A stretch of 64,000 nt of DNA from NCBI RefSeq assembly GCF_018847975.1, contig NZ_CP072597.1, positions 3,759,001 to 3,823,000 of the forward strand, written 5' to 3'. Source of the DNA: Lysobacter sp. K5869 (lineage in GTDB: Bacteria; Pseudomonadota; Gammaproteobacteria; Xanthomonadales; Xanthomonadaceae). The notes below the pieces were generated by a model. The model did not search any database, was not told the DNA's origin, and worked only from the letters and a program-made list of their open reading frames with translations. The stretch's first letter is position 1. Each line of letters begins with the position of its first letter. A program made the position numbers and the translations under genes. Shown here one piece after another: positions 1 to 64,000 of this stretch.

Positions 1-467
1 GTCGCGCCGTACACGCTGGAGCCGAATTCCGGCGCCAACCCGACCACGGACGCGAGATTGACGATGGCGCCGCTGCCGGCCGCGGCCAGACGCGGGGCGA
101 TCGCCGCGGCCAGGCGGGTCGGGGCGGTGACGTTGAGCGCGATCAACTGCGCGGCCTGCTCCGGCGATTGGTCGAGGAAACCGCCGGGCAGGGTGGCGCC
201 GGCGTTGTTGATCAGCACGCCGATGCGGGTGTCGTCGCGCAGCAGGGTTTCGACCCGGGCGAGTTGCGCCGGGTCGGCCAGATCGGCCTGCAGGGGCTGG
301 GCGTTCACGCCGTACTCGGCGCGCAGGCGCTGGGCCAGGGCGTCCAGGCGGGCGAGGTCGCGCGCGACCAGGATCAGATCGTGGCCGCGGCGGGCGAAGC
401 GGTCGGCGTAGACGGCGCCGATGCCGGTGGAGGCGCCGGTGACCACGACGGTGGGGAGGGTGGACAT
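1..467 (-). CDS. Short-chain dehydrogenase/reductase, partial (C-terminus outside window)
   Basis: Classical SDR oxidoreductase, expected to use NAD(P)(H) in the cytoplasm; the substrate is unknown. About 155 residues are visible, read leftward from an ATG at 467. The N-terminus has the Rossmann motif TGASTGIG right after the first beta strand, and the NNAG motif follows in the middle. The reading reaches SSVYGA at the window edge, which is where the catalytic Tyr of YxxxK should sit. The remaining C-terminal part lies outside. It is divergent from a TetR gene, and the shared spacer holds two palindromes, so it is probably the TetR target. Confidence 0.85.
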   Translation of the reverse strand, partial: MSTLPTVVVTGASTGIGAVYADRFARRGHDLILVARDLARLDALAQRLRAEYGVNAQPLQADLADPAQLARVETLLRDDTRIGVLINNAGATLPGGFLDQSPEQAAQLIALNVTAPTRLAAAIAPRLAAAGSGAIVNLASVVGLAPEFGSSVYGA

Positions 468-526
468 GGGGGAAGGGCTCGAAGTTGGGAGAGAGGGCGG
501 ACCGAAGGGATCGGTCCGGATTTATT

Positions 527-568
527 CATGATGATTATCATGTTTGATTTATCATGATGATCGTCATG
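527..568. promoter_or_regulatory. Tandem palindromic operators, probable TetR binding sites
   Basis: Two related 16-base palindromes lie at 527-542 (arms CATGAT/ATCATG) and 553-568 (arms CATGA/TCATG). Their centres are 26 bases apart, close to two and a half helical turns. They are strikingly AT-rich against the GC-rich surroundings and fall between the divergent SDR and TetR genes. Binding by the TetR protein, with control of both promoters, is inferred from position and symmetry. Confidence 0.7.
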
Positions 569-601
569 TAAGATGTCAAGCCGCCCCAGGAGCCCGTCCC
601 G

Positions 602-1150
602 ATGAAAGTCAGCCGCGAGCAAGTCGGCGAAAACCGCCGCCGCATCCTCGACGAGGCCGGCCGGCTGTTCCGCGAGCGCGGGTTCGACGCGGTCAGCGTG
701 GCCCAGGTGATGAAGGCCGCCGGGCTCACCCACGGCGCCTTCTACGGCCATTTCCAGTCCAAGGACGATCTGATCGCGCAGACCCTGAGCCACGTCCTCG
801 CCGGAACCGAAGCGCGCGCCGAGCCGGATGCGTTCCTCGCCGGCTATCTGTCCTCGGAGCATTGCGCGAACGCGGCCGGCGGCTGTCCGGTCGCCGGACT
901 CGGCGCGGAGACGCTGCGCCAGTCGCCGCAGGCGCGCGCGGCCATGACCGCCGGCTTGCGCGAGCAACTGCGGCGCATGAGCGAAAGCGCGCCGGGCGCC
1001 GACGCGCCGGCGCGCCGGCGCGAAGCGATCGGGCGGTGGTCGGCGATGGTCGGCGCGCTGACGCTGGCGCGGCTCAGCGACGATCCGGCGTTGGCGGAAG
1101 AGATTCTCGAACAGGCGCGCGCCTGGATCGGCGAGCGCGGCGCGGGCTGA
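602..1150 (+). CDS. TetR/AcrR family transcriptional regulator
   Basis: One-component repressor of 182 residues. The N-terminal helix-turn-helix spans roughly residues 10-55, with the family signature FDAVSVAQVMKAAGLTHGAF followed by YGHFQSKDDL. The C-terminal ligand domain is short and contains two Cys residues around the HCANAAGGCPV stretch. The ATG at 602 follows the GGAGC-like sequence shortly upstream. It is divergent from the SDR gene at 1-467, and the spacer carries two palindromes. Repression of itself and of the SDR is the simplest reading. The effector is unknown. Confidence 0.9.
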   Translation: MKVSREQVGENRRRILDEAGRLFRERGFDAVSVAQVMKAAGLTHGAFYGHFQSKDDLIAQTLSHVLAGTEARAEPDAFLAGYLSSEHCANAAGGCPVAGLGAETLRQSPQARAAMTAGLREQLRRMSESAPGADAPARRREAIGRWSAMVGALTLARLSDDPALAEEILEQARAWIGERGAG

Positions 1151-1359
1151 GCGTCGCGACGGAGCGCGCATCGCCGTCGCTGCGCGGCGAACGCGTCGCA
1201 CGCGCCGATACGCAAAGCGCGAATACACAAAAACACAGGCGCGCCGCATCGCCGGCGCGCGCCGCGCGCCGTCGTCTGCGCATACTCGTCGAGCCGGCGC
1301 CGCGCTACGCGGCGGCGCCGCGCATCACCCATGGACGCAATCACACAGAGAGGGATTTC

Positions 1360-2169
1360 ATGCGCATCATCCTGCGTACGGGGCTGGCGTTGGCCGGCCT
1401 GATCGCCGCCGGTTCGGCGTTCGCCTGCGACACCGTGCTCGACCCGCAGCAGCGTTTCATCGACCGGCCGGGCAAGTACTGCTTGAACGCCAATCGCGAC
1501 CAGCCCATCGCGATCCTCGCCGACGACGTCGAACTCGATTGCCGCGGCCGCACCTTGACCTGGAAACCCAACGACGGCAACGACGGCGTCGGCCTGCACT
1601 TGCGCCGCGGCGACAAGGCCATCGTGCGCAATTGCCGCCTGCAAGGCTGGAGCTACGGCATCCTGGTGAGCGAGCGCGGCAACGCGCAGGTGCTCAACAA
1701 CACCGTCTACGCCAACGGCGTGGGGATCGCCGTGCACGGCAGCGAACGGCCCGAGGACGAGAACGCGCGGCTGATCGGCAACCGCGTGTTCTATTACACC
1801 CAAGGCAACGGCGCCGACGCGGCGATCGAGGTCCAGCACGCGGCCAAGCCGGTGCTGACCAACAATCTGATCGCCGGATTCCGCGGGCGGAGCGCGATCC
1901 TGTTGGACCGCGCGCCGGACGCGCAGCTCACCGGCAACCAGATGCTCGACCTCAACGAAGGCGGCTCGGAGGCGGTGCGGATGGAGTACTCGCCGCGCGC
2001 GAAGCTGGTCCACAACACCGCGATGCTGCGCCGCGGCGTCAACGGGCGCGGTCTGGTCGGCGCGCAGGACGCGACCTGCATCGAGAACGTGTTCATCAAC
2101 ACCGTCGAGTCGGGTTTCCAGTCGTGCTCGGTGCGCCGCTACAACGTCGAGCAGATCGTCAACGACTGA
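1360..2169 (+). CDS. Secreted right-handed beta-helix protein, copy 1
   Basis: Protein of 269 residues with a signal peptide (residues 1-22, ending GSAFA before CDTV). The mature part shows repeating VRNCRL, VLNNTVY, LIGNRVF and LTGNQML rungs typical of right-handed parallel beta-helix (NosD/pectate-lyase-like) proteins. Cys residues recur at conserved places (PGKYCLNANR, LDCRGRTLT, DATCIENVF). The ATG at 1360 is preceded by an AGAGAGGGA ribosome-binding site; the frame is open far upstream inside tetR, but no signal peptide would result from earlier starts. A paralogue follows directly. No catalytic residues were recognised, so binding or structural roles are as likely as an enzymatic one. 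Confidence 0.75.
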   Translation: MRIILRTGLALAGLIAAGSAFACDTVLDPQQRFIDRPGKYCLNANRDQPIAILADDVELDCRGRTLTWKPNDGNDGVGLHLRRGDKAIVRNCRLQGWSYGILVSERGNAQVLNNTVYANGVGIAVHGSERPEDENARLIGNRVFYYTQGNGADAAIEVQHAAKPVLTNNLIAGFRGRSAILLDRAPDAQLTGNQMLDLNEGGSEAVRMEYSPRAKLVHNTAMLRRGVNGRGLVGAQDATCIENVFINTVESGFQSCSVRRYNVEQIVND

Positions 2170-2309
2170 CGCTGCGTTTTTGAGCGCGACGGTCGCGGCC
2201 GCTGAGAAGCGCGGCCGCGACAATCGATGCGCGGCGGCGACGCGGCTTCGGCCGGCGCCGCCGCCTTCGCCAAGGACCTACACACCCTCAAGACAAGGAC
2301 GATCACTGC

Positions 2310-3137
2310 ATGCGATCCATCCATAAGGCCGGACTGGTTCTGGCTTGCGCCCTGCTCAGCGCCAATGCGCTGGCCTGCGACACCGTCGTGCCGCCGCAAC
2401 AGGGCAGCCTGTTCGGCCCGGGCAAGTACTGCTTGAACGCCAACCGCTCCGCGTCGCTGGAACTGATGGGTTCGGACATCGAACTCGATTGCCGCGGCCG
2501 CACCCTGACCCGGCCGCAGAACAGCGGCGCGGCGGTCGGCATCCGGGTCAATCCCGGCGACAGGATCGTGGTGCGCAACTGCCGCATCGACGGTTTTCCG
2601 GTCGGCATCGACATGAGCGCGAACGCCGGTTCGCAACTGCTCAACAACACCGTGCTGCGCGCCGCGGATGCGCCGATCGTGGTGCGCGGCGGCCCGCCGT
2701 CGGGCGATCCGCAAGCCGAACCGATGCGCATCGTCGGCAACCGCGTGGTCGGCTACGAAAGCGGCCAGCCGATCGGTCCGGGCGTGGCCTTGCGCGTGAT
2801 GGGCCTGCCGCGCGCGGTGATCGCCAACAACGTGGTCGCCGGCTACACCGGCTCCGGCGGTCTGGAACTGAGCGAATCGCCCGACGCGCAGGTGACCGGC
2901 AATCAGTTCATCGACTTTTCGGCCGCCCAGCAGATGATCCATCTGATGCATACGCCGCGGGTGCGGGTGGTGCACAACACCATCGTCTCGGCCCAGCCGG
3001 CGATGTACGGCTTGGTCGGCGCGGACGATGCGACCTGCGTGGAGAACGCGTTCGTCAACGTGCGCTCGTCGGGCTTCGAGCGTTGCCCGGTGGCGCGTTA
3101 CAACATCGACCGGGCGCCGGCGCCGGGCGGGTTCTAA
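2310..3137 (+). CDS. Secreted right-handed beta-helix protein, copy 2
   Basis: Protein of 275 residues, a clear paralogue of the gene at 1360-2169. It has a signal peptide ending NALA before CDTV, and shares PGKYCLNANR, IELDCRGRTLT, VRNCRIDG and GLVGADDATC. N-terminal and C-terminal motifs are well kept while the central rungs differ. It starts at ATG 2310. The two genes lie head-to-tail 140 bases apart, which suggests tandem duplication followed by divergence. An exported, disulphide-stabilised beta-helix is inferred. The function is unknown. Confidence 0.75.
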   Translation: MRSIHKAGLVLACALLSANALACDTVVPPQQGSLFGPGKYCLNANRSASLELMGSDIELDCRGRTLTRPQNSGAAVGIRVNPGDRIVVRNCRIDGFPVGIDMSANAGSQLLNNTVLRAADAPIVVRGGPPSGDPQAEPMRIVGNRVVGYESGQPIGPGVALRVMGLPRAVIANNVVAGYTGSGGLELSESPDAQVTGNQFIDFSAAQQMIHLMHTPRVRVVHNTIVSAQPAMYGLVGADDATCVENAFVNVRSSGFERCPVARYNIDRAPAPGGF

Positions 3138-3197
3138 GCAGCGCAGGGGCCGTTCCGAGCGCGGGGCGGCTTCCGCGGATCGAAGCGCGATCTTCGC

Positions 3198-3227
3198 CGC
3201 CGGCCTCAGCGCCGGCGGTTTCGTTTC
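3198..3227. terminator. Hairpin terminator between convergent genes
   Basis: Arms CCGCCGGC (3198-3205) and GCCGGCGG (3212-3219) enclose a 6-base loop and are followed on the plus strand by a T-rich run. CTTCGCCG/CGGCGAAG can extend the stem outside this core. It lies between the end of the second beta-helix gene and the end of the leftward metH/papain-like unit, so it may stop transcription from both sides. Confidence 0.55.
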
Positions 3228-3277
3228 GGCGAAGCGTTAAGGCGAATGCCGCTCTCGCGCGGCGCGAGCGCCGACGC

Positions 3278-4000
3278 TCAATCGAACGCGGCGTCGAAGC
3301 GCTCGCGCAGCGAATGGCCGATTTCGCGCACCGTCGACACGCCCAGATCGCGCAGGATGCGGTGGGTGGCGTGCGGCAGCGGCGATTCGTCGATGTCGTG
3401 CGGGGCGATGTTCTTGCCGGGCACGCCGGGCAGGAACTCGATGCCGGCGGCGAGATAGCAGTGCTGCACCAGCGCCGAGCAGAACAGCGCGCCGTCCTTG
3501 GCCAGCAAGTTGCTGCGCTTGCGCAGGCGGCGGCTGTGCATCGCCATCATCGTGCCGAGCAGTTCGGTGAGCGAATAGCTCGACAGGCCGGCGAGCAGAT
3601 CCAGTCCGGCCTTCTGCACCTGCAAGACCTGCTCGGAACTCAGGCCGAAGTCGAGGACGGCGATGTTGGGAAAAGCTTCGGCGTCGAAGTAGCGCGCCGC
3701 GCGGTTTTCCTGCACGCCCAGGCGGATCTGGCGATAGCGCAGGTCCAGATCGGATTCGATCACCCACCACTGGCCGTCCACGCGCCGCTCGCTGAAGACG
3801 AAGGCGTGCGACCACAGGCTGCGGTGGCCGTCCTCGGTCAGCGGCGACTGCGCCTTGCGGATCAGCTTGTTGATGAAGTCGCGCCCGCCGCACAGGCCGA
3901 TGCGGCCCGGCGCGGCGTGCTTTTCGATGAAGGCCTGATTGCCGCGCGGGTCGGAGGACTCGTCGTCGGCAACGTCTTCGGGCAACAGGATTTCGCTCAT
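3278..4000 (-). CDS. Putative permuted papain-like (NlpC/P60, YiiX-type) hydrolase
   Basis: Protein of 240 residues without a signal peptide. The pattern resembles circularly permuted papain-fold enzymes: an early CGGRDFINKLI stretch, a conserved His in LWSHAFVFSE (about residue 66), and a later Cys in GALFCSALVQHCY (near residue 173), with DID near the end. Such enzymes cleave peptidoglycan peptides, lipids or isopeptide bonds; the substrate here cannot be told. The ATG at 4000 is 53 bases after metH (C-terminal half), so it may be the last gene of that transcription unit. Family assignment is by motif order only and is moderate. Confidence 0.55.
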   Translation of the reverse strand: MSEILLPEDVADDESSDPRGNQAFIEKHAAPGRIGLCGGRDFINKLIRKAQSPLTEDGHRSLWSHAFVFSERRVDGQWWVIESDLDLRYRQIRLGVQENRAARYFDAEAFPNIAVLDFGLSSEQVLQVQKAGLDLLAGLSSYSLTELLGTMMAMHSRRLRKRSNLLAKDGALFCSALVQHCYLAAGIEFLPGVPGKNIAPHDIDESPLPHATHRILRDLGVSTVREIGHSLRERFDAAFD

Positions 4001-4053
4001 CCGTGAAGTTCCGGCAAGGGCGGGGCGGGCTGGCGGGCCCGCGCCCGGACCCG

Positions 4054-6813
<2,760 letters not shown>

Positions 6814-6858
6814 GTAGGGCGGTGCCGGGGCTCGTGCGGATCGTGGGGAGGGGGAGCG

Positions 6859-6932
6859 GGAGATAGCGGATAGGAGTTGGGAGATAGCGAAAAGCCGCTT
6901 CTGCTATCTCCTAACTCCTATCCGCTATCTCC
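6859..6932. repeat. Heptad-periodic inverted repeat, site 1 (between metH halves)
   Basis: Arms of 30 bases at 6859-6888 and 6903-6932 are complementary with a single mismatch (a G/T pair). The loop is 14 bases. Each arm is built from 7-base units such as GGAGATA and GCGGATA. Sequence of the same kind recurs at 18704-18777, 29554-29680, 44438-44465 and 63554-63628. It lies 3' of the metH N-terminal half and 5' of the C-terminal half, on the transcribed strand. Confidence 0.85.
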
Positions 6933-6938
6933 TAGCCT

Positions 6939-8054
6939 TCAAGCTGCGGCTTCCAGCGACAACGGCGCCCGCGGCGCCACCCCCTCCACCGCCGCCGCGA
7001 TCGCCGCGATATGCGCCGGCGAGGTGCCGCAGCAGCCGCCGACCAGATTGAGCAGGCCGGCGCGGGCGAATTCGCCGAGCACCGCGGCCATGTCCTCGGG
7101 CGTTTCGTCGTAGCCGCCGAAGGCGTTGGGCAGGCCGGCGTTGGGGTGGGTGCTGATGTGGGCGTCGGCGATCTGCGAGAGCACGTCGACGTGCACGCGC
7201 AGGTCCTTGGCGCCGAGCGCGCAGTTCAGGCCGATCGCGGTGGGCTGGACGTGGCGCACCGAATACCAGAACGCTTCGGCGGTCTGGCCGGAGAGGGTGC
7301 GGCCGGAGGCGTCGGTGATGGTGCCGGAGATCATCACCGGCAGCCGCGCGCCGCGCGCGTCGAAGGCTTCCTCGATCGCGAACAGGGCGGCCTTGGCGTT
7401 GAGCGTGTCGAAGATGGTTTCCACCATCAGCACGTCGGCGCCGCCGTCGATCAGGCCGTCGGCGGCCTCGCGATAGGCCTCGCGCAGTTGGTCGAAGCTG
7501 ATCGCGCGGTAGCCGGGGCGGTTGACGTCCGGGCTCAGCGAAGCGGTGCGGCTGGTCGGGCCGAGCACGCCGATGACGAAGCGCGGGCGCGCCGGATCGA
7601 GCGCCTCGATCTCGTCGCACACGCCGCGCGCCAGCTTGGCGCCTTCGAAATTCAGCTCGCGCGCCAGATGCTCCAGGCCGTAGTCCTCGAGCGAGATCGT
7701 GGTCGAGTTGAAGGTGTTGGTCTCGACCAGATCGGCGCCGGCCTGCAGGTATTCGCGGTGGATGCCGGCGATCACCGCGGGGCGGGTCAGGGTCAGCAGG
7801 TCGTTGTTGCCGCGCTGGTCGCGCGAGCAGCCGCAGCCTTCGCCATGGACGTGTTCGCCGTCGTGTTCGGCCGATGGCTGCGAATACAGCCGGTCGTAGC
7901 CCGCGGCGAAGCGTTCGCCGCGATAGTCTTCCTCGGTCAGCGAGTGCTGCTGGATCATCGTGCCCATCGCGCCGTCGATGATCAGGATGCGCTCGGACAG
8001 GCCGCGCAGCAGCGCCTGCGCGCGTTCGGGGTGGAGCCAGGGCAGGGACTTCAT
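6939..8054 (-). CDS. metH: Methionine synthase, homocysteine-binding half
   Basis: Protein of 371 residues equivalent to the first domain of MetH, the (beta/alpha)8 homocysteine S-methyltransferase domain. Zinc ligands are seen as Cys in GLNCALG and the Cys pair in LVGGCCGT; the GAMGTM start motif is near residue 28. Relative to E. coli MetH there is an inserted His/Cys-rich loop around residues 59-79 (H64, H68, H70, C74, C76). The ATG at 8054 lies 10 bases after the sahR stop, so the two are co-transcribed. It is expected to work together with the 919-residue partner encoded just downstream. Confidence 0.95.
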
Positions 8055-8064
8055 CGGCGGTTCC

Positions 8065-9045
8065 TCACTTCTTGGCCGGCTTGCGCGCCGGCGCGGGTTC
8101 CGGCGCCGGCTTGCGCGCCATCAGCGCGATCACTTCGAAATGCGGCGGGCGGCGTTCGCGGGTTACGGTCTCGCAGCTGACGATGTCGAAGCCGGCCTTG
8201 GACGCGAACTTCTGCAGGTCTTTCTCGGTGAAACCGAGGTTGACGTGGCCGAAGGCCTCGACCGCGCCGCGGTGTTCGTGCCGGGCCAGACTGGTCACCA
8301 GCACGCGGCCGCCGGGGCGCAGCACGCGCGCGGCCTCGGCCACGGCCTGGGCCGGCTGTTCGGCGTAGGTCAGCGCGTGCATCAGCACCACCAGGTCGAA
8401 GGATTCGGCCTCGAACGGCAGCGCGTGCATGTCGCCCTCGCGCACTTCCACGTTGCGCAGCTTGCGCAGGCGCTCGGACGCGGCGGCGACGACCTTGGTG
8501 CTGGCGTCCAGGCAGATGTAGCGGTGCGAGTGCGGCGCCAGCAGCTCGGCCAGCACGCCGTCGCCGGAGGCGATGTCGAGCACGTCGCCGGGCTGCAGCA
8601 GCGGCAGCGCCGAACGCGCCAGCGCTTCCCAGGTGCGGCCGGGCGAGTAGTGGCGTTCCATGTCGCCGGCGACCGAGTCGGCCCAGTTCTGGTCGGAGGC
8701 GCGCATCGCCAGCACCGCGGTCACGCGTTCGGCGTCCTGGCGCAGCAGCGGGTCGTCGCTGCCGGTGCTCAGGGTCTGCCACAGCGCACGCTGGGCGTGG
8801 TCGAGCGCACCCTCGTCGAAGCGGTAATAGGCCGAGACGCCGGCGCGGCGGTCGCGCACCAGCCCGGCTTCCTTGAGCTTGGAGAGGTGGGTGGACACGC
8901 GCGGCTGGGCCAGGCGGGTGATCGCCGACAGCTCGGCCACGGTCAGCTCCTCGCGTTCGAGCAATGCGAGCAGGCGGACGCGGGTGGCGTCGGCGAATAC
9001 CTTGAGTCGGGACGACCAGCCTTCGAGATCCATGGGATTGGGCAA
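8065..9045 (-). CDS. sahR: SahR-type ArsR regulator with SAM-methyltransferase-like sensor domain
   Basis: Protein of 326 residues: an ArsR-type winged helix (about residues 10-85, recognition region [20 protein letters not shown]) fused to a class I methyltransferase fold ([15 protein letters not shown]). This is the architecture reported for SahR, the SAH-responsive repressor of the SAM cycle in Proteobacteria, whose methylase-like domain senses S-adenosylhomocysteine. Its position as first gene of an operon with both metH halves fits that role exactly. A palindrome 82 bases upstream is the likely operator. The Ala/Pro/Lys-rich tail (residues 308-326) looks disordered. An active methyltransferase cannot be excluded. 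Confidence 0.88.
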
Positions 9046-9126
9046 TGAGAGGAAGGGGGAACGGCGGGGCGTTGCCGAAGCGTGCGGGGGTAAACGGTTT
9101 CCGTTGCCGAAGCGCTTTCATCAACG

Positions 9127-9144
9127 TATCGCGATATAGCGATA
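9127..9144. promoter_or_regulatory. Probable SahR operator
   Basis: TATCGCGATATAGCGATA has perfect 6-base arms (TATCGC/GCGATA) around a partly symmetric 6-base centre. It is AT-rich compared with its surroundings and lies upstream of the sahR-metH operon. ArsR-family operators are palindromes of this size. Binding and autorepression are inferred. Confidence 0.65.
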
Positions 9145-9284
9145 AGTGTGTGCCGACCGTGCGCTCAGGTCAAGTCGTGCGGCGGCGCAGCAATTGCGCA
9201 ATGCCGACTGAAGCGCGATGCGGACCGCGTCGATGACGCCAGATCGGGGCAGCCGCATGGGTGGGGTTCTGCGGCGCGCGCGGC

Positions 9285-9290
9285 TACAAT
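9285..9290 (+). promoter_or_regulatory. Possible -10 element for acyl-CoA dehydrogenase gene
   Basis: TACAAT matches the sigma-70 -10 consensus at five of six positions and lies in an otherwise GC-rich spacer 140 bases before the start codon. No good -35 hexamer is visible at 17 bases, so support is weak. The full spacer 9046-9429 holds only this and the SahR operator; no gene was seen in it. Confidence 0.3.
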
Positions 9291-9429
9291 TCGCAGTCGC
9301 GGCCCGATGTATGGATCGCGGACCAGGACGCAGAACCAACGCGCCGGTCGTTCCGGGATGCGGCGGCGCCGTTAGAGCGCCCCGCGATAGGGGGAACGGC
9401 CGCGGCGCTCAACCCAGCAGAGGTGCGAC

Positions 9430-10590
9430 GTGGATTTTGGTTTTACCGAAGAGCAGTTGATGATCCAGGACGTGGCGCGCCGTATCGCCCAGGAGAAGAT
9501 TGCTCCCAGCGCCGAGCACCATGACCAGACCGGCGAATTCCCGCTGCAGAACATCCGCACCCTCGGCGAGAACGGCCTGATGGGCATCGAGGTGCCGGCC
9601 GAGTACGGCGGCGCCGGCATGGACCCCATCGCCTACGTGCTGGCCATGGTCGAGATCGCCGCCGGCGACGCCGCGCACTCGACCATTGTCTCGGTCAACA
9701 ATTCGCTGTTCTGCAACGGCATCCTCAAGTTCGGCACCGAAGCGCAGAAGCAGCTGTATGTGCGCGCGATCGCCGAAGGCCGCGAAATCGGCGCGTTCGC
9801 GCTGACCGAGCCGCAGTCGGGCTCCGACGCCACGGCCATGCGCTGCAAGGCGGTCAAGCAGGCCGACGGCAGCTTCGTCATCAACGGCAAGAAGAGCTGG
9901 ATCACCTCCGGCCCGGTCGCCAAGTACATCGTGCTGTTCGCGATGACCGACCCGGACCAGGGCGCGCGCGGCATCACCGCGTTCATGATCGACACCGCCA
10001 AGCCGGGCTTCCACCGCGGCAAGACCGAGCCCAAGCTCGGCATCCGCGCCTCGGCCACCTGCGAAATCGAATTCGAAAACTACGTCGCCTCGGCCGAAGA
10101 CGTGCTCGGCGAGGAAAGCCACGGCTTCAAGATCGCCATGGGCGTGCTCGACGCCGGCCGCATCGGCATCGCCAGCCAGGCCATCGGCATCGCCCGCGCC
10201 GCCTACGAGCGCACCTTGGAATACGTCAAGGAGCGCAAGGCCTTCGGCGCGCCGATCGGCACCTTCCAGATGACCCAGGCCAAGATCGCCGACATGAAGT
10301 GCAAGCTCGACGCGGCGCTGCTGCTGACCTTGCGCGCGGCGTGGCAGAAGGGCCAGGCGGAGAAGAACGGCGGCCGCTTCAGCAACGAGGCCGCCATCGC
10401 CAAGCTCACCGCTTCGGAAGCGGCGATGTGGATCGCCCATCAGGCCGTGCAGATCCACGGCGGCATGGGCTATTCCAAGGAAATGCCGCTGGAGCGCTAC
10501 TTCCGCGACGCCAAGATCACCGAAATCTACGAAGGCACCAGCGAGATCCAGCGGCTGGTCATCGCCCGCAACGAAACCGGCCTGCGCTGA
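9430..10590 (+). CDS. Acyl-CoA dehydrogenase (short/branched-chain type)
   Basis: FAD-dependent acyl-CoA dehydrogenase of 386 residues, making trans-2-enoyl-CoA and passing electrons to ETF in the cytoplasm. Family signatures are complete: FALTEPQSGSDA, KSWITSGPVA, the helix IGIASQAIGIARAAYE, and near the end HGGMGYSKEMPLERYFRDAK and the catalytic Glu in ITEIYEGTSEIQRL. Length and signatures fit short-chain or branched-chain (isobutyryl/2-methylbutyryl) enzymes; the exact chain preference is not readable. Translation starts at GTG 9430 behind an AGAGGTG ribosome-binding site. It stands alone, 283 bases ahead of the glutamate dehydrogenase gene. Confidence 0.93.
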   Translation: MDFGFTEEQLMIQDVARRIAQEKIAPSAEHHDQTGEFPLQNIRTLGENGLMGIEVPAEYGGAGMDPIAYVLAMVEIAAGDAAHSTIVSVNNSLFCNGILKFGTEAQKQLYVRAIAEGREIGAFALTEPQSGSDATAMRCKAVKQADGSFVINGKKSWITSGPVAKYIVLFAMTDPDQGARGITAFMIDTAKPGFHRGKTEPKLGIRASATCEIEFENYVASAEDVLGEESHGFKIAMGVLDAGRIGIASQAIGIARAAYERTLEYVKERKAFGAPIGTFQMTQAKIADMKCKLDAALLLTLRAAWQKGQAEKNGGRFSNEAAIAKLTASEAAMWIAHQAVQIHGGMGYSKEMPLERYFRDAKITEIYEGTSEIQRLVIARNETGLR

Positions 10591-10873
10591 TCCACCCCTC
10601 ACGATGAAACGTTTCGGCTCGTCCCGGCCCACCGCCTGTCCTGAGGACGGCGGCAATGGCCTGCGCGCTGCAAAACACGTCGTCGGCGCCGCGCTCCATG
10701 CCGGCCCGCGCTCCGTCCTTCGGGACGGCGCGCGCGGCCGCGCCGCGGCCTCGCTCGACTACGGCGCCGGCGCTTTTGCCGCCGTACGACTCCCGCTCCA
10801 TCCGCCGCAATAACCTTTCTCTTGGCCCGCGCGCAAGCGTGGGCCTCATTCCATCCGGACCTCAAACGTTCCC

Positions 10874-13800
10874 ATGAGCAGCAAACCCAAAGCTTCCAAG
10901 TCCGAACCCGCCAAACCGGCCGCGAAGGCCGTCAAGCCGGCTTCTGCCAAGCAAGCCACGGCCCGCGCCGCCGCCAAGCCGGCGAGCAAGTCCGCCGCCA
11001 AGTCGCCCGCCGCGAAATCCGCCGCCGCCAAGCCCGCCGCCAAGCCCGCCGCGGCCAAGTCCGCCAGCCGCGCGCCGCATTCGGCGCCGCCGGTGGACGC
11101 GCAGGCGGTGGACCTGCGTCCGATCGTCGAGGCCATGCGCAAGCGCCTGCCCAAGGCGCGCCATGCCGAGGCCGAGGCCTTCGCCCAGGCGTTCTACAAG
11201 CGCATGAGCAGCGACGAGATGCCGCAGCACGCGGCCGACGGCTGGGCCGCGCTGGCCGCCGACTTCCTCGACTTCGCCCGCGACCGCAAGCCGGGCAATG
11301 CGCTGGTGCGCCTGTTCAACCCGCAGCTCAAGAGCCACGGCTGGGAATCGCCGCACACCGTGCTGCAGATCGCCAACGACGACATGCCGTTCCTGGTCGA
11401 CTCGGTGACCATGGCCCTGGCCGACCAGGGCGTCGGCGTGCACGTGCTCGGCCACCCGGTGGTGGCGTTCCAGCGCGACAAGGCCGGCAAGCTGCTGGCG
11501 GTGGGCGAGGGCCAGTCCGAATCGCTGATGCACCTGGAGCTCGACCGGCAGACGCCGGAAGCGATGGCGCAGATCAAGCAGGCGCTGGACACCGTGCTCA
11601 GCGACGTGCGCGCGATCGTGCGCGACTGGTCGCAGATGCGCGACAAGATGAACCAAGTCGCCGACGAGCTGCCGGCGCAGTCGATGCCGATCGGCGAAGA
11701 GGGCAAGCGCGAGGCGCAGGCGTTCCTGCACTGGGCCGCCGACAACCACTTCACCTTCCTGGGCTACCGCGAATACGAAGTGACCCAGCAGGGCGGCGAA
11801 GGCGTGCTGCGCGCGGTCAAGGACAGCGGCCTGGGCCTGCTGCGCGGCAAGTCGCCGGGCAAGCCGCGCGCGCTGACCTCGCTGGCGGCGCACTACATGC
11901 CGCAGTCGGGTTCGGTCGATGCGCTGATCCTGACCAAGACCAACGCGCGCTCGACCGTGCACCGTCCGGGCTACATGGACTACATCGGCGTGCTGAGCTT
12001 CGACGCCCAGGGCCGTCCGACCGCGGAGAAGCGCTTCCTCGGCCTGTATACCTCCAGCGCCTACAACCGCCGCCCGTGGGACATCCCGCTGGTGCGCCAG
12101 CGTCATAACTACGTGATGCAGCAGTCGGGGCTGGCCTCCGACAGCCACAGCGGCAAGGCCTTGCGCCACGTGCTGGAAACCCTGCCGCGCGACGAACTGT
12201 TCCAGTCCGGCGAGGAAGAACTGCTCAAGACCACCTCGGGCATCCTCGGCCTGCAGGAGCGCGTGCGCAGCAAGCTGTTCCTGCGCCGCGACCGCTACGG
12301 CCGCTATTTCTCGGTGCTGGTCTACATCCCGCGCGAACGCTTCAACACCGACGTGCGCCTGCGCGTGGAAGCGATGCTCAAGGACAAGCTGCACGGCGAG
12401 CACGTCGACACCACCGTGCACATCGGCGAATCGCCGCTGGCCCAGGTGCATCTGATCGTGCGGCCGAAGTCGGGCGAGGCGGTCGAGGTCGACAACGCCG
12501 CGATCGAGGCCGAGCTGACCGAAATCGTGCGCAATCGCCAGGACGACCTGCGCGAAGCGCTGGTGCGCAACAACGGCGAGCAGCAGGGTCTGGTGCTGGC
12601 CAACCGCTACGGCCGGATCCTGCCGGCGGGCTACATCGAGGAAGTGTCCGCGCCGGTCGCCGCGCAGGACATCGCCCATCTGGCCGCGCTGAGCGGCCCG
12701 GAAGACCTGCGCCTGAGCCTGTGCCGGACCCGTCCGGGCGAGGGCGGCCTGCGCTTCAAGTTCTACCGCCAGCTCGACGACATCCCGCTGTCGGACGCGC
12801 TGCCGATGATGGAGAACATGGGCCTGCGGGTGATCTCCGAACACCCCTACCGCCTCAGCGTCGACGGCCAGCCGGTCTACATCCAGGACTTCGAGGTCGA
12901 AACCTCGAACAACGACATCGACGTCGACCGCCTGGACGAAAACTTCGAGGACGCCTTCGCCCAGATCTGGCGCGGCAACGCCGAGAACGACGGCTTCAAC
13001 CGCCTGATCCTGGCCGCCGGCCTGTCCTGGCGCCAGATCGCGATGCTGCGCGCCTACTGCAAGTACCTGCTGCAGGTCGGCGTGCCGTTCTCGCAGAGCT
13101 ACGTCGAGGAAACCTTCGCCCGCTATCCGCTGCTGGCGCGCCTGCTGGTCGAACTGTTCGAAGCGCGCTTCGACCCGACCACCGGCAGCGAGAGCAAGGC
13201 CGAGATCAAGGCCGGCCAGGAGCGTTTGAAGGTCCAGTTCGACGCCCTGCACGACGGCGACGAAGCCGTGCGCGCCGCGCTCGAACCGGTGATCGCCGCC
13301 CGCGCCGGCAAGCGCGACGCCCAGGCCGAGGCCACGGTGACCGCGCTCAAGGCGCTGCTCGACCGCGTCTCCAGCCTCGACGAAGACCGCATCCTGCGCA
13401 GCTTCATCGGCGTGATCCAGGCGACGTTGCGCACCAGCTACTACCAGCGCGCCAGCGACGGTTCCGACCGCGGCTACGTCAGCTACAAGTTCGATTCGGC
13501 GCTGGTGCCGGACCTGCCCAAGCCCAAGCCCTACCGCGAAATCTTCGTCTACGGCCCGCGCGTGGAAGGCGTGCACCTGCGCTTCGGCCCGGTCGCCCGC
13601 GGCGGCCTGCGCTGGTCGGACCGCCGCGAGGACTTCCGCACCGAGGTGCTGGGTCTGGTCAAGGCGCAGATGGTCAAGAACACCGTGATCGTGCCGGTCG
13701 GCTCCAAGGGCGGCTTCTTCGCCAAGCGTCCGCCGCTGGGCGGCGACCGCGACGCGGTGCTGGCCGAGGGCATCGCCTGCTACAAGATGTTCATCAACGG

Positions 13801-15994
13801 CCTGCTCGACATCACCGACAACATCGTCGACGGCAAGATCGTGCCGCCGCAGAACGTGGTGCGCCACGACAACGACGATCCGTATCTGGTCGTCGCCGCC
13901 GACAAGGGCACCGCGACCTTCTCCGACATCGCCAACGGCATCGCCGCCGAGCACAAGTTCTGGCTCGACGACGCCTTCGCCTCGGGCGGTTCGGTCGGTT
14001 ACGACCACAAGGGCATGGGCATCACCGCCAAGGGCGCGTGGGAATCGGTCAAGCGCCACTTCCGCGCGCTCGGCCGCGACAGCCAGACCCAGGACTTCAC
14101 CGCGGTCGGCATCGGCGACATGTCCGGCGACGTGTTCGGCAACGGCATGCTGCTGAGCGAACACATCCGCCTGGTCGCCGCGTTCGACCACCGCCACATC
14201 TTCCTCGACCCGAACCCGGACGCGGCGCGCTCGTTCAAGGAACGCGACCGCATGTTCAAGCTGCCGCGTTCGAGCTGGGAGGATTACGACAAGAAGCTCA
14301 TCAGCAAGGGCGGCGGCGTGTTCGCGCGCTCGGCCAAGTCGATCCCGCTGTCGGCCGAGGCTAAGGCCGCGCTGGGCATCGAAGGCAACGCCACCGCGCT
14401 GAGCCCGGCCGAACTGATGAGCGCGATCCTCAAGGCGCCGGTCGATCTGCTGTGGAACGGCGGCATCGGCACCTACGTCAAGGCGCGCAGCGAATCCAAC
14501 AGCGACGTCGGCGACCGCGCCAACAACGCCCTGCGCGTCAACGGCGCGGACCTGCGCTGCAAGATGGTGGGCGAGGGCGGCAACCTGGGCCTGACCCAGC
14601 TCGGCCGCATCGAAGCCGCCCAGCACGGCGTGCTGCTCAACACCGACTTCATCGACAACTCCGCCGGCGTGGACACCTCCGACCACGAGGTGAACATCAA
14701 GATCCTGCTCAACGGGCAGGTCCAGGCGAAGAAGCTGACGCTGCCGGAGCGCAACAAGCTGCTGGCCTCGATGACGGACGAAGTCGCCGAGCTGGTGCTC
14801 AACGACAACTACCGCCAGAACCAGGCGATCAGCCTGATGGAGCGGATGAGCCTGACCCGCCTGGGCAGCAAGCTGCACTTCATCCGCACCCTGGAATCGC
14901 AGGGCTTGCTCGACCGCCAGATCGAGTTCCTGCCGTCCGACGCCGAGATCGCCGAGCGCAAGGCGCGCGGCCAGGGCCTGACCCGTCCGGAACTGTCGGT
15001 GCTGCTGTCGTACTCCAAGCTGGTCGCGTTCCAGCAGATGCTCGATTCCGACGTGCCGGAAGACCCGTACCTGTCCAAGGAACTGGTCCGCTACTTCCCG
15101 CAGCCGCTGCAGGCCAAGTACGTCAAGGCGATGGAGAACCACCGCCTGAAGCGCGAGATCATCGCCACCGCGGTGACCAACTCGACCATCAACCGGATGG
15201 GCGCGACCTTCCTGCTGCGCATGCAGGAAGACAGCGGCCGCACCCCGGGCGAGGTCGCCAAGGCCTTCACCATCACCCGCGAAACGCTGGACGCGCGCGA
15301 GCTGTGGGCGCAGATCGACGCGCTCGACGGCAAGGTCGCCGAATCGACCCAGATCGACGCCTTGCAGGTGATCTGGAACCTGCAGCGTTCCTTCACCCGC
15401 TGGCTGCTGTCGCGTCCGGGCGCGATCCCCGACATCACCACGGCGGTGGAGCGCTACCACGACGGCTTCAAGGACATCCGCGCCGGCCACGGCATCCTCG
15501 GCGACGGCGAGCGTCCGGCGCACGATGCCGCGTTCGCCGACTGGAAGGCCAAGGGCCTGCCGCAGGCGCTGGCCGCGCAGCTGGCCGCGCTGCCGTACCT
15601 GGAGCCGAGCTGCGACATCATCGAACTGGCGCGCGAGCGCAAGCTCAAGCCGGTCGACGTCGCCAAGGTCCACTTCCGCCTCGGCGAAGCGCTGCGCCTG
15701 CCGTGGCTGCAGGAGCAGATCGACGCGCTGGCCGTGGACGGCCGCTGGCACGCGGTCGCGCGCGGCGTGCTGCGCGAGGAACTGGCGACCCAGCACCGGG
15801 TCCTGGTCGGCCAGGTGCTGAAGGTGCCGGGCGCCAGCGCCGAAGCCAAGGTCAAGCAGTGGCTGAGCCGCGACGACCAGTCGCTGCGCTTCACCCTGGC
15901 GATGCTGACCGAACTGGCGGCGCAGAAGACGCTGGACTACCCGACCGCCTCGGTCGCGGTGCAGCGTCTGTCGCAGTTGGCCGCGCGCGGCTGA
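10874..15994 (+). CDS. gdhB: NAD-specific glutamate dehydrogenase, large 180-kDa type
   Basis: Protein of 1,706 residues of the large NAD-GDH class, deaminating glutamate to 2-oxoglutarate for amino-acid catabolism. Residues 1-72 are an unusual Lys/Ala/Pro-rich tail with repeated AAKPAAK-like units. Regulatory ACT-like segments follow (NDDMPFLVDSVTMAL, FTFLGYREYEV), then the catalytic domain near residues 790-1300 with RGGLRWSDRREDFRTEVLGL and KGGFFAKRPP, and a helical C-terminus. The ATG at 10874 is the first in frame; a start after the tail would lose no family-conserved sequence, so the tail's translation should be confirmed. A strong terminator follows, so the gene ends its own unit. The symbol follows Pseudomonas usage. 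Confidence 0.95.
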   Translation: MSSKPKASKSEPAKPAAKAVKPASAKQATARAAAKPASKSAAKSPAAKSAAAKPAAKPAAAKSASRAPHSAPPVDAQAVDLRPIVEAMRKRLPKARHAEAEAFAQAFYKRMSSDEMPQHAADGWAALAADFLDFARDRKPGNALVRLFNPQLKSHGWESPHTVLQIANDDMPFLVDSVTMALADQGVGVHVLGHPVVAFQRDKAGKLLAVGEGQSESLMHLELDRQTPEAMAQIKQALDTVLSDVRAIVRDWSQMRDKMNQVADELPAQSMPIGEEGKREAQAFLHWAADNHFTFLGYREYEVTQQGGEGVLRAVKDSGLGLLRGKSPGKPRALTSLAAHYMPQSGSVDALILTKTNARSTVHRPGYMDYIGVLSFDAQGRPTAEKRFLGLYTSSAYNRRPWDIPLVRQRHNYVMQQSGLASDSHSGKALRHVLETLPRDELFQSGEEELLKTTSGILGLQERVRSKLFLRRDRYGRYFSVLVYIPRERFNTDVRLRVEAMLKDKLHGEHVDTTVHIGESPLAQVHLIVRPKSGEAVEVDNAAIEAELTEIVRNRQDDLREALVRNNGEQQGLVLANRYGRILPAGYIEEVSAPVAAQDIAHLAALSGPEDLRLSLCRTRPGEGGLRFKFYRQLDDIPLSDALPMMENMGLRVISEHPYRLSVDGQPVYIQDFEVETSNNDIDVDRLDENFEDAFAQIWRGNAENDGFNRLILAAGLSWRQIAMLRAYCKYLLQVGVPFSQSYVEETFARYPLLARLLVELFEARFDPTTGSESKAEIKAGQERLKVQFDALHDGDEAVRAALEPVIAARAGKRDAQAEATVTALKALLDRVSSLDEDRILRSFIGVIQATLRTSYYQRASDGSDRGYVSYKFDSALVPDLPKPKPYREIFVYGPRVEGVHLRFGPVARGGLRWSDRREDFRTEVLGLVKAQMVKNTVIVPVGSKGGFFAKRPPLGGDRDAVLAEGIACYKMFINGLLDITDNIVDGKIVPPQNVVRHDNDDPYLVVAADKGTATFSDIANGIAAEHKFWLDDAFASGGSVGYDHKGMGITAKGAWESVKRHFRALGRDSQTQDFTAVGIGDMSGDVFGNGMLLSEHIRLVAAFDHRHIFLDPNPDAARSFKERDRMFKLPRSSWEDYDKKLISKGGGVFARSAKSIPLSAEAKAALGIEGNATALSPAELMSAILKAPVDLLWNGGIGTYVKARSESNSDVGDRANNALRVNGADLRCKMVGEGGNLGLTQLGRIEAAQHGVLLNTDFIDNSAGVDTSDHEVNIKILLNGQVQAKKLTLPERNKLLASMTDEVAELVLNDNYRQNQAISLMERMSLTRLGSKLHFIRTLESQGLLDRQIEFLPSDAEIAERKARGQGLTRPELSVLLSYSKLVAFQQMLDSDVPEDPYLSKELVRYFPQPLQAKYVKAMENHRLKREIIATAVTNSTINRMGATFLLRMQEDSGRTPGEVAKAFTITRETLDARELWAQIDALDGKVAESTQIDALQVIWNLQRSFTRWLLSRPGAIPDITTAVERYHDGFKDIRAGHGILGDGERPAHDAAFADWKAKGLPQALAAQLAALPYLEPSCDIIELARERKLKPVDVAKVHFRLGEALRLPWLQEQIDALAVDGRWHAVARGVLREELATQHRVLVGQVLKVPGASAEAKVKQWLSRDDQSLRFTLAMLTELAAQKTLDYPTASVAVQRLSQLAARG

Positions 15995-16020
15995 TCGCGG
16001 CCGCTCGGTAACGACGCGAA

Positions 16021-16047
16021 CCCCCGCCGGAAACGGCGGGGGTTTTT
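16021..16047 (+). terminator. Rho-independent terminator of glutamate dehydrogenase gene
   Basis: Perfect 9-base stem CCCCCGCCG/CGGCGGGGG with a GAAA tetraloop followed by TTTTT. It lies 27 bases after the stop codon. Confidence 0.92.
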
Positions 16048-16067
16048 CGTATGTGGGTATCCCCCGT

Positions 16068-16234
16068 TGTAGGAGCGGCGTGAGCCGCGACCAACCGCAG
16101 CGATGAACGTAAGCGCAGCCCCCGAAGTCACCGAAAAACGGATTAGCGCTTGCCTAGCGCTCGCAGAACCCGGGCTGCGGACGGAGCGCTCGCGAACACC
16201 GCTGCGGTTGGTCGCGGCTCACGCCGCTCCTACA
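16068..16234. repeat. REP doublet (REPIN-like), perfect 35-base inverted arms
   Basis: Arms at 16068-16102 and 16200-16234 are perfect inverted copies starting TGTAGGAGCGGCGTGAGCC and separated by 97 bases. Each arm also contains its own small stem (GCGGC/GCCGC). The GTAG-type REP head is known from Pseudomonas and Xanthomonadaceae REP families that are mobilised by RAYT transposases. No RAYT gene is in this window. The element fills the spacer between the terminator and the NAD kinase gene. Confidence 0.88.
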
Positions 16235-16382
16235 GTCAGAGCCAGCCGCAACGCCGCGATCGGGCAAAAACGCGACCGTGTCGCGAACCGACCACGCACC
16301 GCGACACGCCGCGTTCCGCCGCCGCGACACGAATCCCCCGCGCCGGCCGGGTTATGCTGACGCGATCCTCCCGGAGCCGCCG

Positions 16383-17162
16383 ATGACCGCGACGCCCCGC
16401 ATCGCCTTTCTCGCCAGCCACACCGACGACGCCCAGCGCGCGCTCGCCGAGCTCAGCGGCCGCCACGGCCAATGCGAGCCGGCCGAGGCCGACATCCTGG
16501 TCGCGCTCGGCGGCGACGGCTTCATGCTGCAGACCCTGCACCGCCACGGCGCGCTCGGCAAACCCGTGTACGGGATGAAGCTGGGCACGGTCGGGTTCCT
16601 GATGAACCAGCACGCCGGCGGCGGCATCGATGTGTTCGAGCGCCTCGCCCATGCCGAACCGGCGGTGCTGCGTCCGCTGGAGATGGTGGCGCAGACCGAG
16701 TCCGGCGCCACCTTCGGCTCGCTGGCCTACAACGAGGTCTCGCTGCTGCGCCAGACCCGTCAGGCCGCGCACCTGAGCATCGACCTCAACGGCCAGACCC
16801 GCCTGGACGAACTGATCTGCGACGGCGTGCTGGTCGCCACCCCGGCCGGCAGCACCGCCTACAACTTCTCCGCGCACGGCCCGATCCTGCCGCTGGGCTC
16901 GGCGGTGATCGCCTTGACCCCGATCGCCGCGTTCCGCCCGCGGCGCTGGCGCGGCGCGCTGCTCAAGGCCGATACCGAAGTGCGCTTCTGCGTGCTCGAC
17001 CCGTACAAGCGCCCGGTCAGCGCCACCGCCGACTCGCACGAAGTGCGCGACGTGGTCGAGGTCACCATCCGCGAATCGCGCGACCGCACGGTCACGCTGC
17101 TGTTCGACCCGGAGCACAACCTGGAAGAGCGGATGCTGGTGGAGCAGTTCACCAGCGGCTGA
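16383..17162 (+). CDS. nadK: NAD kinase
   Basis: Phosphorylates NAD to NADP in the cytoplasm. It has 259 residues, the usual size for xanthomonad NAD kinases. The catalytic GGDG motif is at residues 43-46, followed by [13 protein letters not shown], the conserved NEV (residues 120-122) and [23 protein letters not shown] 16383 was chosen because it precedes the conserved core directly and has GGAG 8 bases upstream; an in-frame extension to 16278 adds no conserved sequence. It is convergent with the amino-acid permease gene. Confidence 0.95.
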
Positions 17163-17286
17163 CGAAGGCGCGCGGCATCGGCCGCGCGCACTTGAGAAAT
17201 TACTTTAAGTTCCGGGAATTAATCCATTTAAATCAGTAGGTTATCGCCGGTTTCTGAGCTCGCGCCGCAAGCCGCGCGGGCGCCGC

Positions 17287-18660
17287 TCAGCCCCGCGCCC
17301 GCATCCGCCGCGCGATCTCGCTGACCGCGGCGATGCACAGGGTCAGCCCCACGGTCGAGAGCAGCTGCATGCGCGGGCCGGGCGTCATCAGCGCCAGCAC
17401 GAACACCAGGGTCAGGATGCCCAGGCCGAAGTAGGTCACGTAGGGGAAGGCCCACATCTTGAACGGCAGCGCGGTGCCGTCGCGGTCGGCGCGGCGGCGC
17501 AGGATCAGCTGCGAGACCAGCGACAGGGTCCACACCAACAAACAGGTCGAACCCACCACGTTCAACAGCGCCGGCAGCACCTTGTCCGGGTACAGCAGCT
17601 CCAGCGCGGTAGCGATGAAGCCGAACGCCACGCTCGCCAGCACCGCGGCCACCGGCACCTGGCTGCGGCTCAGATGGGCGAGGAAGCGCGGCGCCTCCCG
17701 GCGCTGGGCCAGCGAATAGATCATGCGCGAGGCGCCGTAGAGGTTGGCGTTGAGCGCCGACAGCAGCGCCACCACCGCAACCAAGGTGATGGCCGTGGCC
17801 GCGCCGGGAATCCGCGCCACCTCCAACACCGCCGCGAACGGCGACTTCAGATGCTCGCTGGTCCACGGCACCACGGCGATGATGACCGCCAGCGAGCCGA
17901 TGTAGAACACCAGGATGCGCCAGGCCACAGTGCGGATCGCCTGGGTGATGCTGCGCTCCGGGTCCTGGGTTTCGGCCGCGGCGACCGCGACGATCTCGGT
18001 GCCGCCGAACGCGAACACCACCACCAGCAGCGCCGCGCCGACGCCGGCCCAGCCCTTGGGCGCGAAGCCGCCGTGTTCGGTGAAATTGGACAGGCCGGGC
18101 GAGGGCACGTCGGGCAACAAGCCCAGCAGCAGCGCGGCGCCGATGGCGATGAAGGCGAGGATCGCGGCGACCTTGAGGATCGCGAACCAGAACTCGAACT
18201 CGCCGAAATTGCGCACGCCCAGCAGGTTGACCAGGGTGAAGGCGCTCATGAAGACCAGCGAGGTGGCCGCGACCGGCAGCCCCGGCCACACCGTCGCCAG
18301 CAATCCGGCCGCGCCGACCGATTCGGCCGCGACCACGATCACGATCTGCACCCACCACAGCCAGCCCAGGGTCGCGCCCGCGGTCGGGCCCATGGCGTCG
18401 GCGGCGTAGACCGAGAACGCGCCGCTGGTGGGCCGCGCCGCGGCCATTTCGCCGAGCGCGCGCATCACGATGATGATCAGCGTGCCGGCGATCAGGTACG
18501 ACAGCAGCACCGCCGGCCCGGCGGTTTGCACGCCCACGCCCGAACCGAGGAACAGGCCGGCGCCGATCGCGCTGCCCAGGCCCATCATCACCAACTGGCG
18601 CGACTTGAGGGCGTGGCCGAGTTGCGGGGCGGCGGCGGGGGCGGCGGGACTGGCGGGCAT
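17287..18660 (-). CDS. APC-superfamily amino acid permease (AAT family)
   Basis: Inner-membrane transporter of 457 residues with twelve predicted membrane segments. The first helix carries the family motif GLGSAIGAGLFLGSG, and the region GEMAAARPTSGAFSVYA matches helix 3 of bacterial AAT transporters. It most likely imports an amino acid with protons; specificity cannot be read. ATG 18660 was chosen; a TTG nine codons earlier (18687) is possible but lacks better spacing. The first 20 residues are Ala/Pro-rich. A heptad-type inverted repeat lies between this gene and the divergent 5'-nucleotidase gene. Confidence 0.88.
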   Translation of the reverse strand: MPASPAAPAAAPQLGHALKSRQLVMMGLGSAIGAGLFLGSGVGVQTAGPAVLLSYLIAGTLIIIVMRALGEMAAARPTSGAFSVYAADAMGPTAGATLGWLWWVQIVIVVAAESVGAAGLLATVWPGLPVAATSLVFMSAFTLVNLLGVRNFGEFEFWFAILKVAAILAFIAIGAALLLGLLPDVPSPGLSNFTEHGGFAPKGWAGVGAALLVVVFAFGGTEIVAVAAAETQDPERSITQAIRTVAWRILVFYIGSLAVIIAVVPWTSEHLKSPFAAVLEVARIPGAATAITLVAVVALLSALNANLYGASRMIYSLAQRREAPRFLAHLSRSQVPVAAVLASVAFGFIATALELLYPDKVLPALLNVVGSTCLLVWTLSLVSQLILRRRADRDGTALPFKMWAFPYVTYFGLGILTLVFVLALMTPGPRMQLLSTVGLTLCIAAVSEIARRMRARG

Positions 18661-18703
18661 GGGCGGCGGCGGACGGGGAAACGGCAAGGATAAGGGCAGA
18701 AGC

Positions 18704-18777
18704 AGGAGGTAGCGAATAGGAGATAGGAGATAGCGGGGCGGCTTTTGCTATCTCCTATCTCCTATTCGCTACCTTCT
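18704..18777. repeat. Heptad-periodic inverted repeat, site 2
   Basis: Arms of 31 bases at 18704-18734 and 18747-18777 pair with one mismatch around a 12-base loop. Units are AGGAGGT, AGCGAAT, AGGAGAT and AGGAGAT. It lies in the divergent spacer between the permease and the 5'-nucleotidase genes. It is the best-paired copy apart from site 1. Confidence 0.88.
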
Positions 18778-18809
18778 CGCTCACCGCTGCATCCGTCCCC
18801 TGCGCCCCC

Positions 18810-18815
18810 TACAAT
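18810..18815 (+). promoter_or_regulatory. Possible -10 element, leaderless 5'-nucleotidase transcript
   Basis: TACAAT ends six bases before the ATG at 18822, so transcription would begin at or next to the start codon. No ribosome-binding site is visible before that ATG, which agrees with a leaderless transcript. No convincing -35 hexamer is seen. Confidence 0.35.
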
Positions 18816-18821
18816 GCCCTC

Positions 18822-19742
18822 ATGCCAGACCGTGATGCCGACCCGCTGATCGTCGCGATTTCCTCGCGCACCCTGTTCGACATGGAAGAGAGCCACTCGC
18901 TGTTCGAACGCGAGGGCATCGACGCCTATGCCGCGTTCCAGCGCGCGCGCGAGGACGACATCCTGCGGCCCGGCATCGCTTTCCCGCTGGTGCGCAAGCT
19001 GCTCGCGCTCAACCACGGCGCGCCGTCGGAGGCGCCGCGGGTCGAGGTGATCCTGATCTCGCGCAACTCCGCCGACAGCGGGCTGCGCATCTTCAATTCG
19101 ATCGCCCACCACGGCCTGTCGATCAAGCGCGCGGCCTTCAGCAACGGCGCGCCGCCGTTTCCCTACATCCGTCCGTTCGGCGCCGATCTGTTCCTGTCGG
19201 CCAACGCCCAGGACGTGACCGCCGCGCTGGAAGCCGGCATCGCCGCAGCGACCCTGCTGCCGGCCGCGCCGAGCTCCAAGCTCGCCCCGCATCTGCCGCC
19301 GGACCAACTGCGCATCGCCTTCGACGGCGACGCGGTGATCTTCGACGACGAAGGCGAACGGGTCTCGCGCGAAGGCGGGCTGGCTGCGTTCGCCGAACAC
19401 GAGCGCAACCACGCCGGCGAGCCGCTGTCGGGCGGGCCGTTCCGCGGCTTCCTCGACGCGCTGCACCGCTTGCAGGCGGCGTTCCCGGTCGGCCAGGACG
19501 CGCCGATCCGCACCGCGCTGGTGACCGCGCGCTCGGTGCCCGCGCACGAGCGGGTGATCCGCACGCTGCGCGAGTGGGACATCCGCCTGGACGAGGCGCT
19601 GTTCCTCGGCGGCCGCGCCAAGGGGCCGTTCCTGGAGGCGTTCGGCGCGGACATCTTCTTCGACGATTCGGAGAACAACATCGCCTCGGCGCGCGGGCAT
19701 GTGGCGGCGGGGCATGTGCCGCACGGGGTCGCGAATCGTTGA
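18822..19742 (+). CDS. Cytosolic 5'-nucleotidase (NT5C1-like)
   Basis: Protein of 306 residues resembling the cytosolic 5'-nucleotidase I family, which dephosphorylates nucleoside monophosphates. Characteristic pieces are VAISSRTLFDMEESH at the N-terminus, VILISRNSADSGLR, the HAD-like aspartate motif IAFDGDAVIFDDE near residue 167, LVTARSVPAHERV, and FLGGRAKGPFL followed by IFFDDSENNI. No signal peptide is present, in agreement with a cytoplasmic enzyme. The gene stands alone, followed by a REP cluster. The ATG at 18822 has no ribosome-binding site but sits just behind a TACAAT box. Confidence 0.9.
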   Translation: MPDRDADPLIVAISSRTLFDMEESHSLFEREGIDAYAAFQRAREDDILRPGIAFPLVRKLLALNHGAPSEAPRVEVILISRNSADSGLRIFNSIAHHGLSIKRAAFSNGAPPFPYIRPFGADLFLSANAQDVTAALEAGIAAATLLPAAPSSKLAPHLPPDQLRIAFDGDAVIFDDEGERVSREGGLAAFAEHERNHAGEPLSGGPFRGFLDALHRLQAAFPVGQDAPIRTALVTARSVPAHERVIRTLREWDIRLDEALFLGGRAKGPFLEAFGADIFFDDSENNIASARGHVAAGHVPHGVANR

Positions 19743-19768
19743 GCGTTCGCGTGGTTGCGGTTGCGCCC

Positions 19769-19792
19769 TGTAGGAGCGGCGCGAGCCGCGAC
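19769..19792 (+). repeat. REP element, forward copy
   Basis: TGTAGGAGCGGCGCGAGCC plus GCGAC, the same REP head as at 16068. It is the first of three copies in this spacer. Confidence 0.8.
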
Positions 19793-19841
19793 TGCGGCAC
19801 TTCGACTACGCCGAAACCTTCGCAACAGGTGCATTGCCGCG

Positions 19842-19865
19842 GTCGCGGCTCGCGCCGCTCCTACA
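19842..19865 (-). repeat. REP element, inverted copy 1
   Basis: Perfect inverted partner of the copy at 19769-19792, 49 bases away. The two form a REPIN-like doublet. Confidence 0.8.
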
Positions 19866-19949
19866 GGGGGCGGCCGCAACCTTCGTCGGGTGCCGAAACG
19901 ACGCGAGCCACGCTTGGGGCGTGGCTCGCGCGGCGGTTGCGACGGCGCG

Positions 19950-19972
19950 GTCGCGGCTTACGCCGCTCCTAC
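19950..19972 (-). repeat. REP element, inverted copy 2
   Basis: Third copy, same orientation as the second, with a variant centre (GCTTAC instead of GCTCGC). It lies directly before the stop of the LprI-like gene. Confidence 0.75.
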
Positions 19973-19986
19973 CTTGAACGCCTCGC

Positions 19987-20376
19987 TCAGTCCCAGGACT
20001 TCTTGACGATCATGTCTTCGCGGCAGGTGCCGGCCTTGCACTCGCGGGCGCGGTCGCGCAGGTACTCGGTGCGCTCGCGGTTGACGCGGTAGTTGCAGTC
20101 GACGTTGATGCTGCCCGAATTCTCGCAGCTGGCGTCGCGGTGCTTGATCCACTGCAACTGGGTGTCCTTGAGCCTGCTCTTGGCCGGTTCCTTGGCCACG
20201 CCGCGCAGGTCGTTGTAGGCGGCGTTGAGTTCCTTGTCCGACTCCAGGAACAGCTTGGCGAAGCAATAGGTCTTGTCGTAGCTGGTCCGGTACTTGTCGC
20301 ACTCGCCTTGGGCGTGGGCGGCGCTGGCGCTGAGGCCGAGCAGGGCGAAGGCGAGGGCGGGGAAGATCGTTTTCAT
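19987..20376 (-). CDS. LprI-like (DUF1311) secreted protein
   Basis: Protein of 129 residues with a signal peptide (about 1-22, ending AAHA before QGECD). The mature part has the Cys-rich helical pattern of the DUF1311/LprI group: CDKYRTSYDKTYCFAK, LNAAYNDLRGVAKEP, the hallmark LKDTQLQWIKHRDASCE, then CNYRVNRERTEYL. Mycobacterial LprI inhibits lysozyme, but most members are uncharacterised, so a lysozyme-inhibitor role is only a possibility. It lacks a lipobox and should be periplasmic or secreted. It is divergent from the copper receptor gene. Confidence 0.75.
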   Translation of the reverse strand: MKTIFPALAFALLGLSASAAHAQGECDKYRTSYDKTYCFAKLFLESDKELNAAYNDLRGVAKEPAKSRLKDTQLQWIKHRDASCENSGSINVDCNYRVNRERTEYLRDRARECKAGTCREDMIVKKSWD

Positions 20377-20701
20377 GGCGTTCCAGTCCAAGTCGTGTGG
20401 CGTTGACGATCGGGGCCGGGCATGCCTGTCCGGCGGCCGCCGCGCGGGGGGCGGCGGATCGGGTGCAAGGTAGGGCGCGGCCGCGGCGAACGCAAGCCGC
20501 GCGGGCGCGGTAGCGGGACGGGCGGTCGGAGCGTCGCGCATCGCCCGAACTGCGAAAACGTGCGGCGTTCTGCCGCGGCCCGCGCCGGCCGCGCGCCTCT
20601 ACCCTTACCCGCATCCCGCCGCCGCCATCGCGGCCCGCGTCGCGCCCGCGTCCGTTCCGGCCCGCCGCCGCGGCTTCCGACTTCCCTTGCGAACCCTCCC
20701 G
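20377..20701. other. Divergent intergenic region, no gene seen
   Basis: This spacer between the LprI-like and copper receptor genes is almost uniformly GC-rich. It must hold promoters for both neighbours, but no palindrome, metal-regulator box or convincing -10/-35 pair was recognised. Confidence 0.4.
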
Positions 20702-22759
20702 ATGACTCTGCGAACCCTGGCGCTGCGCTGCGCCGTCCTTCAAGCGCTCGGCCTGCACGGCGCGCTCGCCGCCGAGGCGCCGGCCGGGCGCGTCGATCCC
20801 GCCCAGACCCTCGACGCGGTCGTCGTCACCGCTGCGCCCGTCTCGGCGCTGACCTTCGAACTCGACCCGAAACTGCCGCGGCAGCCGGTGCCGGCCAGCG
20901 ACGGCGCCGATTACCTCAAGACCGTTCCCGGCTTCACCGCGATCCGCAACGGCGGCACCAACGGCGATCCGGTGCTGCGCGGGATGTTCGGTTCGCGGCT
21001 CAACCTGCTCAGCAACGACGGCAGCATGCCCGGCGCGTGTCCAGCGCGCATGGACAACCCCCTGTCGTACGTGTCGCCGGAAACCTACGACCGCGTCGTC
21101 GTGGTCAAAGGCCCGCAGACGGTGCTGTGGGGGCCGGGCGCCTCGGCCGGCACCGTGCGTTTCGTCCGCCGCACCGAAGCGTTCGAGCGCCCCGGCGTGC
21201 GCGCGAACGGCAGCGCGCTCGGCGGTTCGTTCGGCCGCAACGATCAGCGCGTGGATATCGTCGCCGGCGCGCCGCTGGGCTTCGCCCGGCTCGCCGCCAA
21301 TCGCTCCGAAGCCGACGACTACGACGACGGCAACGGCCAACCCGTGCCGTCGTCGTGGAAGAAGTGGAACGCCGACGCGAGCGTGGGCTGGACGCCCGAC
21401 GCCGACACCGTGGTCGAACTCGCCGCGGGCGCCGGCGACGGCGAAGCGCGCTACGCCGGCCGCAGCATGGACGGCGCGCGCTTCAAGCGCGAGAGCTACA
21501 GCGTGCGCGCGGAGAAAAAGAACTTCGGCGGGCGCCTGAGCGCGCTGGAAGCCAACGCGTTCTACAACTACGCCGATCACGTGATGGACAACTACAGCCT
21601 GCGCGAGCCCAACCCGATGAGCGCGATGCCGATGCCGGTGGCCGCGAACGTGGACCGGCTCACCGTCGGCGGGCGCGCGGCGGCGAGCTGGCGCTGGACT
21701 TCGCTGGATCTGACCGCGGGCGTCGATGGACAGCGCAGCCGCCATCGCGAGCGCAGCGGCCTGGGCCGCGACACGTATCGGGCCGCGCCGTGGAGCGCCG
21801 ATGCGCGGTTTTCCACCGTCGGCGCGTTCGCCGAGGCGACCTGGCGCGCGAGCGCGTCGAGCCGGCTCGCGTACGGCGCGCGCATCGACCGCGCGCGCGT
21901 CGAGGACCAGCGCGCGACCGCGGGCATGATGGCCCTGCCCAATCCGACCTTCGGCGAAACCCGGCGCGAGAGCTTGCCCAGCGGCTTCGTCCGCTACGAA
22001 CGCGATCTGGCCGGCTCGCGCGCCGGCTGGTACGCCGGCATCGGCCACGTCGAACGCATGCCCGACTACTGGGAACTGTTTTCGCCGAACCTCGGCCCGG
22101 CCGGCGCGCCGAACGCGTTCGCCGGTATCGCGCCGGAGAAAACCACGCAGTTGGACGTGGGTTTCCAGTACAAGAGCGAGCGCGTGGATGCGTGGGTGTC
22201 GGCCTATGCCGGCCGGATCGGCGACTACATCCTGTTCGCGTATCAGCCCGGCGGGATGATGGGAACGATGAGCCGCGCGCGCAACGTGGACGCGCGCATC
22301 CGCGGCGCCGAAGCCGGCGCGGATTGGCGGCCGGCCGAACATTGGAAGCTCGGCGCGACCCTGGCCTACGCCTGGGGCGAGAACCGCAGCGACGGCGGCG
22401 CGCTGCCGCAGATGCCGCCGCTGGACGCCAAGCTGACGTTGAACTACGACGACAAACGCTGGAATTTCGGCGCCTTGCTGCGCGCCTCGGCGAAGCAGAC
22501 CCGCATCGCCGTCGGCCAAGGCAACGTCACCGGACAGGACATCGGCCGCAGCCGCGGCTTCGCGGTGTTCTCGCTCAACGGCGGCTACCGCTTCAGCGAC
22601 CGCGCGCGCCTGAGCGCCGGCCTGGACAACGTGTTCGACCGCGCCTACAGCGAACACCTCAACCTCGCCGGCAGCGCCGACTTCGGTTATCCCGCCGAGC
22701 CGGTAAGGATCAACGAACCGGGGCGTTCTGCGTGGGTGAAGCTCGACGTGTCCTACTGA
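20702..22759 (+). CDS. oprC: TonB-dependent copper receptor (OprC/NosA-like)
   Basis: Outer-membrane receptor of 685 residues with a signal peptide ending LAA before EAPAG. The TonB-box region (TLDAVVVTA) is followed by a plug containing GDPVLRGMFGSRLN, the CPARMDNPLSYVSPETYDRV segment and PQTVLWGPGASAGTV, all typical of the TonB-dependent copper receptors OprC and NosA. The beta barrel ends with an aromatic residue (DVSY), as required for outer-membrane insertion. Met and Cys in the plug are candidate copper ligands. ATG 20702 was preferred over a TTG five codons earlier. No partner genes for copper handling adjoin it. Confidence 0.9.
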   Translation: MTLRTLALRCAVLQALGLHGALAAEAPAGRVDPAQTLDAVVVTAAPVSALTFELDPKLPRQPVPASDGADYLKTVPGFTAIRNGGTNGDPVLRGMFGSRLNLLSNDGSMPGACPARMDNPLSYVSPETYDRVVVVKGPQTVLWGPGASAGTVRFVRRTEAFERPGVRANGSALGGSFGRNDQRVDIVAGAPLGFARLAANRSEADDYDDGNGQPVPSSWKKWNADASVGWTPDADTVVELAAGAGDGEARYAGRSMDGARFKRESYSVRAEKKNFGGRLSALEANAFYNYADHVMDNYSLREPNPMSAMPMPVAANVDRLTVGGRAAASWRWTSLDLTAGVDGQRSRHRERSGLGRDTYRAAPWSADARFSTVGAFAEATWRASASSRLAYGARIDRARVEDQRATAGMMALPNPTFGETRRESLPSGFVRYERDLAGSRAGWYAGIGHVERMPDYWELFSPNLGPAGAPNAFAGIAPEKTTQLDVGFQYKSERVDAWVSAYAGRIGDYILFAYQPGGMMGTMSRARNVDARIRGAEAGADWRPAEHWKLGATLAYAWGENRSDGGALPQMPPLDAKLTLNYDDKRWNFGALLRASAKQTRIAVGQGNVTGQDIGRSRGFAVFSLNGGYRFSDRARLSAGLDNVFDRAYSEHLNLAGSADFGYPAEPVRINEPGRSAWVKLDVSY

Positions 22760-22772
22760 AGCGCGGCGCGGC

Positions 22773-23324
22773 TCAAGGCAGCATCTTGTCCAACGGCAAG
22801 CGCACGTCGGTGACGCGCCAGCTCAAGCCGTCGCGGGTCAGCACGAACACCACCGGATCGCCGTCGGCGTTGGCGACCGTCGCGGTGAAGCGCGACGGCG
22901 ATTCGAAGCGATAGCTCAGATGCTTGAGCGGCTCGGCCGGCGGCACCTGTGCGTAGGCGTCGCGGCGCGGCTCGCGCGGATCGAAGCGCTTGAGCAGGTT
23001 GCGGCCTTCCAGCACCGCGCCGATCCCGACCGGCGTGGCGATGGCGTCGACCGCGGTGCCGGCCACGCCGCTGGCGAGGTTCAGGCCGATCGCGCCGAGC
23101 AGGCTGGATTGCGTGTCCGGGCCGGCGCGGCGGACCAGGTAGTCGTCGACCTGCGCCTTCAGGCTCAAGCGCAGCGCGGCGAAGTCGACGTGCTTGGACA
23201 ACTCGCCGGTGTTGCCTTCCTTGACCGCGGCGCGGATCGCGCGGACGGTCATGAACGGGCCGGCGGCGACGTAGCCGATCAGCAGCGCGGCGATCAGGAC
23301 GAGGGCGGCGATCCATTTCTTCAT
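22773..23324 (-). CDS. DUF2939 family protein
   Basis: Protein of 183 residues with one N-terminal membrane segment (about residues 4-22, KKWIAALVLIAALLIGYVAA), facing the periplasm or anchored in the inner membrane. The remaining sequence fits the DUF2939 family: AIRAAVKEGNTGELSKHVDF near the start, then LKAQVDDYLV, and a C-terminal beta-rich part ending WRVTDVRLPLDKMLP. The function of the family is unknown. It is convergent with the copper receptor gene, 13 bases apart, with no terminator between them. Confidence 0.75.
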   Translation of the reverse strand: MKKWIAALVLIAALLIGYVAAGPFMTVRAIRAAVKEGNTGELSKHVDFAALRLSLKAQVDDYLVRRAGPDTQSSLLGAIGLNLASGVAGTAVDAIATPVGIGAVLEGRNLLKRFDPREPRRDAYAQVPPAEPLKHLSYRFESPSRFTATVANADGDPVVFVLTRDGLSWRVTDVRLPLDKMLP

Positions 23325-23606
23325 GTGCGGCGATCCTGGGCAGAGGCCGTCAGAGTAGTCGGGTCGCGGCGCGGCGGCATGAAGGGCGGCTTAGCCTTGC
23401 TTCTTCCGTCGGCGCCGGCCGAAGGGAGCGCAAGGCCGCGACGGCGCCCCCAAAAGGGCGGATGAAGGCGCGGCCCTCATCCAACCCCCATTCCGGCCCG
23501 ACGTTCGGGCCTTCGGCGCTGCGCGAGCCGATGGCTCGCGAGCGCAGCCCTCACCCGCGTCGCGGGGAGGGGACTTCCAGCGAATCGCTCGCTATGCGAC
23601 GTCCGA

Positions 23607-24782
23607 TCAGCGTCCGACCCGAGCCACCCGCTGCCGCCGCTCGATCGGCGCCAACCGGCTCTGATCGTTGAGCTCGACATCGCGCAACTCGAACGGCGCG
23701 CCATAGCCCTTGGGCAGTTGCGCGCGGTCGAACGCGAGCTCGATCCGCGCCGCGCCGCCGTCGACCCACTGCGCGCTGTGCGCGATCATCACCGGCCGCA
23801 ACTGGCGCTGGGCGTCGCTCGCGTACAGCGTGCCGCGCACCTCGTAGCGTCCCGGCGAGGCGGCGCGCAGCGGCAGGGCGAAGCTCAGCGCGCGCGCGTC
23901 GAAGGCATAGGCGCCGTCGAGCTTGGCGGTGGGCTGGGCCACGGCCAGCGCGGTGCGCGCGTCGCGCTGGACGGTGCCGTCGCCGGCGAACACCTGCACT
24001 TCCCACAGGCCCGCCGGTTCGTCGCCGGCGTCGCGCGGCAGCGGCACCGCGCCGCGCAGCTTGCCGTCGCCGCCGGCCTTCAGCGTCAGCGGCCAGCTGC
24101 GTCCGGACGGCGCCACCAGCAGCGCGCCGCCTTCGGTCTTGAGCGCGCTCTTGCCGCGCTGCAGATCGACTTCGATCTCGCGCGAGCCGCCGGCCAGCGC
24201 ATGGTCGCGGTTCAAGCGCGCGAACAGGCGCACGTCGCTGTTGGGCTCGAACACGTGCACGACGTAGCGGCCGCGCGCCTGCGCGACCTGCACCGCGTAC
24301 GGCCCGGGCGCGGCGTCGGCGGCGAGCTGCACCGCCGCGGTGCCGGCGCCGACCGCGAGCCCGGCGGCCTGCAACTGTTCGGCGCCGGTGCGCTTGAGCG
24401 CGCCGACGGGTTGGCCGGCGCGGGTGATGCGCACCGAGTCGGCGGCGACCTGCGCGGCGCCGGCGACCGGGCTGACCCGGATCAACGCGCCCGGCGCGCT
24501 GGTGGCGACCTGCAGTCCGCGCTGCAGCGCGGCGCCGTCGGTTTCCTGCCAGTACTCGCGGCTTTCCACCGCTTCGGGCGCGGGATCGGCGACGAGCGCG
24601 GCGTGCGGATCCAGCGCCCAGGAGAAGCGCACCGGCGCGCGTTCGGCCGCGGCCTTGGGCGCGGCGACGACCGCCAGGCGCTGCGGGATCTGATCGTTCT
24701 TGGCCGCTGGCAGCATCGGCGCGTCGGCGGCGTTGGCGTGGCCCGCGGCGACGAGCAGGGCGAGGGACAGAATCGTTCGCAT
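23607..24782 (-). CDS. DUF4785-type secreted protein
   Basis: Protein of 391 residues with a signal peptide (MRTILSLALLVAAGHANAAD). It is composed mostly of beta strands, with a long proline/alanine-rich approach, a middle Ig-like part (YAVQVAQARGRYVVHVFEP) and a C-terminal segment ending VELNDQSRLAPIERRQRV. This fits DUF4785-containing proteins, which are exported and uncharacterised. The start ATG at 24782 lies 11 bases downstream of the lipase-like gene, so the pair forms an operon and the two products may act together. Confidence 0.65.
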   Translation of the reverse strand: MRTILSLALLVAAGHANAADAPMLPAAKNDQIPQRLAVVAAPKAAAERAPVRFSWALDPHAALVADPAPEAVESREYWQETDGAALQRGLQVATSAPGALIRVSPVAGAAQVAADSVRITRAGQPVGALKRTGAEQLQAAGLAVGAGTAAVQLAADAAPGPYAVQVAQARGRYVVHVFEPNSDVRLFARLNRDHALAGGSREIEVDLQRGKSALKTEGGALLVAPSGRSWPLTLKAGGDGKLRGAVPLPRDAGDEPAGLWEVQVFAGDGTVQRDARTALAVAQPTAKLDGAYAFDARALSFALPLRAASPGRYEVRGTLYASDAQRQLRPVMIAHSAQWVDGGAARIELAFDRAQLPKGYGAPFELRDVELNDQSRLAPIERRQRVARVGR

Positions 24783-24793
24783 GGTCGGCGTCC

Positions 24794-25684
24794 TCACGGG
24801 GTCATGTCGTTGCGCAGGATGGTGTTGAGGTTGAAGCAAGCGCGCCGGCTCTGGTTGTGGCTCAGCGGCTCGGCGTCGGCGGTGCGCTGCTTGTCCTGGA
24901 ACCACACCGTGCCCGCGGCCGATTGGCTGGTGCAGTTGAGGAAGCCGTCGGAGCAGCTGTTCAACCAGTTCTGCGTGGTCTCCAACCCGACGTTCTCGGT
25001 GTAGCCGCCGCAGTAGCTGTCGCTGTCGAACGGCGAGGAATCGACATCGGTGCCGACCACGCTGCGGAACGGCTTGGGCAGCGCGGGACGGCCGGCGGTG
25101 CCGTAGAGATTGTTGGCGTTGTAGGTCGCCATCCAGCTGACCTGCTGCATCTTCACCGCGTCGGACTTGTAGCCCAGCAGCCAGCCCACCGCCTGCTCGA
25201 AGGCGTTGCCGTTCATCGCCGCGTCGGCCAGCGGCGTGCCGGCGGAGGAGGGCGCCAGCGCGTTGACCCGCACGATCTTGGAAATGATGTTCGGATAGCG
25301 GCTGTCGTAGGTCGGGTTGGACATGATCCAGCGCATCACGTTGCCGCCGTTGGAGTGGGTGATCACGATCATCTGCGTGATGCCCTTGGCGTTGATGAAA
25401 TCGGTGAGCTGCTGGGCCAGGCAACCGGCGGCGCGGCTGTCCCACATGTATTGCTCGAAATCGCAATTGACCACGACGTAGTTGGCCGGATTGGCGAGGC
25501 CTTGGCGCACGCTGTCGACCATCGTCGGCTGCCAATAGTCCTGATACGCGTTGGTTTGGCTGCCGGTGCCGTGGACGAAGGCGACGCCGGTGACGGCGCC
25601 GGCGGCGAACGGCGCGAGCGCCAAGGACGCGGCGACGAGCAACGCGGCGGCGCGCGGCCGCGGCGTGGTGCGGTGTTGGTGCAT
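24794..25684 (-). CDS. Secreted lipase-like alpha/beta hydrolase
   Basis: Protein of 296 residues with a signal peptide (cleavage near residue 30, FAAGA before VTG). The oxyanion motif FVHGTGS starts at residue 36 and the nucleophile elbow is ITHSNGG with Ser111. Asp and His of the triad are expected later; DVDSSPFDSDSYCGG and EPLSHNQS are candidates. Several Cys residues suggest disulphides in the exported protein. The substrate is unknown (lipid or ester). ATG 25684 gives the signal peptide directly. A DUF4785 gene follows in the same operon. Confidence 0.8.
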   Translation of the reverse strand: MHQHRTTPRPRAAALLVAASLALAPFAAGAVTGVAFVHGTGSQTNAYQDYWQPTMVDSVRQGLANPANYVVVNCDFEQYMWDSRAAGCLAQQLTDFINAKGITQMIVITHSNGGNVMRWIMSNPTYDSRYPNIISKIVRVNALAPSSAGTPLADAAMNGNAFEQAVGWLLGYKSDAVKMQQVSWMATYNANNLYGTAGRPALPKPFRSVVGTDVDSSPFDSDSYCGGYTENVGLETTQNWLNSCSDGFLNCTSQSAAGTVWFQDKQRTADAEPLSHNQSRRACFNLNTILRNDMTP

Positions 25685-25995
25685 GACCTCTCCCCGATGG
25701 GCCGCGGACGCGATCCCGGCGCGTTCCTCGCGCCCGTCCCCGGTCGATGTGGCCGCGCGCTCCTGCGCGGCGATCGCCACGAGCATACGTTCGCGAATGT
25801 TGCTGTCATGCGGCGTTGCGGCATGCCGATGGGCGGAAACGTGATCGGGTTCTGCGCGTGTGCGGAAGCGGCGCACAATTGGCGAAAGCGCGAACGCAAG
25901 TGGGCGACGCGCGCCATCGCGCTGCGGCGAACGCGATGGCGGCGCAGCGACGGGCCGGCGCACGCATCGCGTCCGCGCGGCGTTCTTCCGCGGCC
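25685..25995. other. Intergenic region upstream of the lipase-like gene
   Basis: This spacer lies between the lactonase stop and the lipase start, both leftward. It holds no gene and must contain the lipase promoter. No repeat or terminator hairpin with a T run was recognised. Confidence 0.4.
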
Positions 25996-26787
25996 TCAGT
26001 CGTAGTAGGCCGGCGCGAGCTTGAAGGTCTTCCACACGTCTGGATCGTGCCCCGGCACCAAGGTCGCTCCGTTGCGCTCGGCCAGCGCGCGCAGCTTGCG
26101 CACCGAGCGCACCGCATCGACCACCGAGGCGACGAAGCCGGGCAGGGCCTTTTCGTTCCAGTGATCCATCGTGTAGACGGCGTCGCCGGCCAGCAGCATC
26201 GGGCCGCTGTGTTCCAGCGTGACCAACACCGACTGATGGCCGAGCGTATGCCCCGGCGTGAACACCGTGCGCAGCACTCCGTCGCCGTACAAGTCGAACG
26301 GGTCGCCGGCTTCGCCTTCGAGCAGCTGCCAACGCAGTCCCGAGCGATCGAAATCCTTGCGTGCATAAGCGCCGGCGGCGAACCAGTCGGGGGCGAAGGC
26401 GTACTCGTACTCGCGCCGCTGGACGAGGTGGGTGGCGTTCGGAAAACGGCCGACGGCGCCGCTGTGATCGGAGTGCAGGTGCGAGAGCACGACGTAGCGG
26501 ATGTCCTCGGGCGCCAGCCCCAACGCCGCCAGTTGCGCGATGCAGCCTTGCTCCGGGCGCATCACCGGCCGGTAGGCGTCGACCGCGTCGCCCCAATAAG
26601 CGCGCGGATCGGCCAGCCCTTCGGCGGCGAGGCCGCCGTCGACGACGACGTTGCCCTTGGGGTGGATCAGCAGGAACCACGGCACCGGAATTTCGAAGTC
26701 CGCGCCGCAGCCTTGATTCATCTTGATGTCGTGGACCTTGCACTGTTGGCTGCCGGATTGCAGCAAGTAAAGCCTGATATCGTTCAT
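25996..26787 (-). CDS. N-acyl homoserine lactonase, AttM/BlcC-like
   Basis: Metallo-beta-lactamase-fold lactonase of 263 residues, predicted to open the ring of acyl-homoserine lactones or related gamma-lactones. The dinuclear zinc motif SHLHSDHSG has H103, H105, D107 and H108; further ligands are His in TPGHTLGHQS, Asp in LLAGDAVY and His in VPGHDPD. It follows Agrobacterium AttM closely throughout (KVHDIKMNQGCGADFEIPVP, FPNATHLVQRREYEYAFAPDW). No signal peptide is present. It is divergent from a LysR gene, which is its likely regulator. Confidence 0.9.
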   Translation of the reverse strand: MNDIRLYLLQSGSQQCKVHDIKMNQGCGADFEIPVPWFLLIHPKGNVVVDGGLAAEGLADPRAYWGDAVDAYRPVMRPEQGCIAQLAALGLAPEDIRYVVLSHLHSDHSGAVGRFPNATHLVQRREYEYAFAPDWFAAGAYARKDFDRSGLRWQLLEGEAGDPFDLYGDGVLRTVFTPGHTLGHQSVLVTLEHSGPMLLAGDAVYTMDHWNEKALPGFVASVVDAVRSVRKLRALAERNGATLVPGHDPDVWKTFKLAPAYYD

Positions 26788-26897
26788 GTGGGTTTCCGCC
26801 GATGAGCTGAAGTCCGCGCCGCGCGTGGTCGCGACGGCGATGCGCGAATTCTCATGAGCGCGCTCCGGCTCCGGTAGGCCGCGCGCTCCGTTTTCAC

Positions 26898-26916
26898 CTA
26901 TCGGAACGAGCGATAG
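26898..26916. promoter_or_regulatory. LysR-type T-N11-A operator
   Basis: CTATCGGAACGAGCGATAG has perfect 6-base arms around a 7-base spacer and contains the T-N11-A pattern (T901 to A913) of LysR boxes. It ends 7 bases before the lysR start codon, so binding would also block that gene. Confidence 0.7.
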
Positions 26917-26923
26917 ATCGGCT

Positions 26924-27814
26924 ATGGACTATTTGGCGGCGATGCGGGTGTTCGTGCGCGTGGTCGAGCGCGGCAGCATGTCGGCGGCGGCGCGCGACCT
27001 GGGCATCGGCCAGCCCGCGGTGAGCGAACGGATCGAGCGGCTGGAAGCGCAGCTGGGCGCGCGCCTGTTGCGGCGGAACACGCGCTCGATTTCGCTGACC
27101 GACGCCGGCGCCGGATTCTACGAACGCAGCAAGGCCGCGATCGAAGCGGCGGACGAGGCCTTGCGCGAGGTGCGCAAGGATTTGCCGCTGCGCGGCAGCG
27201 TGCGCATCGCCGCGCCGCACGGGCTGGGCGAGACGGTGTTGCCGGCGCTGTTGCTGCGCTTGCGCCGGGAGTGCCCGCAGTTGCGGATCGATCTGGTGCT
27301 CAACGACCGCGTGGTCGATCCGGTCACCGAGGGCGTGGACGTGTCGCTGCGCCTGGGCGGCCCGGGCGAGGGCCACTTCGTCGCGCGCAAGCTCGGCCAC
27401 GTGCGCCGCGTTTTGGTGGCGTCGCCCGACTATCTCGAACGGCACGGCGAGCCGGCGACGCCGGACGATCTGGTGCGGCATCCGTTCGCGCGCGTCTCGG
27501 GCTTGTTCAACAACGGCCGGCTGACGCTGCGCACGGCGCAGCGGCGCACGGTCGCGGCCGTGATCGATACCGTGCTGAGCGTGAGCCATGGTCGGCCGCT
27601 GCACGCGCTGTTGCTCGGCGGCGCGGCGATCGGCGTGCTGCAGGAGCCGGTCTGCCGCGAGGATCTGGCGGCCGGGCGATTGCGCAGGGTGCTGCCGGAA
27701 TTCGCCGTGCCCGGCTTCGATCTGCATGTGCTGTACGGCGCGGACAAGCCGGCGCCGCAGCGGATCAAGACGGTCGTGGCGCTGTTGCAGAAGGAATTGC
27801 CGGCGCTCGTATGA
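26924..27814 (+). CDS. LysR family transcriptional regulator
   Basis: Regulator of 296 residues. The N-terminal winged helix-turn-helix (residues 1-60) shows FVRVVERGSMSAAARDLGIG and QPAVSERIERLEAQLGARLL; the rest is the two-lobed effector domain (VRIAAPHGLGETVLPALL onward). The strain-type pattern matches the CrgA/DsdC-like group whose targets are usually divergent genes. Here the divergent neighbour is the lactonase, and a T-N11-A palindrome lies just before the start codon, so control of the lactonase and of itself is inferred. The inducer is unknown. Confidence 0.92.
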   Translation: MDYLAAMRVFVRVVERGSMSAAARDLGIGQPAVSERIERLEAQLGARLLRRNTRSISLTDAGAGFYERSKAAIEAADEALREVRKDLPLRGSVRIAAPHGLGETVLPALLLRLRRECPQLRIDLVLNDRVVDPVTEGVDVSLRLGGPGEGHFVARKLGHVRRVLVASPDYLERHGEPATPDDLVRHPFARVSGLFNNGRLTLRTAQRRTVAAVIDTVLSVSHGRPLHALLLGGAAIGVLQEPVCREDLAAGRLRRVLPEFAVPGFDLHVLYGADKPAPQRIKTVVALLQKELPALV

Positions 27815-27847
27815 CCCGGGCGTCCGCCGGTGCCGCGGCCGCGAGTC

Positions 27848-28531
27848 TCAACACAATTTCAAGGTCTGCGCGTGTGCGTCCAATGCCAGGCAGACGCGTT
27901 CCAGCACCGGCGGCGGCAGGCGCAGCCGAATGAGCGCGGCGGCGCGGCGATAGTCGCCGAAATCCGCCGGCACCACGATGCGCCGATGGCCCGGGCCGTG
28001 CAGCACCATGCCGCCGCCCGGAAAGCTCATCGTGCGCACCTGCGGCCAGCGCAGGCGGCGGGTGCGGGAAAACCAGGCTTGGGTGGTGATGCCGGTGATG
28101 CCGATCTTGATCCGGCGGGTCAGCGTGCGGCAGACCGCGGCCAGCGCCAGGGCGGCGCACGCCGTCAGCGCGAGGCCGCCGAGCGCTCCCGGCGCGAACG
28201 TCGAGTACGTCAGCGCCGACAACGCGCAAACGGCGAGGGCCGCGGCGGCGGCGCGCAGGCCGTCGAATGCGTCGATGCGCAGGCACACGGTGTCGTCCGA
28301 CAGTCCGGCGAAGCGCTCGGGAGCCTGCGGGCCGGCGGGCGCCGCGTCGTGTGGGTTGCGATGCGGGTGAGTCGCGCCTGCGGCGTCCGTCGCCGCCGGC
28401 GCTGCCGCGCGATCGCGAAAATCGCCGGAGCGCTCGCGCCGCAGCGCGACACGCAGCGGACGGACGTTGGCGGGGGCGAGATCGCCCGTGGAGCGGGTCG
28501 CGTCGCTGCTGGCGGATTGGAACGACATCAT
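27848..28531 (-). CDS. Hypothetical membrane protein with PH-like C-terminal domain
   Basis: Protein of 227 residues, not recognised. The first 75 residues are polar and rich in Ala/Arg. Two membrane segments follow (AAAALAVCALSALTYSTFA and GGLALTACAALALAAV). The C-terminal 90 residues (IKIGITGITTQAWFSRTRRL and so on) look like a small beta-rich bacterial PH-type domain facing the cytoplasm. The start is one of two adjacent ATG codons (28531 or 28528). The frame stays open upstream and there encodes a lipobox-like LIAGC, but no in-frame start codon precedes it closely. No operon partner is apparent. Confidence 0.5.
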   Translation of the reverse strand: MMSFQSASSDATRSTGDLAPANVRPLRVALRRERSGDFRDRAAAPAATDAAGATHPHRNPHDAAPAGPQAPERFAGLSDDTVCLRIDAFDGLRAAAAALAVCALSALTYSTFAPGALGGLALTACAALALAAVCRTLTRRIKIGITGITTQAWFSRTRRLRWPQVRTMSFPGGGMVLHGPGHRRIVVPADFGDYRRAAALIRLRLPPPVLERVCLALDAHAQTLKLC

Positions 28532-28860
28532 CCTGTTGCATCCGGCGATGAGGGCGCCGAGCGCCGCGAAGACGGATGCTCTCGCATCGCGCTCAAGCGA
28601 GGCTCCGCAGCGAGCGATAAGGGGAGCGACCGTCGTCGACGGAAACTGCGAACTGCGTCGACTGTACGCGATGGGCTCAGGGCAGGGGAGAGCTCGGCCT
28701 ATCGGATTCGTCTGAAAATTCGCCGCCGTGGGAAGGCGCGATGGGATGCAGGATTTGCGTGCTGCGTTCGCTGCGCCGCGGCTTGCCCGCGCGCGCCGCC
28801 ATAGCAGCGCTGCGGGCGCCTTCGTCCGCCGCTCTTTGCGATCCCTCGAACCGCCGCCGC
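28532..28860. other. Intergenic region, no gene seen
   Basis: This spacer lies between the hypothetical membrane protein and the DUF2461 gene. It contains short open frames only and no repeat from the families in this window. Confidence 0.4.
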
Positions 28861-29547
28861 TCAGAATTCCAGATCCAGCGCCGCGCACAGGTAATCGGTG
28901 AACGGCGCCAGCCCGCTCAAATCCTTCTGCAGCGTCGACAGCAGGCGCGGACCGGTCATGGTCGCGGCGTCGATATCGCGGTAAGCGACGAAGTTCTTGC
29001 GCTTGAGATCGTCGGCGAACTCGAACTCCGGCGGGAAGCCGCGCGGCGCGCGGGTCAGCATCTCGCTGTCGTCCAGGTCGTAGCGCTTGCGGAACTTCGG
29101 GTCGTGCGCCGCGGCCTTCCAGCTGCCGGGGTTGTCGAACACGAAGTGGCGGATCTTGCGCAAGCTCTCGGGCTGCGGATGCCACACGCCGGAGGCGACG
29201 AAGCACTCGTCCACGCCCAGGTGGATGTAGAACGACGGCGCCTCGACCTGCCGCCCGCGCTCATGGAACAGCCGCGCGCCCTGCCAGGTCTTGTACGGCG
29301 CCTTGTCGTTGGCGAAGCGGGTGTCGCGCTGGATGCGGAACAGCGAACCGCCGACGTTCTTGGGCTCGCTGCGGTAGTGCTCGCTGACTTCGGCCAGCGC
29401 CGGCTGCAAATCGCCGAGCAGGCGCAGGAACGGCCCGCGCACGTGCTCGTCGTAGGCGTCCTTGTGCGCGTGGAACCACTCGCGGTTGTTGTTGCGCGCC
29501 AGCGAGCGCAGGAACTTGAAGCTGGCGTCGGAGAAGTAGGAGGGCAT
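28861..29547 (-). CDS. DUF2461 family protein
   Basis: Cytoplasmic protein of 228 residues in the DUF2461 (TIGR02453) family. Typical pieces are the start YFSDASFKFLRSLARNNNRE, then WFHAHKDAY, GGSLFRIQRDTRFANDKAPYKT, FYIHLGVDECFVASGVWHPQ and the C-terminal FVAYRDI. The family is widespread and its biochemical function is unknown. Translation starts at ATG 29547. A heptad-type inverted repeat separates it from sbcB. Confidence 0.85.
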   Translation of the reverse strand: MPSYFSDASFKFLRSLARNNNREWFHAHKDAYDEHVRGPFLRLLGDLQPALAEVSEHYRSEPKNVGGSLFRIQRDTRFANDKAPYKTWQGARLFHERGRQVEAPSFYIHLGVDECFVASGVWHPQPESLRKIRHFVFDNPGSWKAAAHDPKFRKRYDLDDSEMLTRAPRGFPPEFEFADDLKRKNFVAYRDIDAATMTGPRLLSTLQKDLSGLAPFTDYLCAALDLEF

Positions 29548-29553
29548 GGGATG

Positions 29554-29680
29554 GGAGTTGGCGGATAGGAGATAGGAGATAGCGAAAAGCGAGGCAACGA
29601 TAAAGAGTGGTCGGTTAAGCGCCGATTCGCGGCAGGGACTGGCGGCTTCGGCTATCTCCTAGCTCCTATCCGCTACCTCC
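29554..29680. repeat. Heptad-periodic inverted repeat, site 3
   Basis: Arms of 30 bases at 29554-29583 and 29651-29680 pair with three mismatches, but the spacer is much longer than in sites 1 and 2 (67 bases). It fills the gap between sbcB (stop at 29685) and the DUF2461 gene (start 29547). Confidence 0.82.
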
Positions 29681-29684
29681 TGCT

Positions 29685-31130
29685 TTACCCATGCAACTCC
29701 CGCCAAATCCCCCGTCCCCAATCCTCCAGCCGGTCCAGCAGCGCCTGCTTGGCGCCGTCTTCGCCGGCCAGGGCGCGCACTTGCCGCAGTTCCTCGGCGA
29801 AGCGCGGGAAGCTGTATTCGGACAGGCCGGATTCGCCGTCCAAGCGGTGGCGGCGGTAGGCGTCCCAGCGCTCGCGTTCGGCCGCGCTCAGCGTCTGCGG
29901 CCAGTTGCGGGCGCGGTAGCGGAACAGCAACTCGGGCAGGCGCGCGTCGCGGAACTCGAACGCGGCCTGCGCCAATTCCTCGGGGGCGGTGGCGCGGACG
30001 TTGCGGAACAATCGCTTGTCGCCGTCGCCGATGAAGGCGTCGTAGAGCGAGGCGTCGGCGTCGGAGGGCGCGCGCGCGGCGTCGTTGGCGTAGACCCGGC
30101 GCACCTTCTCGACCAGTTCCGGGCCGGCTTCGCGCAGTTGCGCGGCGCGGTATTCGGCGCGCACCGGGTCGATGCTCAGGCGCTCGAAATCGTCGGGGCG
30201 CAGGTGGTTCCAGGCGATCAGCGCCGGGCAGCGGTTGAGGTGCACTTCCTTGAGCGCGACGCGTTCCTCGCCTTCGGGCAGGTCGGCGGTCGGAGTGTAG
30301 AGGCGGTCGGCGATGTCGTCCGGGGCCAGGGTCAGCAGCGCTTGCGGGTCTTGCTCCAGATCGAACACGACGATGCGGCTATCGATGCGCGGATGCCGCG
30401 CCAGCGGAATCACCGGCGCCGCGCACAGCCGCGCGGCGGGGTAGCGCGAGGACACGTGCAGCGCGGGCTGCATCGCGATGGGGTCGATCAGGCTGGCGGC
30501 GAAGCGCTTGTCGCGCAGGCGCAGCGCGTACTCCCACAGCCGCGGCTGGGCCTGCTTGAACTTGCGCGCGATGCCGATCAGCGCGCGCACGTCCGACAGC
30601 GCCTCGTGCGCGTCGCCGATGCGTACATCGTTGGCGGTGGCCAGATGCTCGAGCTTGAACGAGGTGTAGCCGTCCTCGCGCAGCGGCCATTCCAGACCTT
30701 CCGGCCGCAACGCGCGCGCCAGGCGCAGCACGTCGAGCAAGTCCCAGCGCGAGTTGCCGTTGCGCCATTCGCGCTCGTAGGCGTCGTAGAAATTGCGGAA
30801 CAGCCCGTAGCGCACGAACTCGTCGTCGAAGCGCAGCGAGTTGTAGCCGGCGGTGCAGGTCTCCGGCCGGGCCATTTCCTCGAAGATCAGGGCGAAGATC
30901 TCGGCTTCGCCGACGCCGTCGCGCAGCGCGTCCTGCGGCGCGATGCCGGTGATCAGGGTCGCCATCGGCGAGGGCAGCAGATCGTCGGCGGGTTTCACGA
31001 ACACGCTGATCGGCGCTTCGACCTCGTTGAGATCGGCGTCGGTGCGCATCGCCGCGAACTGGGCGATGCGGCTGGTGCGCGGATCGGCGCCGAAGGTTTC
31101 CAGGTCGTAGAACAGGAAGCTCGCGGGCAT
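29685..31130 (-). CDS. sbcB: Exodeoxyribonuclease I
   Basis: 3'-5' single-strand DNA exonuclease of 481 residues that works in recombination and mismatch repair. The DEDD-type first motif is FYDLETFGADP (residues 8-18), the second region is TAGYNSLRFDDEFVRYGLFRN, and the last is HEALSDVRALIGIA. The C-terminal half has the SH3-like and helical parts found in E. coli ExoI, ending WGRGIWRELHG. The ATG at 31130 overlaps nothing; it starts one base before the stop of kmo (31132), so it rides at the end of the kynurenine operon. Confidence 0.95.
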   Translation of the reverse strand: MPASFLFYDLETFGADPRTSRIAQFAAMRTDADLNEVEAPISVFVKPADDLLPSPMATLITGIAPQDALRDGVGEAEIFALIFEEMARPETCTAGYNSLRFDDEFVRYGLFRNFYDAYEREWRNGNSRWDLLDVLRLARALRPEGLEWPLREDGYTSFKLEHLATANDVRIGDAHEALSDVRALIGIARKFKQAQPRLWEYALRLRDKRFAASLIDPIAMQPALHVSSRYPAARLCAAPVIPLARHPRIDSRIVVFDLEQDPQALLTLAPDDIADRLYTPTADLPEGEERVALKEVHLNRCPALIAWNHLRPDDFERLSIDPVRAEYRAAQLREAGPELVEKVRRVYANDAARAPSDADASLYDAFIGDGDKRLFRNVRATAPEELAQAAFEFRDARLPELLFRYRARNWPQTLSAAERERWDAYRRHRLDGESGLSEYSFPRFAEELRQVRALAGEDGAKQALLDRLEDWGRGIWRELHG

Positions 31131-31131
31131 G

Positions 31132-32505
31132 TCAGGCGTCCGCCGGCAGCGGACCCAGGCGCTCGCGCACGGCGGCGTCGACGGCGTTCCAGTCCAGGGT
31201 GTCGAGGCGGTCGTGGCCGCGGGTGAGTTCCACCAGCAGCTCGCGCTGGCGCTGGCCGCGCTCGAACGCGACTTCGTAGGGCATGCGATGGAAGGTCACC
31301 ATCGCGTAGCGCGGCATGAAGCGGTCGGGATGGCGCTGGGCCAGCTCGTGTTCGAGCGCGCGCTGCAGCAGGTAATCGTCGTCGTCGACGCGGTCGCGCA
31401 TTTCCAGGTAGTTCTCCAGCGCCATCGCCTGGATCGCGCGCGCGCTCGGCAGGCGCTGGCGCTGGAACGCGGCGAAGGCTTCGGCGCGGTCGCCGCCGGC
31501 GAGCAGGCGTTCGGCCAGGGCCACGCAGTCCTCGAACGCGCAGTTCATGCCCTGGCCGTGGAACGGCACCATCGCGTGCGCGGCGTCGCCGAGCAGCACG
31601 GCGCGGTCGTCCAGATGCCAGCGGTCGAGGTAGAGCGTGGCGAGCAGGCCGGCCGGATTGCGCTCGAAGTCGCGCTCCAGTTCCGGGATCAGCGGCAAGG
31701 CGTCGGCGAAATCGCGCTGGAACAAGGCCCGCGCCTGGGCGCCGTCGCGGATGTTGGCGAAGCTCGGATCGCCCTCGTTGGGCAGGAACAAGGTGACGGT
31801 GAAGGTGCGCTCGTCGTTGGGCAGGGCGATGCACATGTAGCGCCCGCGCGGCCAGATGTGCAGCGCGTTGGGCTCGATGCTGAAGCCGCCGTCGGGCGCG
31901 GGCGGGATTTCCAGTTCCTTGTACGAATGGCCGAGGAACTCGGTGCGTTCGCCCAGATCGGCGACCCGGCCCATCGCCGAGCGCAACGCCGAGCCCGCGC
32001 CGTCGGCGCCGACCAAGCTGTCGAACGCGACCTCGTGCAGGCTGCCGTCGCGATCGTCCTCGAAGCGGGCGATGCGCGCGTCGAAGTCCACGCCCGACAG
32101 GCCGCGATGGAAATGCAAATTAGCGCCGGCTTCCTGCGCGATCTGCAACAGGATCAGATTGAGCTCGCCGCGGTGCACCGACCAGATCACTTCGCTGTCG
32201 TCGCGGCCGTAGCGCTGCAGGTCGGTGCGCCCGTCGAGGAAATGCACCATGCGCCCGCGCATCATCACCGCTTGCGCCATCACCGCCTCGTCCGCGCCGG
32301 CCAACCGCAGCGCATGGCGCCCGCGCTCGGCCAGGGCGAGATTGATCGAGCGCCCGCCCTGATAGCCCTTCAGGCGCGGATCGCCGCGTTTTTCGTACAC
32401 GTCCACGCGCCAGCCGCGGCGGGCGAGCAGGGTGGCGAGCAGCGCGCCGGCGAGGCCGGCGCCGATGAGGGTGATGTGTTGGGGGGCGGTGGCCGTAGCG
32501 TTCAA
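31132..32505 (-). CDS. kmo: Kynurenine 3-monooxygenase
   Basis: FAD-dependent hydroxylase of 457 residues making 3-hydroxykynurenine from kynurenine with NADPH and oxygen. The dinucleotide fold has ITLIGAGLAGALLATLLARR, the substrate region has KGYQGGRSINLALAERGRHAL, and the second FAD motif is DRAVLLGDAAHAMVPFHGQGMN. A TTG at 32505 is preferred, since it gives the usual length and precedes the FAD motif; an upstream ATG (32610) would lie inside kynU and add non-conserved sequence. An AGGA ribosome site lies upstream. Membrane anchoring as in eukaryotic enzymes is not seen. Confidence 0.92.
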   Translation of the reverse strand: MNATATAPQHITLIGAGLAGALLATLLARRGWRVDVYEKRGDPRLKGYQGGRSINLALAERGRHALRLAGADEAVMAQAVMMRGRMVHFLDGRTDLQRYGRDDSEVIWSVHRGELNLILLQIAQEAGANLHFHRGLSGVDFDARIARFEDDRDGSLHEVAFDSLVGADGAGSALRSAMGRVADLGERTEFLGHSYKELEIPPAPDGGFSIEPNALHIWPRGRYMCIALPNDERTFTVTLFLPNEGDPSFANIRDGAQARALFQRDFADALPLIPELERDFERNPAGLLATLYLDRWHLDDRAVLLGDAAHAMVPFHGQGMNCAFEDCVALAERLLAGGDRAEAFAAFQRQRLPSARAIQAMALENYLEMRDRVDDDDYLLQRALEHELAQRHPDRFMPRYAMVTFHRMPYEVAFERGQRQRELLVELTRGHDRLDTLDWNAVDAAVRERLGPLPADA

Positions 32506-32557
32506 GGAACCGATCCTGCGGAGGATGTGGGGAGCGTAAGCGGTCGCGGCGCGCGGG

Positions 32558-33844
<1,287 letters not shown>

Positions 33845-33888
33845 AAGCTCGTTGCGTGGTTCGGTGCGTGGGCGGAGGAAGCGGCGGG

Positions 33889-34314
33889 TCAGCCCGACGC
33901 GCGGGACGGTTCGCCGGAAGCGGTTCGGTAGCGCCGGTGCAGCGCGCGCACCCAATCCGAATGCAGGTGCAAGGCGTCGCTTTCGTAGATCAGCGCGGCG
34001 TCGTCGGCGAGATACGCGGCCAGCTCGGCGTGGCCGCTGGCCTGCATGGCCGCGACGAACACCGCCTGCCGCAGCCGCGCGGACTCGGCTTGCGCGGCTT
34101 GCACGCGTTCGACCGCCAGCCGTTGCTTGTGGCTCTGCAGCGCGGCGTCGGCGCGGGTCCACTCGCCGTCGAACGGCGCGCGGTCGCGCTGATCCAGATA
34201 CGCGTCGACGGCCTTGTCGCCTTCGTCGGCGACGCGCTCGGCCCAGTCGCGCAAGGTCGCGAGCAAGTCGTGCGGGTCCAGCGGCGGCGGTGCGTGCGGC
34301 GCGGCCGGGCTCAT
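33889..34314 (-). CDS. Small protein of unknown function in kynurenine operon
   Basis: Protein of 141 residues, not recognised. It is predicted helical and soluble, with a Pro-rich start (PAAPHAPPPLDPHDLLATL) and many charged residues; there is no signal peptide or membrane segment, and no cysteine. It sits between the ACMS decarboxylase and kynureninase genes in the same direction, 10 bases after the former. A role in the pathway is suggested only by position. Coding is supported by the tight packing. Confidence 0.65.
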   Translation of the reverse strand: MSPAAPHAPPPLDPHDLLATLRDWAERVADEGDKAVDAYLDQRDRAPFDGEWTRADAALQSHKQRLAVERVQAAQAESARLRQAVFVAAMQASGHAELAAYLADDAALIYESDALHLHSDWVRALHRRYRTASGEPSRASG

Positions 34315-34324
34315 GCGGCCGCGC

Positions 34325-35335
34325 TCACGCGAACCGCGACAAAGGCAGGCCCAGCCATTCCAGCGCGGTGCCGTGGTACAGCCGCGCCTGTTCGGCTTCG
34401 GGCAGGTTCAGCGACGCGATGCCGGCGCCGGGCGTTTGCTCGCCGAGCGGGAAGGGATAGTCGGTGCCGAGCATCACCCGCGACACGCCGCAGGTGTCGA
34501 GCAGATAGCGCAGCGCGCGCGGATCGGCCACCCACGAGTCGAAGTACAGCTTGGACAGGTAATCGCGCGGATTGCGCGGGTTGTCGGTGGCGACCAGATC
34601 CGGGCGCATGTTGAAGCCGTGCTCGATCCGGCCGATGGTGTAGGGGAAGCTGCCGCCGCCGTGGGCCATGCAGATCTTCAGCTTCGGCAACCGCTCCAGC
34701 ACGCCGCCGAACACCAGGCAGCAGGCCGCGCGCGATTGCTCGGCCGGCATGCCGACCAGCCACGGCAGCCAGTACTTGGGCATGCTCGGCGTTCCCATCA
34801 TGTCCCAGGGATGCACCAGGATCGCCGCGCCGAGTTCGCTGGCGGCCTGGAAGAACTCGAACAATTCCGGCGCGTCGAGGTTCCAGTCGCCGATGTGGCT
34901 GCCGATCTGCACGCCCTGCAGGCCGAGCTGATCCATGCAGCGCTCCAACTCCTGCACGGCCAAGCGCGGCGATTGCAGCGGCACGGTGCCGATGCCGGCG
35001 TAATGGCGCGGGTAATCGCGGCAGGCCTGGGCCATGTGATCGTTGAGCGCCTGATGCAGCTCCAGCGCCTGATTGGCCTTGGCCCAGTAGCTGAACATCA
35101 CCGGCACGGTGCTGATGACCTGCACCTGCACGCCGAAGCGCGCGTAATCGTCGATGCGCTCTTGCGGGTCCCAGGTCTTGGACCAGATCTCGCGGAAGAA
35201 CTTGCCGTCCTTGTAGATGCGGTGGCGGCCGTCGTCGGTGTGATGGATCACCGGAAAACGGTCGTCGCCGAACTTGCGCGCCAGATCGGGCCAGTCGCGC
35301 GGCAGGTAATGGGCGTGGGTGTCGATCTTGAGCAT
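34325..35335 (-). CDS. nbaD: 2-Amino-3-carboxymuconate-6-semialdehyde decarboxylase
   Basis: Zinc amidohydrolase-type decarboxylase (ACMSD) of 336 residues, releasing CO2 from ACMS to give 2-aminomuconate semialdehyde and diverting it from quinolinate. Metal ligands are H7 and H9 (DTHAHYLPRDW), His in AAILVHPWDMMG, and Asp in VMLGTDYPFPLGE. AHGGGSFPYTIGRIEHGF is also typical. The gene starts at ATG 35335, 7 bases after the dioxygenase stop. The symbol follows Pseudomonas fluorescens KU-7 usage. Confidence 0.95.
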   Translation of the reverse strand: MLKIDTHAHYLPRDWPDLARKFGDDRFPVIHHTDDGRHRIYKDGKFFREIWSKTWDPQERIDDYARFGVQVQVISTVPVMFSYWAKANQALELHQALNDHMAQACRDYPRHYAGIGTVPLQSPRLAVQELERCMDQLGLQGVQIGSHIGDWNLDAPELFEFFQAASELGAAILVHPWDMMGTPSMPKYWLPWLVGMPAEQSRAACCLVFGGVLERLPKLKICMAHGGGSFPYTIGRIEHGFNMRPDLVATDNPRNPRDYLSKLYFDSWVADPRALRYLLDTCGVSRVMLGTDYPFPLGEQTPGAGIASLNLPEAEQARLYHGTALEWLGLPLSRFA

Positions 35336-35342
35336 CGCCGCC

Positions 35343-35873
35343 TCAGGTGTCGGGCATCGCGTAGCGCGCCGGCGCCGGGTTCAGGTGACCGCATTGCGCG
35401 CAGGTGCGGTGCTCGCGCGAGGCGTAGAAGCGGTCGAACACCGGCGGGAAGTCGGTCTCGATGTTGCGCAGCTTGAAGAACTCTTCGTACAGCTTGTGGT
35501 TGCAGCGCTCGCAAAACCACATCAGGCCGTCGTCTTCGTGCTCCAGGCGCTTGCGCTCGATCACCAGACCGACCGAGTCGGGCATGCGCTGCGGCGAGTG
35601 CGGCACGCGCGCGGGCAGCAGGAAGATCTCGCCGGCGCGGATCGGGATGTCGCGCACCGCGCCGTCCTCCTGGATGCGCAGCACCATCTCGCCTTCGAGC
35701 TGGTAGAACCACTCCGGGCCTTCGTCCCAGTGGTAATCGGTGCGCTGGTTCGGGCCGCCGACCACCATGACGATGAAATCGCCGACGTAGATCGTTTTGT
35801 TGCCGACCGGCGGTTTGAGCAGGTGGCGGTGTTCTTCGATCCAGGCTTGCAGGTTCAGCGGTCCGGGCAGCAT
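35343..35873 (-). CDS. nbaC: 3-Hydroxyanthranilate 3,4-dioxygenase
   Basis: Ring-cleaving cupin dioxygenase of 176 residues that opens 3-hydroxyanthranilate to ACMS. The catalytic iron ligands lie in [16 protein letters not shown] and [12 protein letters not shown]. The second, rubredoxin-like metal site of the bacterial type is present: CERC and CAQC near the C-terminus. It starts at ATG 35873, only 3 bases after the stop of the RidA-type gene (35877). The preceding genes act directly on its downstream products. Confidence 0.95.
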
Positions 35874-35876
35874 GGC

Positions 35877-36317
35877 TTACTCCTTGGCCGCCTGCGCGGG
35901 CAGGCGGGCGACGCATTTGAGTTCGATCGCGATCGGCGTCGGCAGCGCGACGATGCCGAGCGTAGTCCGGCACGGCGCGCGGTCGATGTCGGGGAAATAC
36001 TCGGCCCACAGCGCGTTGTACGCGGCGAAGTCGCGGGCCATGTCGGTCAGGTACACCGTCACGTCGACCAGATCGTCCCAGCCCGCGCCGCTGGCCTCCA
36101 GCACCGCGCGCACGTTGGCGAACACCGAGCGCGTCTGCAGCTCGATGTCGTAGGCGATCAGGCGGCCCTGGGCGTCGTGGACGTTGCCGGGCACCGCGTT
36201 GCTGGCCGCGTCGCGCGGGCCGACCCCGGACAGGAACAGCAAGTCGCCGACCCGGCGCGCGTGCGGGTACAGCCCGACCGGTTTGGGCGCGTTGCCGGTG
36301 CGGACCGCGTCGCTCAT
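35877..36317 (-). CDS. nbaF: RidA-family 2-aminomuconate deaminase
   Basis: YjgF/RidA-fold protein of 146 residues. It carries the family core LSGVGPRDAASN, LQTRSVFANVRAVLEASG, DLVDVTVYLTDM and APCRTTLGIVALP with the conserved Arg. In this operon it most likely hydrolyses 2-aminomuconate to 4-oxalocrotonate and ammonia, as NbaF does in P. fluorescens. Its ATGA start overlaps the stop of the carbonic anhydrase gene by 4 bases, showing translational coupling. A general imine deaminase role is possible but context favours the aminomuconate substrate. Confidence 0.88.
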   Translation of the reverse strand: MSDAVRTGNAPKPVGLYPHARRVGDLLFLSGVGPRDAASNAVPGNVHDAQGRLIAYDIELQTRSVFANVRAVLEASGAGWDDLVDVTVYLTDMARDFAAYNALWAEYFPDIDRAPCRTTLGIVALPTPIAIELKCVARLPAQAAKE

Positions 36318-36979
36318 CGCGGCGAACCGCCGTGGGTCGAGTGCACCCGCGCCACCGCGCGCTCGTAAGCCGGCTGCAGCGATTCGAAGGAGTGCACGTT
36401 CATGCCGGTGTCGTGGACGCGGCCGTTGCGCAGGCTGTAGACCCAGCCGTGCACGCTCAGCGGCTGGCCGCGCGACCACGCGTCGCGCACGATCGTGGTC
36501 AGGCAGACGTTCTGCACCTGTTCGATCGCGTTGAGCTCGCACAGGCGGTCGTGGCGCTCGCCCTCGTGGGCGTGGGCGATGCACGACACGTGCTTGTCGG
36601 CGACGTCGCTGACGTGGCGCAGCCAGTTGTCGGCCAGTCCGACGCGGGTGCCGTGCAGCGCGGCGTGCACGCCGCCGCAGCCGTAATGGCCGACCACGAG
36701 GATGTGCTTGACCTTGAGCACGTCGACCGCGTACTGGATCACCGACAGGCAGTTGAGGTCGGTGTGCACCACCACGTTGGCGATGTTGCGGTGGACGAAC
36801 ACCTCGCCCGGGGCCATGTCGATGATCTGGTTGGCCGGGACGCGCGAGTCGGAGCAGCCGATCCACAGATACTCGGGCGCTTGCTGTTTGGACAGGCTGG
36901 CGAAGAATTCCGGGTCCTCGGCGTTGATTCGCTCGGACCATTCGCGGTTGCGTTCGAGCAGGTCGCTCAGCGGGCTCAT
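36314..36979 (-). CDS. can: Beta-carbonic anhydrase
   Basis: Zinc enzyme of 221 residues that interconverts CO2 and bicarbonate. The zinc ligands C42 (CSDSRVPANQI), H98 and C101 (VVGHYGCGGV) and the D44/R46 dyad are all present. ATG 36979 was chosen, giving the usual start MSPLSDLLERNREWSERI. It sits inside the kynurenine operon and overlaps the deaminase gene. It may process the CO2 released by the ACMS decarboxylase of the same operon. Confidence 0.93.
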   Translation of the reverse strand: MSPLSDLLERNREWSERINAEDPEFFASLSKQQAPEYLWIGCSDSRVPANQIIDMAPGEVFVHRNIANVVVHTDLNCLSVIQYAVDVLKVKHILVVGHYGCGGVHAALHGTRVGLADNWLRHVSDVADKHVSCIAHAHEGERHDRLCELNAIEQVQNVCLTTIVRDAWSRGQPLSVHGWVYSLRNGRVHDTGMNVHSFESLQPAYERAVARVHSTHGGSPR

Positions 36980-37040
36980 GCGCGGCCCTCCGCGTGCGGG
37001 GCGGGGGAGGCGGGCGAGGGAAGCAGCGAAATCATGCAAG

Positions 37041-38468
37041 TCATCCGAGATGGAGGCCGATGTTCTTGGCCTCGGTGAAGAAACGCAGGGCCTCGACGCC
37101 GCCTTCGCGGCCGAGGCCCGACGCGCCGGCGCCGCCGAACGGCGTGCGCAGGTCGCGTTGCAGCCAGGTGTTGATCCAGACCATGCCGACGTCGAGGCGC
37201 GCGGCCAGACGGTGGGCGCGGGCGAGATCGCGCGTCCACAGGCTGGCGCTGAGGCCGTAGTCGCTGGCGTTGGCCAGGGTCAGGGCGTGGGTGTCGTCGT
37301 CGAACGGCTGCAAGGTGGCGATGGGGCCGAAGATTTCCTCGCGGTTGCTCGCGGTCTCCGGGCCCAGGCCTTCGATCAGGGTCGGCGCCACGTACCAGCC
37401 GGGACGCTCCAGCGCGGCGCCGCCGCACAGCACCCGGCCGCCTTCGGCGCGGGCGCGCCCCAGCGCGGCGACGACTTTGTCGAAGTGCGCCTGCGAGACC
37501 AGCGGGCCGAGCGCGGTGGCGTCCTCGCCGGGCTCGCCCACGCGCAGCGCGTTGGCGCGTTCGATCAAGGCGTCGCGCACTTCGGCATAGATCGAACGCT
37601 CGATCAGGATGCGCGAGCCGCACAGGCAGATCTGCCCGGAGTTCTGGAACGCCGAGCGCACCAGCACGTCGAGGTTCGCGCGCCAGTCGCTGTCGGCGAA
37701 GATCAGGGTCGGGTTCTTGCCGCCGAGTTCCAGCGAGACCTTGCGCAGCAGCGGCGCGCAGGTCGCGGCGATGCCGCGGCCGACCGCGGTGCTGCCGGTG
37801 AACGACACCGCGCGGATCGCCGGGTGCGCGACCAGCGGCGCGCCGACCTCCGGGCCCAGCCCGTGAACGATATTGAGCACGCCCGGCGGGAACCCGATTT
37901 CAGCGCAGAGCTCGCCCAACATGCTCGCCGTGGCCGGAGTCACCTCCGAGGGTTTGGCCACCACGGTATTGCCCGCCGCCAACGCCGGCGCGATCTTCCA
38001 GGTGAACAGATACAGCGGCAGGTTCCACGGCGAGATCGCCGCGACCGGCCCGAGCGGCTGGCGCAAGGTGTAGTTGAGCCCGGCCTGACCGTGATGGGAT
38101 TCGCTGGCGAACTGGGTCGCGGCCTGGGCGTAGAAGCGCAGGTTCGACACCGCGCGCGGGATCTCGGCTTCGCGCGCCAGCCGGATCGGCTTGCCGCCGT
38201 CGCGCGATTCGGCGCGGGCGAACTCGTCGGTGCGCGCCTCCAGCGCCGCGGCCAGGCGCTCCAGCCACTGCGCCCGTTCGCTGTGCGCCAGCGCCGACCA
38301 CGCCGGAAACGCGGCCTGCGCCGCGGCCACCGCGGCCTCGACTTCGGCGGCCGCGCCGGCGGCGACCTGCGCATACGGCTGCGCATTGGCGGGATCGAAC
38401 ACGTCCAACCAGCGGCCGTCGGCCGCATCGCGCGGCGCCCCGTCGATCCAGTGCCGGAATCTGTGCAT
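37041..38468 (-). CDS. nbaE: 2-Aminomuconate 6-semialdehyde dehydrogenase
   Basis: NAD-dependent aldehyde dehydrogenase of 475 residues. The catalytic Glu lies in VSLELGGKNPTLIF, the nucleophilic Cys in NSGQICLCGSRI, and the cofactor region in FTGSTAVGRGIA. Operon context (ACMS decarboxylase, RidA deaminase, dioxygenase) assigns the substrate as 2-aminomuconate semialdehyde. It is the first gene of the leftward operon, with ATG at 38468 and 536 bases of upstream non-coding sequence. Confidence 0.92.
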   Translation of the reverse strand: MHRFRHWIDGAPRDAADGRWLDVFDPANAQPYAQVAAGAAAEVEAAVAAAQAAFPAWSALAHSERAQWLERLAAALEARTDEFARAESRDGGKPIRLAREAEIPRAVSNLRFYAQAATQFASESHHGQAGLNYTLRQPLGPVAAISPWNLPLYLFTWKIAPALAAGNTVVAKPSEVTPATASMLGELCAEIGFPPGVLNIVHGLGPEVGAPLVAHPAIRAVSFTGSTAVGRGIAATCAPLLRKVSLELGGKNPTLIFADSDWRANLDVLVRSAFQNSGQICLCGSRILIERSIYAEVRDALIERANALRVGEPGEDATALGPLVSQAHFDKVVAALGRARAEGGRVLCGGAALERPGWYVAPTLIEGLGPETASNREEIFGPIATLQPFDDDTHALTLANASDYGLSASLWTRDLARAHRLAARLDVGMVWINTWLQRDLRTPFGGAGASGLGREGGVEALRFFTEAKNIGLHLG

Positions 38469-39004
38469 GGCGCAAGCTTAACGCGTGGGCCGGACGGCGC
38501 CCATAGCGCGGCCGGGCGGGGCGCGGCGGAGCGGACGCGAGCGTTATGTGAACGGCGATGGCGGTCGGCAGACGCGGGGCGAACCTGGGCCGGGCGCGAC
38601 CGCGGTCGCGATGTGCATCCGCGCCGCCGGTCGCGCTTTCGGCGATCCGGCCGAGCGCATCCGGCCGACGCTTGGTTCGCAAGCGAGCGCGCGCCGCGGC
38701 TTTCGATTCGCGGCGACGCGGCGCTCGCAACGTCCGCGAGCGCGCGAGGTTTGCCGAATCTGTCCGCGCGCCGGCGCGCGTTCCGGCGTCTATGTCGAAA
38801 GTCATGCGCATCGCCCAGAACGCGCGAAATCGCCTGCACGTTCGGCGAAATCCGGAGAAAACCCGGCGCGGCTACGACTAAGGTCATGCTTTGCGCACTT
38901 GACGCACTACTACGACGCTGCGCACATTCCGGCGGGGTTCATTCACTCATGCCTCGGCGCACGGCGGCGCGCATGCGCGGGGCCATTCAGGGCGGGACGA
39001 TCAC
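38469..39004. other. Long divergent intergenic region
   Basis: No gene is seen in the 536 bases between the kynurenine operon and the TldD cluster, although open frames run through it because of the high GC. It must hold the promoters for both large operons. A TTGACG at 38899-38904 resembles a -35 box for tldD but has no -10 partner at 17 bases. No regulator gene is nearby. Confidence 0.45.
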
Positions 39005-40633
39005 GTGGACAGACGCAATTTCCTCAGCATGTCGGGGCTGGGCATCGCCGGGCTCATGATTCCTTTCGGCAACGTCATCGCCGCCGAAGACCTGTTGGCG
39101 CCGCTGGACGTGGCGAAGAAGAAGGCGTGGGCCGACGCGGCCCTGACCGCGGCGCGCGCGGCCGGCGCCAGCTACTGCGACGTGCGCATCGGCCGTTACC
39201 TGCGCCAGTTCGTGATCACCCGCGAGGACAAGGTCCAGAACGTGGTGAATTCCGAATCCACCGGCATCGGCATCCGCGTGCTGGTCGACGGCGCCTGGGG
39301 CTTCGCCGCGACCAACCAGCTCGGCACCGACGGCGCGGCCAAGGCCGCGCAGCAGGCCGCGGCGATCGCCCGCGCCAACGCCCGGGTCATCACCGCCAAG
39401 GTGCAGTTGGCCAAGGCGCCCGGCGTGGGCGAGGTGAGCTGGAAGACGCCGATCCGCAAGAACTCGATGGAAGTGCCGCTGAAGGAGAAGGCCGAGCTGC
39501 TGCTGGGCGTGAACGCCGCCGCGCTCGGCGCCGGCGCCAGCTTCGTCAACTCGATGCTGTTCCTGGTCAACGAGCAGAAGTATTTCGCCTCCACCGACGG
39601 CAGCTACATCGACCAGGACGTGCACCGGATCTGGGCGCCGATGACGATCACCGCGATCGACAAGGCCAGCGGCAAGTTCCGCACCCGCCAGGGCCTGTCC
39701 TCGCCGCGCGGCATGGGCTACGAGTACCTCGACGGCGCCGCCTCGGGCAAGACCGTGCTGCCGTGCGGAGTGACCGTCTACGGCGATTCCTACGACATGC
39801 GCGAGGACGCGGTGGCCGCGGCCAAACAGGCGCGGCAGAAGCTCACCGCGACCTCGGTCAAGCCGGGCAAGTACGATCTGGTGCTCGATCCCTCGCACAC
39901 CTGGCTCACCATCCACGAATCCATCGGCCACCCGCTCGAGCTCGACCGCGTGCTCGGCTACGAGGCCAACTACGCCGGCACCAGCTTCGCCACGCTCGAC
40001 AAGCGCGAGAACGCGTTCAAGTACGGCAGCGACAAGGTCAACGTGTTCGCCGACAAGACCCAGGTCGGCAGCCTCGGCGCGGTGGGCTTCGACGACGAAG
40101 GCGTCAAGACCAAGCGCTGGGACCTGATCAAGAACGGCGTGCTGGTCGATTACCAGACCATCCGCGATCAGGCCCACATCCTCGGCAAGACCGAATCCGA
40201 CGGCTGCTGCTACGCCGACTCGTGGTCGAGCGTGCAGTTCCAGCGCATGGCCAACGTGTCGCTGGCGCCGGGCAAGGACAAGCTCAGCGTCGCCGATCTG
40301 GTCAAGGACGTGGAGAACGGCATCTACATCGTCGGCGACGGTTCGTTCTCGATCGACCAGCAGCGCTACAACGCCCAGTTCGGCGGGCAGGTGTTCTACG
40401 AAATCAAGAACGGCAAGGTCACCGGCATGCTCGAGGACGTGGCCTATCAGATCCGCACCCCGGAATTCTGGAACTCCTGCGCCGCGGTCTGCGACGACAA
40501 GGACTACCGCCTGGGCGGTTCGTTCTTCGACGGCAAGGGCCAGCCGGGGCAGGTCTCGGCGGTCTCGCACGGTTCCAGCACGGCGCGGTTCAACGGCGTC
40601 AACGTCATCAACACCGCCCGCAAGCTCGGCTGA
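39005..40633 (+). CDS. tldD: Tat-exported TldD-like metallopeptidase, copy 1
   Basis: Zinc metallopeptidase of 542 residues of the TldD/PmbA type, which as TldD/TldE pairs degrade unfolded peptides. The N-terminus MDRRNFLSMSGLGIAGLMIP is a twin-arginine signal, unlike the cytoplasmic E. coli TldD. The zinc motif is HESIGH (H304, E305, H309) within HESIGHPLELDRVLGYEANY. It starts at GTG 39005 behind a GGGCGGGA ribosome site. It is followed 18 bases later by a TldE gene and then by a second TldD, so a TldD/TldE complex is expected. Confidence 0.9.
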   Translation: MDRRNFLSMSGLGIAGLMIPFGNVIAAEDLLAPLDVAKKKAWADAALTAARAAGASYCDVRIGRYLRQFVITREDKVQNVVNSESTGIGIRVLVDGAWGFAATNQLGTDGAAKAAQQAAAIARANARVITAKVQLAKAPGVGEVSWKTPIRKNSMEVPLKEKAELLLGVNAAALGAGASFVNSMLFLVNEQKYFASTDGSYIDQDVHRIWAPMTITAIDKASGKFRTRQGLSSPRGMGYEYLDGAASGKTVLPCGVTVYGDSYDMREDAVAAAKQARQKLTATSVKPGKYDLVLDPSHTWLTIHESIGHPLELDRVLGYEANYAGTSFATLDKRENAFKYGSDKVNVFADKTQVGSLGAVGFDDEGVKTKRWDLIKNGVLVDYQTIRDQAHILGKTESDGCCYADSWSSVQFQRMANVSLAPGKDKLSVADLVKDVENGIYIVGDGSFSIDQQRYNAQFGGQVFYEIKNGKVTGMLEDVAYQIRTPEFWNSCAAVCDDKDYRLGGSFFDGKGQPGQVSAVSHGSSTARFNGVNVINTARKLG

Positions 40634-40651
40634 CCGGGGCAGGAGAACACT

Positions 40652-41986
40652 ATGAGCATCTTCACCGAAGCCCAGTCCAAGGCGATTTTGGACAAGGTCA
40701 TTGCGTTGTCGAAGGCCGAGGAGACCAGCGCGCGGCTGACCGGCTCGATCGACGGCAACATCCGGTTCGCCCTCAACAACATCTCCACCAGCGGCGTGGT
40801 CAGCGACGTCAGCCTCGCGGTGCAGGTCTCCTTCGGCAAGCGCGTGGGCGTGGCGACGATCAACGAGTTCGACGACGCCGCGCTCGAACGCGTGGTCCGC
40901 CGCGCCGAGGATCTGGCCCGGCTGGCCCCGGAAAACCCGGAGTTCATGCCGATCATCGACAAGCAGAGCTACAAGGCCAGCCCGACCTTCGCCGCGCCGA
41001 CCGCGGCGATCGATCCGGCGTTCCGGGCCAAGGTCGCCGCCGATTCGATCGCGCCGTGCCGCGACGCCAAGCTCACCGCCGCCGGCTTCCTCGAGGACGG
41101 CCAGAGCTTCGTCGCCTTCGCCAACAGCAAGGGCAACTTCGGCTACCAGACCGCGACCAACTTCAACTACACCTGCACCGTGCGCACCGACGACGGCCGC
41201 GGCTCGGGCTGGGTCGGGCGCGATCTGACCGACTCCTCGAGCTTCAAGACCGACGCCGACATCCGCATCGCCATGCGCAAGGCCACCGAATCGGCCGAAG
41301 CCAAGGCGCTGGAGCCGGGCAAGTACACGGTGATCCTGGAGCCGCACGCGGCCGCCGGGCTGATCTCGTTCATGATGAATTTCTTCGACGCGCGCCAGGC
41401 CGACGAAGGCCGCAGCTTCCTGTCCAAGAAGGGCGGCGGCAACAAGCTCGGCGAACAGGTCTACGACCCGCGCGTCAACTTCACCGCCGATCCCTGGGAC
41501 CCGCGCGCGCCGGTGATGCCGTGGGACGTGGAAGGCCTGCCGCGCGAGAAGATGCCGATCGTCGAGAACGGCAAGGTGGTGGCGCTGAACTATTCGCGTT
41601 ACTGGGCGCAGAAGCAGGGCAAGCGCGTCGTCGGCGCGCCGGGCAATCTGATCATGGCCGGCGGCGACAAGACCACGGCCGAACTGGTCAAGGGCACCCA
41701 GAAGGGCATCCTGGTCACCCGCACCTGGTACATCCGCATGGTCGATCCGCAGACCGTGCTGCTGACCGGCCTGACCCGCGACGGCACCTTCTACATCGAG
41801 AACGGGCAGATCAAGCACCCGATCAAGAATTTCCGCTTCAACGAATCGCCGGTGATCATGCTCAACAACATCGAGGAACTCGGCCGCCCGGTGCGCGTGG
41901 CCGGCGACGAATCGACCCTGGTGATGATGATCCCGCCGATGAAGCTGCGCGATTTCACCTTCACCTCGCTGTCCGACGCGGTCTGA
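40652..41986 (+). CDS. tldE: TldE/PmbA-like subunit without signal peptide
   Basis: Protein of 444 residues, the non-catalytic partner of TldD peptidases. It shares the two-domain fold but lacks a HExxxH motif; the equivalent region reads EPHAAAGLISFMMNFFDARQ. Its N-terminus (MSIFTEAQSKAILDKVIAL) has no export signal, while both TldD neighbours have Tat signals. Either it hitch-hikes through the Tat system bound to a folded TldD, or it acts in the cytoplasm. A strong AGGAG ribosome site lies 7 bases before ATG 40652. Confidence 0.88.
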   Translation: MSIFTEAQSKAILDKVIALSKAEETSARLTGSIDGNIRFALNNISTSGVVSDVSLAVQVSFGKRVGVATINEFDDAALERVVRRAEDLARLAPENPEFMPIIDKQSYKASPTFAAPTAAIDPAFRAKVAADSIAPCRDAKLTAAGFLEDGQSFVAFANSKGNFGYQTATNFNYTCTVRTDDGRGSGWVGRDLTDSSSFKTDADIRIAMRKATESAEAKALEPGKYTVILEPHAAAGLISFMMNFFDARQADEGRSFLSKKGGGNKLGEQVYDPRVNFTADPWDPRAPVMPWDVEGLPREKMPIVENGKVVALNYSRYWAQKQGKRVVGAPGNLIMAGGDKTTAELVKGTQKGILVTRTWYIRMVDPQTVLLTGLTRDGTFYIENGQIKHPIKNFRFNESPVIMLNNIEELGRPVRVAGDESTLVMMIPPMKLRDFTFTSLSDAV

Positions 41987-42071
41987 CCGCCGCGCGGCCG
42001 GCGCGTGCGCGCGCCGGCCGCTCCGCCGTACCGCAGATCCGCAGGCACTACCCGCAAGAGGCCGCACCGCC

Positions 42072-43697
42072 GTGCAACGACGCGATTTCCTCAGCTCCGC
42101 CGGCTTCGGCCTGGCCGCGCTCATGCTTCCCTTCGGCCGCAGCGTCGCCGCCGAGGCCTTGCTGGAACCGGCCGACGCCGCGCTGCGCAAGCGGCTGGCC
42201 GACACCGCGCTCGGCGCCGCCCGCGACGGCGGCGCGCAGTATTGCGACGTGCGCGTGGGCCGCTACCTGCGCCAGTCGGTGCTGACCCGCGAGGCGCAGG
42301 TGCGCAACATCGTCAACGCCGAATCGGTCGGCGTCGGCGTGCGCGTGCTGCGCGACGGCGCCTGGGGCTTCGCCGCGACCTCGCAGACGACGCCCGACGC
42401 GGTCGCTAAAGCGACGAAGCAGGCGCTGGCCATCGCCCAGGCCAACGCGCGCGTGCAGACGCGCAAGGTCGAGCTGGCGCCGGTGCAGGGCGTGGGCGAG
42501 ACGCGTTGGGCCACGCCGGTGCGCAAGAACGCGCTGGCGGTGCCGATCAAGGACAAGGTCGACCTGCTGATGTCGGTCAACGCCGCCGCGCTCAAGAACG
42601 GCGCCGACTTCATCCAGTCCAACCTGTTCGCGATCAACGAACAAAAATATTTCGCCTCCAGCGACGGCAGCTACATCGATCAGGACGTGCACCGCATCTG
42701 GCTGCCGCTGACCGCGACCGCGGTCGACAAGGCCAGCGGCAAGTTCCGCACCCGCGACGGGCTGTCGGCGCCGATGGGCATGGGCTACGAGTACCTCGAC
42801 GCCGATCCGGCCGGCAAATTCGCGCTGCCCGGCGGGCTCACCGGCTACGGCCGCAGCTACGATGTGATCGAGGACGCTGTCGCCGCCGCGCGCCACGCCC
42901 GCGCCAAGCTCAAGGCGCCGTCGGTGAAGCCGGGCAAGTACGACTTGGTGATCGACCCGTCGAACCTGTTCCTGACCATCCACGAGAACGTCGGCCATCC
43001 GCTCGAACTCGACCGCGTGCTCGGCTATGAGGCCAACTACGCGGGCACCAGCTTCGCGACGTTGGACAAGCGCGACAGCGGCTACAAATACGGCAGCGAG
43101 CGGGTCAACTTCGTCGCCGACAAGACCCGCGCCGGCAGCCTGGGCGCGGTCGGTTTCGACGACGAAGGCGTGAAGACGCGCGAGTGGGATCTGGTCCGCG
43201 ACGGCGTGCTGGTCGACTATCAGGCCACCCGCGACGAGGCGCACATCCTCGGGCACAAGGAATCGCACGGCTGCAGCTATGCCGATTCTTGGTCGAGCGT
43301 GCAGTTCCAGCGCATGCCCAACGTGTCGCTGCGGCCCGGCAAGGACAAGCTCAGCGTCGCGCAGATGATCGAGGGCGTGGAGCGCGGCCTCTATATCCAC
43401 GGCCGCGGCTCGTATTCGATCGACCAGCAGCGCTACAACGCGCAGTTCGGCGGGCAGTTGTTCTTCGAGATCAAGAACGGCAAAGTCGCCGGGCTGATCG
43501 AGGACGCGGCCTACCAGATCCGCACGCCGGAGTTCTGGGCCTCGTGCTCGGCGATCTGCGACGAGCGCGATTTCCGCCTCGGCGGTTCGTTCTTCGACGG
43601 CAAGGGCCAGCCGAGCCAGGTGTCGGCGGTTTCGCACGGCGCGGCCACCGCGCGCTTCGACGGGGTCAACGTCATCAACACCGCGCGGGCGCTGTAG
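42072..43697 (+). CDS. tldD: Tat-exported TldD-like metallopeptidase, copy 2
   Basis: Paralogue of the gene at 39005, 541 residues, with a twin-arginine signal (MQRRDFLSSAGFGLAALMLP) and the same zinc motif placed identically: HENVGH with H304, E305 and H309. The catalytic half is very similar to copy 1 (YEANYAGTSFATLDKR shared exactly), while the N-terminal half diverges more, suggesting duplication followed by specialisation for a different partner or peptide. It starts at GTG 42072 and lies 85 bases after TldE. Confidence 0.9.
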   Translation: MQRRDFLSSAGFGLAALMLPFGRSVAAEALLEPADAALRKRLADTALGAARDGGAQYCDVRVGRYLRQSVLTREAQVRNIVNAESVGVGVRVLRDGAWGFAATSQTTPDAVAKATKQALAIAQANARVQTRKVELAPVQGVGETRWATPVRKNALAVPIKDKVDLLMSVNAAALKNGADFIQSNLFAINEQKYFASSDGSYIDQDVHRIWLPLTATAVDKASGKFRTRDGLSAPMGMGYEYLDADPAGKFALPGGLTGYGRSYDVIEDAVAAARHARAKLKAPSVKPGKYDLVIDPSNLFLTIHENVGHPLELDRVLGYEANYAGTSFATLDKRDSGYKYGSERVNFVADKTRAGSLGAVGFDDEGVKTREWDLVRDGVLVDYQATRDEAHILGHKESHGCSYADSWSSVQFQRMPNVSLRPGKDKLSVAQMIEGVERGLYIHGRGSYSIDQQRYNAQFGGQLFFEIKNGKVAGLIEDAAYQIRTPEFWASCSAICDERDFRLGGSFFDGKGQPSQVSAVSHGAATARFDGVNVINTARAL

Positions 43698-43732
43698 CCG
43701 GTGCGCAGCGCGGCGATCCCGGCGGTTTCGCG

Positions 43733-44434
43733 GTGAACCGCGCGCAGTTCCTGCGTCTGATGCTCGGCGCCGCGGCCGGCGCCTGGGCGGCGCGGTCGCC
43801 GCTGGCGCGGGCGGCGGCCGATTACGATTTCTGGTTCACCCGGCTCAAGTACGACTCCGGCGACTGGGACGTGGATCAGCGCATGCCGGCGAACCTGATC
43901 ACGTCCTTGATCGACTACACCCACTTGCGCGTTGACCCGAAGGAGCACGTGCTGGCGCTGGCCGATCCGAAGATGCTGGCGGCGCCGTTCTGCTATCTGG
44001 CCGGGCACAAGCTGGTCGAGTTCAACCCCGACGAGCGGCGCAATTTCGAGCGTTACGTGCGCAACGGCGGCTTCGTCTTCGTGGACGACTGCAACCATGA
44101 CATCGACGGATTGTTCGCCAAGTCGTTCGAGGCGCAGATGGGCAAGATCTTCGGCGCCAAGGCGTTGAAGAAACTGCCGAAAAACCACCCGCTGTATCGC
44201 AGCTTCTTCGTCTTCGATGGCCCGCCGGCGACCGGTTTCGAACTCAACGGCTGGGGCGACGATCTGGTCCACGATTACCTCAAGGGCATCGAGATCGACG
44301 GGCGGCTCGGCGTGCTGTACAGCAATAAAGACTACGGTTGCGAGTGGGATTACGACTGGCGCAACAAGCGGTTCCTGGCCGAGGACAACACCAAGTTCGC
44401 GGTCAATATCGTGATGTATGCGTTGAATGCGTGA
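43733..44434 (+). CDS. DUF4159 domain exported protein
   Basis: Protein of 233 residues starting at GTG 43733. The N-terminus (FLRLMLGAAAGAWAARSPLA) is a signal peptide. The rest fits DUF4159: FWFTRLKYDSGDWDVDQ, the NGGFVFVDDCNHDIDG stretch and a glutamine-amidotransferase-like fold without an obvious catalytic Cys. DUF4159 proteins are often encoded next to MoxR/DUF58 genes, as here. It is the link between the TldD and MoxR parts of the cluster. Function is unknown. Confidence 0.75.
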   Translation: MNRAQFLRLMLGAAAGAWAARSPLARAAADYDFWFTRLKYDSGDWDVDQRMPANLITSLIDYTHLRVDPKEHVLALADPKMLAAPFCYLAGHKLVEFNPDERRNFERYVRNGGFVFVDDCNHDIDGLFAKSFEAQMGKIFGAKALKKLPKNHPLYRSFFVFDGPPATGFELNGWGDDLVHDYLKGIEIDGRLGVLYSNKDYGCEWDYDWRNKRFLAEDNTKFAVNIVMYALNA

Positions 44435-44437
44435 GGC

Positions 44438-44465
44438 GGGAATAGGGAATAGGGAATAGGGAATA
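44438..44465 (+). repeat. Heptad tandem repeat, site 4 (GGGAATA x4)
   Basis: Four exact copies of GGGAATA in tandem, between the DUF4159 stop and the MoxR start. Unlike the other four sites, no inverted arm is present. This is the clearest demonstration that the repeat unit is 7 bases. Confidence 0.9.
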
Positions 44466-44507
44466 GTCGGGCGGGATTGTTCGATAACGATGGTTTCGGG
44501 AGTGGCT

Positions 44508-45509
<1,002 letters not shown>

Positions 45510-45561
45510 GCGCGATGATGGGCGGCGGCGTTGACGGCGAGGCGGTGGGCGAGGGCGCGGC

Positions 45562-46455
45562 GTGCGCGACCTGATTCCCGCCGACGTGCGCGCGCGCCTG
45601 CGCAGCCTGACTCTGATGTCGCGTCGCGCGGTCGGCGCACACGGCATCGGTGCGCACCGCAGCCGCAGCCGCGGCGCCGGCCTGGAATTCGCCCAGTACC
45701 GCGCTTACGAGCCCGGCGACGAACTGCGCCAGATCGACTGGAAGCTCTATGCGCGCTCGGACCGCTTCTTCGTCCGCGAAGCCGAGCGCGAAAGCCCGCT
45801 GGCGGCGTGGCTGCTGCTCGACGCCACCGCCTCGATGGATCAGCGCGACGGCGCGCGCCCCGATTACTCGCGCCTGGACGCGGCCAAGGCCATCGCCGCC
45901 TGCGTGGCCGAACTGGCGCTGCGCCAGAACGACCGCTTCGGCCTGATCGCGCTGTGCGAGGACGGCTTGCGCCTGATCGCGCCGGGCAACGGACCGCGCC
46001 AGCGCGACCGTTTGCTGTTGGAACTGCACGGCCTGCAGGCGCGCGGCGCGTGGCCCGAAGCGCCGCTGCTGCGGCCGCTGTGGGAGCGCATCGGCGCCGG
46101 AGATCTGGTGCTGATGCTCGGCGACGGCCTCGACGAAGCCGCGTTGGCGGTGGCCGAGCGGCTGGCCGCCGCGCGCCGCGAAGTGTTGGGCGTGCGCATC
46201 CTCACCGCCGAGGAGCGCGATTTCCCGTTCCGCGGCGGCCATCGCTTCCGCGACCCGGAAAGCGGCGAGGAACTGCTCGGCGACGGCGACGCGCTGCGGC
46301 GCGAATTCATCGAACGCTTCGCCGCCGCGCGCCGCGCCGTCGACGCGCGTTTGGATTCGGCCGGCATCCGCCACGCCGAACACGTGCTCGACGAACCGGT
46401 CGATCTGCCGTTGCGGCGCTTGTTCGGCGGCCGCGACAGCGCGGTGGACGCATGA
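45562..46455 (+). CDS. DUF58 domain protein
   Basis: Protein of 297 residues. The N-terminal DUF58 core contains the hallmark YRAYEPGDELRQIDWKLYAR, followed by a vWA-like half with LLLDATASMDQRDG, where a metal-ion-dependent adhesion site begins. It starts at GTG 45562 and overlaps the next gene by ATGA. DUF58 proteins are the usual partners of MoxR ATPases and probably are their clients. Confidence 0.88.
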   Translation: MRDLIPADVRARLRSLTLMSRRAVGAHGIGAHRSRSRGAGLEFAQYRAYEPGDELRQIDWKLYARSDRFFVREAERESPLAAWLLLDATASMDQRDGARPDYSRLDAAKAIAACVAELALRQNDRFGLIALCEDGLRLIAPGNGPRQRDRLLLELHGLQARGAWPEAPLLRPLWERIGAGDLVLMLGDGLDEAALAVAERLAAARREVLGVRILTAEERDFPFRGGHRFRDPESGEELLGDGDALRREFIERFAAARRAVDARLDSAGIRHAEHVLDEPVDLPLRRLFGGRDSAVDA

Positions 46456-47609
46456 GCGCGGCGTTGTTGCTGCCCATCGCCCTGGCCGCGCTGGCGGCGT
46501 TGGCGCTGCCGCTGCTGATCCATCTGGCCCGGCGCAGCGAGCAGCGCCCGACCGTGTTCGCCGCGCTGCGCTGGCTGCGCGAGAAGCCGCGGCCGCGCAG
46601 CCGCCTGCGTTTCGACGAATGGCCGCTGTTGCTGCTGCGCCTTTTGTTGTTGGCGGCGCTGGCCTTGTTGTTGGCGCGGCCGGTGTTGTTCGGCGCGCAA
46701 TCGCGCACCGCGTGGCTGGCGGTGGCGCCGGGCGTGGATGCGGCCCAGGCCGGCGCGGGATTGGAGAACGCCGAACTCGAACGGCGCTGGTTGGCGCCGG
46801 GCTTTCCCGCGTTGAGCCAGCCGGCGCCGCCGGCGCCGGCCGATCTGGCGAGCGTAGTGCGCGAACTCGATGCGCGCTTGCCGCCCGGCGTCGCGCTGAC
46901 GCTGGCGGTGCCGGCGCGTTTCGACGGCGCCGACGGCGCGCGCCTGCGCTTGTCGCGGCCGGTGCAATGGCGCGCGATCGATGCCGCCGCGGCCGATGCG
47001 CCTGCGCCGCGCGAGGCTGCGCTCGCGCCGCCCGCGATCCGTTATGCGCCGGAGCTCGCGCCGTCGGCGGCGTATCTGCGCGCCGCCGTTGCCGCCTGGA
47101 ACCAACGCGAGACCGCGGTGGACGCCGCGCCGCTGACCCAAGCCTTCGATCCGAAGGCGCGTTCGCTGATCTGGCTCGCGCCCGGCCCGGTGCCGGCGAC
47201 GGTGCGCGACTGGGTCGCGCAGGGCGGCCGGGTGCTGTTGGACGCGCGCGCGGTCTGGCCCGAAGCGCAGTTCGACGCGCCGTTGTGGCGCGACGCCGAA
47301 GGCACGGTGCGCGTCGCCGGCGCGCGGGTCGAGCGCGGACAGGCGCTGCGTTTCGCCGGCCCCGTGCAGCCGCGCGCGTGGCCGGCGTTGCTGCAGCCGG
47401 GATTCGCCGCCGCGCTGCGCGATTTGTTCGCCGCACCGGCGCCGCCGCCGGCGCGGATCGCCGCGCGCGACTACGCGCCGGCGGGCGGTGGGCCGACGTT
47501 CGCCGCGCCGCCGCTGGATCTGCGGCCGTGGCTGGCGCTGCTGGTGGCGGCGTTGTTCTTGCTCGAACGTTGGTTCGCGACGCGTTCCAAGCGCGGAGTC
47601 GCGCCATGA
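46452..47609 (+). CDS. BatA-like membrane protein
   Basis: Protein of 385 residues with two N-terminal membrane segments (2-24 and about 55-77) enclosing the BatA motif LPLLIHLARRSEQRPTVFAALRWL, and a third near the C-terminus (WLALLVAALFLLERWF). The long central part is periplasmic, Ala/Arg-rich, and lacks a visible vWA metal site. Translation start ATG 46452 is coupled by ATGA to the DUF58 gene. It is part of the MoxR cluster. Confidence 0.75.
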   Translation: MSAALLLPIALAALAALALPLLIHLARRSEQRPTVFAALRWLREKPRPRSRLRFDEWPLLLLRLLLLAALALLLARPVLFGAQSRTAWLAVAPGVDAAQAGAGLENAELERRWLAPGFPALSQPAPPAPADLASVVRELDARLPPGVALTLAVPARFDGADGARLRLSRPVQWRAIDAAAADAPAPREAALAPPAIRYAPELAPSAAYLRAAVAAWNQRETAVDAAPLTQAFDPKARSLIWLAPGPVPATVRDWVAQGGRVLLDARAVWPEAQFDAPLWRDAEGTVRVAGARVERGQALRFAGPVQPRAWPALLQPGFAAALRDLFAAPAPPPARIAARDYAPAGGGPTFAAPPLDLRPWLALLVAALFLLERWFATRSKRGVAP

Positions 47610-49768
47610 GCGCGATTCAGCAGGCGCAACGCTGGCACGGGCAGGCGCGGCACAGCCGCGCGATCCATCTCGCGCTGGTCTGGGGCGTTTGGCTGGTGCC
47701 GCTGTTCGCGCTGAGCGCGCGCTGGTTCGGCGCCGGCATCGCTTGCGCGGCGACGGCGTTCGGCATCGTCTGGGTCGCCTGGCGCGCTTGGCGCGGCGCG
47801 GTGCGCCTGGATCGCGAATGGCTGGTGCGCCGGCTCAACGCGCTGCGTTCCGACATGGACGACAGCGCCGACCTGTTGTTCGCCGAATCCGGTTCTCTGC
47901 GCGGATTGCAGCGTTTGCAGCGCGCGCGGTTGGAACGGCGGATCGAAGCCGGACCGCAGACCGATGTGCGCGAGCCGCCATCGTGGCGCGCGCTGGCCGC
48001 TTGCGCGGCGATCGCGCTGGCGCTGACCGCGGCGGCGGCGTTGTGGCCGCAACCCGATCGCCTGCCGGCCGAACTCGCGTTGTCGCCCGCGCCGCCGGTC
48101 GCGGCCGCGCCGGGCCAGCCGCGCCTGATCGCACAGGCGCTGCGGATCGAGCCGCCGGGCTACACCGGCTTGCCGGCGCGCGAGGAACCCGGTTTGGAAG
48201 GCCGCGTGCCCGAAGGCGCGACGCTGCGCTGGCGTCTGCGCTTCGAGCCGCAACCGGCGCAGGCCGCCTTGGTCTTCCACGATGGCGAGCGCTTGCCGTT
48301 GCGGCGCGACGGCGAGACGTGGAGCGCGCAGCGCGCATTGGCGAAATCCAGCCTGTACCGGATCGACGCCGCCGGCGCACCGCAAGCGCAAACGCGGCGC
48401 TTGTACCGTCTCGATGTCGTGCCCGACCGTCCGCCGCAATTGCGCGTGCTGCAGCCCGAGCGCGGTCTGACCTTGCTCGCGCGCGGCCAAAAGACCTGGC
48501 CGCTGGCGTTCGAGGCCAGCGACGATTACGGCGTCGCGGCCACCGCGCGTTTGCGCATCGTGCTGGCGCAAGGCAGCGGCGAGCAGATCACCTTCCGCGA
48601 GCGCAGCGTCGCGCTGCGCGGCAGCGGCGGCGCGACCGCCAAGCGCTTCGTCCATGCGCTGGATCTGGCCGCGCTCGGCTTCGCCGTCGGCGACGATCTG
48701 ATCGTCCAGCTGAGCGCGTCCGACAACCGCGCGCCGCAGCCGCAGACCGCGCTGAGCCCGAGCCTGATCCTGCGCTGGCCGGCCGATCCCGGCAGCGAGG
48801 CCACCGGCATCGAGGGCATGGTCAAGACGGTGCTGCCGGCGTATTTCCGCAGCCAGCGCCAGATCATCATCGACGCCGAAGCCTTGATCGCGCAGCGGCG
48901 CAAGCTCGACGGCGACGCCTTCGTCAAGAAGTCCGACGCCATCGGCGTGGACCAGCGCCTGCTGCGTTTGCGTTACGGCCAGTTCCTCGGCGAAGAGGCC
49001 GAGGGCGAGCCCAAGCTGCCGACCAGCGACAGCGAGGACGAGCACGCGCATGAGGGCGAAGGCCACGACGTATCCGCGCCGGCCGACGCGCACGATCACG
49101 CCCCTGCCGCCGCGGCGGGCGCGGACAAGCCGGTGTTCGGCGAAGCTGGCGCGGTGCTGGAGGAGTACGGCCATACCCACGATCACGCGGAAGCGGCGAC
49201 CTTGCTCGATCCGCAGACCCGTGCCTTGCTGAAGTCGGCGCTGGATCAGATGTGGCAGTCCGAACTGCATCTGCGCCAGGGCCAGCCGCAGCAGGCGTTG
49301 CCGTTCGCGTACAAGGCGCTAGGGTTCATCAAGCAGGTGCAGCAGGCCAGCCGCATCTATCTGGCGCGGGTCGGGCCGGAGCTGCCGCCGATCGACGAGA
49401 GCCGGCGCTTGAGCGGCGACCGTACGGGCTTGGCGCGGCGCGAGGACGCGCTGGCGCCGGCGAGCGCGGCCGATCCGTTGCCGGCGCGGCTGTGGCGCGA
49501 GTTGCAGGCGCCGGCGTCGCAGCCGGTCGATTACGCCGCGCTGGAGCGCTGGCTCGGCGCGAATCAGTCGCGCGTGCCCGATCCGCTGGCGTTCGCCGCG
49601 GCGCTGGCGGCGTTGCGCGACCGGCCCGATTGCGGCGAGTGCCGAGCGCGCCTGCGCGGCCTGTTGTGGCCGCTGCTGCAGGCGCCCGCGACCACGGTGC
49701 GCGCGCGCGACGCCGGCGACGCGCGCGACCGCCGCTACTTCGACGCCTTGCGGCAGGAGGCGCAATGA
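47606..49768 (+). CDS. Large membrane protein with DUF4175-like features and His-rich linker
   Basis: Protein of 720 residues with membrane segments near residues 22-65 and 130-150, then a long periplasmic part rich in beta strands (YRLDVVPDRPPQLRVLQPER and following) and helices. A His/Asp/Glu-rich linker lies at about residues 478-532 (EDEHAHEGEGHD, DAHDHAP, GHTHDHAE), a possible metal-binding strip. The resemblance to DUF4175 is by layout only. It overlaps its upstream neighbour by ATGA, so it is translationally coupled to the MoxR unit. Function is unknown. Confidence 0.6.
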   Translation: MSAIQQAQRWHGQARHSRAIHLALVWGVWLVPLFALSARWFGAGIACAATAFGIVWVAWRAWRGAVRLDREWLVRRLNALRSDMDDSADLLFAESGSLRGLQRLQRARLERRIEAGPQTDVREPPSWRALAACAAIALALTAAAALWPQPDRLPAELALSPAPPVAAAPGQPRLIAQALRIEPPGYTGLPAREEPGLEGRVPEGATLRWRLRFEPQPAQAALVFHDGERLPLRRDGETWSAQRALAKSSLYRIDAAGAPQAQTRRLYRLDVVPDRPPQLRVLQPERGLTLLARGQKTWPLAFEASDDYGVAATARLRIVLAQGSGEQITFRERSVALRGSGGATAKRFVHALDLAALGFAVGDDLIVQLSASDNRAPQPQTALSPSLILRWPADPGSEATGIEGMVKTVLPAYFRSQRQIIIDAEALIAQRRKLDGDAFVKKSDAIGVDQRLLRLRYGQFLGEEAEGEPKLPTSDSEDEHAHEGEGHDVSAPADAHDHAPAAAAGADKPVFGEAGAVLEEYGHTHDHAEAATLLDPQTRALLKSALDQMWQSELHLRQGQPQQALPFAYKALGFIKQVQQASRIYLARVGPELPPIDESRRLSGDRTGLARREDALAPASAADPLPARLWRELQAPASQPVDYAALERWLGANQSRVPDPLAFAAALAALRDRPDCGECRARLRGLLWPLLQAPATTVRARDAGDARDRRYFDALRQEAQ

Positions 49769-51636
49769 ACTTCGAGACGACCGTCGCGACGGTGTTGGGC
49801 GTCGCCGCCGCGCTGGCGATGGCGCGCACGCTGTGGCGTCAGCAACGGGCCGAGTCCGCGTCGCGTTCGCGCGGCTGGCGCGTCGCTGCGTTGTTGCTGG
49901 CGCAGCCGCTGATCGCGGCGTTGCTGTACTTCGCGCTGTTCCCGCCGCGCTTGCCGGGACAGGCCGGCACCCTGGCGGTCGCCGCCGCGGGCGCCAGCGA
50001 TGCGGCTTGGCGCGAGGCCGCGGGCGAGGTGCGCGTGGTTCTGCCGGAAGCGTCGCGGGATCTGGACGGCGAGCGCGTGCCCGATCTGGCGACCGCGTTG
50101 CGCCGCTATCCGCAAAGCCAGCGCTTGCGCGTCGTCGGCGCGGGCCTGATTGCGCGCGACCGCGACGCGGTGCGCGGCATCGCCGTGGACTTCGCAGCCG
50201 CGCCGCTGCCGCGCGGGATCGTCGGCGCCTGGGCGCCGGCGCGGATCGGCGAGGGCGAAACCTTCGCCGTGCGCGGCCGGGTCGAAGGCGCGAACGGCGG
50301 CGCGGTGGAACTGCTCGATCCGGCCGGTCAGCGCGTGGATCGCGCCGCGCTCGTCGCCGACGGGACCTTCGCCTTGGACGCGGTGGCGCGCGTCGCCGGC
50401 CGCGCCGGTTTCGCGCTGCGCGCCGTGGACGCGCAGCAGCGCGAGATCGAACGCGTGGCGCTGCCGGTGTCGGTCGAAGCCGAGCCGCCGGTGCGGGTCT
50501 TGTTGTTGGCCGGTGCGCCGGGGCCGGAGCTGAAGTATCTGCGCCGCTGGGCCAGCGATTCTGGCCTCAAGCTGCATACGCAGATCGCCACCGGCGCGGG
50601 GATGCAACTCGGCGACGCGCCGCTGCGCATCGACGCGCCGACCTTGGCCGGTTTCGATGCGCTCGTGATCGACGAGCGCGCCTGGGACGCGCTCGCGCCC
50701 GCGCAACGCGCGGCGTTGGCCGGCGCGCTGCGCGGCGGCCTCGGCGTGCTGCTGCGCGCGACCGGGCCGCTGTCGCCGGGCTTGCGCGCGCAATTGCGCG
50801 AATTCGGCCTGGAACCCGGCGCGGGCGCCGACACCGCGACCTTGCGCCTGCCGGTCGAACGCGCCGACGAAGCCGCGTTGCGCGCGCGCCTGGGGCCGGG
50901 CAGCGCGGACGCGCCGCGTTCGCGCGAGCAAGCGCCGCCCGCGTTGCCGACCTTGACGCGCCGGGCCTTGGCGCTGGACGCGCCGGCGTTGCAAGCCTTG
51001 GGCGTCGACGCCGACGGCAAGGCCTTCGCCGCATGGCGCGCGGCCGGGCAGGGGCGCATCGCGGTGTGGGGCGTGAGCGACAGCTTCCGCCTGGTCTTGG
51101 CCGGGCGCGAGGACGCGCATGCGCGTTTGTGGAGCCGGGCGCTGTCGGCGCTGGCGCGGCCGCGCGCAGTGGCGCGGGCCGAGATCGATAGCGACGCGCG
51201 CGTGGGCGAGCGCGTGCGCCTTTGCGGCGTGGGCGCGCAGGCGCAGGTCGTCGCCTCCGACGGCGCGCGCATCGGTTTGTCCGTCGATCCGGCGGCGGGG
51301 CCGAAGGCTTGCGCCGGATTCTGGCCGACGTCGGCCGGCTGGCATTCGCTGGAACAAGGCGAGCGGCGTCAGGACTTCTACGTTCGGGCGGCCGACGAAG
51401 CGCCGGGATTGCGCGCCCGCGAGTTGCGCGATGCGACGGCGGCGTTGGCGCTGCGGTCGGGCGAATCGTCGGCGACAGCGACGGCGAGCGCGTCGCAAAC
51501 CGGCGAACGCGGTTCGCCTTGGCGCTGGTTCGCCGCATGGCTGACGCTGTGCGCGGCGTTGTGGTGGTTCGAGCGCTCGCGCTTCGGCCGCGCGGGCGGT
51601 GCGTCGGGCGCGGCGGCTTCCGATCCGCCGCGCTGA
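49765..51636 (+). CDS. Membrane protein with amidotransferase-like domain
   Basis: Protein of 623 residues with two N-terminal membrane segments (TVATVLGVAAALAMARTLW and VAALLLAQPLIAALLYFALF) and one C-terminal (WFAAWLTLCAALWWFE). The middle resembles class I glutamine-amidotransferase-like domains found in BatA-type gene clusters (VRVLLLAGAPGPELKYLRRW, then GFDALVIDERAWDAL), without a clear nucleophilic Cys. It is coupled by ATGA to the previous gene and closes the cluster. Function is unknown; membrane location is well supported. Confidence 0.65.
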   Translation: MNFETTVATVLGVAAALAMARTLWRQQRAESASRSRGWRVAALLLAQPLIAALLYFALFPPRLPGQAGTLAVAAAGASDAAWREAAGEVRVVLPEASRDLDGERVPDLATALRRYPQSQRLRVVGAGLIARDRDAVRGIAVDFAAAPLPRGIVGAWAPARIGEGETFAVRGRVEGANGGAVELLDPAGQRVDRAALVADGTFALDAVARVAGRAGFALRAVDAQQREIERVALPVSVEAEPPVRVLLLAGAPGPELKYLRRWASDSGLKLHTQIATGAGMQLGDAPLRIDAPTLAGFDALVIDERAWDALAPAQRAALAGALRGGLGVLLRATGPLSPGLRAQLREFGLEPGAGADTATLRLPVERADEAALRARLGPGSADAPRSREQAPPALPTLTRRALALDAPALQALGVDADGKAFAAWRAAGQGRIAVWGVSDSFRLVLAGREDAHARLWSRALSALARPRAVARAEIDSDARVGERVRLCGVGAQAQVVASDGARIGLSVDPAAGPKACAGFWPTSAGWHSLEQGERRQDFYVRAADEAPGLRARELRDATAALALRSGESSATATASASQTGERGSPWRWFAAWLTLCAALWWFERSRFGRAGGASGAAASDPPR

Positions 51637-51766
51637 GGTTTCAGGCGGCCCGAGCGCAGTGCGTTCGGGCATCGCGGCCTCAAAGCGAGTCTTGCGACGA
51701 GGAAGCCTTCAGGCCCGGCGCCTTTCAACCCCGTCGCGGCTAGGCCTTAGTCGAACGCATCGGCGC

Positions 51767-52552
51767 TCAGATCGACTGCATCCGCCCGCCGTCCACGGCC
51801 AGACTCACGCCGTTGACGTATCCCGCCGCTGGCGAGCACAGGAACGCGATGCAGGCGCCGATTTCCTCGGGCTCGGCGAAACGCGCGGCCGGCACGGTTT
51901 TGCGCATGGCCTCGATCACCGCCTCGGGCGTCTGGCCGCTGTTGCGCGCGCGGTCGGCGACGATCTGGTCGATGCGCGCGGTGCGGGTGTAGCCGGGCAA
52001 CACGTTGTTGACGGTGATGCCGTCGCCGCCGAGTTCGCGCGACAAGGTCTTGGCCCAGCTCGCGACCGCGCCGCGGATGGTGTTGGACACGCCCAAACCG
52101 ACGATGGGCTCCTTGACCGAAGTCGAGATCACGTTGACCACGCGCCCCCAGCGCGCCGCGCGCATGCCCGGCAGCACCGCGCGCACCAGGGTGTGGTTGG
52201 CGAGCAGATGGCGGTTGAAGGCGTCGAGATAAGCCGCGTCCTCGGCCGCATGGGCCGGGCCGCCCGGCGGGCCGCCGGTGTTGTTGATCAGGATCTGCAC
52301 CGGCTTGCCGGCGGCCAGCGCCTGCACCTGCGCGGACAGCGCGGCGTGGTCGGACACGTCGGCGGCGATCCAGCCGTGTTCCTGCGCGCCTTGCCGCGGC
52401 AGTTCGGCGACGACCGCGGCCAAGGCCTCGGCGCGGCGCGCCAGCACGGTGACGTCGCAGCCCAACAGCGCCAACTCGCGCGCGGCGGCGCGGCCGATGC
52501 CTTCGGACGCGCCGCACACCAAGGCGTGCTTGCCGGTGAGATTCAGGTCCAT
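51767..52552 (-). CDS. SDR-family oxidoreductase with altered catalytic motif
   Basis: Protein of 261 residues with an SDR Rossmann core (CGASEGIGRAAARELALLG, then NNTGGPPGG). The usual catalytic Ser is present (ISTS, residues 142-145), but the YxxxK position reads SNTIR (156-160), so both Tyr and Lys are replaced. The C-terminal SLAVDGGRMQSI is normal. It starts at ATG 52552. Similar LSNxxR sequences occur as an SDR subgroup whose activity is uncertain. It may be a reductase with another proton donor, or a non-catalytic binding protein. Confidence 0.8.
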   Translation of the reverse strand: MDLNLTGKHALVCGASEGIGRAAARELALLGCDVTVLARRAEALAAVVAELPRQGAQEHGWIAADVSDHAALSAQVQALAAGKPVQILINNTGGPPGGPAHAAEDAAYLDAFNRHLLANHTLVRAVLPGMRAARWGRVVNVISTSVKEPIVGLGVSNTIRGAVASWAKTLSRELGGDGITVNNVLPGYTRTARIDQIVADRARNSGQTPEAVIEAMRKTVPAARFAEPEEIGACIAFLCSPAAGYVNGVSLAVDGGRMQSI

Positions 52553-52589
52553 ACGCGAACTCCTGTGAGGGCGGCGGCGCGGATCGCGC

Positions 52590-53225
52590 TCAGTCTTCGG
52601 CGTCGGGCGCGGCCATGCGCTCGCGCATCAGCGCGGCGACCGCGCGGCTGTGCTCGCGCGGCTGCGCCTGCAACTGCGCGACGACGCTTTCGCGATTGCC
52701 GAGCGGGTGGTTCTGGCTGAGCTTGAACTTCAGTTCGATGCGTTCGACCTGGAAGCGGAAGCCGACGATGCCGCGCAATTGCCGGCGCAGTTCGTCGCGT
52801 TCGCTCTCGAAGCGCCAGTCGCCGCCGACGCGCGCTTCGTGACGCACGCTCAGGTCGTCGACCAGCGTCGCCAGCGAGGCTTCGTCGTCGAAGGTGTCGA
52901 GGCGGCCGTGCAGATGCGCGACCACGTAATTCCAGGTCGGCACTCGCGCGGCGGGTTCCTTGTCGAGATACCAGCCGGGCGAAACGTAGGCGTGCGGCCC
53001 GTGCAGGATCGCCAGCGCCGCGCCGGCGTGGCGCGCCTGCGGATTCGGCCGCGCCCAGTGGCCGCGCAGTTCGACCCGGTCGCCGTCGCGCGCGTACAGC
53101 ACCGGCAAGTGGCTCACTTCCGGCGCGCCGTCGCGCACGGTGATCAGGGTGGCGAAATCGTCGGCCGCGGCGAGGCGGTCGAGCGCGGCGAGGTCGGCTT
53201 CGTTGAAGGCGCGCGGCAGGTACAC
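52590..53225 (-). CDS. PaiB-type FMN-binding protein
   Basis: Protein of 211 residues of the PaiB/FMN-binding split-barrel family. It shows MYLPRAFNEADLAAL, TLITVRDGAPEVSHLP, LRGHWARPNPQ, HGPHAYVSPGWY and the conserved VPTWNYVVAHLHG. Bacillus PaiB is a negative regulator of sporulation and protease genes; here a flavin-linked enzyme or regulator is inferred only from family. It starts at ATG 53225, 7 bases after the next leftward gene's stop. Confidence 0.88.
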   Translation of the reverse strand: MYLPRAFNEADLAALDRLAAADDFATLITVRDGAPEVSHLPVLYARDGDRVELRGHWARPNPQARHAGAALAILHGPHAYVSPGWYLDKEPAARVPTWNYVVAHLHGRLDTFDDEASLATLVDDLSVRHEARVGGDWRFESERDELRRQLRGIVGFRFQVERIELKFKLSQNHPLGNRESVVAQLQAQPREHSRAVAALMRERMAAPDAED

Positions 53226-53232
53226 GGCCGGC

Positions 53233-53544
53233 TCAGTGCCGCGGCGGCAGTTTCTGCAGCATCTGCGCGGCCAGCGCGTCGTCGCCGACGCCTTGCGGCG
53301 GCGCCAGTTCGGCCAGGGCGAAGCCGCGCGCGGCGGCGTCGTCCTCGTCGAGGCCGTCGTACTGGACGAACTCGGCGTCCATCAACGCCGCGCGCGCGGT
53401 GTCTTCGCTGTCGTAGGGCAGGGTGTTGCCGTCGCTGTCGAGGACTTCGGCGGTGCCGGCCTCGCGCACGCGCAGACGCGCCCAGATCACGGTGCGGCCG
53501 AGCGTGGCCAGCCACCATTGTTCGTTGTCGAATTCGTCGGTCAT
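53233..53544 (-). CDS. Small acidic hypothetical protein
   Basis: Protein of 103 residues, not recognised. It is soluble, acidic and rich in Asp/Ala; it starts MTDEFDNEQWWLATLGRTVI. There is no signal peptide. Its start overlaps the stop of the following upstream small membrane protein gene, and it precedes the PaiB-like gene by 7 bases, so the three form an operon. The function is unknown. Confidence 0.65.
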   Translation of the reverse strand: MTDEFDNEQWWLATLGRTVIWARLRVREAGTAEVLDSDGNTLPYDSEDTARAALMDAEFVQYDGLDEDDAAARGFALAELAPPQGVGDDALAAQMLQKLPPRH

Positions 53545-53849
53545 CACGGCACCAGCAGGGAAATCAGCCACAGCAGCCCGGCGCAGGCCAGCGAGGCGAA
53601 AGTGATCAGCAAGGAGATCCGCGCCGGGGTCGCCAGACCGTCGAGGTTGCGGTCGCCGGCGATGCGGTAGCGCCGGCGCAGCAGCCAGTTCCACGCCGCC
53701 GGGGCCACGAACGCGGCTTCGCCGAGTTGCCCGCGCAGCGCCGGGTGGCGGTCGCGCAGGTGCACCAGCGCCAGCGGCCAGAAGATCGCGAACGCGCACA
53801 GCGCGGAGACCGCGATGCCTACGAAGGTCAGGGCCAGGAACAGGATCAT
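53544..53849 (-). CDS. Small two-helix membrane protein
   Basis: Protein of 101 residues with membrane segments at both ends (LALTFVGIAVSALCAFAIFW and ISLLITFASLACAGLLWLI) joined by a basic, hydrophilic loop (RRRYRIAGDRNLDGLA). It is not recognised. The start ATG at 53849 is within the operon with the small acidic protein, and its stop overlaps that gene's start. Coding is supported by packing and hydrophobic pattern. Confidence 0.6.
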   Translation of the reverse strand: MILFLALTFVGIAVSALCAFAIFWPLALVHLRDRHPALRGQLGEAAFVAPAAWNWLLRRRYRIAGDRNLDGLATPARISLLITFASLACAGLLWLISLLVP

Positions 53850-53913
53850 TCGCTGCCTCTCGGTTGGGTTGCGGTGAGGCGCGCGCCGAACGGTCGCCGC
53901 GCGGCCTCGTGAT

Positions 53914-53999
53914 CGTCGTCCCCGCGCAGGCGGGGATCCGGAGACTTCAGCGTCGTGCCTGGATGAAGCCCTGGGTTCCCGCCTGCGCGGGAACGACGG
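53914..53999. repeat. Inverted repeat of the CCCGCGCAGGCGGG type
   Basis: Two inverted copies of a sequence like CGTCGTCCCCGCGCAGGCGG lie at 53914-53939 and 53973-53999. Repeats of this appearance are scattered through many proteobacterial genomes. It occupies the spacer between asnS and the small membrane protein gene. Confidence 0.65.
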
Positions 54000-54024
54000 T
54001 AGCAACGTCCGCGGACGCCTGCGG

Positions 54025-55425
<1,401 letters not shown>

Positions 55426-55547
55426 GTCGTGCCGCCTTAGCGCGTTGCAATGTGAGGGAGGGCGATGATAACGGATGATTCCGGCGCAGCGCGCCGTGGC
55501 CGGCGCCCGTAGACTGCGGCAGGGATCACGGCCGAAGGGGGCGGAGC

Positions 55548-56744
55548 ATGGGCGAGGGCAGGAATACGGCGGCGCGCGGCGCGGGCGGTTGGCGCGGGGC
55601 GATGGCGGCCTTGCTGGTTCTGGCGGCGTTCCAGGCGTCCGCCGCGCAAGCTCCGGCGGCGGCCGCGCCGGTGCCGGAACCGGTGGCGTTGGACGCGGCC
55701 CGCGCCGCGCACTTCGCGCAGCTGGCGCTGGACTGCGTCGACCGCGAGTACCCCAACAAGATCGCCCACCGGCTCGACAGCGCCGCCGACGCCGGCGTGC
55801 CGTCGCGCCTGTACCCGGCGTTCTACGGCTGCTTCGACTGGCATTCGGCGGTGCACGGGCATTGGCTGCTGGCGCGGCTGGCCCAGCGTTTTCCGAACGA
55901 ACCCTTCGCGCAGCAGGCGCGGCAGGCGCTGGCGCGGCACCTGACCGCGGCCAACATCGCCGGCGAATTGGCCTATCTGCGCCGCGGCGACGACGACGGC
56001 TTCGAGCGTCCCTACGGGCTGGCGTGGCTGTTGCAACTGGGCGCGCAGCTGCGCGGCTGGGACGACCCGCAGGCGCGGCAATGGGCGCAGGCGCTGGAGC
56101 CGCTGGAGCGCGAGGCCGCGGCGCGGCTGGTGCGCTGGCTGCCCAAGCTGACCCGGCCGATCCGCGTCGGCGAACACACCCAGACCGCGTTCGCGTTCGG
56201 GTTGGCGCTGGACTGGACCCAGGTCAGCGGCGATACCGCGCTGCGCGAGGCGCTGTTGGCGCGGACCCGCGACTACTATCTGACCGACCGCGACTGCCCG
56301 CTGGCCTACGAGCCGTCCGGGCAGGATTTCCTCTCGCCGTGCCTGGCCGAGGCCGATCTGATGCGGCGGGTGCTGGCGCCGGACGAATTCGCCCGCTGGC
56401 TGCGCCGCTTCCTGCCGCAGATCCCACGCCGCGCCGTCGCCGACTGGCTGGCGCCGGGCGTGGTGCTGGACCCGGCCGACGGCAAGCTCGCGCATCTGGA
56501 CGGGCTCAACCTCAGCCGCGCCTGGATGCTGGAGGGCATCGCCGCCGGCCTGCCGCCGCGCGACCGCCGCATCGGCGCGCTGCGCGCGGCCGCGGCCTTG
56601 CACAGCCGGCTGGGCTTGCAGGCGGTGTCGGACACGCATTACGCCGGTTCGCATTGGCTGGGCAGTTTCGCCACTTATTTGCTGGCGCCGCCGGGCGCGA
56701 CGACGGGCGAGGGCGGGGCCGCCGCGGCGGCGACCGGGCGCTGA
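55548..56744 (+). CDS. DUF2891 family exported protein
   Basis: Protein of 398 residues. An N-terminal signal sequence (about 18-33, [17 protein letters not shown]) is followed by the DUF2891 body, with typical [60 protein letters not shown] and [12 protein letters not shown]. The fold is expected to be alpha/alpha-toroid-like. Function is unknown. ATG 55548 has an AAGGGGG site 6 bases before it; a start at the in-frame ATG 55602 would also leave an intact signal peptide. Confidence 0.85.
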
Positions 56745-56964
56745 GGCCGGCGGCGCGGAGCGACCAGCGTTCGGCATCGGCGCTGGCTCGGGCGCCGGTG
56801 CCGGCGCGGCCACGGCGCGCCGGCTGAACGCGCGCCTTGAATGCGCCGCCGAAGCCGCCATATCCGGTAGCGCAAGGGCGTCGCGGTGGGCTGTTACCAT
56901 GCCGGCGACGCCCGCGGATTCCCGTCCGCCGCCCGTCCCCGGTACCCCACGCTTCGAGACCGCC

Positions 56965-57303
56965 ATGTCCGTGACCCTCGCCCCCGCCGCCCTGACCCGC
57001 GTTCAGCATTTCCTGACCGAGACCCCGGGCGCGTTGGGTTTGCGTTTCGGCGTGACCCGCACCGGCTGCTCGGGCTGGCAGCACGTGGCCGATCTGGCCC
57101 GCGAGCAGCGCGAAGGCGACACCGTGTTCGAGCAGGACGGCGTGCGCATCTTCGTCGACGCGATCAGCCTGCCGCTGGTCGACGGCACCCGCATCGATTT
57201 CCTCAAGCAGGGCTTGGGCGAGATGTTCGTGTTCCAGAACCCGAACGCGAAGGCCGAATGCGGCTGCGGGGAAAGCTTCACCACCTCCGCCGACGCGGCC
57301 TGA
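56965..57303 (+). CDS. A-type Fe-S carrier, HesB/IscA-like
   Basis: Small protein of 112 residues that carries or delivers Fe-S clusters. The three Cys ligands of A-type carriers are present: Cys in VTRTGCSGWQHV and the CGC pair in AECGCGESF at the C-terminus. The short C-terminal tail (TTSADAA) is normal. ATG 56965 was chosen; a frame extension to 56899 encodes a Pro-rich leader outside the family. It stands apart from isc or suf genes, so it may supply a specific client (compare ErpA or IscA). Confidence 0.9.
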   Translation: MSVTLAPAALTRVQHFLTETPGALGLRFGVTRTGCSGWQHVADLAREQREGDTVFEQDGVRIFVDAISLPLVDGTRIDFLKQGLGEMFVFQNPNAKAECGCGESFTTSADAA

Positions 57304-57443
57304 AGCCGCGGCGCCAGCGTCGAGCCGCCGGATCCCGGCGGCGAACCTCCAAAATCTTTCGCCCTCTCGGCTCATCGCAGCATCGCTGCGCGCGCGATTC
57401 GTTTTGAACCGCGCCGCGCTCGTTTGCGTGCGAGCCGCGCGGA

Positions 57444-59570
57444 TCAGCGCTGCGCTTGCGGCGTTCCCGCCGGCGCCGCGCACTCCGCGCATTCCTTAGG
57501 CATCGCGGCCTCCCCGGCGCGTTCGCCGCGGATCTGCACCTGCGTCAGCGCGACGCCGAGCCGGCGCGCGTCCTCGCCCTGGCCGAGCGATTGCGGCGAG
57601 GTCGGGTGGGCGATGCGCAAGCTCAGTTCGCGCGTCGGCGCCACGCCGTCGAAGCGCAGGACGTAGCGGCCCGGGCTCGCCTGCAGCGTCAGCGGGCGCT
57701 GCGTAGCGCCCAGCGCCACGATAGTCGGCTGGTTCGCGTTGGGGCCGAAGGCCGCGGCCTCCAGGGTGACTTGCAGCGAGCCGGACACCTCGCGGTCCAG
57801 TTCGATCGTCGCGACGTCGCCGTCGCTCCAGCGCCCGAACGCTTCCGGCGCGGCCCAGCCGCGCAGCGCGCGGACCGAGGCCGGGTTCGGCTGGCGCAGG
57901 TCCACGCTGATCGCCGACGGCAGCCAGTACACGGTGAAGCCGCGATGTGGCTGCTTGCGCACGTAGCTGCCGGCGGGCAGGGTCAGGCCGTCGAGCAGCA
58001 CTGCGGTGTCGAGATTCCAATCCACCGCCGCCTCGGCCGCTTCGCCGGGCGCGACGCCGCGGGCCGTCAGCGCCATCGAATCGGCATAGAACCGCGCCTT
58101 GAACAGCCCGGCGCCGTCCACCGCCAGCACCTGACTGCGCGCAGCGGCTTCGGCGCCTTGCTGCCGCAGCCATTGGCCGGCTTCGACATAGGGCGACACG
58201 AGCCGGGCGTTGCGCACCGACACGGTGACGGCGCCGGCGCCCAGCGCCGCGACCAGGGCGAAATAGGCCAGCGCCGCCAGCCGCGCGCGCCACAGGTCCT
58301 TGGCCAGGACCCAGCCCAGGCAGGCGGCGGCGCCGAGCAATCCGACCGTGCCGCTGAGCCAGGGGCGCTTGAGCGCCCAGACCAATTCGGGAGAATCCGC
58401 CGGCGCCGGCGAATACAGGTGCAGGCCGTACGCGCCGGAAAACAGCGCGGCCGCCGCCAACGCCAGCGCCGATCCCCACAGCGCGCGTTGCAGCCCGGCC
58501 GGGCCGGATTGCGCGCCGCGCCAGGCCAGCGGCGCCAACAGCAGCAACGGCAGGCAGAAATTGTAGTAACGCAGGTGCAGGCGCCCGATGGCTTCGTTGG
58601 CGCCCATGCTGGCGGTGAAGTAGACGGTGATCGCCACCAGGCTGCCCAGCGTGATCAGCCCGAACAGCACCGCACTGCGCGCGCGTTCGTCGCTGTCGTC
58701 GCCGCGCGGCCGCAGCAGCAGCGGCAGCGCCGGCACCAGCAGCGGCGCGAACAGCAGGCTCAGCGCGAGGGTGTGGCCGACCGCCGAGATCGACAGGTTC
58801 TTCGCCATCGCCGTCGCCGCCTGATGGCCGAAGTTGCCCTGCGCCTGACCGCTGTAGAACTCGCCCAGCAAGTTCAGGCTGGTCGGCCCGGCCAGCAGAT
58901 AACCGCCGCCGAACCGCACCGCGAAGAACGCGGCGAGGCTGGCGACCGCCACCACCATCGCCGGACCGATGCGCTCGCGCCGGCCGATCCACAGCGCGTC
59001 GCCGACCACGAACAGGCCGAAGCCCAGCGCCAGGAACAGCGCGTGCATCTTGACCAGGCACATCAAGCCCAGGATCGCGCCGGCGGTCAGGCCGTAGCGC
59101 GCCGGATGGACCGTGTACGGACGCAGCACCGCGGTCGCCAACACCCAGAACATCAGGTAGTACATCGACTCGGGCATGAAGTACGCGGCGTAGCTGTTCA
59201 CCGGCGCGGCCACGCACGCCAGCGCCGCCAACGCCGCCAGCGCGGGCGGAGCGTAAGGGCGCAGGATCCGGTAGATCAGCGGCAAGGAGGCGACCAGCAT
59301 CAAGGCGTTGAGCGCGCGCGCGCAGTCCAGGAACTCGCTGCCGCATTGGCTGGTGAGGCGGAACACCCACAAGTACAGATACGACGGCAGCTTGGAATCC
59401 GACAGCGGCACCAGACGGCTGTAGGCGCTGTAGTACCACTCGTCGGCGAACACCGCCGCGTAGAGGTTCTGGTCGCGCAGCGTCATCGCCGCGAGCAAGG
59501 CCAGGGCGCCCGCGCCCAACAGCCAGCGATGCCAACCGTTGGCGCGGAGGAAAGCGGATTCGGAAATCAT
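57444..59570 (-). CDS. GT-C-like membrane glycosyltransferase
   Basis: Inner-membrane protein of 708 residues with about twelve membrane segments in the first 460 residues, followed by a soluble beta-rich domain of about 240 residues (YWLPSAISVDLRQPNPASV onward). The first periplasmic loop carries ADEWYYSAYSRLVPL, where the acidic residues fit the catalytic motif of GT-C transferases that use lipid-linked sugars. It starts 13 bases after the GT2 gene stop and forms an operon with it. Its product is unknown; surface polysaccharide or glycolipid decoration is inferred. Confidence 0.7.
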   Translation of the reverse strand: MISESAFLRANGWHRWLLGAGALALLAAMTLRDQNLYAAVFADEWYYSAYSRLVPLSDSKLPSYLYLWVFRLTSQCGSEFLDCARALNALMLVASLPLIYRILRPYAPPALAALAALACVAAPVNSYAAYFMPESMYYLMFWVLATAVLRPYTVHPARYGLTAGAILGLMCLVKMHALFLALGFGLFVVGDALWIGRRERIGPAMVVAVASLAAFFAVRFGGGYLLAGPTSLNLLGEFYSGQAQGNFGHQAATAMAKNLSISAVGHTLALSLLFAPLLVPALPLLLRPRGDDSDERARSAVLFGLITLGSLVAITVYFTASMGANEAIGRLHLRYYNFCLPLLLLAPLAWRGAQSGPAGLQRALWGSALALAAAALFSGAYGLHLYSPAPADSPELVWALKRPWLSGTVGLLGAAACLGWVLAKDLWRARLAALAYFALVAALGAGAVTVSVRNARLVSPYVEAGQWLRQQGAEAAARSQVLAVDGAGLFKARFYADSMALTARGVAPGEAAEAAVDWNLDTAVLLDGLTLPAGSYVRKQPHRGFTVYWLPSAISVDLRQPNPASVRALRGWAAPEAFGRWSDGDVATIELDREVSGSLQVTLEAAAFGPNANQPTIVALGATQRPLTLQASPGRYVLRFDGVAPTRELSLRIAHPTSPQSLGQGEDARRLGVALTQVQIRGERAGEAAMPKECAECAAPAGTPQAQR

Positions 59571-59583
59571 CGGCCGTGCGGAC

Positions 59584-60639
59584 TCATTCGTTCGGGCGGC
59601 GCCAACGCGCCGGCACGCTCAGGAAGGGGGCGATGGCGCGGGTCGGCACGCTGGCCACATCGAAGGACACGAACGCGAGCAGGAACTGCAGGCCGACGAT
59701 CACCGGCAGCGCCGCCAGCATCACCGTGCCGGCCGGCGTGGCCACGCCGGAGTGGATCGATTCGATCCACTTCCAACTGCCGAAACCCAGGCCGAAGGCG
59801 ATCAGCGCCGCGCCGAACGCCAACTCCAGCGAGGCGGCCGACATGTCGCGCAGGAAATAGCTGTAGAACACCCGCTTGCAGAAATTGCGGATGTGCTTGC
59901 CGAGGAACTCGCCGAAGATCTTGCCGATCCGCAGATTGCTTTCCTCGTCGGCGTAGACCGCGTCCATCGGCACGTCCAGCACCGCGGCGCGCGCGATGTT
60001 GAGGCGGAACAGCAGGTCGGTCTCGAAGAAATAGCGCCGGCTCACGCGTTCCAGCGGCAAGTGCGCGGCGACCCGGGTGGCGATCGCGGTGTAGCCGTTG
60101 GTCGGGTCGAACAGGTTCCAATAGCCGGTGGAGAGCTTGCTCAGGAACGACAGGCCGGCGTTGCCGATCAGGCGCAGCGCGGGCATGCGCTGGATCTGCG
60201 AGAGGTCGTAGAAGCGGTTGCCCTTGGTGTAGTCGGCGCGGCCGTCCAGGATCGGCCGCGCGAACAGCGGCAGCAGGCGCGGATCCATCTGCCCGTCGCC
60301 GTCGATCTTGACCGCGATGGTGAAGCCTTCGACGATGGCCTCGGCATAGCCGGTCATGACCGCGCCGCCGACGCCCTGATTGCTTTCGTGCCGCAGCACG
60401 CGCACGCGCGGATCGGCGCACTGGCTTTCGATCAGATCGCCGCTGCCGTCGGGACAGCAGTCGTCGACCGCGTAGATGCGCTCCACCTCCGGGCCGATGG
60501 CCTCGATCACCGCGAGCACGTGGCGGCGGACCTTGTAGCAAGGAATCACCACGGCGATGCGGTGCGGGGCGGGGGCGTCGGTAGCGTTCAAGTCGGCCTG
60601 TGGGCGGCGTTGGGGGGACGGGCTAGGCGAGCGCGGCAT
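59584..60639 (-). CDS. GT2-family glycosyltransferase with C-terminal membrane anchor
   Basis: Protein of 351 residues. The cytoplasmic GT-A domain (about residues 25-250) has IAVVIPCYKVRRHVLAVIEA, YAVDDCCPDGSGD and the metal site KIDGDGQMDP. Two membrane segments follow (FGAALIAFGLGFGSWKW and AGTVMLAALPVIVGLQFLLA). This layout fits polyprenyl-phosphate sugar transferases (ArnC/GtrB-like) that load a sugar on a lipid carrier. The GT-C protein downstream could use that donor. ATG 60639 was chosen over a TTG three codons earlier. Confidence 0.85.
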   Translation of the reverse strand: MPRSPSPSPQRRPQADLNATDAPAPHRIAVVIPCYKVRRHVLAVIEAIGPEVERIYAVDDCCPDGSGDLIESQCADPRVRVLRHESNQGVGGAVMTGYAEAIVEGFTIAVKIDGDGQMDPRLLPLFARPILDGRADYTKGNRFYDLSQIQRMPALRLIGNAGLSFLSKLSTGYWNLFDPTNGYTAIATRVAAHLPLERVSRRYFFETDLLFRLNIARAAVLDVPMDAVYADEESNLRIGKIFGEFLGKHIRNFCKRVFYSYFLRDMSAASLELAFGAALIAFGLGFGSWKWIESIHSGVATPAGTVMLAALPVIVGLQFLLAFVSFDVASVPTRAIAPFLSVPARWRRPNE

Positions 60640-60792
60640 GATAACCAAACCGGCCCGCGCGGGTCGCCCGTGCCGCCGGTGCGCCCAACTTCCGACACGC
60701 GGAGCGCGACGGGCGCGGCCCTAGACTGGCCGCAACGTGTTCTCCGTCGCGCCGTCTGCATCGCGCCTCATCTCATTGCCGGGAGTGTCTTC

Positions 60793-62601
60793 ATGCTTCG
60801 TCCCATCCTGCTCGCCGCGGCCATCGCCGCCGGCCTGTCCTGCGCGCCGTCCATGGCCATCGCCGCCGCGCCCGCCGCTGCGACGGGCGCGCCCGCGCGT
60901 TCGGCCCAGGCCCAGGCTTTGCACGTTTTGTTCGATGAGGAATGGGAGCGCGGCCTGCGCGAGAACCCGGAAAGCGCCAGCTACAACGGCGACAAGCGCT
61001 TCAACGACCGTTGGACCGACGTCAGCCTGAGCGCGATCCAAGCCCGCGCCGACGGCGACCGCCGCGCGCTGGAGCGGTTGCGCGCGATCGACCGCGCCGC
61101 GCTGTCGCAGGAGGACCAGCTCAGCTACGACACCTTCGCCTGGAATCTCGAGCGCTCCGCGCAGCGGCAGAAATTCCGCGAGCACCTGATGCCGCTGAGC
61201 CAGCAGGGCGGGGTGCAGACCGCCGACGGCATCGTCGAAGGGCTCGCGTTCGACAGCGTCAAGGATTACCGCGATTGGCTCGCGCGCCTGCGCGCGGTGC
61301 CGGCGATGGTCGAACAGAACCAGGCGCTGATGCGCGAAGGGGTCAAGGCCGGGCTGACGCCGCCGCGCGTGCTGATGGAGCGCGTGCCGGCGCAGGTCGC
61401 CAAGCAAGTCGTCGACGATCCGACCCGAAGCCCGTTCTACAAGCCGTTCGCGCGCTTCCCCGACAGCATCCCGGCGGCCGAGCGCGCGCAGTTGCAGGAC
61501 GAGGCCAAGCGCACCATCGCGCAGACCGTGGTGCCGGCCTACCGCGCCTTCGGCGAGTTCTTCCAGCGCGATTACCTGCCCAAGACCCGCACCACCATCG
61601 CCGCCGGCGATCTGCCCGACGGCAAGGCGTACTACGACTTCCTCGCCGGCTACTACACCACCACCGACCTGAGCGCCGAGCAGATCCACCAGACCGGCCT
61701 CAAGGAAGTCGCGCGCATCCGCGCGCAGATGGAGAAGATCCGCGCCGAGGTCGGCTTCCAGGGCGATCTGGCGGCGTTCTTCCACTACCTGCGCACCGAT
61801 CCGAAGTTCTTCTACAAGACGCCGGCGGAACTGCTCGAGGCCTATCAGGCCACGGCCAAGCGGATCGACCCGGAGCTGGTGAAGATCTCCAAGATCATTC
61901 CGCGCCAGCCCTACGGCGTGCGCCCGATCGCGGACAACATCGCGCCCGACACCACCACCGCGTACTACCTCGCCGGCGCCGTCGACGGCAGCCGCGCCGG
62001 GTACTACTACGTCAATCTCTACAAGCCCGAATCGCGGCCGAAGTGGGAAATGATCCCGCTGTCGCTGCACGAGGCGGTGCCGGGCCACCACTTCCAGTTC
62101 GCCCGCGGCCTGGAGCTGCCGGACGCGCCGCTGTTCCGCCGCACCGGCTATTTCGTCGCCTACGGCGAGGGCTGGGGCCTGTACGCCGAGCGCCTGGGCT
62201 ACGACATGGGCCTGTACGACGATCCGTACGACCGCATGGGCCAGCTCTCCTACGACATGTGGCGCGCGGTGCGGCTGGTGGTGGACACCGGCATGCACGC
62301 CAAGGGCTGGAGCCGCGAGCGCGCGATCAAATTCTTCATGGACAACGCGCCCAAGACCGAGCAGGACGTGGTCAACGAGATCGACCGCTACATCGGCACG
62401 CCGGGGCAGGCGCTGGCCTATAAGATCGGCCAGCTCAAGATCAGCGAATTGCGCGAACGCGCCCGCCAGAGCCTGGGCGAGCGCTTCGATCTGCGCGATT
62501 TCAACGATCAGGTGCTGGCGACCGGATCGGTGCCGTTGAGCGTGCTGGAGACGCGGATCGATGCCTGGATCGCGGCGACTAAGGCCTCAAAGAATAGTTA
62601 A
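60793..62601 (+). CDS. DUF885 exported metallopeptidase
   Basis: Protein of 602 residues with a signal peptide (about 1-25, ending AIAAA). The DUF885 body shows GEFFQRDYLPKTR, YYDFLAGYYTTTDLSAEQIH, and the family zinc motif LHEAVPGHHFQFARG (H426, E427), followed by VAYGEGWGLYAERLG with the third ligand. It ends TPGQALAYKIGQLKI and so on. These proteins are predicted zinc carboxypeptidases or aminopeptidases of the periplasm. It starts at ATG 60793 and stands alone. Confidence 0.9.
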   Translation: MLRPILLAAAIAAGLSCAPSMAIAAAPAAATGAPARSAQAQALHVLFDEEWERGLRENPESASYNGDKRFNDRWTDVSLSAIQARADGDRRALERLRAIDRAALSQEDQLSYDTFAWNLERSAQRQKFREHLMPLSQQGGVQTADGIVEGLAFDSVKDYRDWLARLRAVPAMVEQNQALMREGVKAGLTPPRVLMERVPAQVAKQVVDDPTRSPFYKPFARFPDSIPAAERAQLQDEAKRTIAQTVVPAYRAFGEFFQRDYLPKTRTTIAAGDLPDGKAYYDFLAGYYTTTDLSAEQIHQTGLKEVARIRAQMEKIRAEVGFQGDLAAFFHYLRTDPKFFYKTPAELLEAYQATAKRIDPELVKISKIIPRQPYGVRPIADNIAPDTTTAYYLAGAVDGSRAGYYYVNLYKPESRPKWEMIPLSLHEAVPGHHFQFARGLELPDAPLFRRTGYFVAYGEGWGLYAERLGYDMGLYDDPYDRMGQLSYDMWRAVRLVVDTGMHAKGWSRERAIKFFMDNAPKTEQDVVNEIDRYIGTPGQALAYKIGQLKISELRERARQSLGERFDLRDFNDQVLATGSVPLSVLETRIDAWIAATKASKNS

Positions 62602-62642
62602 AACAATAACTTGAAGTTTGTTTGTAAAGCGAATTGTGATTC

Positions 62643-62667
62643 GCCCGCGGCCCGAGCGGCCGCGGGC
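62643..62667. other. Strong GC hairpin after the DUF885 gene
   Basis: Arms GCCCGCGGCC (62643-62652) and GGCCGCGGGC (62658-62667) pair perfectly around a 5-base loop. No T run follows on the plus strand, so it is only a possible terminator or transcript-end stabiliser. Confidence 0.4.
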
Positions 62668-62714
62668 CGGCGGTCGGATGAAGCCGCCCGCGCGCCTCGG
62701 GCGGCGCCTCGAAA

Positions 62715-62743
62715 TTGCGCTAACCCCGCGCCACTGTCATACT
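62715..62743 (+). promoter_or_regulatory. Probable promoter of the rpsF-rpsR-rplI operon
   Basis: TTGCGC (62715-62720) and CATACT (62738-62743) are separated by exactly 17 bases. The match to sigma-70 consensus is partial (three and four of six). The position about 120 bases before rpsF leaves room for a leader. Confidence 0.45.
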
Positions 62744-62820
62744 TTCCGGCTCCCGCACGGCCGCCCGGCCGCGCAGGGAACCTTGCTCCACCGGCGCCGA
62801 CGGCTCCGGGGGGCTGAACG

Positions 62821-62839
62821 GGACCGCCGCCGGCGGTCC
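62821..62839 (+). promoter_or_regulatory. Leader hairpin before rpsF
   Basis: GGACCGCC/GGCGGTCC with a 3-base loop, ending 23 bases before the rpsF ATG. S6:S18 complexes bind leaders of this operon in many bacteria; whether this stem is that element was not established, because the conserved bulge was not identified. Confidence 0.35.
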
Positions 62840-62862
62840 TTCATCCACAAGGAATCACCGCA

Positions 62863-63291
62863 ATGCGTCATTACGAAGTCGTGTTCCTGGTCCACCCGGA
62901 TCAGAGCGAGCAGGTCCCGGCCATGATCGAGCGCTACAAGTCGCTGATCGAAGCCGGCGAGGGCAAGATCCACCGCCTGGAAGACTGGGGCCGCCGTCAG
63001 CTGGCTTACCCGATCGAGAACCTGGTCAAGGCTCACTACGTCCTGCTGAACATCGAAGTCACCCAGAACGTGCTCAACGAGCTGGTCGACGGTTTCCGTT
63101 TCAACGACGCCGTCCTGCGTCACCTGGTCATGAAGCGCGACGAAGCCGACACCGAGCAGTCGCTGATCATGAAGTTCAAGGACGAGAAGGGCGACAAGCC
63201 CGAGCGCGGCGAGCGCCGCCGCCGCGACGACGACAGCGACAGCGCCGTCGGCTCGGCCGACAGCGCCGAAGACAGCTCCGAAGCCGCCTGA
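62863..63291 (+). CDS. rpsF: 30S ribosomal protein S6
   Basis: Binds 16S rRNA with S18 in the platform of the 30S subunit. It has 142 residues with the typical start [18 protein letters not shown], then [19 protein letters not shown] and [10 protein letters not shown]. The last 35 residues are a charged, low-complexity tail ([19 protein letters not shown]), longer than the E. coli form before modification. AAGGAA precedes ATG 62863 by 8 bases. It begins the operon rpsF-rpsR-rplI. Confidence 0.97.
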
Positions 63292-63314
63292 TCCCCTTCT
63301 AGGAACGCACCGAC

Positions 63315-63545
63315 ATGTCCAAGTTCTTCCGCCGCCGCAAGTTCTGCAAGTTCACCGCCGAGGGCGTCAAGGAGATCGATTACAAGGATCTCAACACCCT
63401 GCGCCAGTACCTGACCGAGACCGGCAAGATCGTGCCGAGCCGCGTCACCGGCACCAAGTCGAAGTACCAGCGCCAGCTGGCCACGGCCGTCAAGCGCGCC
63501 CGTTTCCTGGCGCTGATTCCGTACACCGACAACCACAACGCCTAA
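63315..63545 (+). CDS. rpsR: 30S ribosomal protein S18
   Basis: Partner of S6, 76 residues, with the typical sequences [20 protein letters not shown] and [20 protein letters not shown]. It starts at ATG 63315, 23 bases after rpsF, and is cotranscribed with it. It is separated from rplI by a heptad-type inverted repeat. Confidence 0.97.
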
Positions 63546-63553
63546 GCGCTGGC

Positions 63554-63628
63554 GGATAGCGGCGGCTTCGCCGCCTGGGAGATAGGGGATAGCGCCTTTC
63601 GCTAACCTCTATCTCCTACTCGCTATCC
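63554..63628. repeat. Heptad-periodic inverted repeat, site 5, with inserted hairpin
   Basis: Outer arms GGATAGCG (63554-63561) and CGCTATCC (63621-63628) pair perfectly. Inner arms at 63577-63594 and 63600-63617 pair with three mismatches. A separate hairpin GGCGGCTTCGCCGCC (63561-63575) has been inserted into the left arm. The whole element lies between rpsR and rplI. Confidence 0.75.
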
Positions 63629-63701
63629 CCTAATGTCCCTCGTTCGGACAGCGACCCCTGCTGCGGGCCTACAGGTCCGCTAACGAATACGGAGCAATCC
63701 C

Positions 63702-64000
63702 ATGCAACTGATCCTCCTGCAGAAAGTCACCAACCTCGGCAACCTCGGCGACACCGTCAACGTGAAGCCGGGCTACGGCCGCAACTTCCTCGTCCCGCAG
63801 GGCAAGGCCGTGCCGGCCACCGCCGCCAACCTGGCCGAGTTCGAGACCCGCCGCGCCGAGTACGAAGCCAAGGCCAAGTCGCTGCTCGACGGCGCCGAAG
63901 GCCGCAAGGCCAAGCTGGAAGGCGTGGAGGTGACCATCACCGCCAACGCCGCCACCGAAGGCAAGCTGTACGGCTCGGTGACCCCGCGCGACATCGCCGA
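63702..64000 (+). CDS. rplI: 50S ribosomal protein L9, partial (C-terminus outside window)
   Basis: The first 99 residues of L9 are visible: N-terminal globular domain [20 protein letters not shown] with [15 protein letters not shown], then the long connecting helix ([20 protein letters not shown]) and the beginning of the C-terminal domain. The start ATG 63702 follows GGAG by 8 bases. The right edge of the window cuts it. Confidence 0.95.

Follow-up and report, generated by a model that had tools for sequence, protein, structure and literature searches.

The 64,000-nucleotide stretch of DNA from Lysobacter sp. K5869 that was analysed here (the window) carries a run of nine genes of this soil bacterium at positions 39005-51636. 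ORF mapping placed all nine on one strand, as the original prediction had stated, here the + strand (Table 1). The first three proteins contain PmbA_TldD domains 1-3, all above the Pfam cut-offs, and the next four match DUF4159, AAA_3 with its lid domain (MoxR; E 1.4e-62 for AAA_3), DUF58 and the BatA N-terminal domain. The 720-aa and 623-aa proteins matched no Pfam family, and at a Pfam E of 0.1 the products of genes 7-9 showed no vWA, TPR or Bat domain other than the BatA N-terminal domain. The ninth gene had been described as amidotransferase-like; Pfam gives this no support, and its product shows just a remote match to a GATase-like gene of the cousin module described below (7/20 loci, E 1e-4 to 5e-3).

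Table 1. Genes and repeat of the TldD-MoxR cluster in the window.
Feature	Position	Strand	Characteristics
TldD1, 542 aa	39005..40633	+	Asp-type TldD metallopeptidase; Tat-type signal DRRNFL...IAA
TldE, 444 aa	40652..41986	+	Partner subunit; lacks both HExxxH and a signal peptide
TldD2, 541 aa	42072..43697	+	Asp-type TldD; Tat-type signal QRRDFL...VAA; HExxxH at 304-309; D509 where E. coli TldD has Cys454
DUF4159, 233 aa	43733..44434	+	Tat-like signal with a single R; model predicts a fold like that of class I glutamine amidotransferases
GGGAATA tandem repeat, 7 bp	44438..44466	+	Within the DUF4159-MoxR gap
MoxR-type AAA+ ATPase, 333 aa	44508..45509	+	Alternative in-frame ATG at 44490
DUF58, 297 aa	45562..46455	+	vWA-like; D-x-S/T-x-S motif at residues 87-91; TM segments not detected
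BatA-type membrane protein, 385 aa	46452..47609	+	Double-TM anchor domain
720-aa membrane protein	47606..49768	+	TM helices at the N-terminus, two Ig-like domains, C-terminus helical
623-aa membrane protein	49765..51636	+	Remotely resembles the GATase-like gene found in the cousin module

The three ATGA overlaps expected in the second half of the run are present at 46452-46455, 47606-47609 and 49765-49768. The DUF58 gene directly follows the MoxR gene, and the DUF4159 and MoxR genes are separated by 73 bp up to the ATG at 44508. On the + strand, no terminator-like site was found in the gaps 43698-43732 and 44435-44507; one weak site of 5 pairs lies at 44191 inside the DUF4159 gene, in a scan that returned 16 sites in 15 kb compared to 9.9 expected in shuffled sequences. 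Both flanking genes, encoding an aldehyde dehydrogenase (37041-38468) and a short-chain dehydrogenase (51767-52552), are on the opposite strand. Eight of the proteins were compared with the PADLOC models of anti-phage defence, TldD2 being left out, and none matched.

Linkage of the TldD genes and the MoxR module

The window is Lysobacter-like, with L. enzymogenes as its closest named relative. Gene neighbourhoods were compared in 78 named TldD-anchored loci, drawn from the 80 best matches among at least 587 and hence the closest relatives. Nine of the 78 were excluded from the linkage count, as the contig ended or TldE was not reached. Wherever the contig reached, the genes for DUF4159 (69/69), MoxR (64/64), DUF58 (63/63) and the 720-aa protein (28/28) were present; the BatA-type profile was missing in 2/61 loci (L245 and L252) and was recovered at lower stringency in L252. 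The TldD half and the MoxR half stay together in order in Gamma- and Alphaproteobacteria. TldE, DUF4159, MoxR, DUF58 and the 720-aa protein diverge in matched fashion over 75 loci (r 0.87-0.97), a correlation confounded by species kinship. In 28 chosen loci, no other flanking gene family (ORFs of at least 100 aa) was common to more than two loci. The sequence sets used here and below pool anonymous and named genomes, some present in both, with merging limited to identical sequences or N-termini. In a draw of 398 Pseudomonadota genomes, the 13 genomes with a TldD of the cluster type were the same 13 that have a separate DUF4159, and DUF4159, MoxR, DUF58 and the 720-aa protein were encoded beside TldD/E in 12/12 regions fetched. 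The 720-aa protein was found in 13/13 genomes with cluster-type TldD compared to 0/67 others tested (55 of the 93 genomes with a fused DUF4159 were tested, and G244 is counted among the genomes with divergent TldD). Ten genomes of the draw have a divergent TldD; the module was absent from all four of their regions that were fetched (L100-L103).

Linkage is looser among 296 Bacteroidota genomes, a sample whose centre (G453) was picked for having the cluster, although the order is kept in many. All 24 Bacteroidota genomes that carry the 720-aa protein have a cluster-type TldD, and none of the 267 without TldD carries it (Fisher, 9e-31); in 7 of the 24, the 720-aa gene is on another contig or 122 kb from TldD. 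In two genomes with the 720-aa gene elsewhere (G538 and G596), no MoxR or DUF4159 profile matched in the 20 kb examined. The association also has exceptions in the other direction: G696 has a close TldD yet lacks the 720-aa protein, and the full protein is absent from four genomes whose TldD shows 45-53% identity, with only a weak partial match in G463. Fifteen TldD regions were fetched, and eight had at least part of the module; L273 has DUF4159 and MoxR only, and L271 only the last three genes, ahead of TldD. In the other seven (L260-L263, L268, L270 and L272) the module is absent within the fetched stretch. Six of these (L260-L263, L268 and L272) encode a TldD with a Tat-type signal and a signal-less TldE, suggesting that some TldD/E pairs may work without a local module. 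The possibility that the two halves are separable in most relatives, which the original prediction had named as a refutation, is not borne out in Pseudomonadota, but 7/15 Bacteroidota regions do lack the module within the fetched stretch.

A TldD-free cousin of the module, composed of MoxR, DUF58 and a fused DUF4159, was also found. The fused DUF4159 (frame of at least 578 aa) occurs in 93 of the 106 DUF4159-bearing genomes of the 398-genome draw, there only outside the class of the window, and a DUF4159 match was also obtained in the Caulobacter vibrioides control. In the 20 regions inspected of these 93 genomes, MoxR and DUF58 are clearly homologous to those described here (20/20), and the Pfam family DUF4159 covers both types; our own profiles gave remote matches for DUF4159 (4/20), BatA (7/20) and the 623-aa protein (7/20). 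In contrast to the separate 233-aa protein of the window, DUF4159 in the cousin module is fused to a BatA-like protein, and TldD/E and the 720-aa protein are missing from 20/20 regions. The MoxR proteins of the two modules form separate branches (100/99 support). This type of module does not, then, need TldD, and the client of the cousin MoxR must be something else. The conserved order in Gamma- and Alphaproteobacteria and many Bacteroidota, and the co-occurrence of the parts even when unlinked, uphold the proposal that the two halves are one unit, and it is very likely that they form one functional system.

Tat-type signals and the TldD active site

Canonical TldD/E is cytoplasmic. Using RRx[FL] ahead of a hydrophobic stretch as the Tat criterion, we found the RR pattern in 157/160 distinct TldD N-termini, across phyla; the pattern was sought from 12 residues ahead of the aligned start, so that a few of these matches may precede the true start. 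The hydrophobicity cut was passed by 87/160. TldE differs, with 0/103 N-termini passing the cut and 4/103 showing the RR pattern. The DUF4159 protein of the window has a weaker signal with a single R (NRAQFL), and of 94 DUF4159 N-termini 34 have RR, 46 a single R, and 41 pass the cut. The RR signals strongly suggest an envelope location of TldD, and the pair probably acts outside the cytoplasm, which would place a peptidase family thought to be cytoplasmic in a probable envelope role. Since TldE lacks a Tat signal of its own, export of an active pair would require hitchhiking, and we infer from the N-termini that TldE travels through Tat on TldD. With the signal on one subunit only, and kept so in two phyla, the pair would be a clean test case for Tat hitchhiking.

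The HExxxH motif is present in 176/176 TldD sequences compared to 0/116 TldE sequences. Excerpts of an earlier study of E. coli TldD describe zinc or iron bound via His262, His267 and Cys454, with Asp allowed besides Cys as the third metal ligand (PMC5810440). D509 aligns with Cys454 via CGK-bearing intermediates, and this position is Asp in 173/176 TldD sequences and Cys in the remaining three, so the third zinc ligand in these TldD proteins is probably Asp rather than Cys. Cys401 and Cys492 are also conserved.

Candidate roles of the module

MoxR ATPases are widespread, and clients are known for few of them. In the MoxR proteins compared, the Walker B sequence ADExNR is found in 96/96 and a strict Walker A pattern in 79/96. 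The C-terminal part of the 720-aa protein contains a disordered loop rich in His, Asp and Glu and, at 522-526, a GHxHD motif. H523 and H525 are conserved in 78/78 sequences, and 78/78 have a loop with at least two His. The peak His content has a median of 8 per 60 aa, compared to medians of 1-4 and maxima of 3-7 in the other seven families, although two relatives (L236 and L264) have at most 4 His in any 60 residues. Some relatives of the 720-aa protein were named DUF4175 in the sequence search listing.

From these features we propose the following model, in which export and topology are read from the protein sequences. In the cytoplasm, the TldD/TldE heterodimer would fold together with its metal; the folded pair would then be exported by Tat via the TldD signal, with TldE as a signal-less hitchhiker and DUF4159 as an exported accessory protein. 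The BatA-type, 720-aa and 623-aa proteins may form a membrane complex with its bulk on the periplasmic side, driven by the cytoplasmic MoxR-DUF58 ATPase pair. The MoxR-DUF58 complex would mature or control the exported peptidase, most likely at the metal centre; the 720-aa protein would bind the metal through its His/acid-rich loop and HxH pair, and the system would process peptides in the periplasm. That the eight gene families form one such envelope system, with MoxR-DUF58 acting on Tat-exported TldD/E most likely via the metal centre, has in our view an even chance. Maturation or control of TldD/E by the module, taken as a claim of its own, falls a little below that, and metal handling as the means is doubtful, as a His-rich loop is no proof of it. 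The fullest version, in which the complex uses the loop and HxH pair to load or repair the Asp-ligated site at the membrane and the TldD/E chamber clears or processes periplasmic peptides, is more tentative again. The predicted combination of exported peptidases with a MoxR-assembled envelope system keeps its unity and the RR signals on TldD1 and TldD2, but not a Tat signal on TldE. One MoxR lineage would then come with a probable client, an enzyme family for which a structure, an activity assay and inhibitors exist.

The module could instead extract peptide substrates and present them to the chamber of the same exported peptidase, MoxR powering the complex with no maturation involved. The Ig-like domains of the 720-aa protein and the GATase-like fold of DUF4159, both seen in single-chain models, resemble binding modules, and some TldD/E pairs manage without the module. 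However, ATP is available only in the cytoplasm, no channel-like part was seen, and the invariant HxH and His-rich loop would be left unexplained, which makes this reading unlikely. It is more unlikely still that TldD/E works not as a peptidase but as an amidase or N-deacetylase whose substrate is an envelope glycan or a small molecule: a 2022 review by Vobruba and others reportedly names N-deacetylases beside peptidases of the TldD/TldE family in its title, but the HExxxH motif and TldE partner of the peptidase are both retained, and the 28 loci share no further conserved gene family beside the unit.

Doubts about export itself could start from the TldD N-termini that fail the hydrophobicity cut (only 87/160 pass), from the signal-less TldE and from the cytoplasmic location of canonical TldD/E; the RR segment would then not function as a signal, and all parts would act in the cytoplasm or on the inner side of the membrane. 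Conservation of the pattern across phyla (157/160) argues against this, and an oxidising compartment would be consistent with the change of a Cys ligand to Asp and with the two conserved Cys, so that we regard a nonfunctional RR segment as improbable. A role in RiPP or microcin maturation might be suspected, as TldD is reportedly named in a review on RiPP leader proteases (PMC10885120). Excerpts of the E. coli study likewise describe removal of the microcin B17 leader by TldD/E (PMC5810440). Such a role is highly improbable, as the 28 loci share no adjoining precursor, modification enzyme or exporter family, a comparison that covers adjoining ORFs of at least 100 aa and not shorter precursors or distant genes. 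The repeat-bearing gap between DUF4159 and MoxR and the occurrence of this module type without TldD would fit two unrelated operons that are neighbours by chance, but the linkage and co-occurrence counts contradict this, with MoxR linked in 64/64 loci and the gap being 20 bp or less in 38/97 relatives, and we consider it scarcely credible.

Relation to described systems

Bat operons encode BatA with a vWA domain together with BatB, BatC and BatD. The Bacteroides aerotolerance (Bat) operons with MoxR resemble the cluster in MoxR, DUF58 and the BatA N-terminal domain, but here this domain is the only one detected in the BatA-type protein, and none was detected in the products of genes 8 and 9. 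The likeness to E. coli TldD/TldE (PmbA; PDB 5nj5 and others) extends to the three PmbA_TldD domains, an HExxxH motif confined to TldD and an adjoining TldE-type partner. The cluster differs in that its TldD has a Tat-type signal, Asp where E. coli has Cys454, and conserved Cys401 and Cys492; there are also often two TldD genes, with the MoxR module alongside. Hoch_4089 of Haliangium ochraceum (PDB 4i66) shows 26% identity in the alignment and lacks the D-C-N-H stretch of the present TldD subfamily.

The combination had been thought to be without a described function. It remains uncharacterised, but excerpts of a Stenotrophomonas maltophilia study mention an uncharacterised operon of nine loci, NIPOLPBK_01784-01792, some genes of which were down in biofilm in all isolates (PMC7688217). 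Its named products include two TldD proteins and a MoxR-like ATPase, and the excerpts do not analyse export, the active site, partners or spread. We equate this operon with the present cluster from the products listed in those excerpts, not by sequence. By family, the same nine genes are found at three S. maltophilia loci of our own set (L199, L205 and L244).

Gene run and its conservation in Pseudomonadota

The nine-gene run was checked by open reading frame analysis, which bore out the proposed order and sizes of its genes and the three ATGA overlaps. Pfam assigned genes 1-7 to TldD, TldE, TldD, DUF4159, MoxR-type AAA+, DUF58 and the BatA N-terminal domain, and gave no family for genes 8 and 9, encoding the 720-aa and 623-aa proteins. 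Opposite-strand genes bound the run on either side. No plus-strand terminator-like site was found in the two gaps between the TldD2 and MoxR genes; one weak plus-strand site lies inside the DUF4159 gene. The 15-base pattern of the repeat in the DUF4159-MoxR gap has five matches in the genome, three of them overlapping at the repeat itself. The adjoining minus-strand genes apparently form a kynurenine-degradation set.

Window positions of the cluster and neighbouring features
Feature	Position	Strand
Nine-gene run	39005-51636	+
DUF4159 gene	43733-44434	+
Tandem GGGAATA repeat, DUF4159-MoxR gap	44438-44466	
Genes matching kynureninase, amidohydrolase, aldehyde dehydrogenase	31132-38468	-
Monooxygenase-like ORF (judged by eye)	31132-32610	

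Comparison of gene neighbourhoods, the check proposed at the outset, showed the TldD genes and the MoxR module staying together in Pseudomonadota. The first set comprised the window's genome and its kin, 60 in all: 31 carried a TldD2 relative (E < 1e-100) and 32 the DUF4159 protein, namely the same 31 plus G026, which is incomplete and holds a fragment. Of 398 Pseudomonadota drawn, 13 (the window's genome among them) carried this TldD at E < 1e-200, and a cut of 1e-40 gave 23, the further ten being divergent. DUF4159 was present in 106 of the 398, and the 13 genomes with a separate DUF4159 gene were exactly the 13 with this TldD. Separate open frames were 229-299 aa (the window's is 467 aa around a 233-aa gene); those of the remaining 93 genomes were at least 578 aa, all outside the window's class. 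DUF4159, MoxR, DUF58 and the 720-aa protein lay alongside TldD/E in 12/12 regions fetched from the draw genomes with this TldD, one of which (L096) had no BatA or 623-aa match. Eighty chosen Pseudomonadota were searched for the 720-aa protein, which was found in 13/13 with this TldD versus 0/67 others (10 with divergent TldD, of which G244 also has fused DUF4159; 54 with fused DUF4159; 3 with neither).

Named loci retained the order TldD(s)-TldE-DUF4159-MoxR-DUF58-BatA-720-623. Counting only closest relatives (best 80 of at least 587 matches) whose loci reached far enough downstream, 9/78 not being countable, we found DUF4159 in 69/69, MoxR in 64/64, DUF58 in 63/63, BatA in 59/61, the 720-aa protein in 28/28 and the 623-aa protein in 7/7. 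The TldD part varied: D-D-E in 29 loci, D-E in 22, D-E-D-E in 10, D-E-D, as in the window, in 7 and D-E-D-E-D-E in 1. No further family beside the unit was common to more than 2 of 28 chosen loci. Hosts among the matches listed were Lysobacteraceae and other Gammaproteobacteria, Massilia, sphingomonads, Caulobacteraceae and Bacteroidota such as Runella, Emticicia and Dyadobacter; the closest named relative among them was Lysobacter enzymogenes (TldD2, 96%). It is nearly certain that the nine genes are one conserved system, likely located in the envelope. According to a passage of PMC7688217, some genes of an uncharacterised nine-gene operon in Stenotrophomonas maltophilia are down-regulated in biofilm in all isolates.

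Loci L264, L094-L095 and L233 are rearranged forms. Genome G428 and Brevundimonas lenta (L233) each have an extra convergent TldD past the cluster; in genome G669 the cluster is split, with TldD/E pairs at either end. A TldD/E locus from a contig labelled Verrucomicrobia (L228) stops just past TldE.

Bacteroidota and the TldD-free module

In 296 Bacteroidota genomes drawn around G453, itself a cluster carrier, TldD was found at E < 1e-60 in 29 and the 720-aa protein at E < 1e-30 in 24. Here co-occurrence was strict, all 24 falling within the 29 (Fisher 9e-31), and linkage was looser: 7/15 fetched TldD regions had no module part (L260-L263, L268, L270, L272). The two genes were at most 15 kb apart in 17/24, 122 kb apart on one contig in 1/24 and on different contigs in 6/24. 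The five TldD genomes missing the 720-aa protein were G696 and four whose TldD is divergent (45-53% identity); among these four, G463 gave a weak partial match. At least part of the module was present in 8/15 regions; it is rearranged in L264, reduced to DUF4159 and MoxR in L273, and in L271 its last three genes precede TldD. Of the regions without it, L260-L263 carry divergent TldD, L270 is a second TldD/E pair in L271's genome, and L268 and L272 have the 720-aa gene elsewhere in the same genome. DUF4159 occurred in 212/296 Bacteroidota, mostly without TldD and, in the rows listed, nearly always as a short frame of its own.

In 20 regions inspected from the 93 Pseudomonadota genomes with fused DUF4159, MoxR and DUF58 were near the fused gene in 20/20 and TldD, TldE or the 720-aa protein in 0/20. 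When 52 MoxR rows were placed in a tree, the 20 from this cousin module stood apart from the rest (support 100/99). The module type therefore predates, or extends beyond, its link with TldD. Three MoxR rows from Caulobacteraceae and Sphingomonas clusters (L232, L236, L093) nest within a branch (95/99) whose other members are mostly Lysobacteraceae, suggesting that the unit was transferred horizontally as a whole.

Predicted export signal and active site of TldD

The prediction of exported TldD peptidases fitted TldD itself, with a Tat-type RRx[FLIMVA] pattern at or near 157/160 distinct N-termini, but not TldE, where RR occurred in 4/103. Peak hydrophobicity within the first 40 residues (cut 1.6) had a median of 1.65 in TldD (above the cut in 87/160), 0.69 in TldE (0/103) and 0.83 in the MoxR control (0/99). 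As a rule, the hydrophobicity of Tat signals is no more than moderate. Of 94 DUF4159 N-termini, 34 showed RR and 46 a single R; 41 of the 94 exceeded the hydrophobicity cut. In the module-less Bacteroidota regions L260-L263, L268 and L272, the signal was on TldD only, as far as starts were readable (the TldE start of L261 is unsure). Tat hitchhiking, in which one subunit of an obligate pair carries the signal, is known from hydrogenases and DMSO reductase; TldD/TldE shares with these a signal on a single subunit.

HExxxH was present in 176/176 TldD and 0/116 TldE rows. The ligands of E. coli TldD are His262, His267 and Cys454, and its authors remarked on Asp for Cys in some sequences (PMC5810440). 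In our alignment, the CGK of canonical TldD and intermediate relatives is DGK in cluster TldD, with D509 in 173/176 rows and Cys in 3. Among L260-L263, this third ligand is Cys in L261 and Asp in the other three. Cys401 (175/176) and Cys492 (172/176) could possibly form a disulfide. TldD C-terminal domain matches came only from this cluster in the Runella and Litoribacter genomes (2/2), and from outside it too in the five proteobacteria tested.

The 720-aa and DUF4159 proteins

The 720-aa model (mean pLDDT 83.5, pTM 0.43) shows TM helices at the N-terminus, a pair of Ig-like domains and a helical region that a disordered loop interrupts. Hydropathy placed TM segments at 19-37 and 129-147. Because the stretch between them is basic (judged by eye), the bulk of the protein would lie outside under the positive-inside rule. 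All 78 rows carry 2 or more His in the loop (median 5, max 13), together with a median of 17 Asp/Glu, and H523 and H525 of a GHxHD motif are invariant (78/78). Peak His per 60 residues was 8 (median of 82); in the other families the median lay at 1-4 and the maximum at 3-7. The L236 and L264 relatives of the 720-aa protein reached just 4. Since His- and acid-rich loops are common among metal-handling proteins, a metal-related role is hypothesised for this protein. The parts of the system are known; their recurrent combination is new, and with it come a signal on TldD, a changed ligand and a putative metal-loop partner.

DUF4159 of the cluster type keeps D118-D119-C120-N121-H122 and N198-K199-D200-Y201-G202-C203, possibly an active site within a glutamine amidotransferase-like fold.
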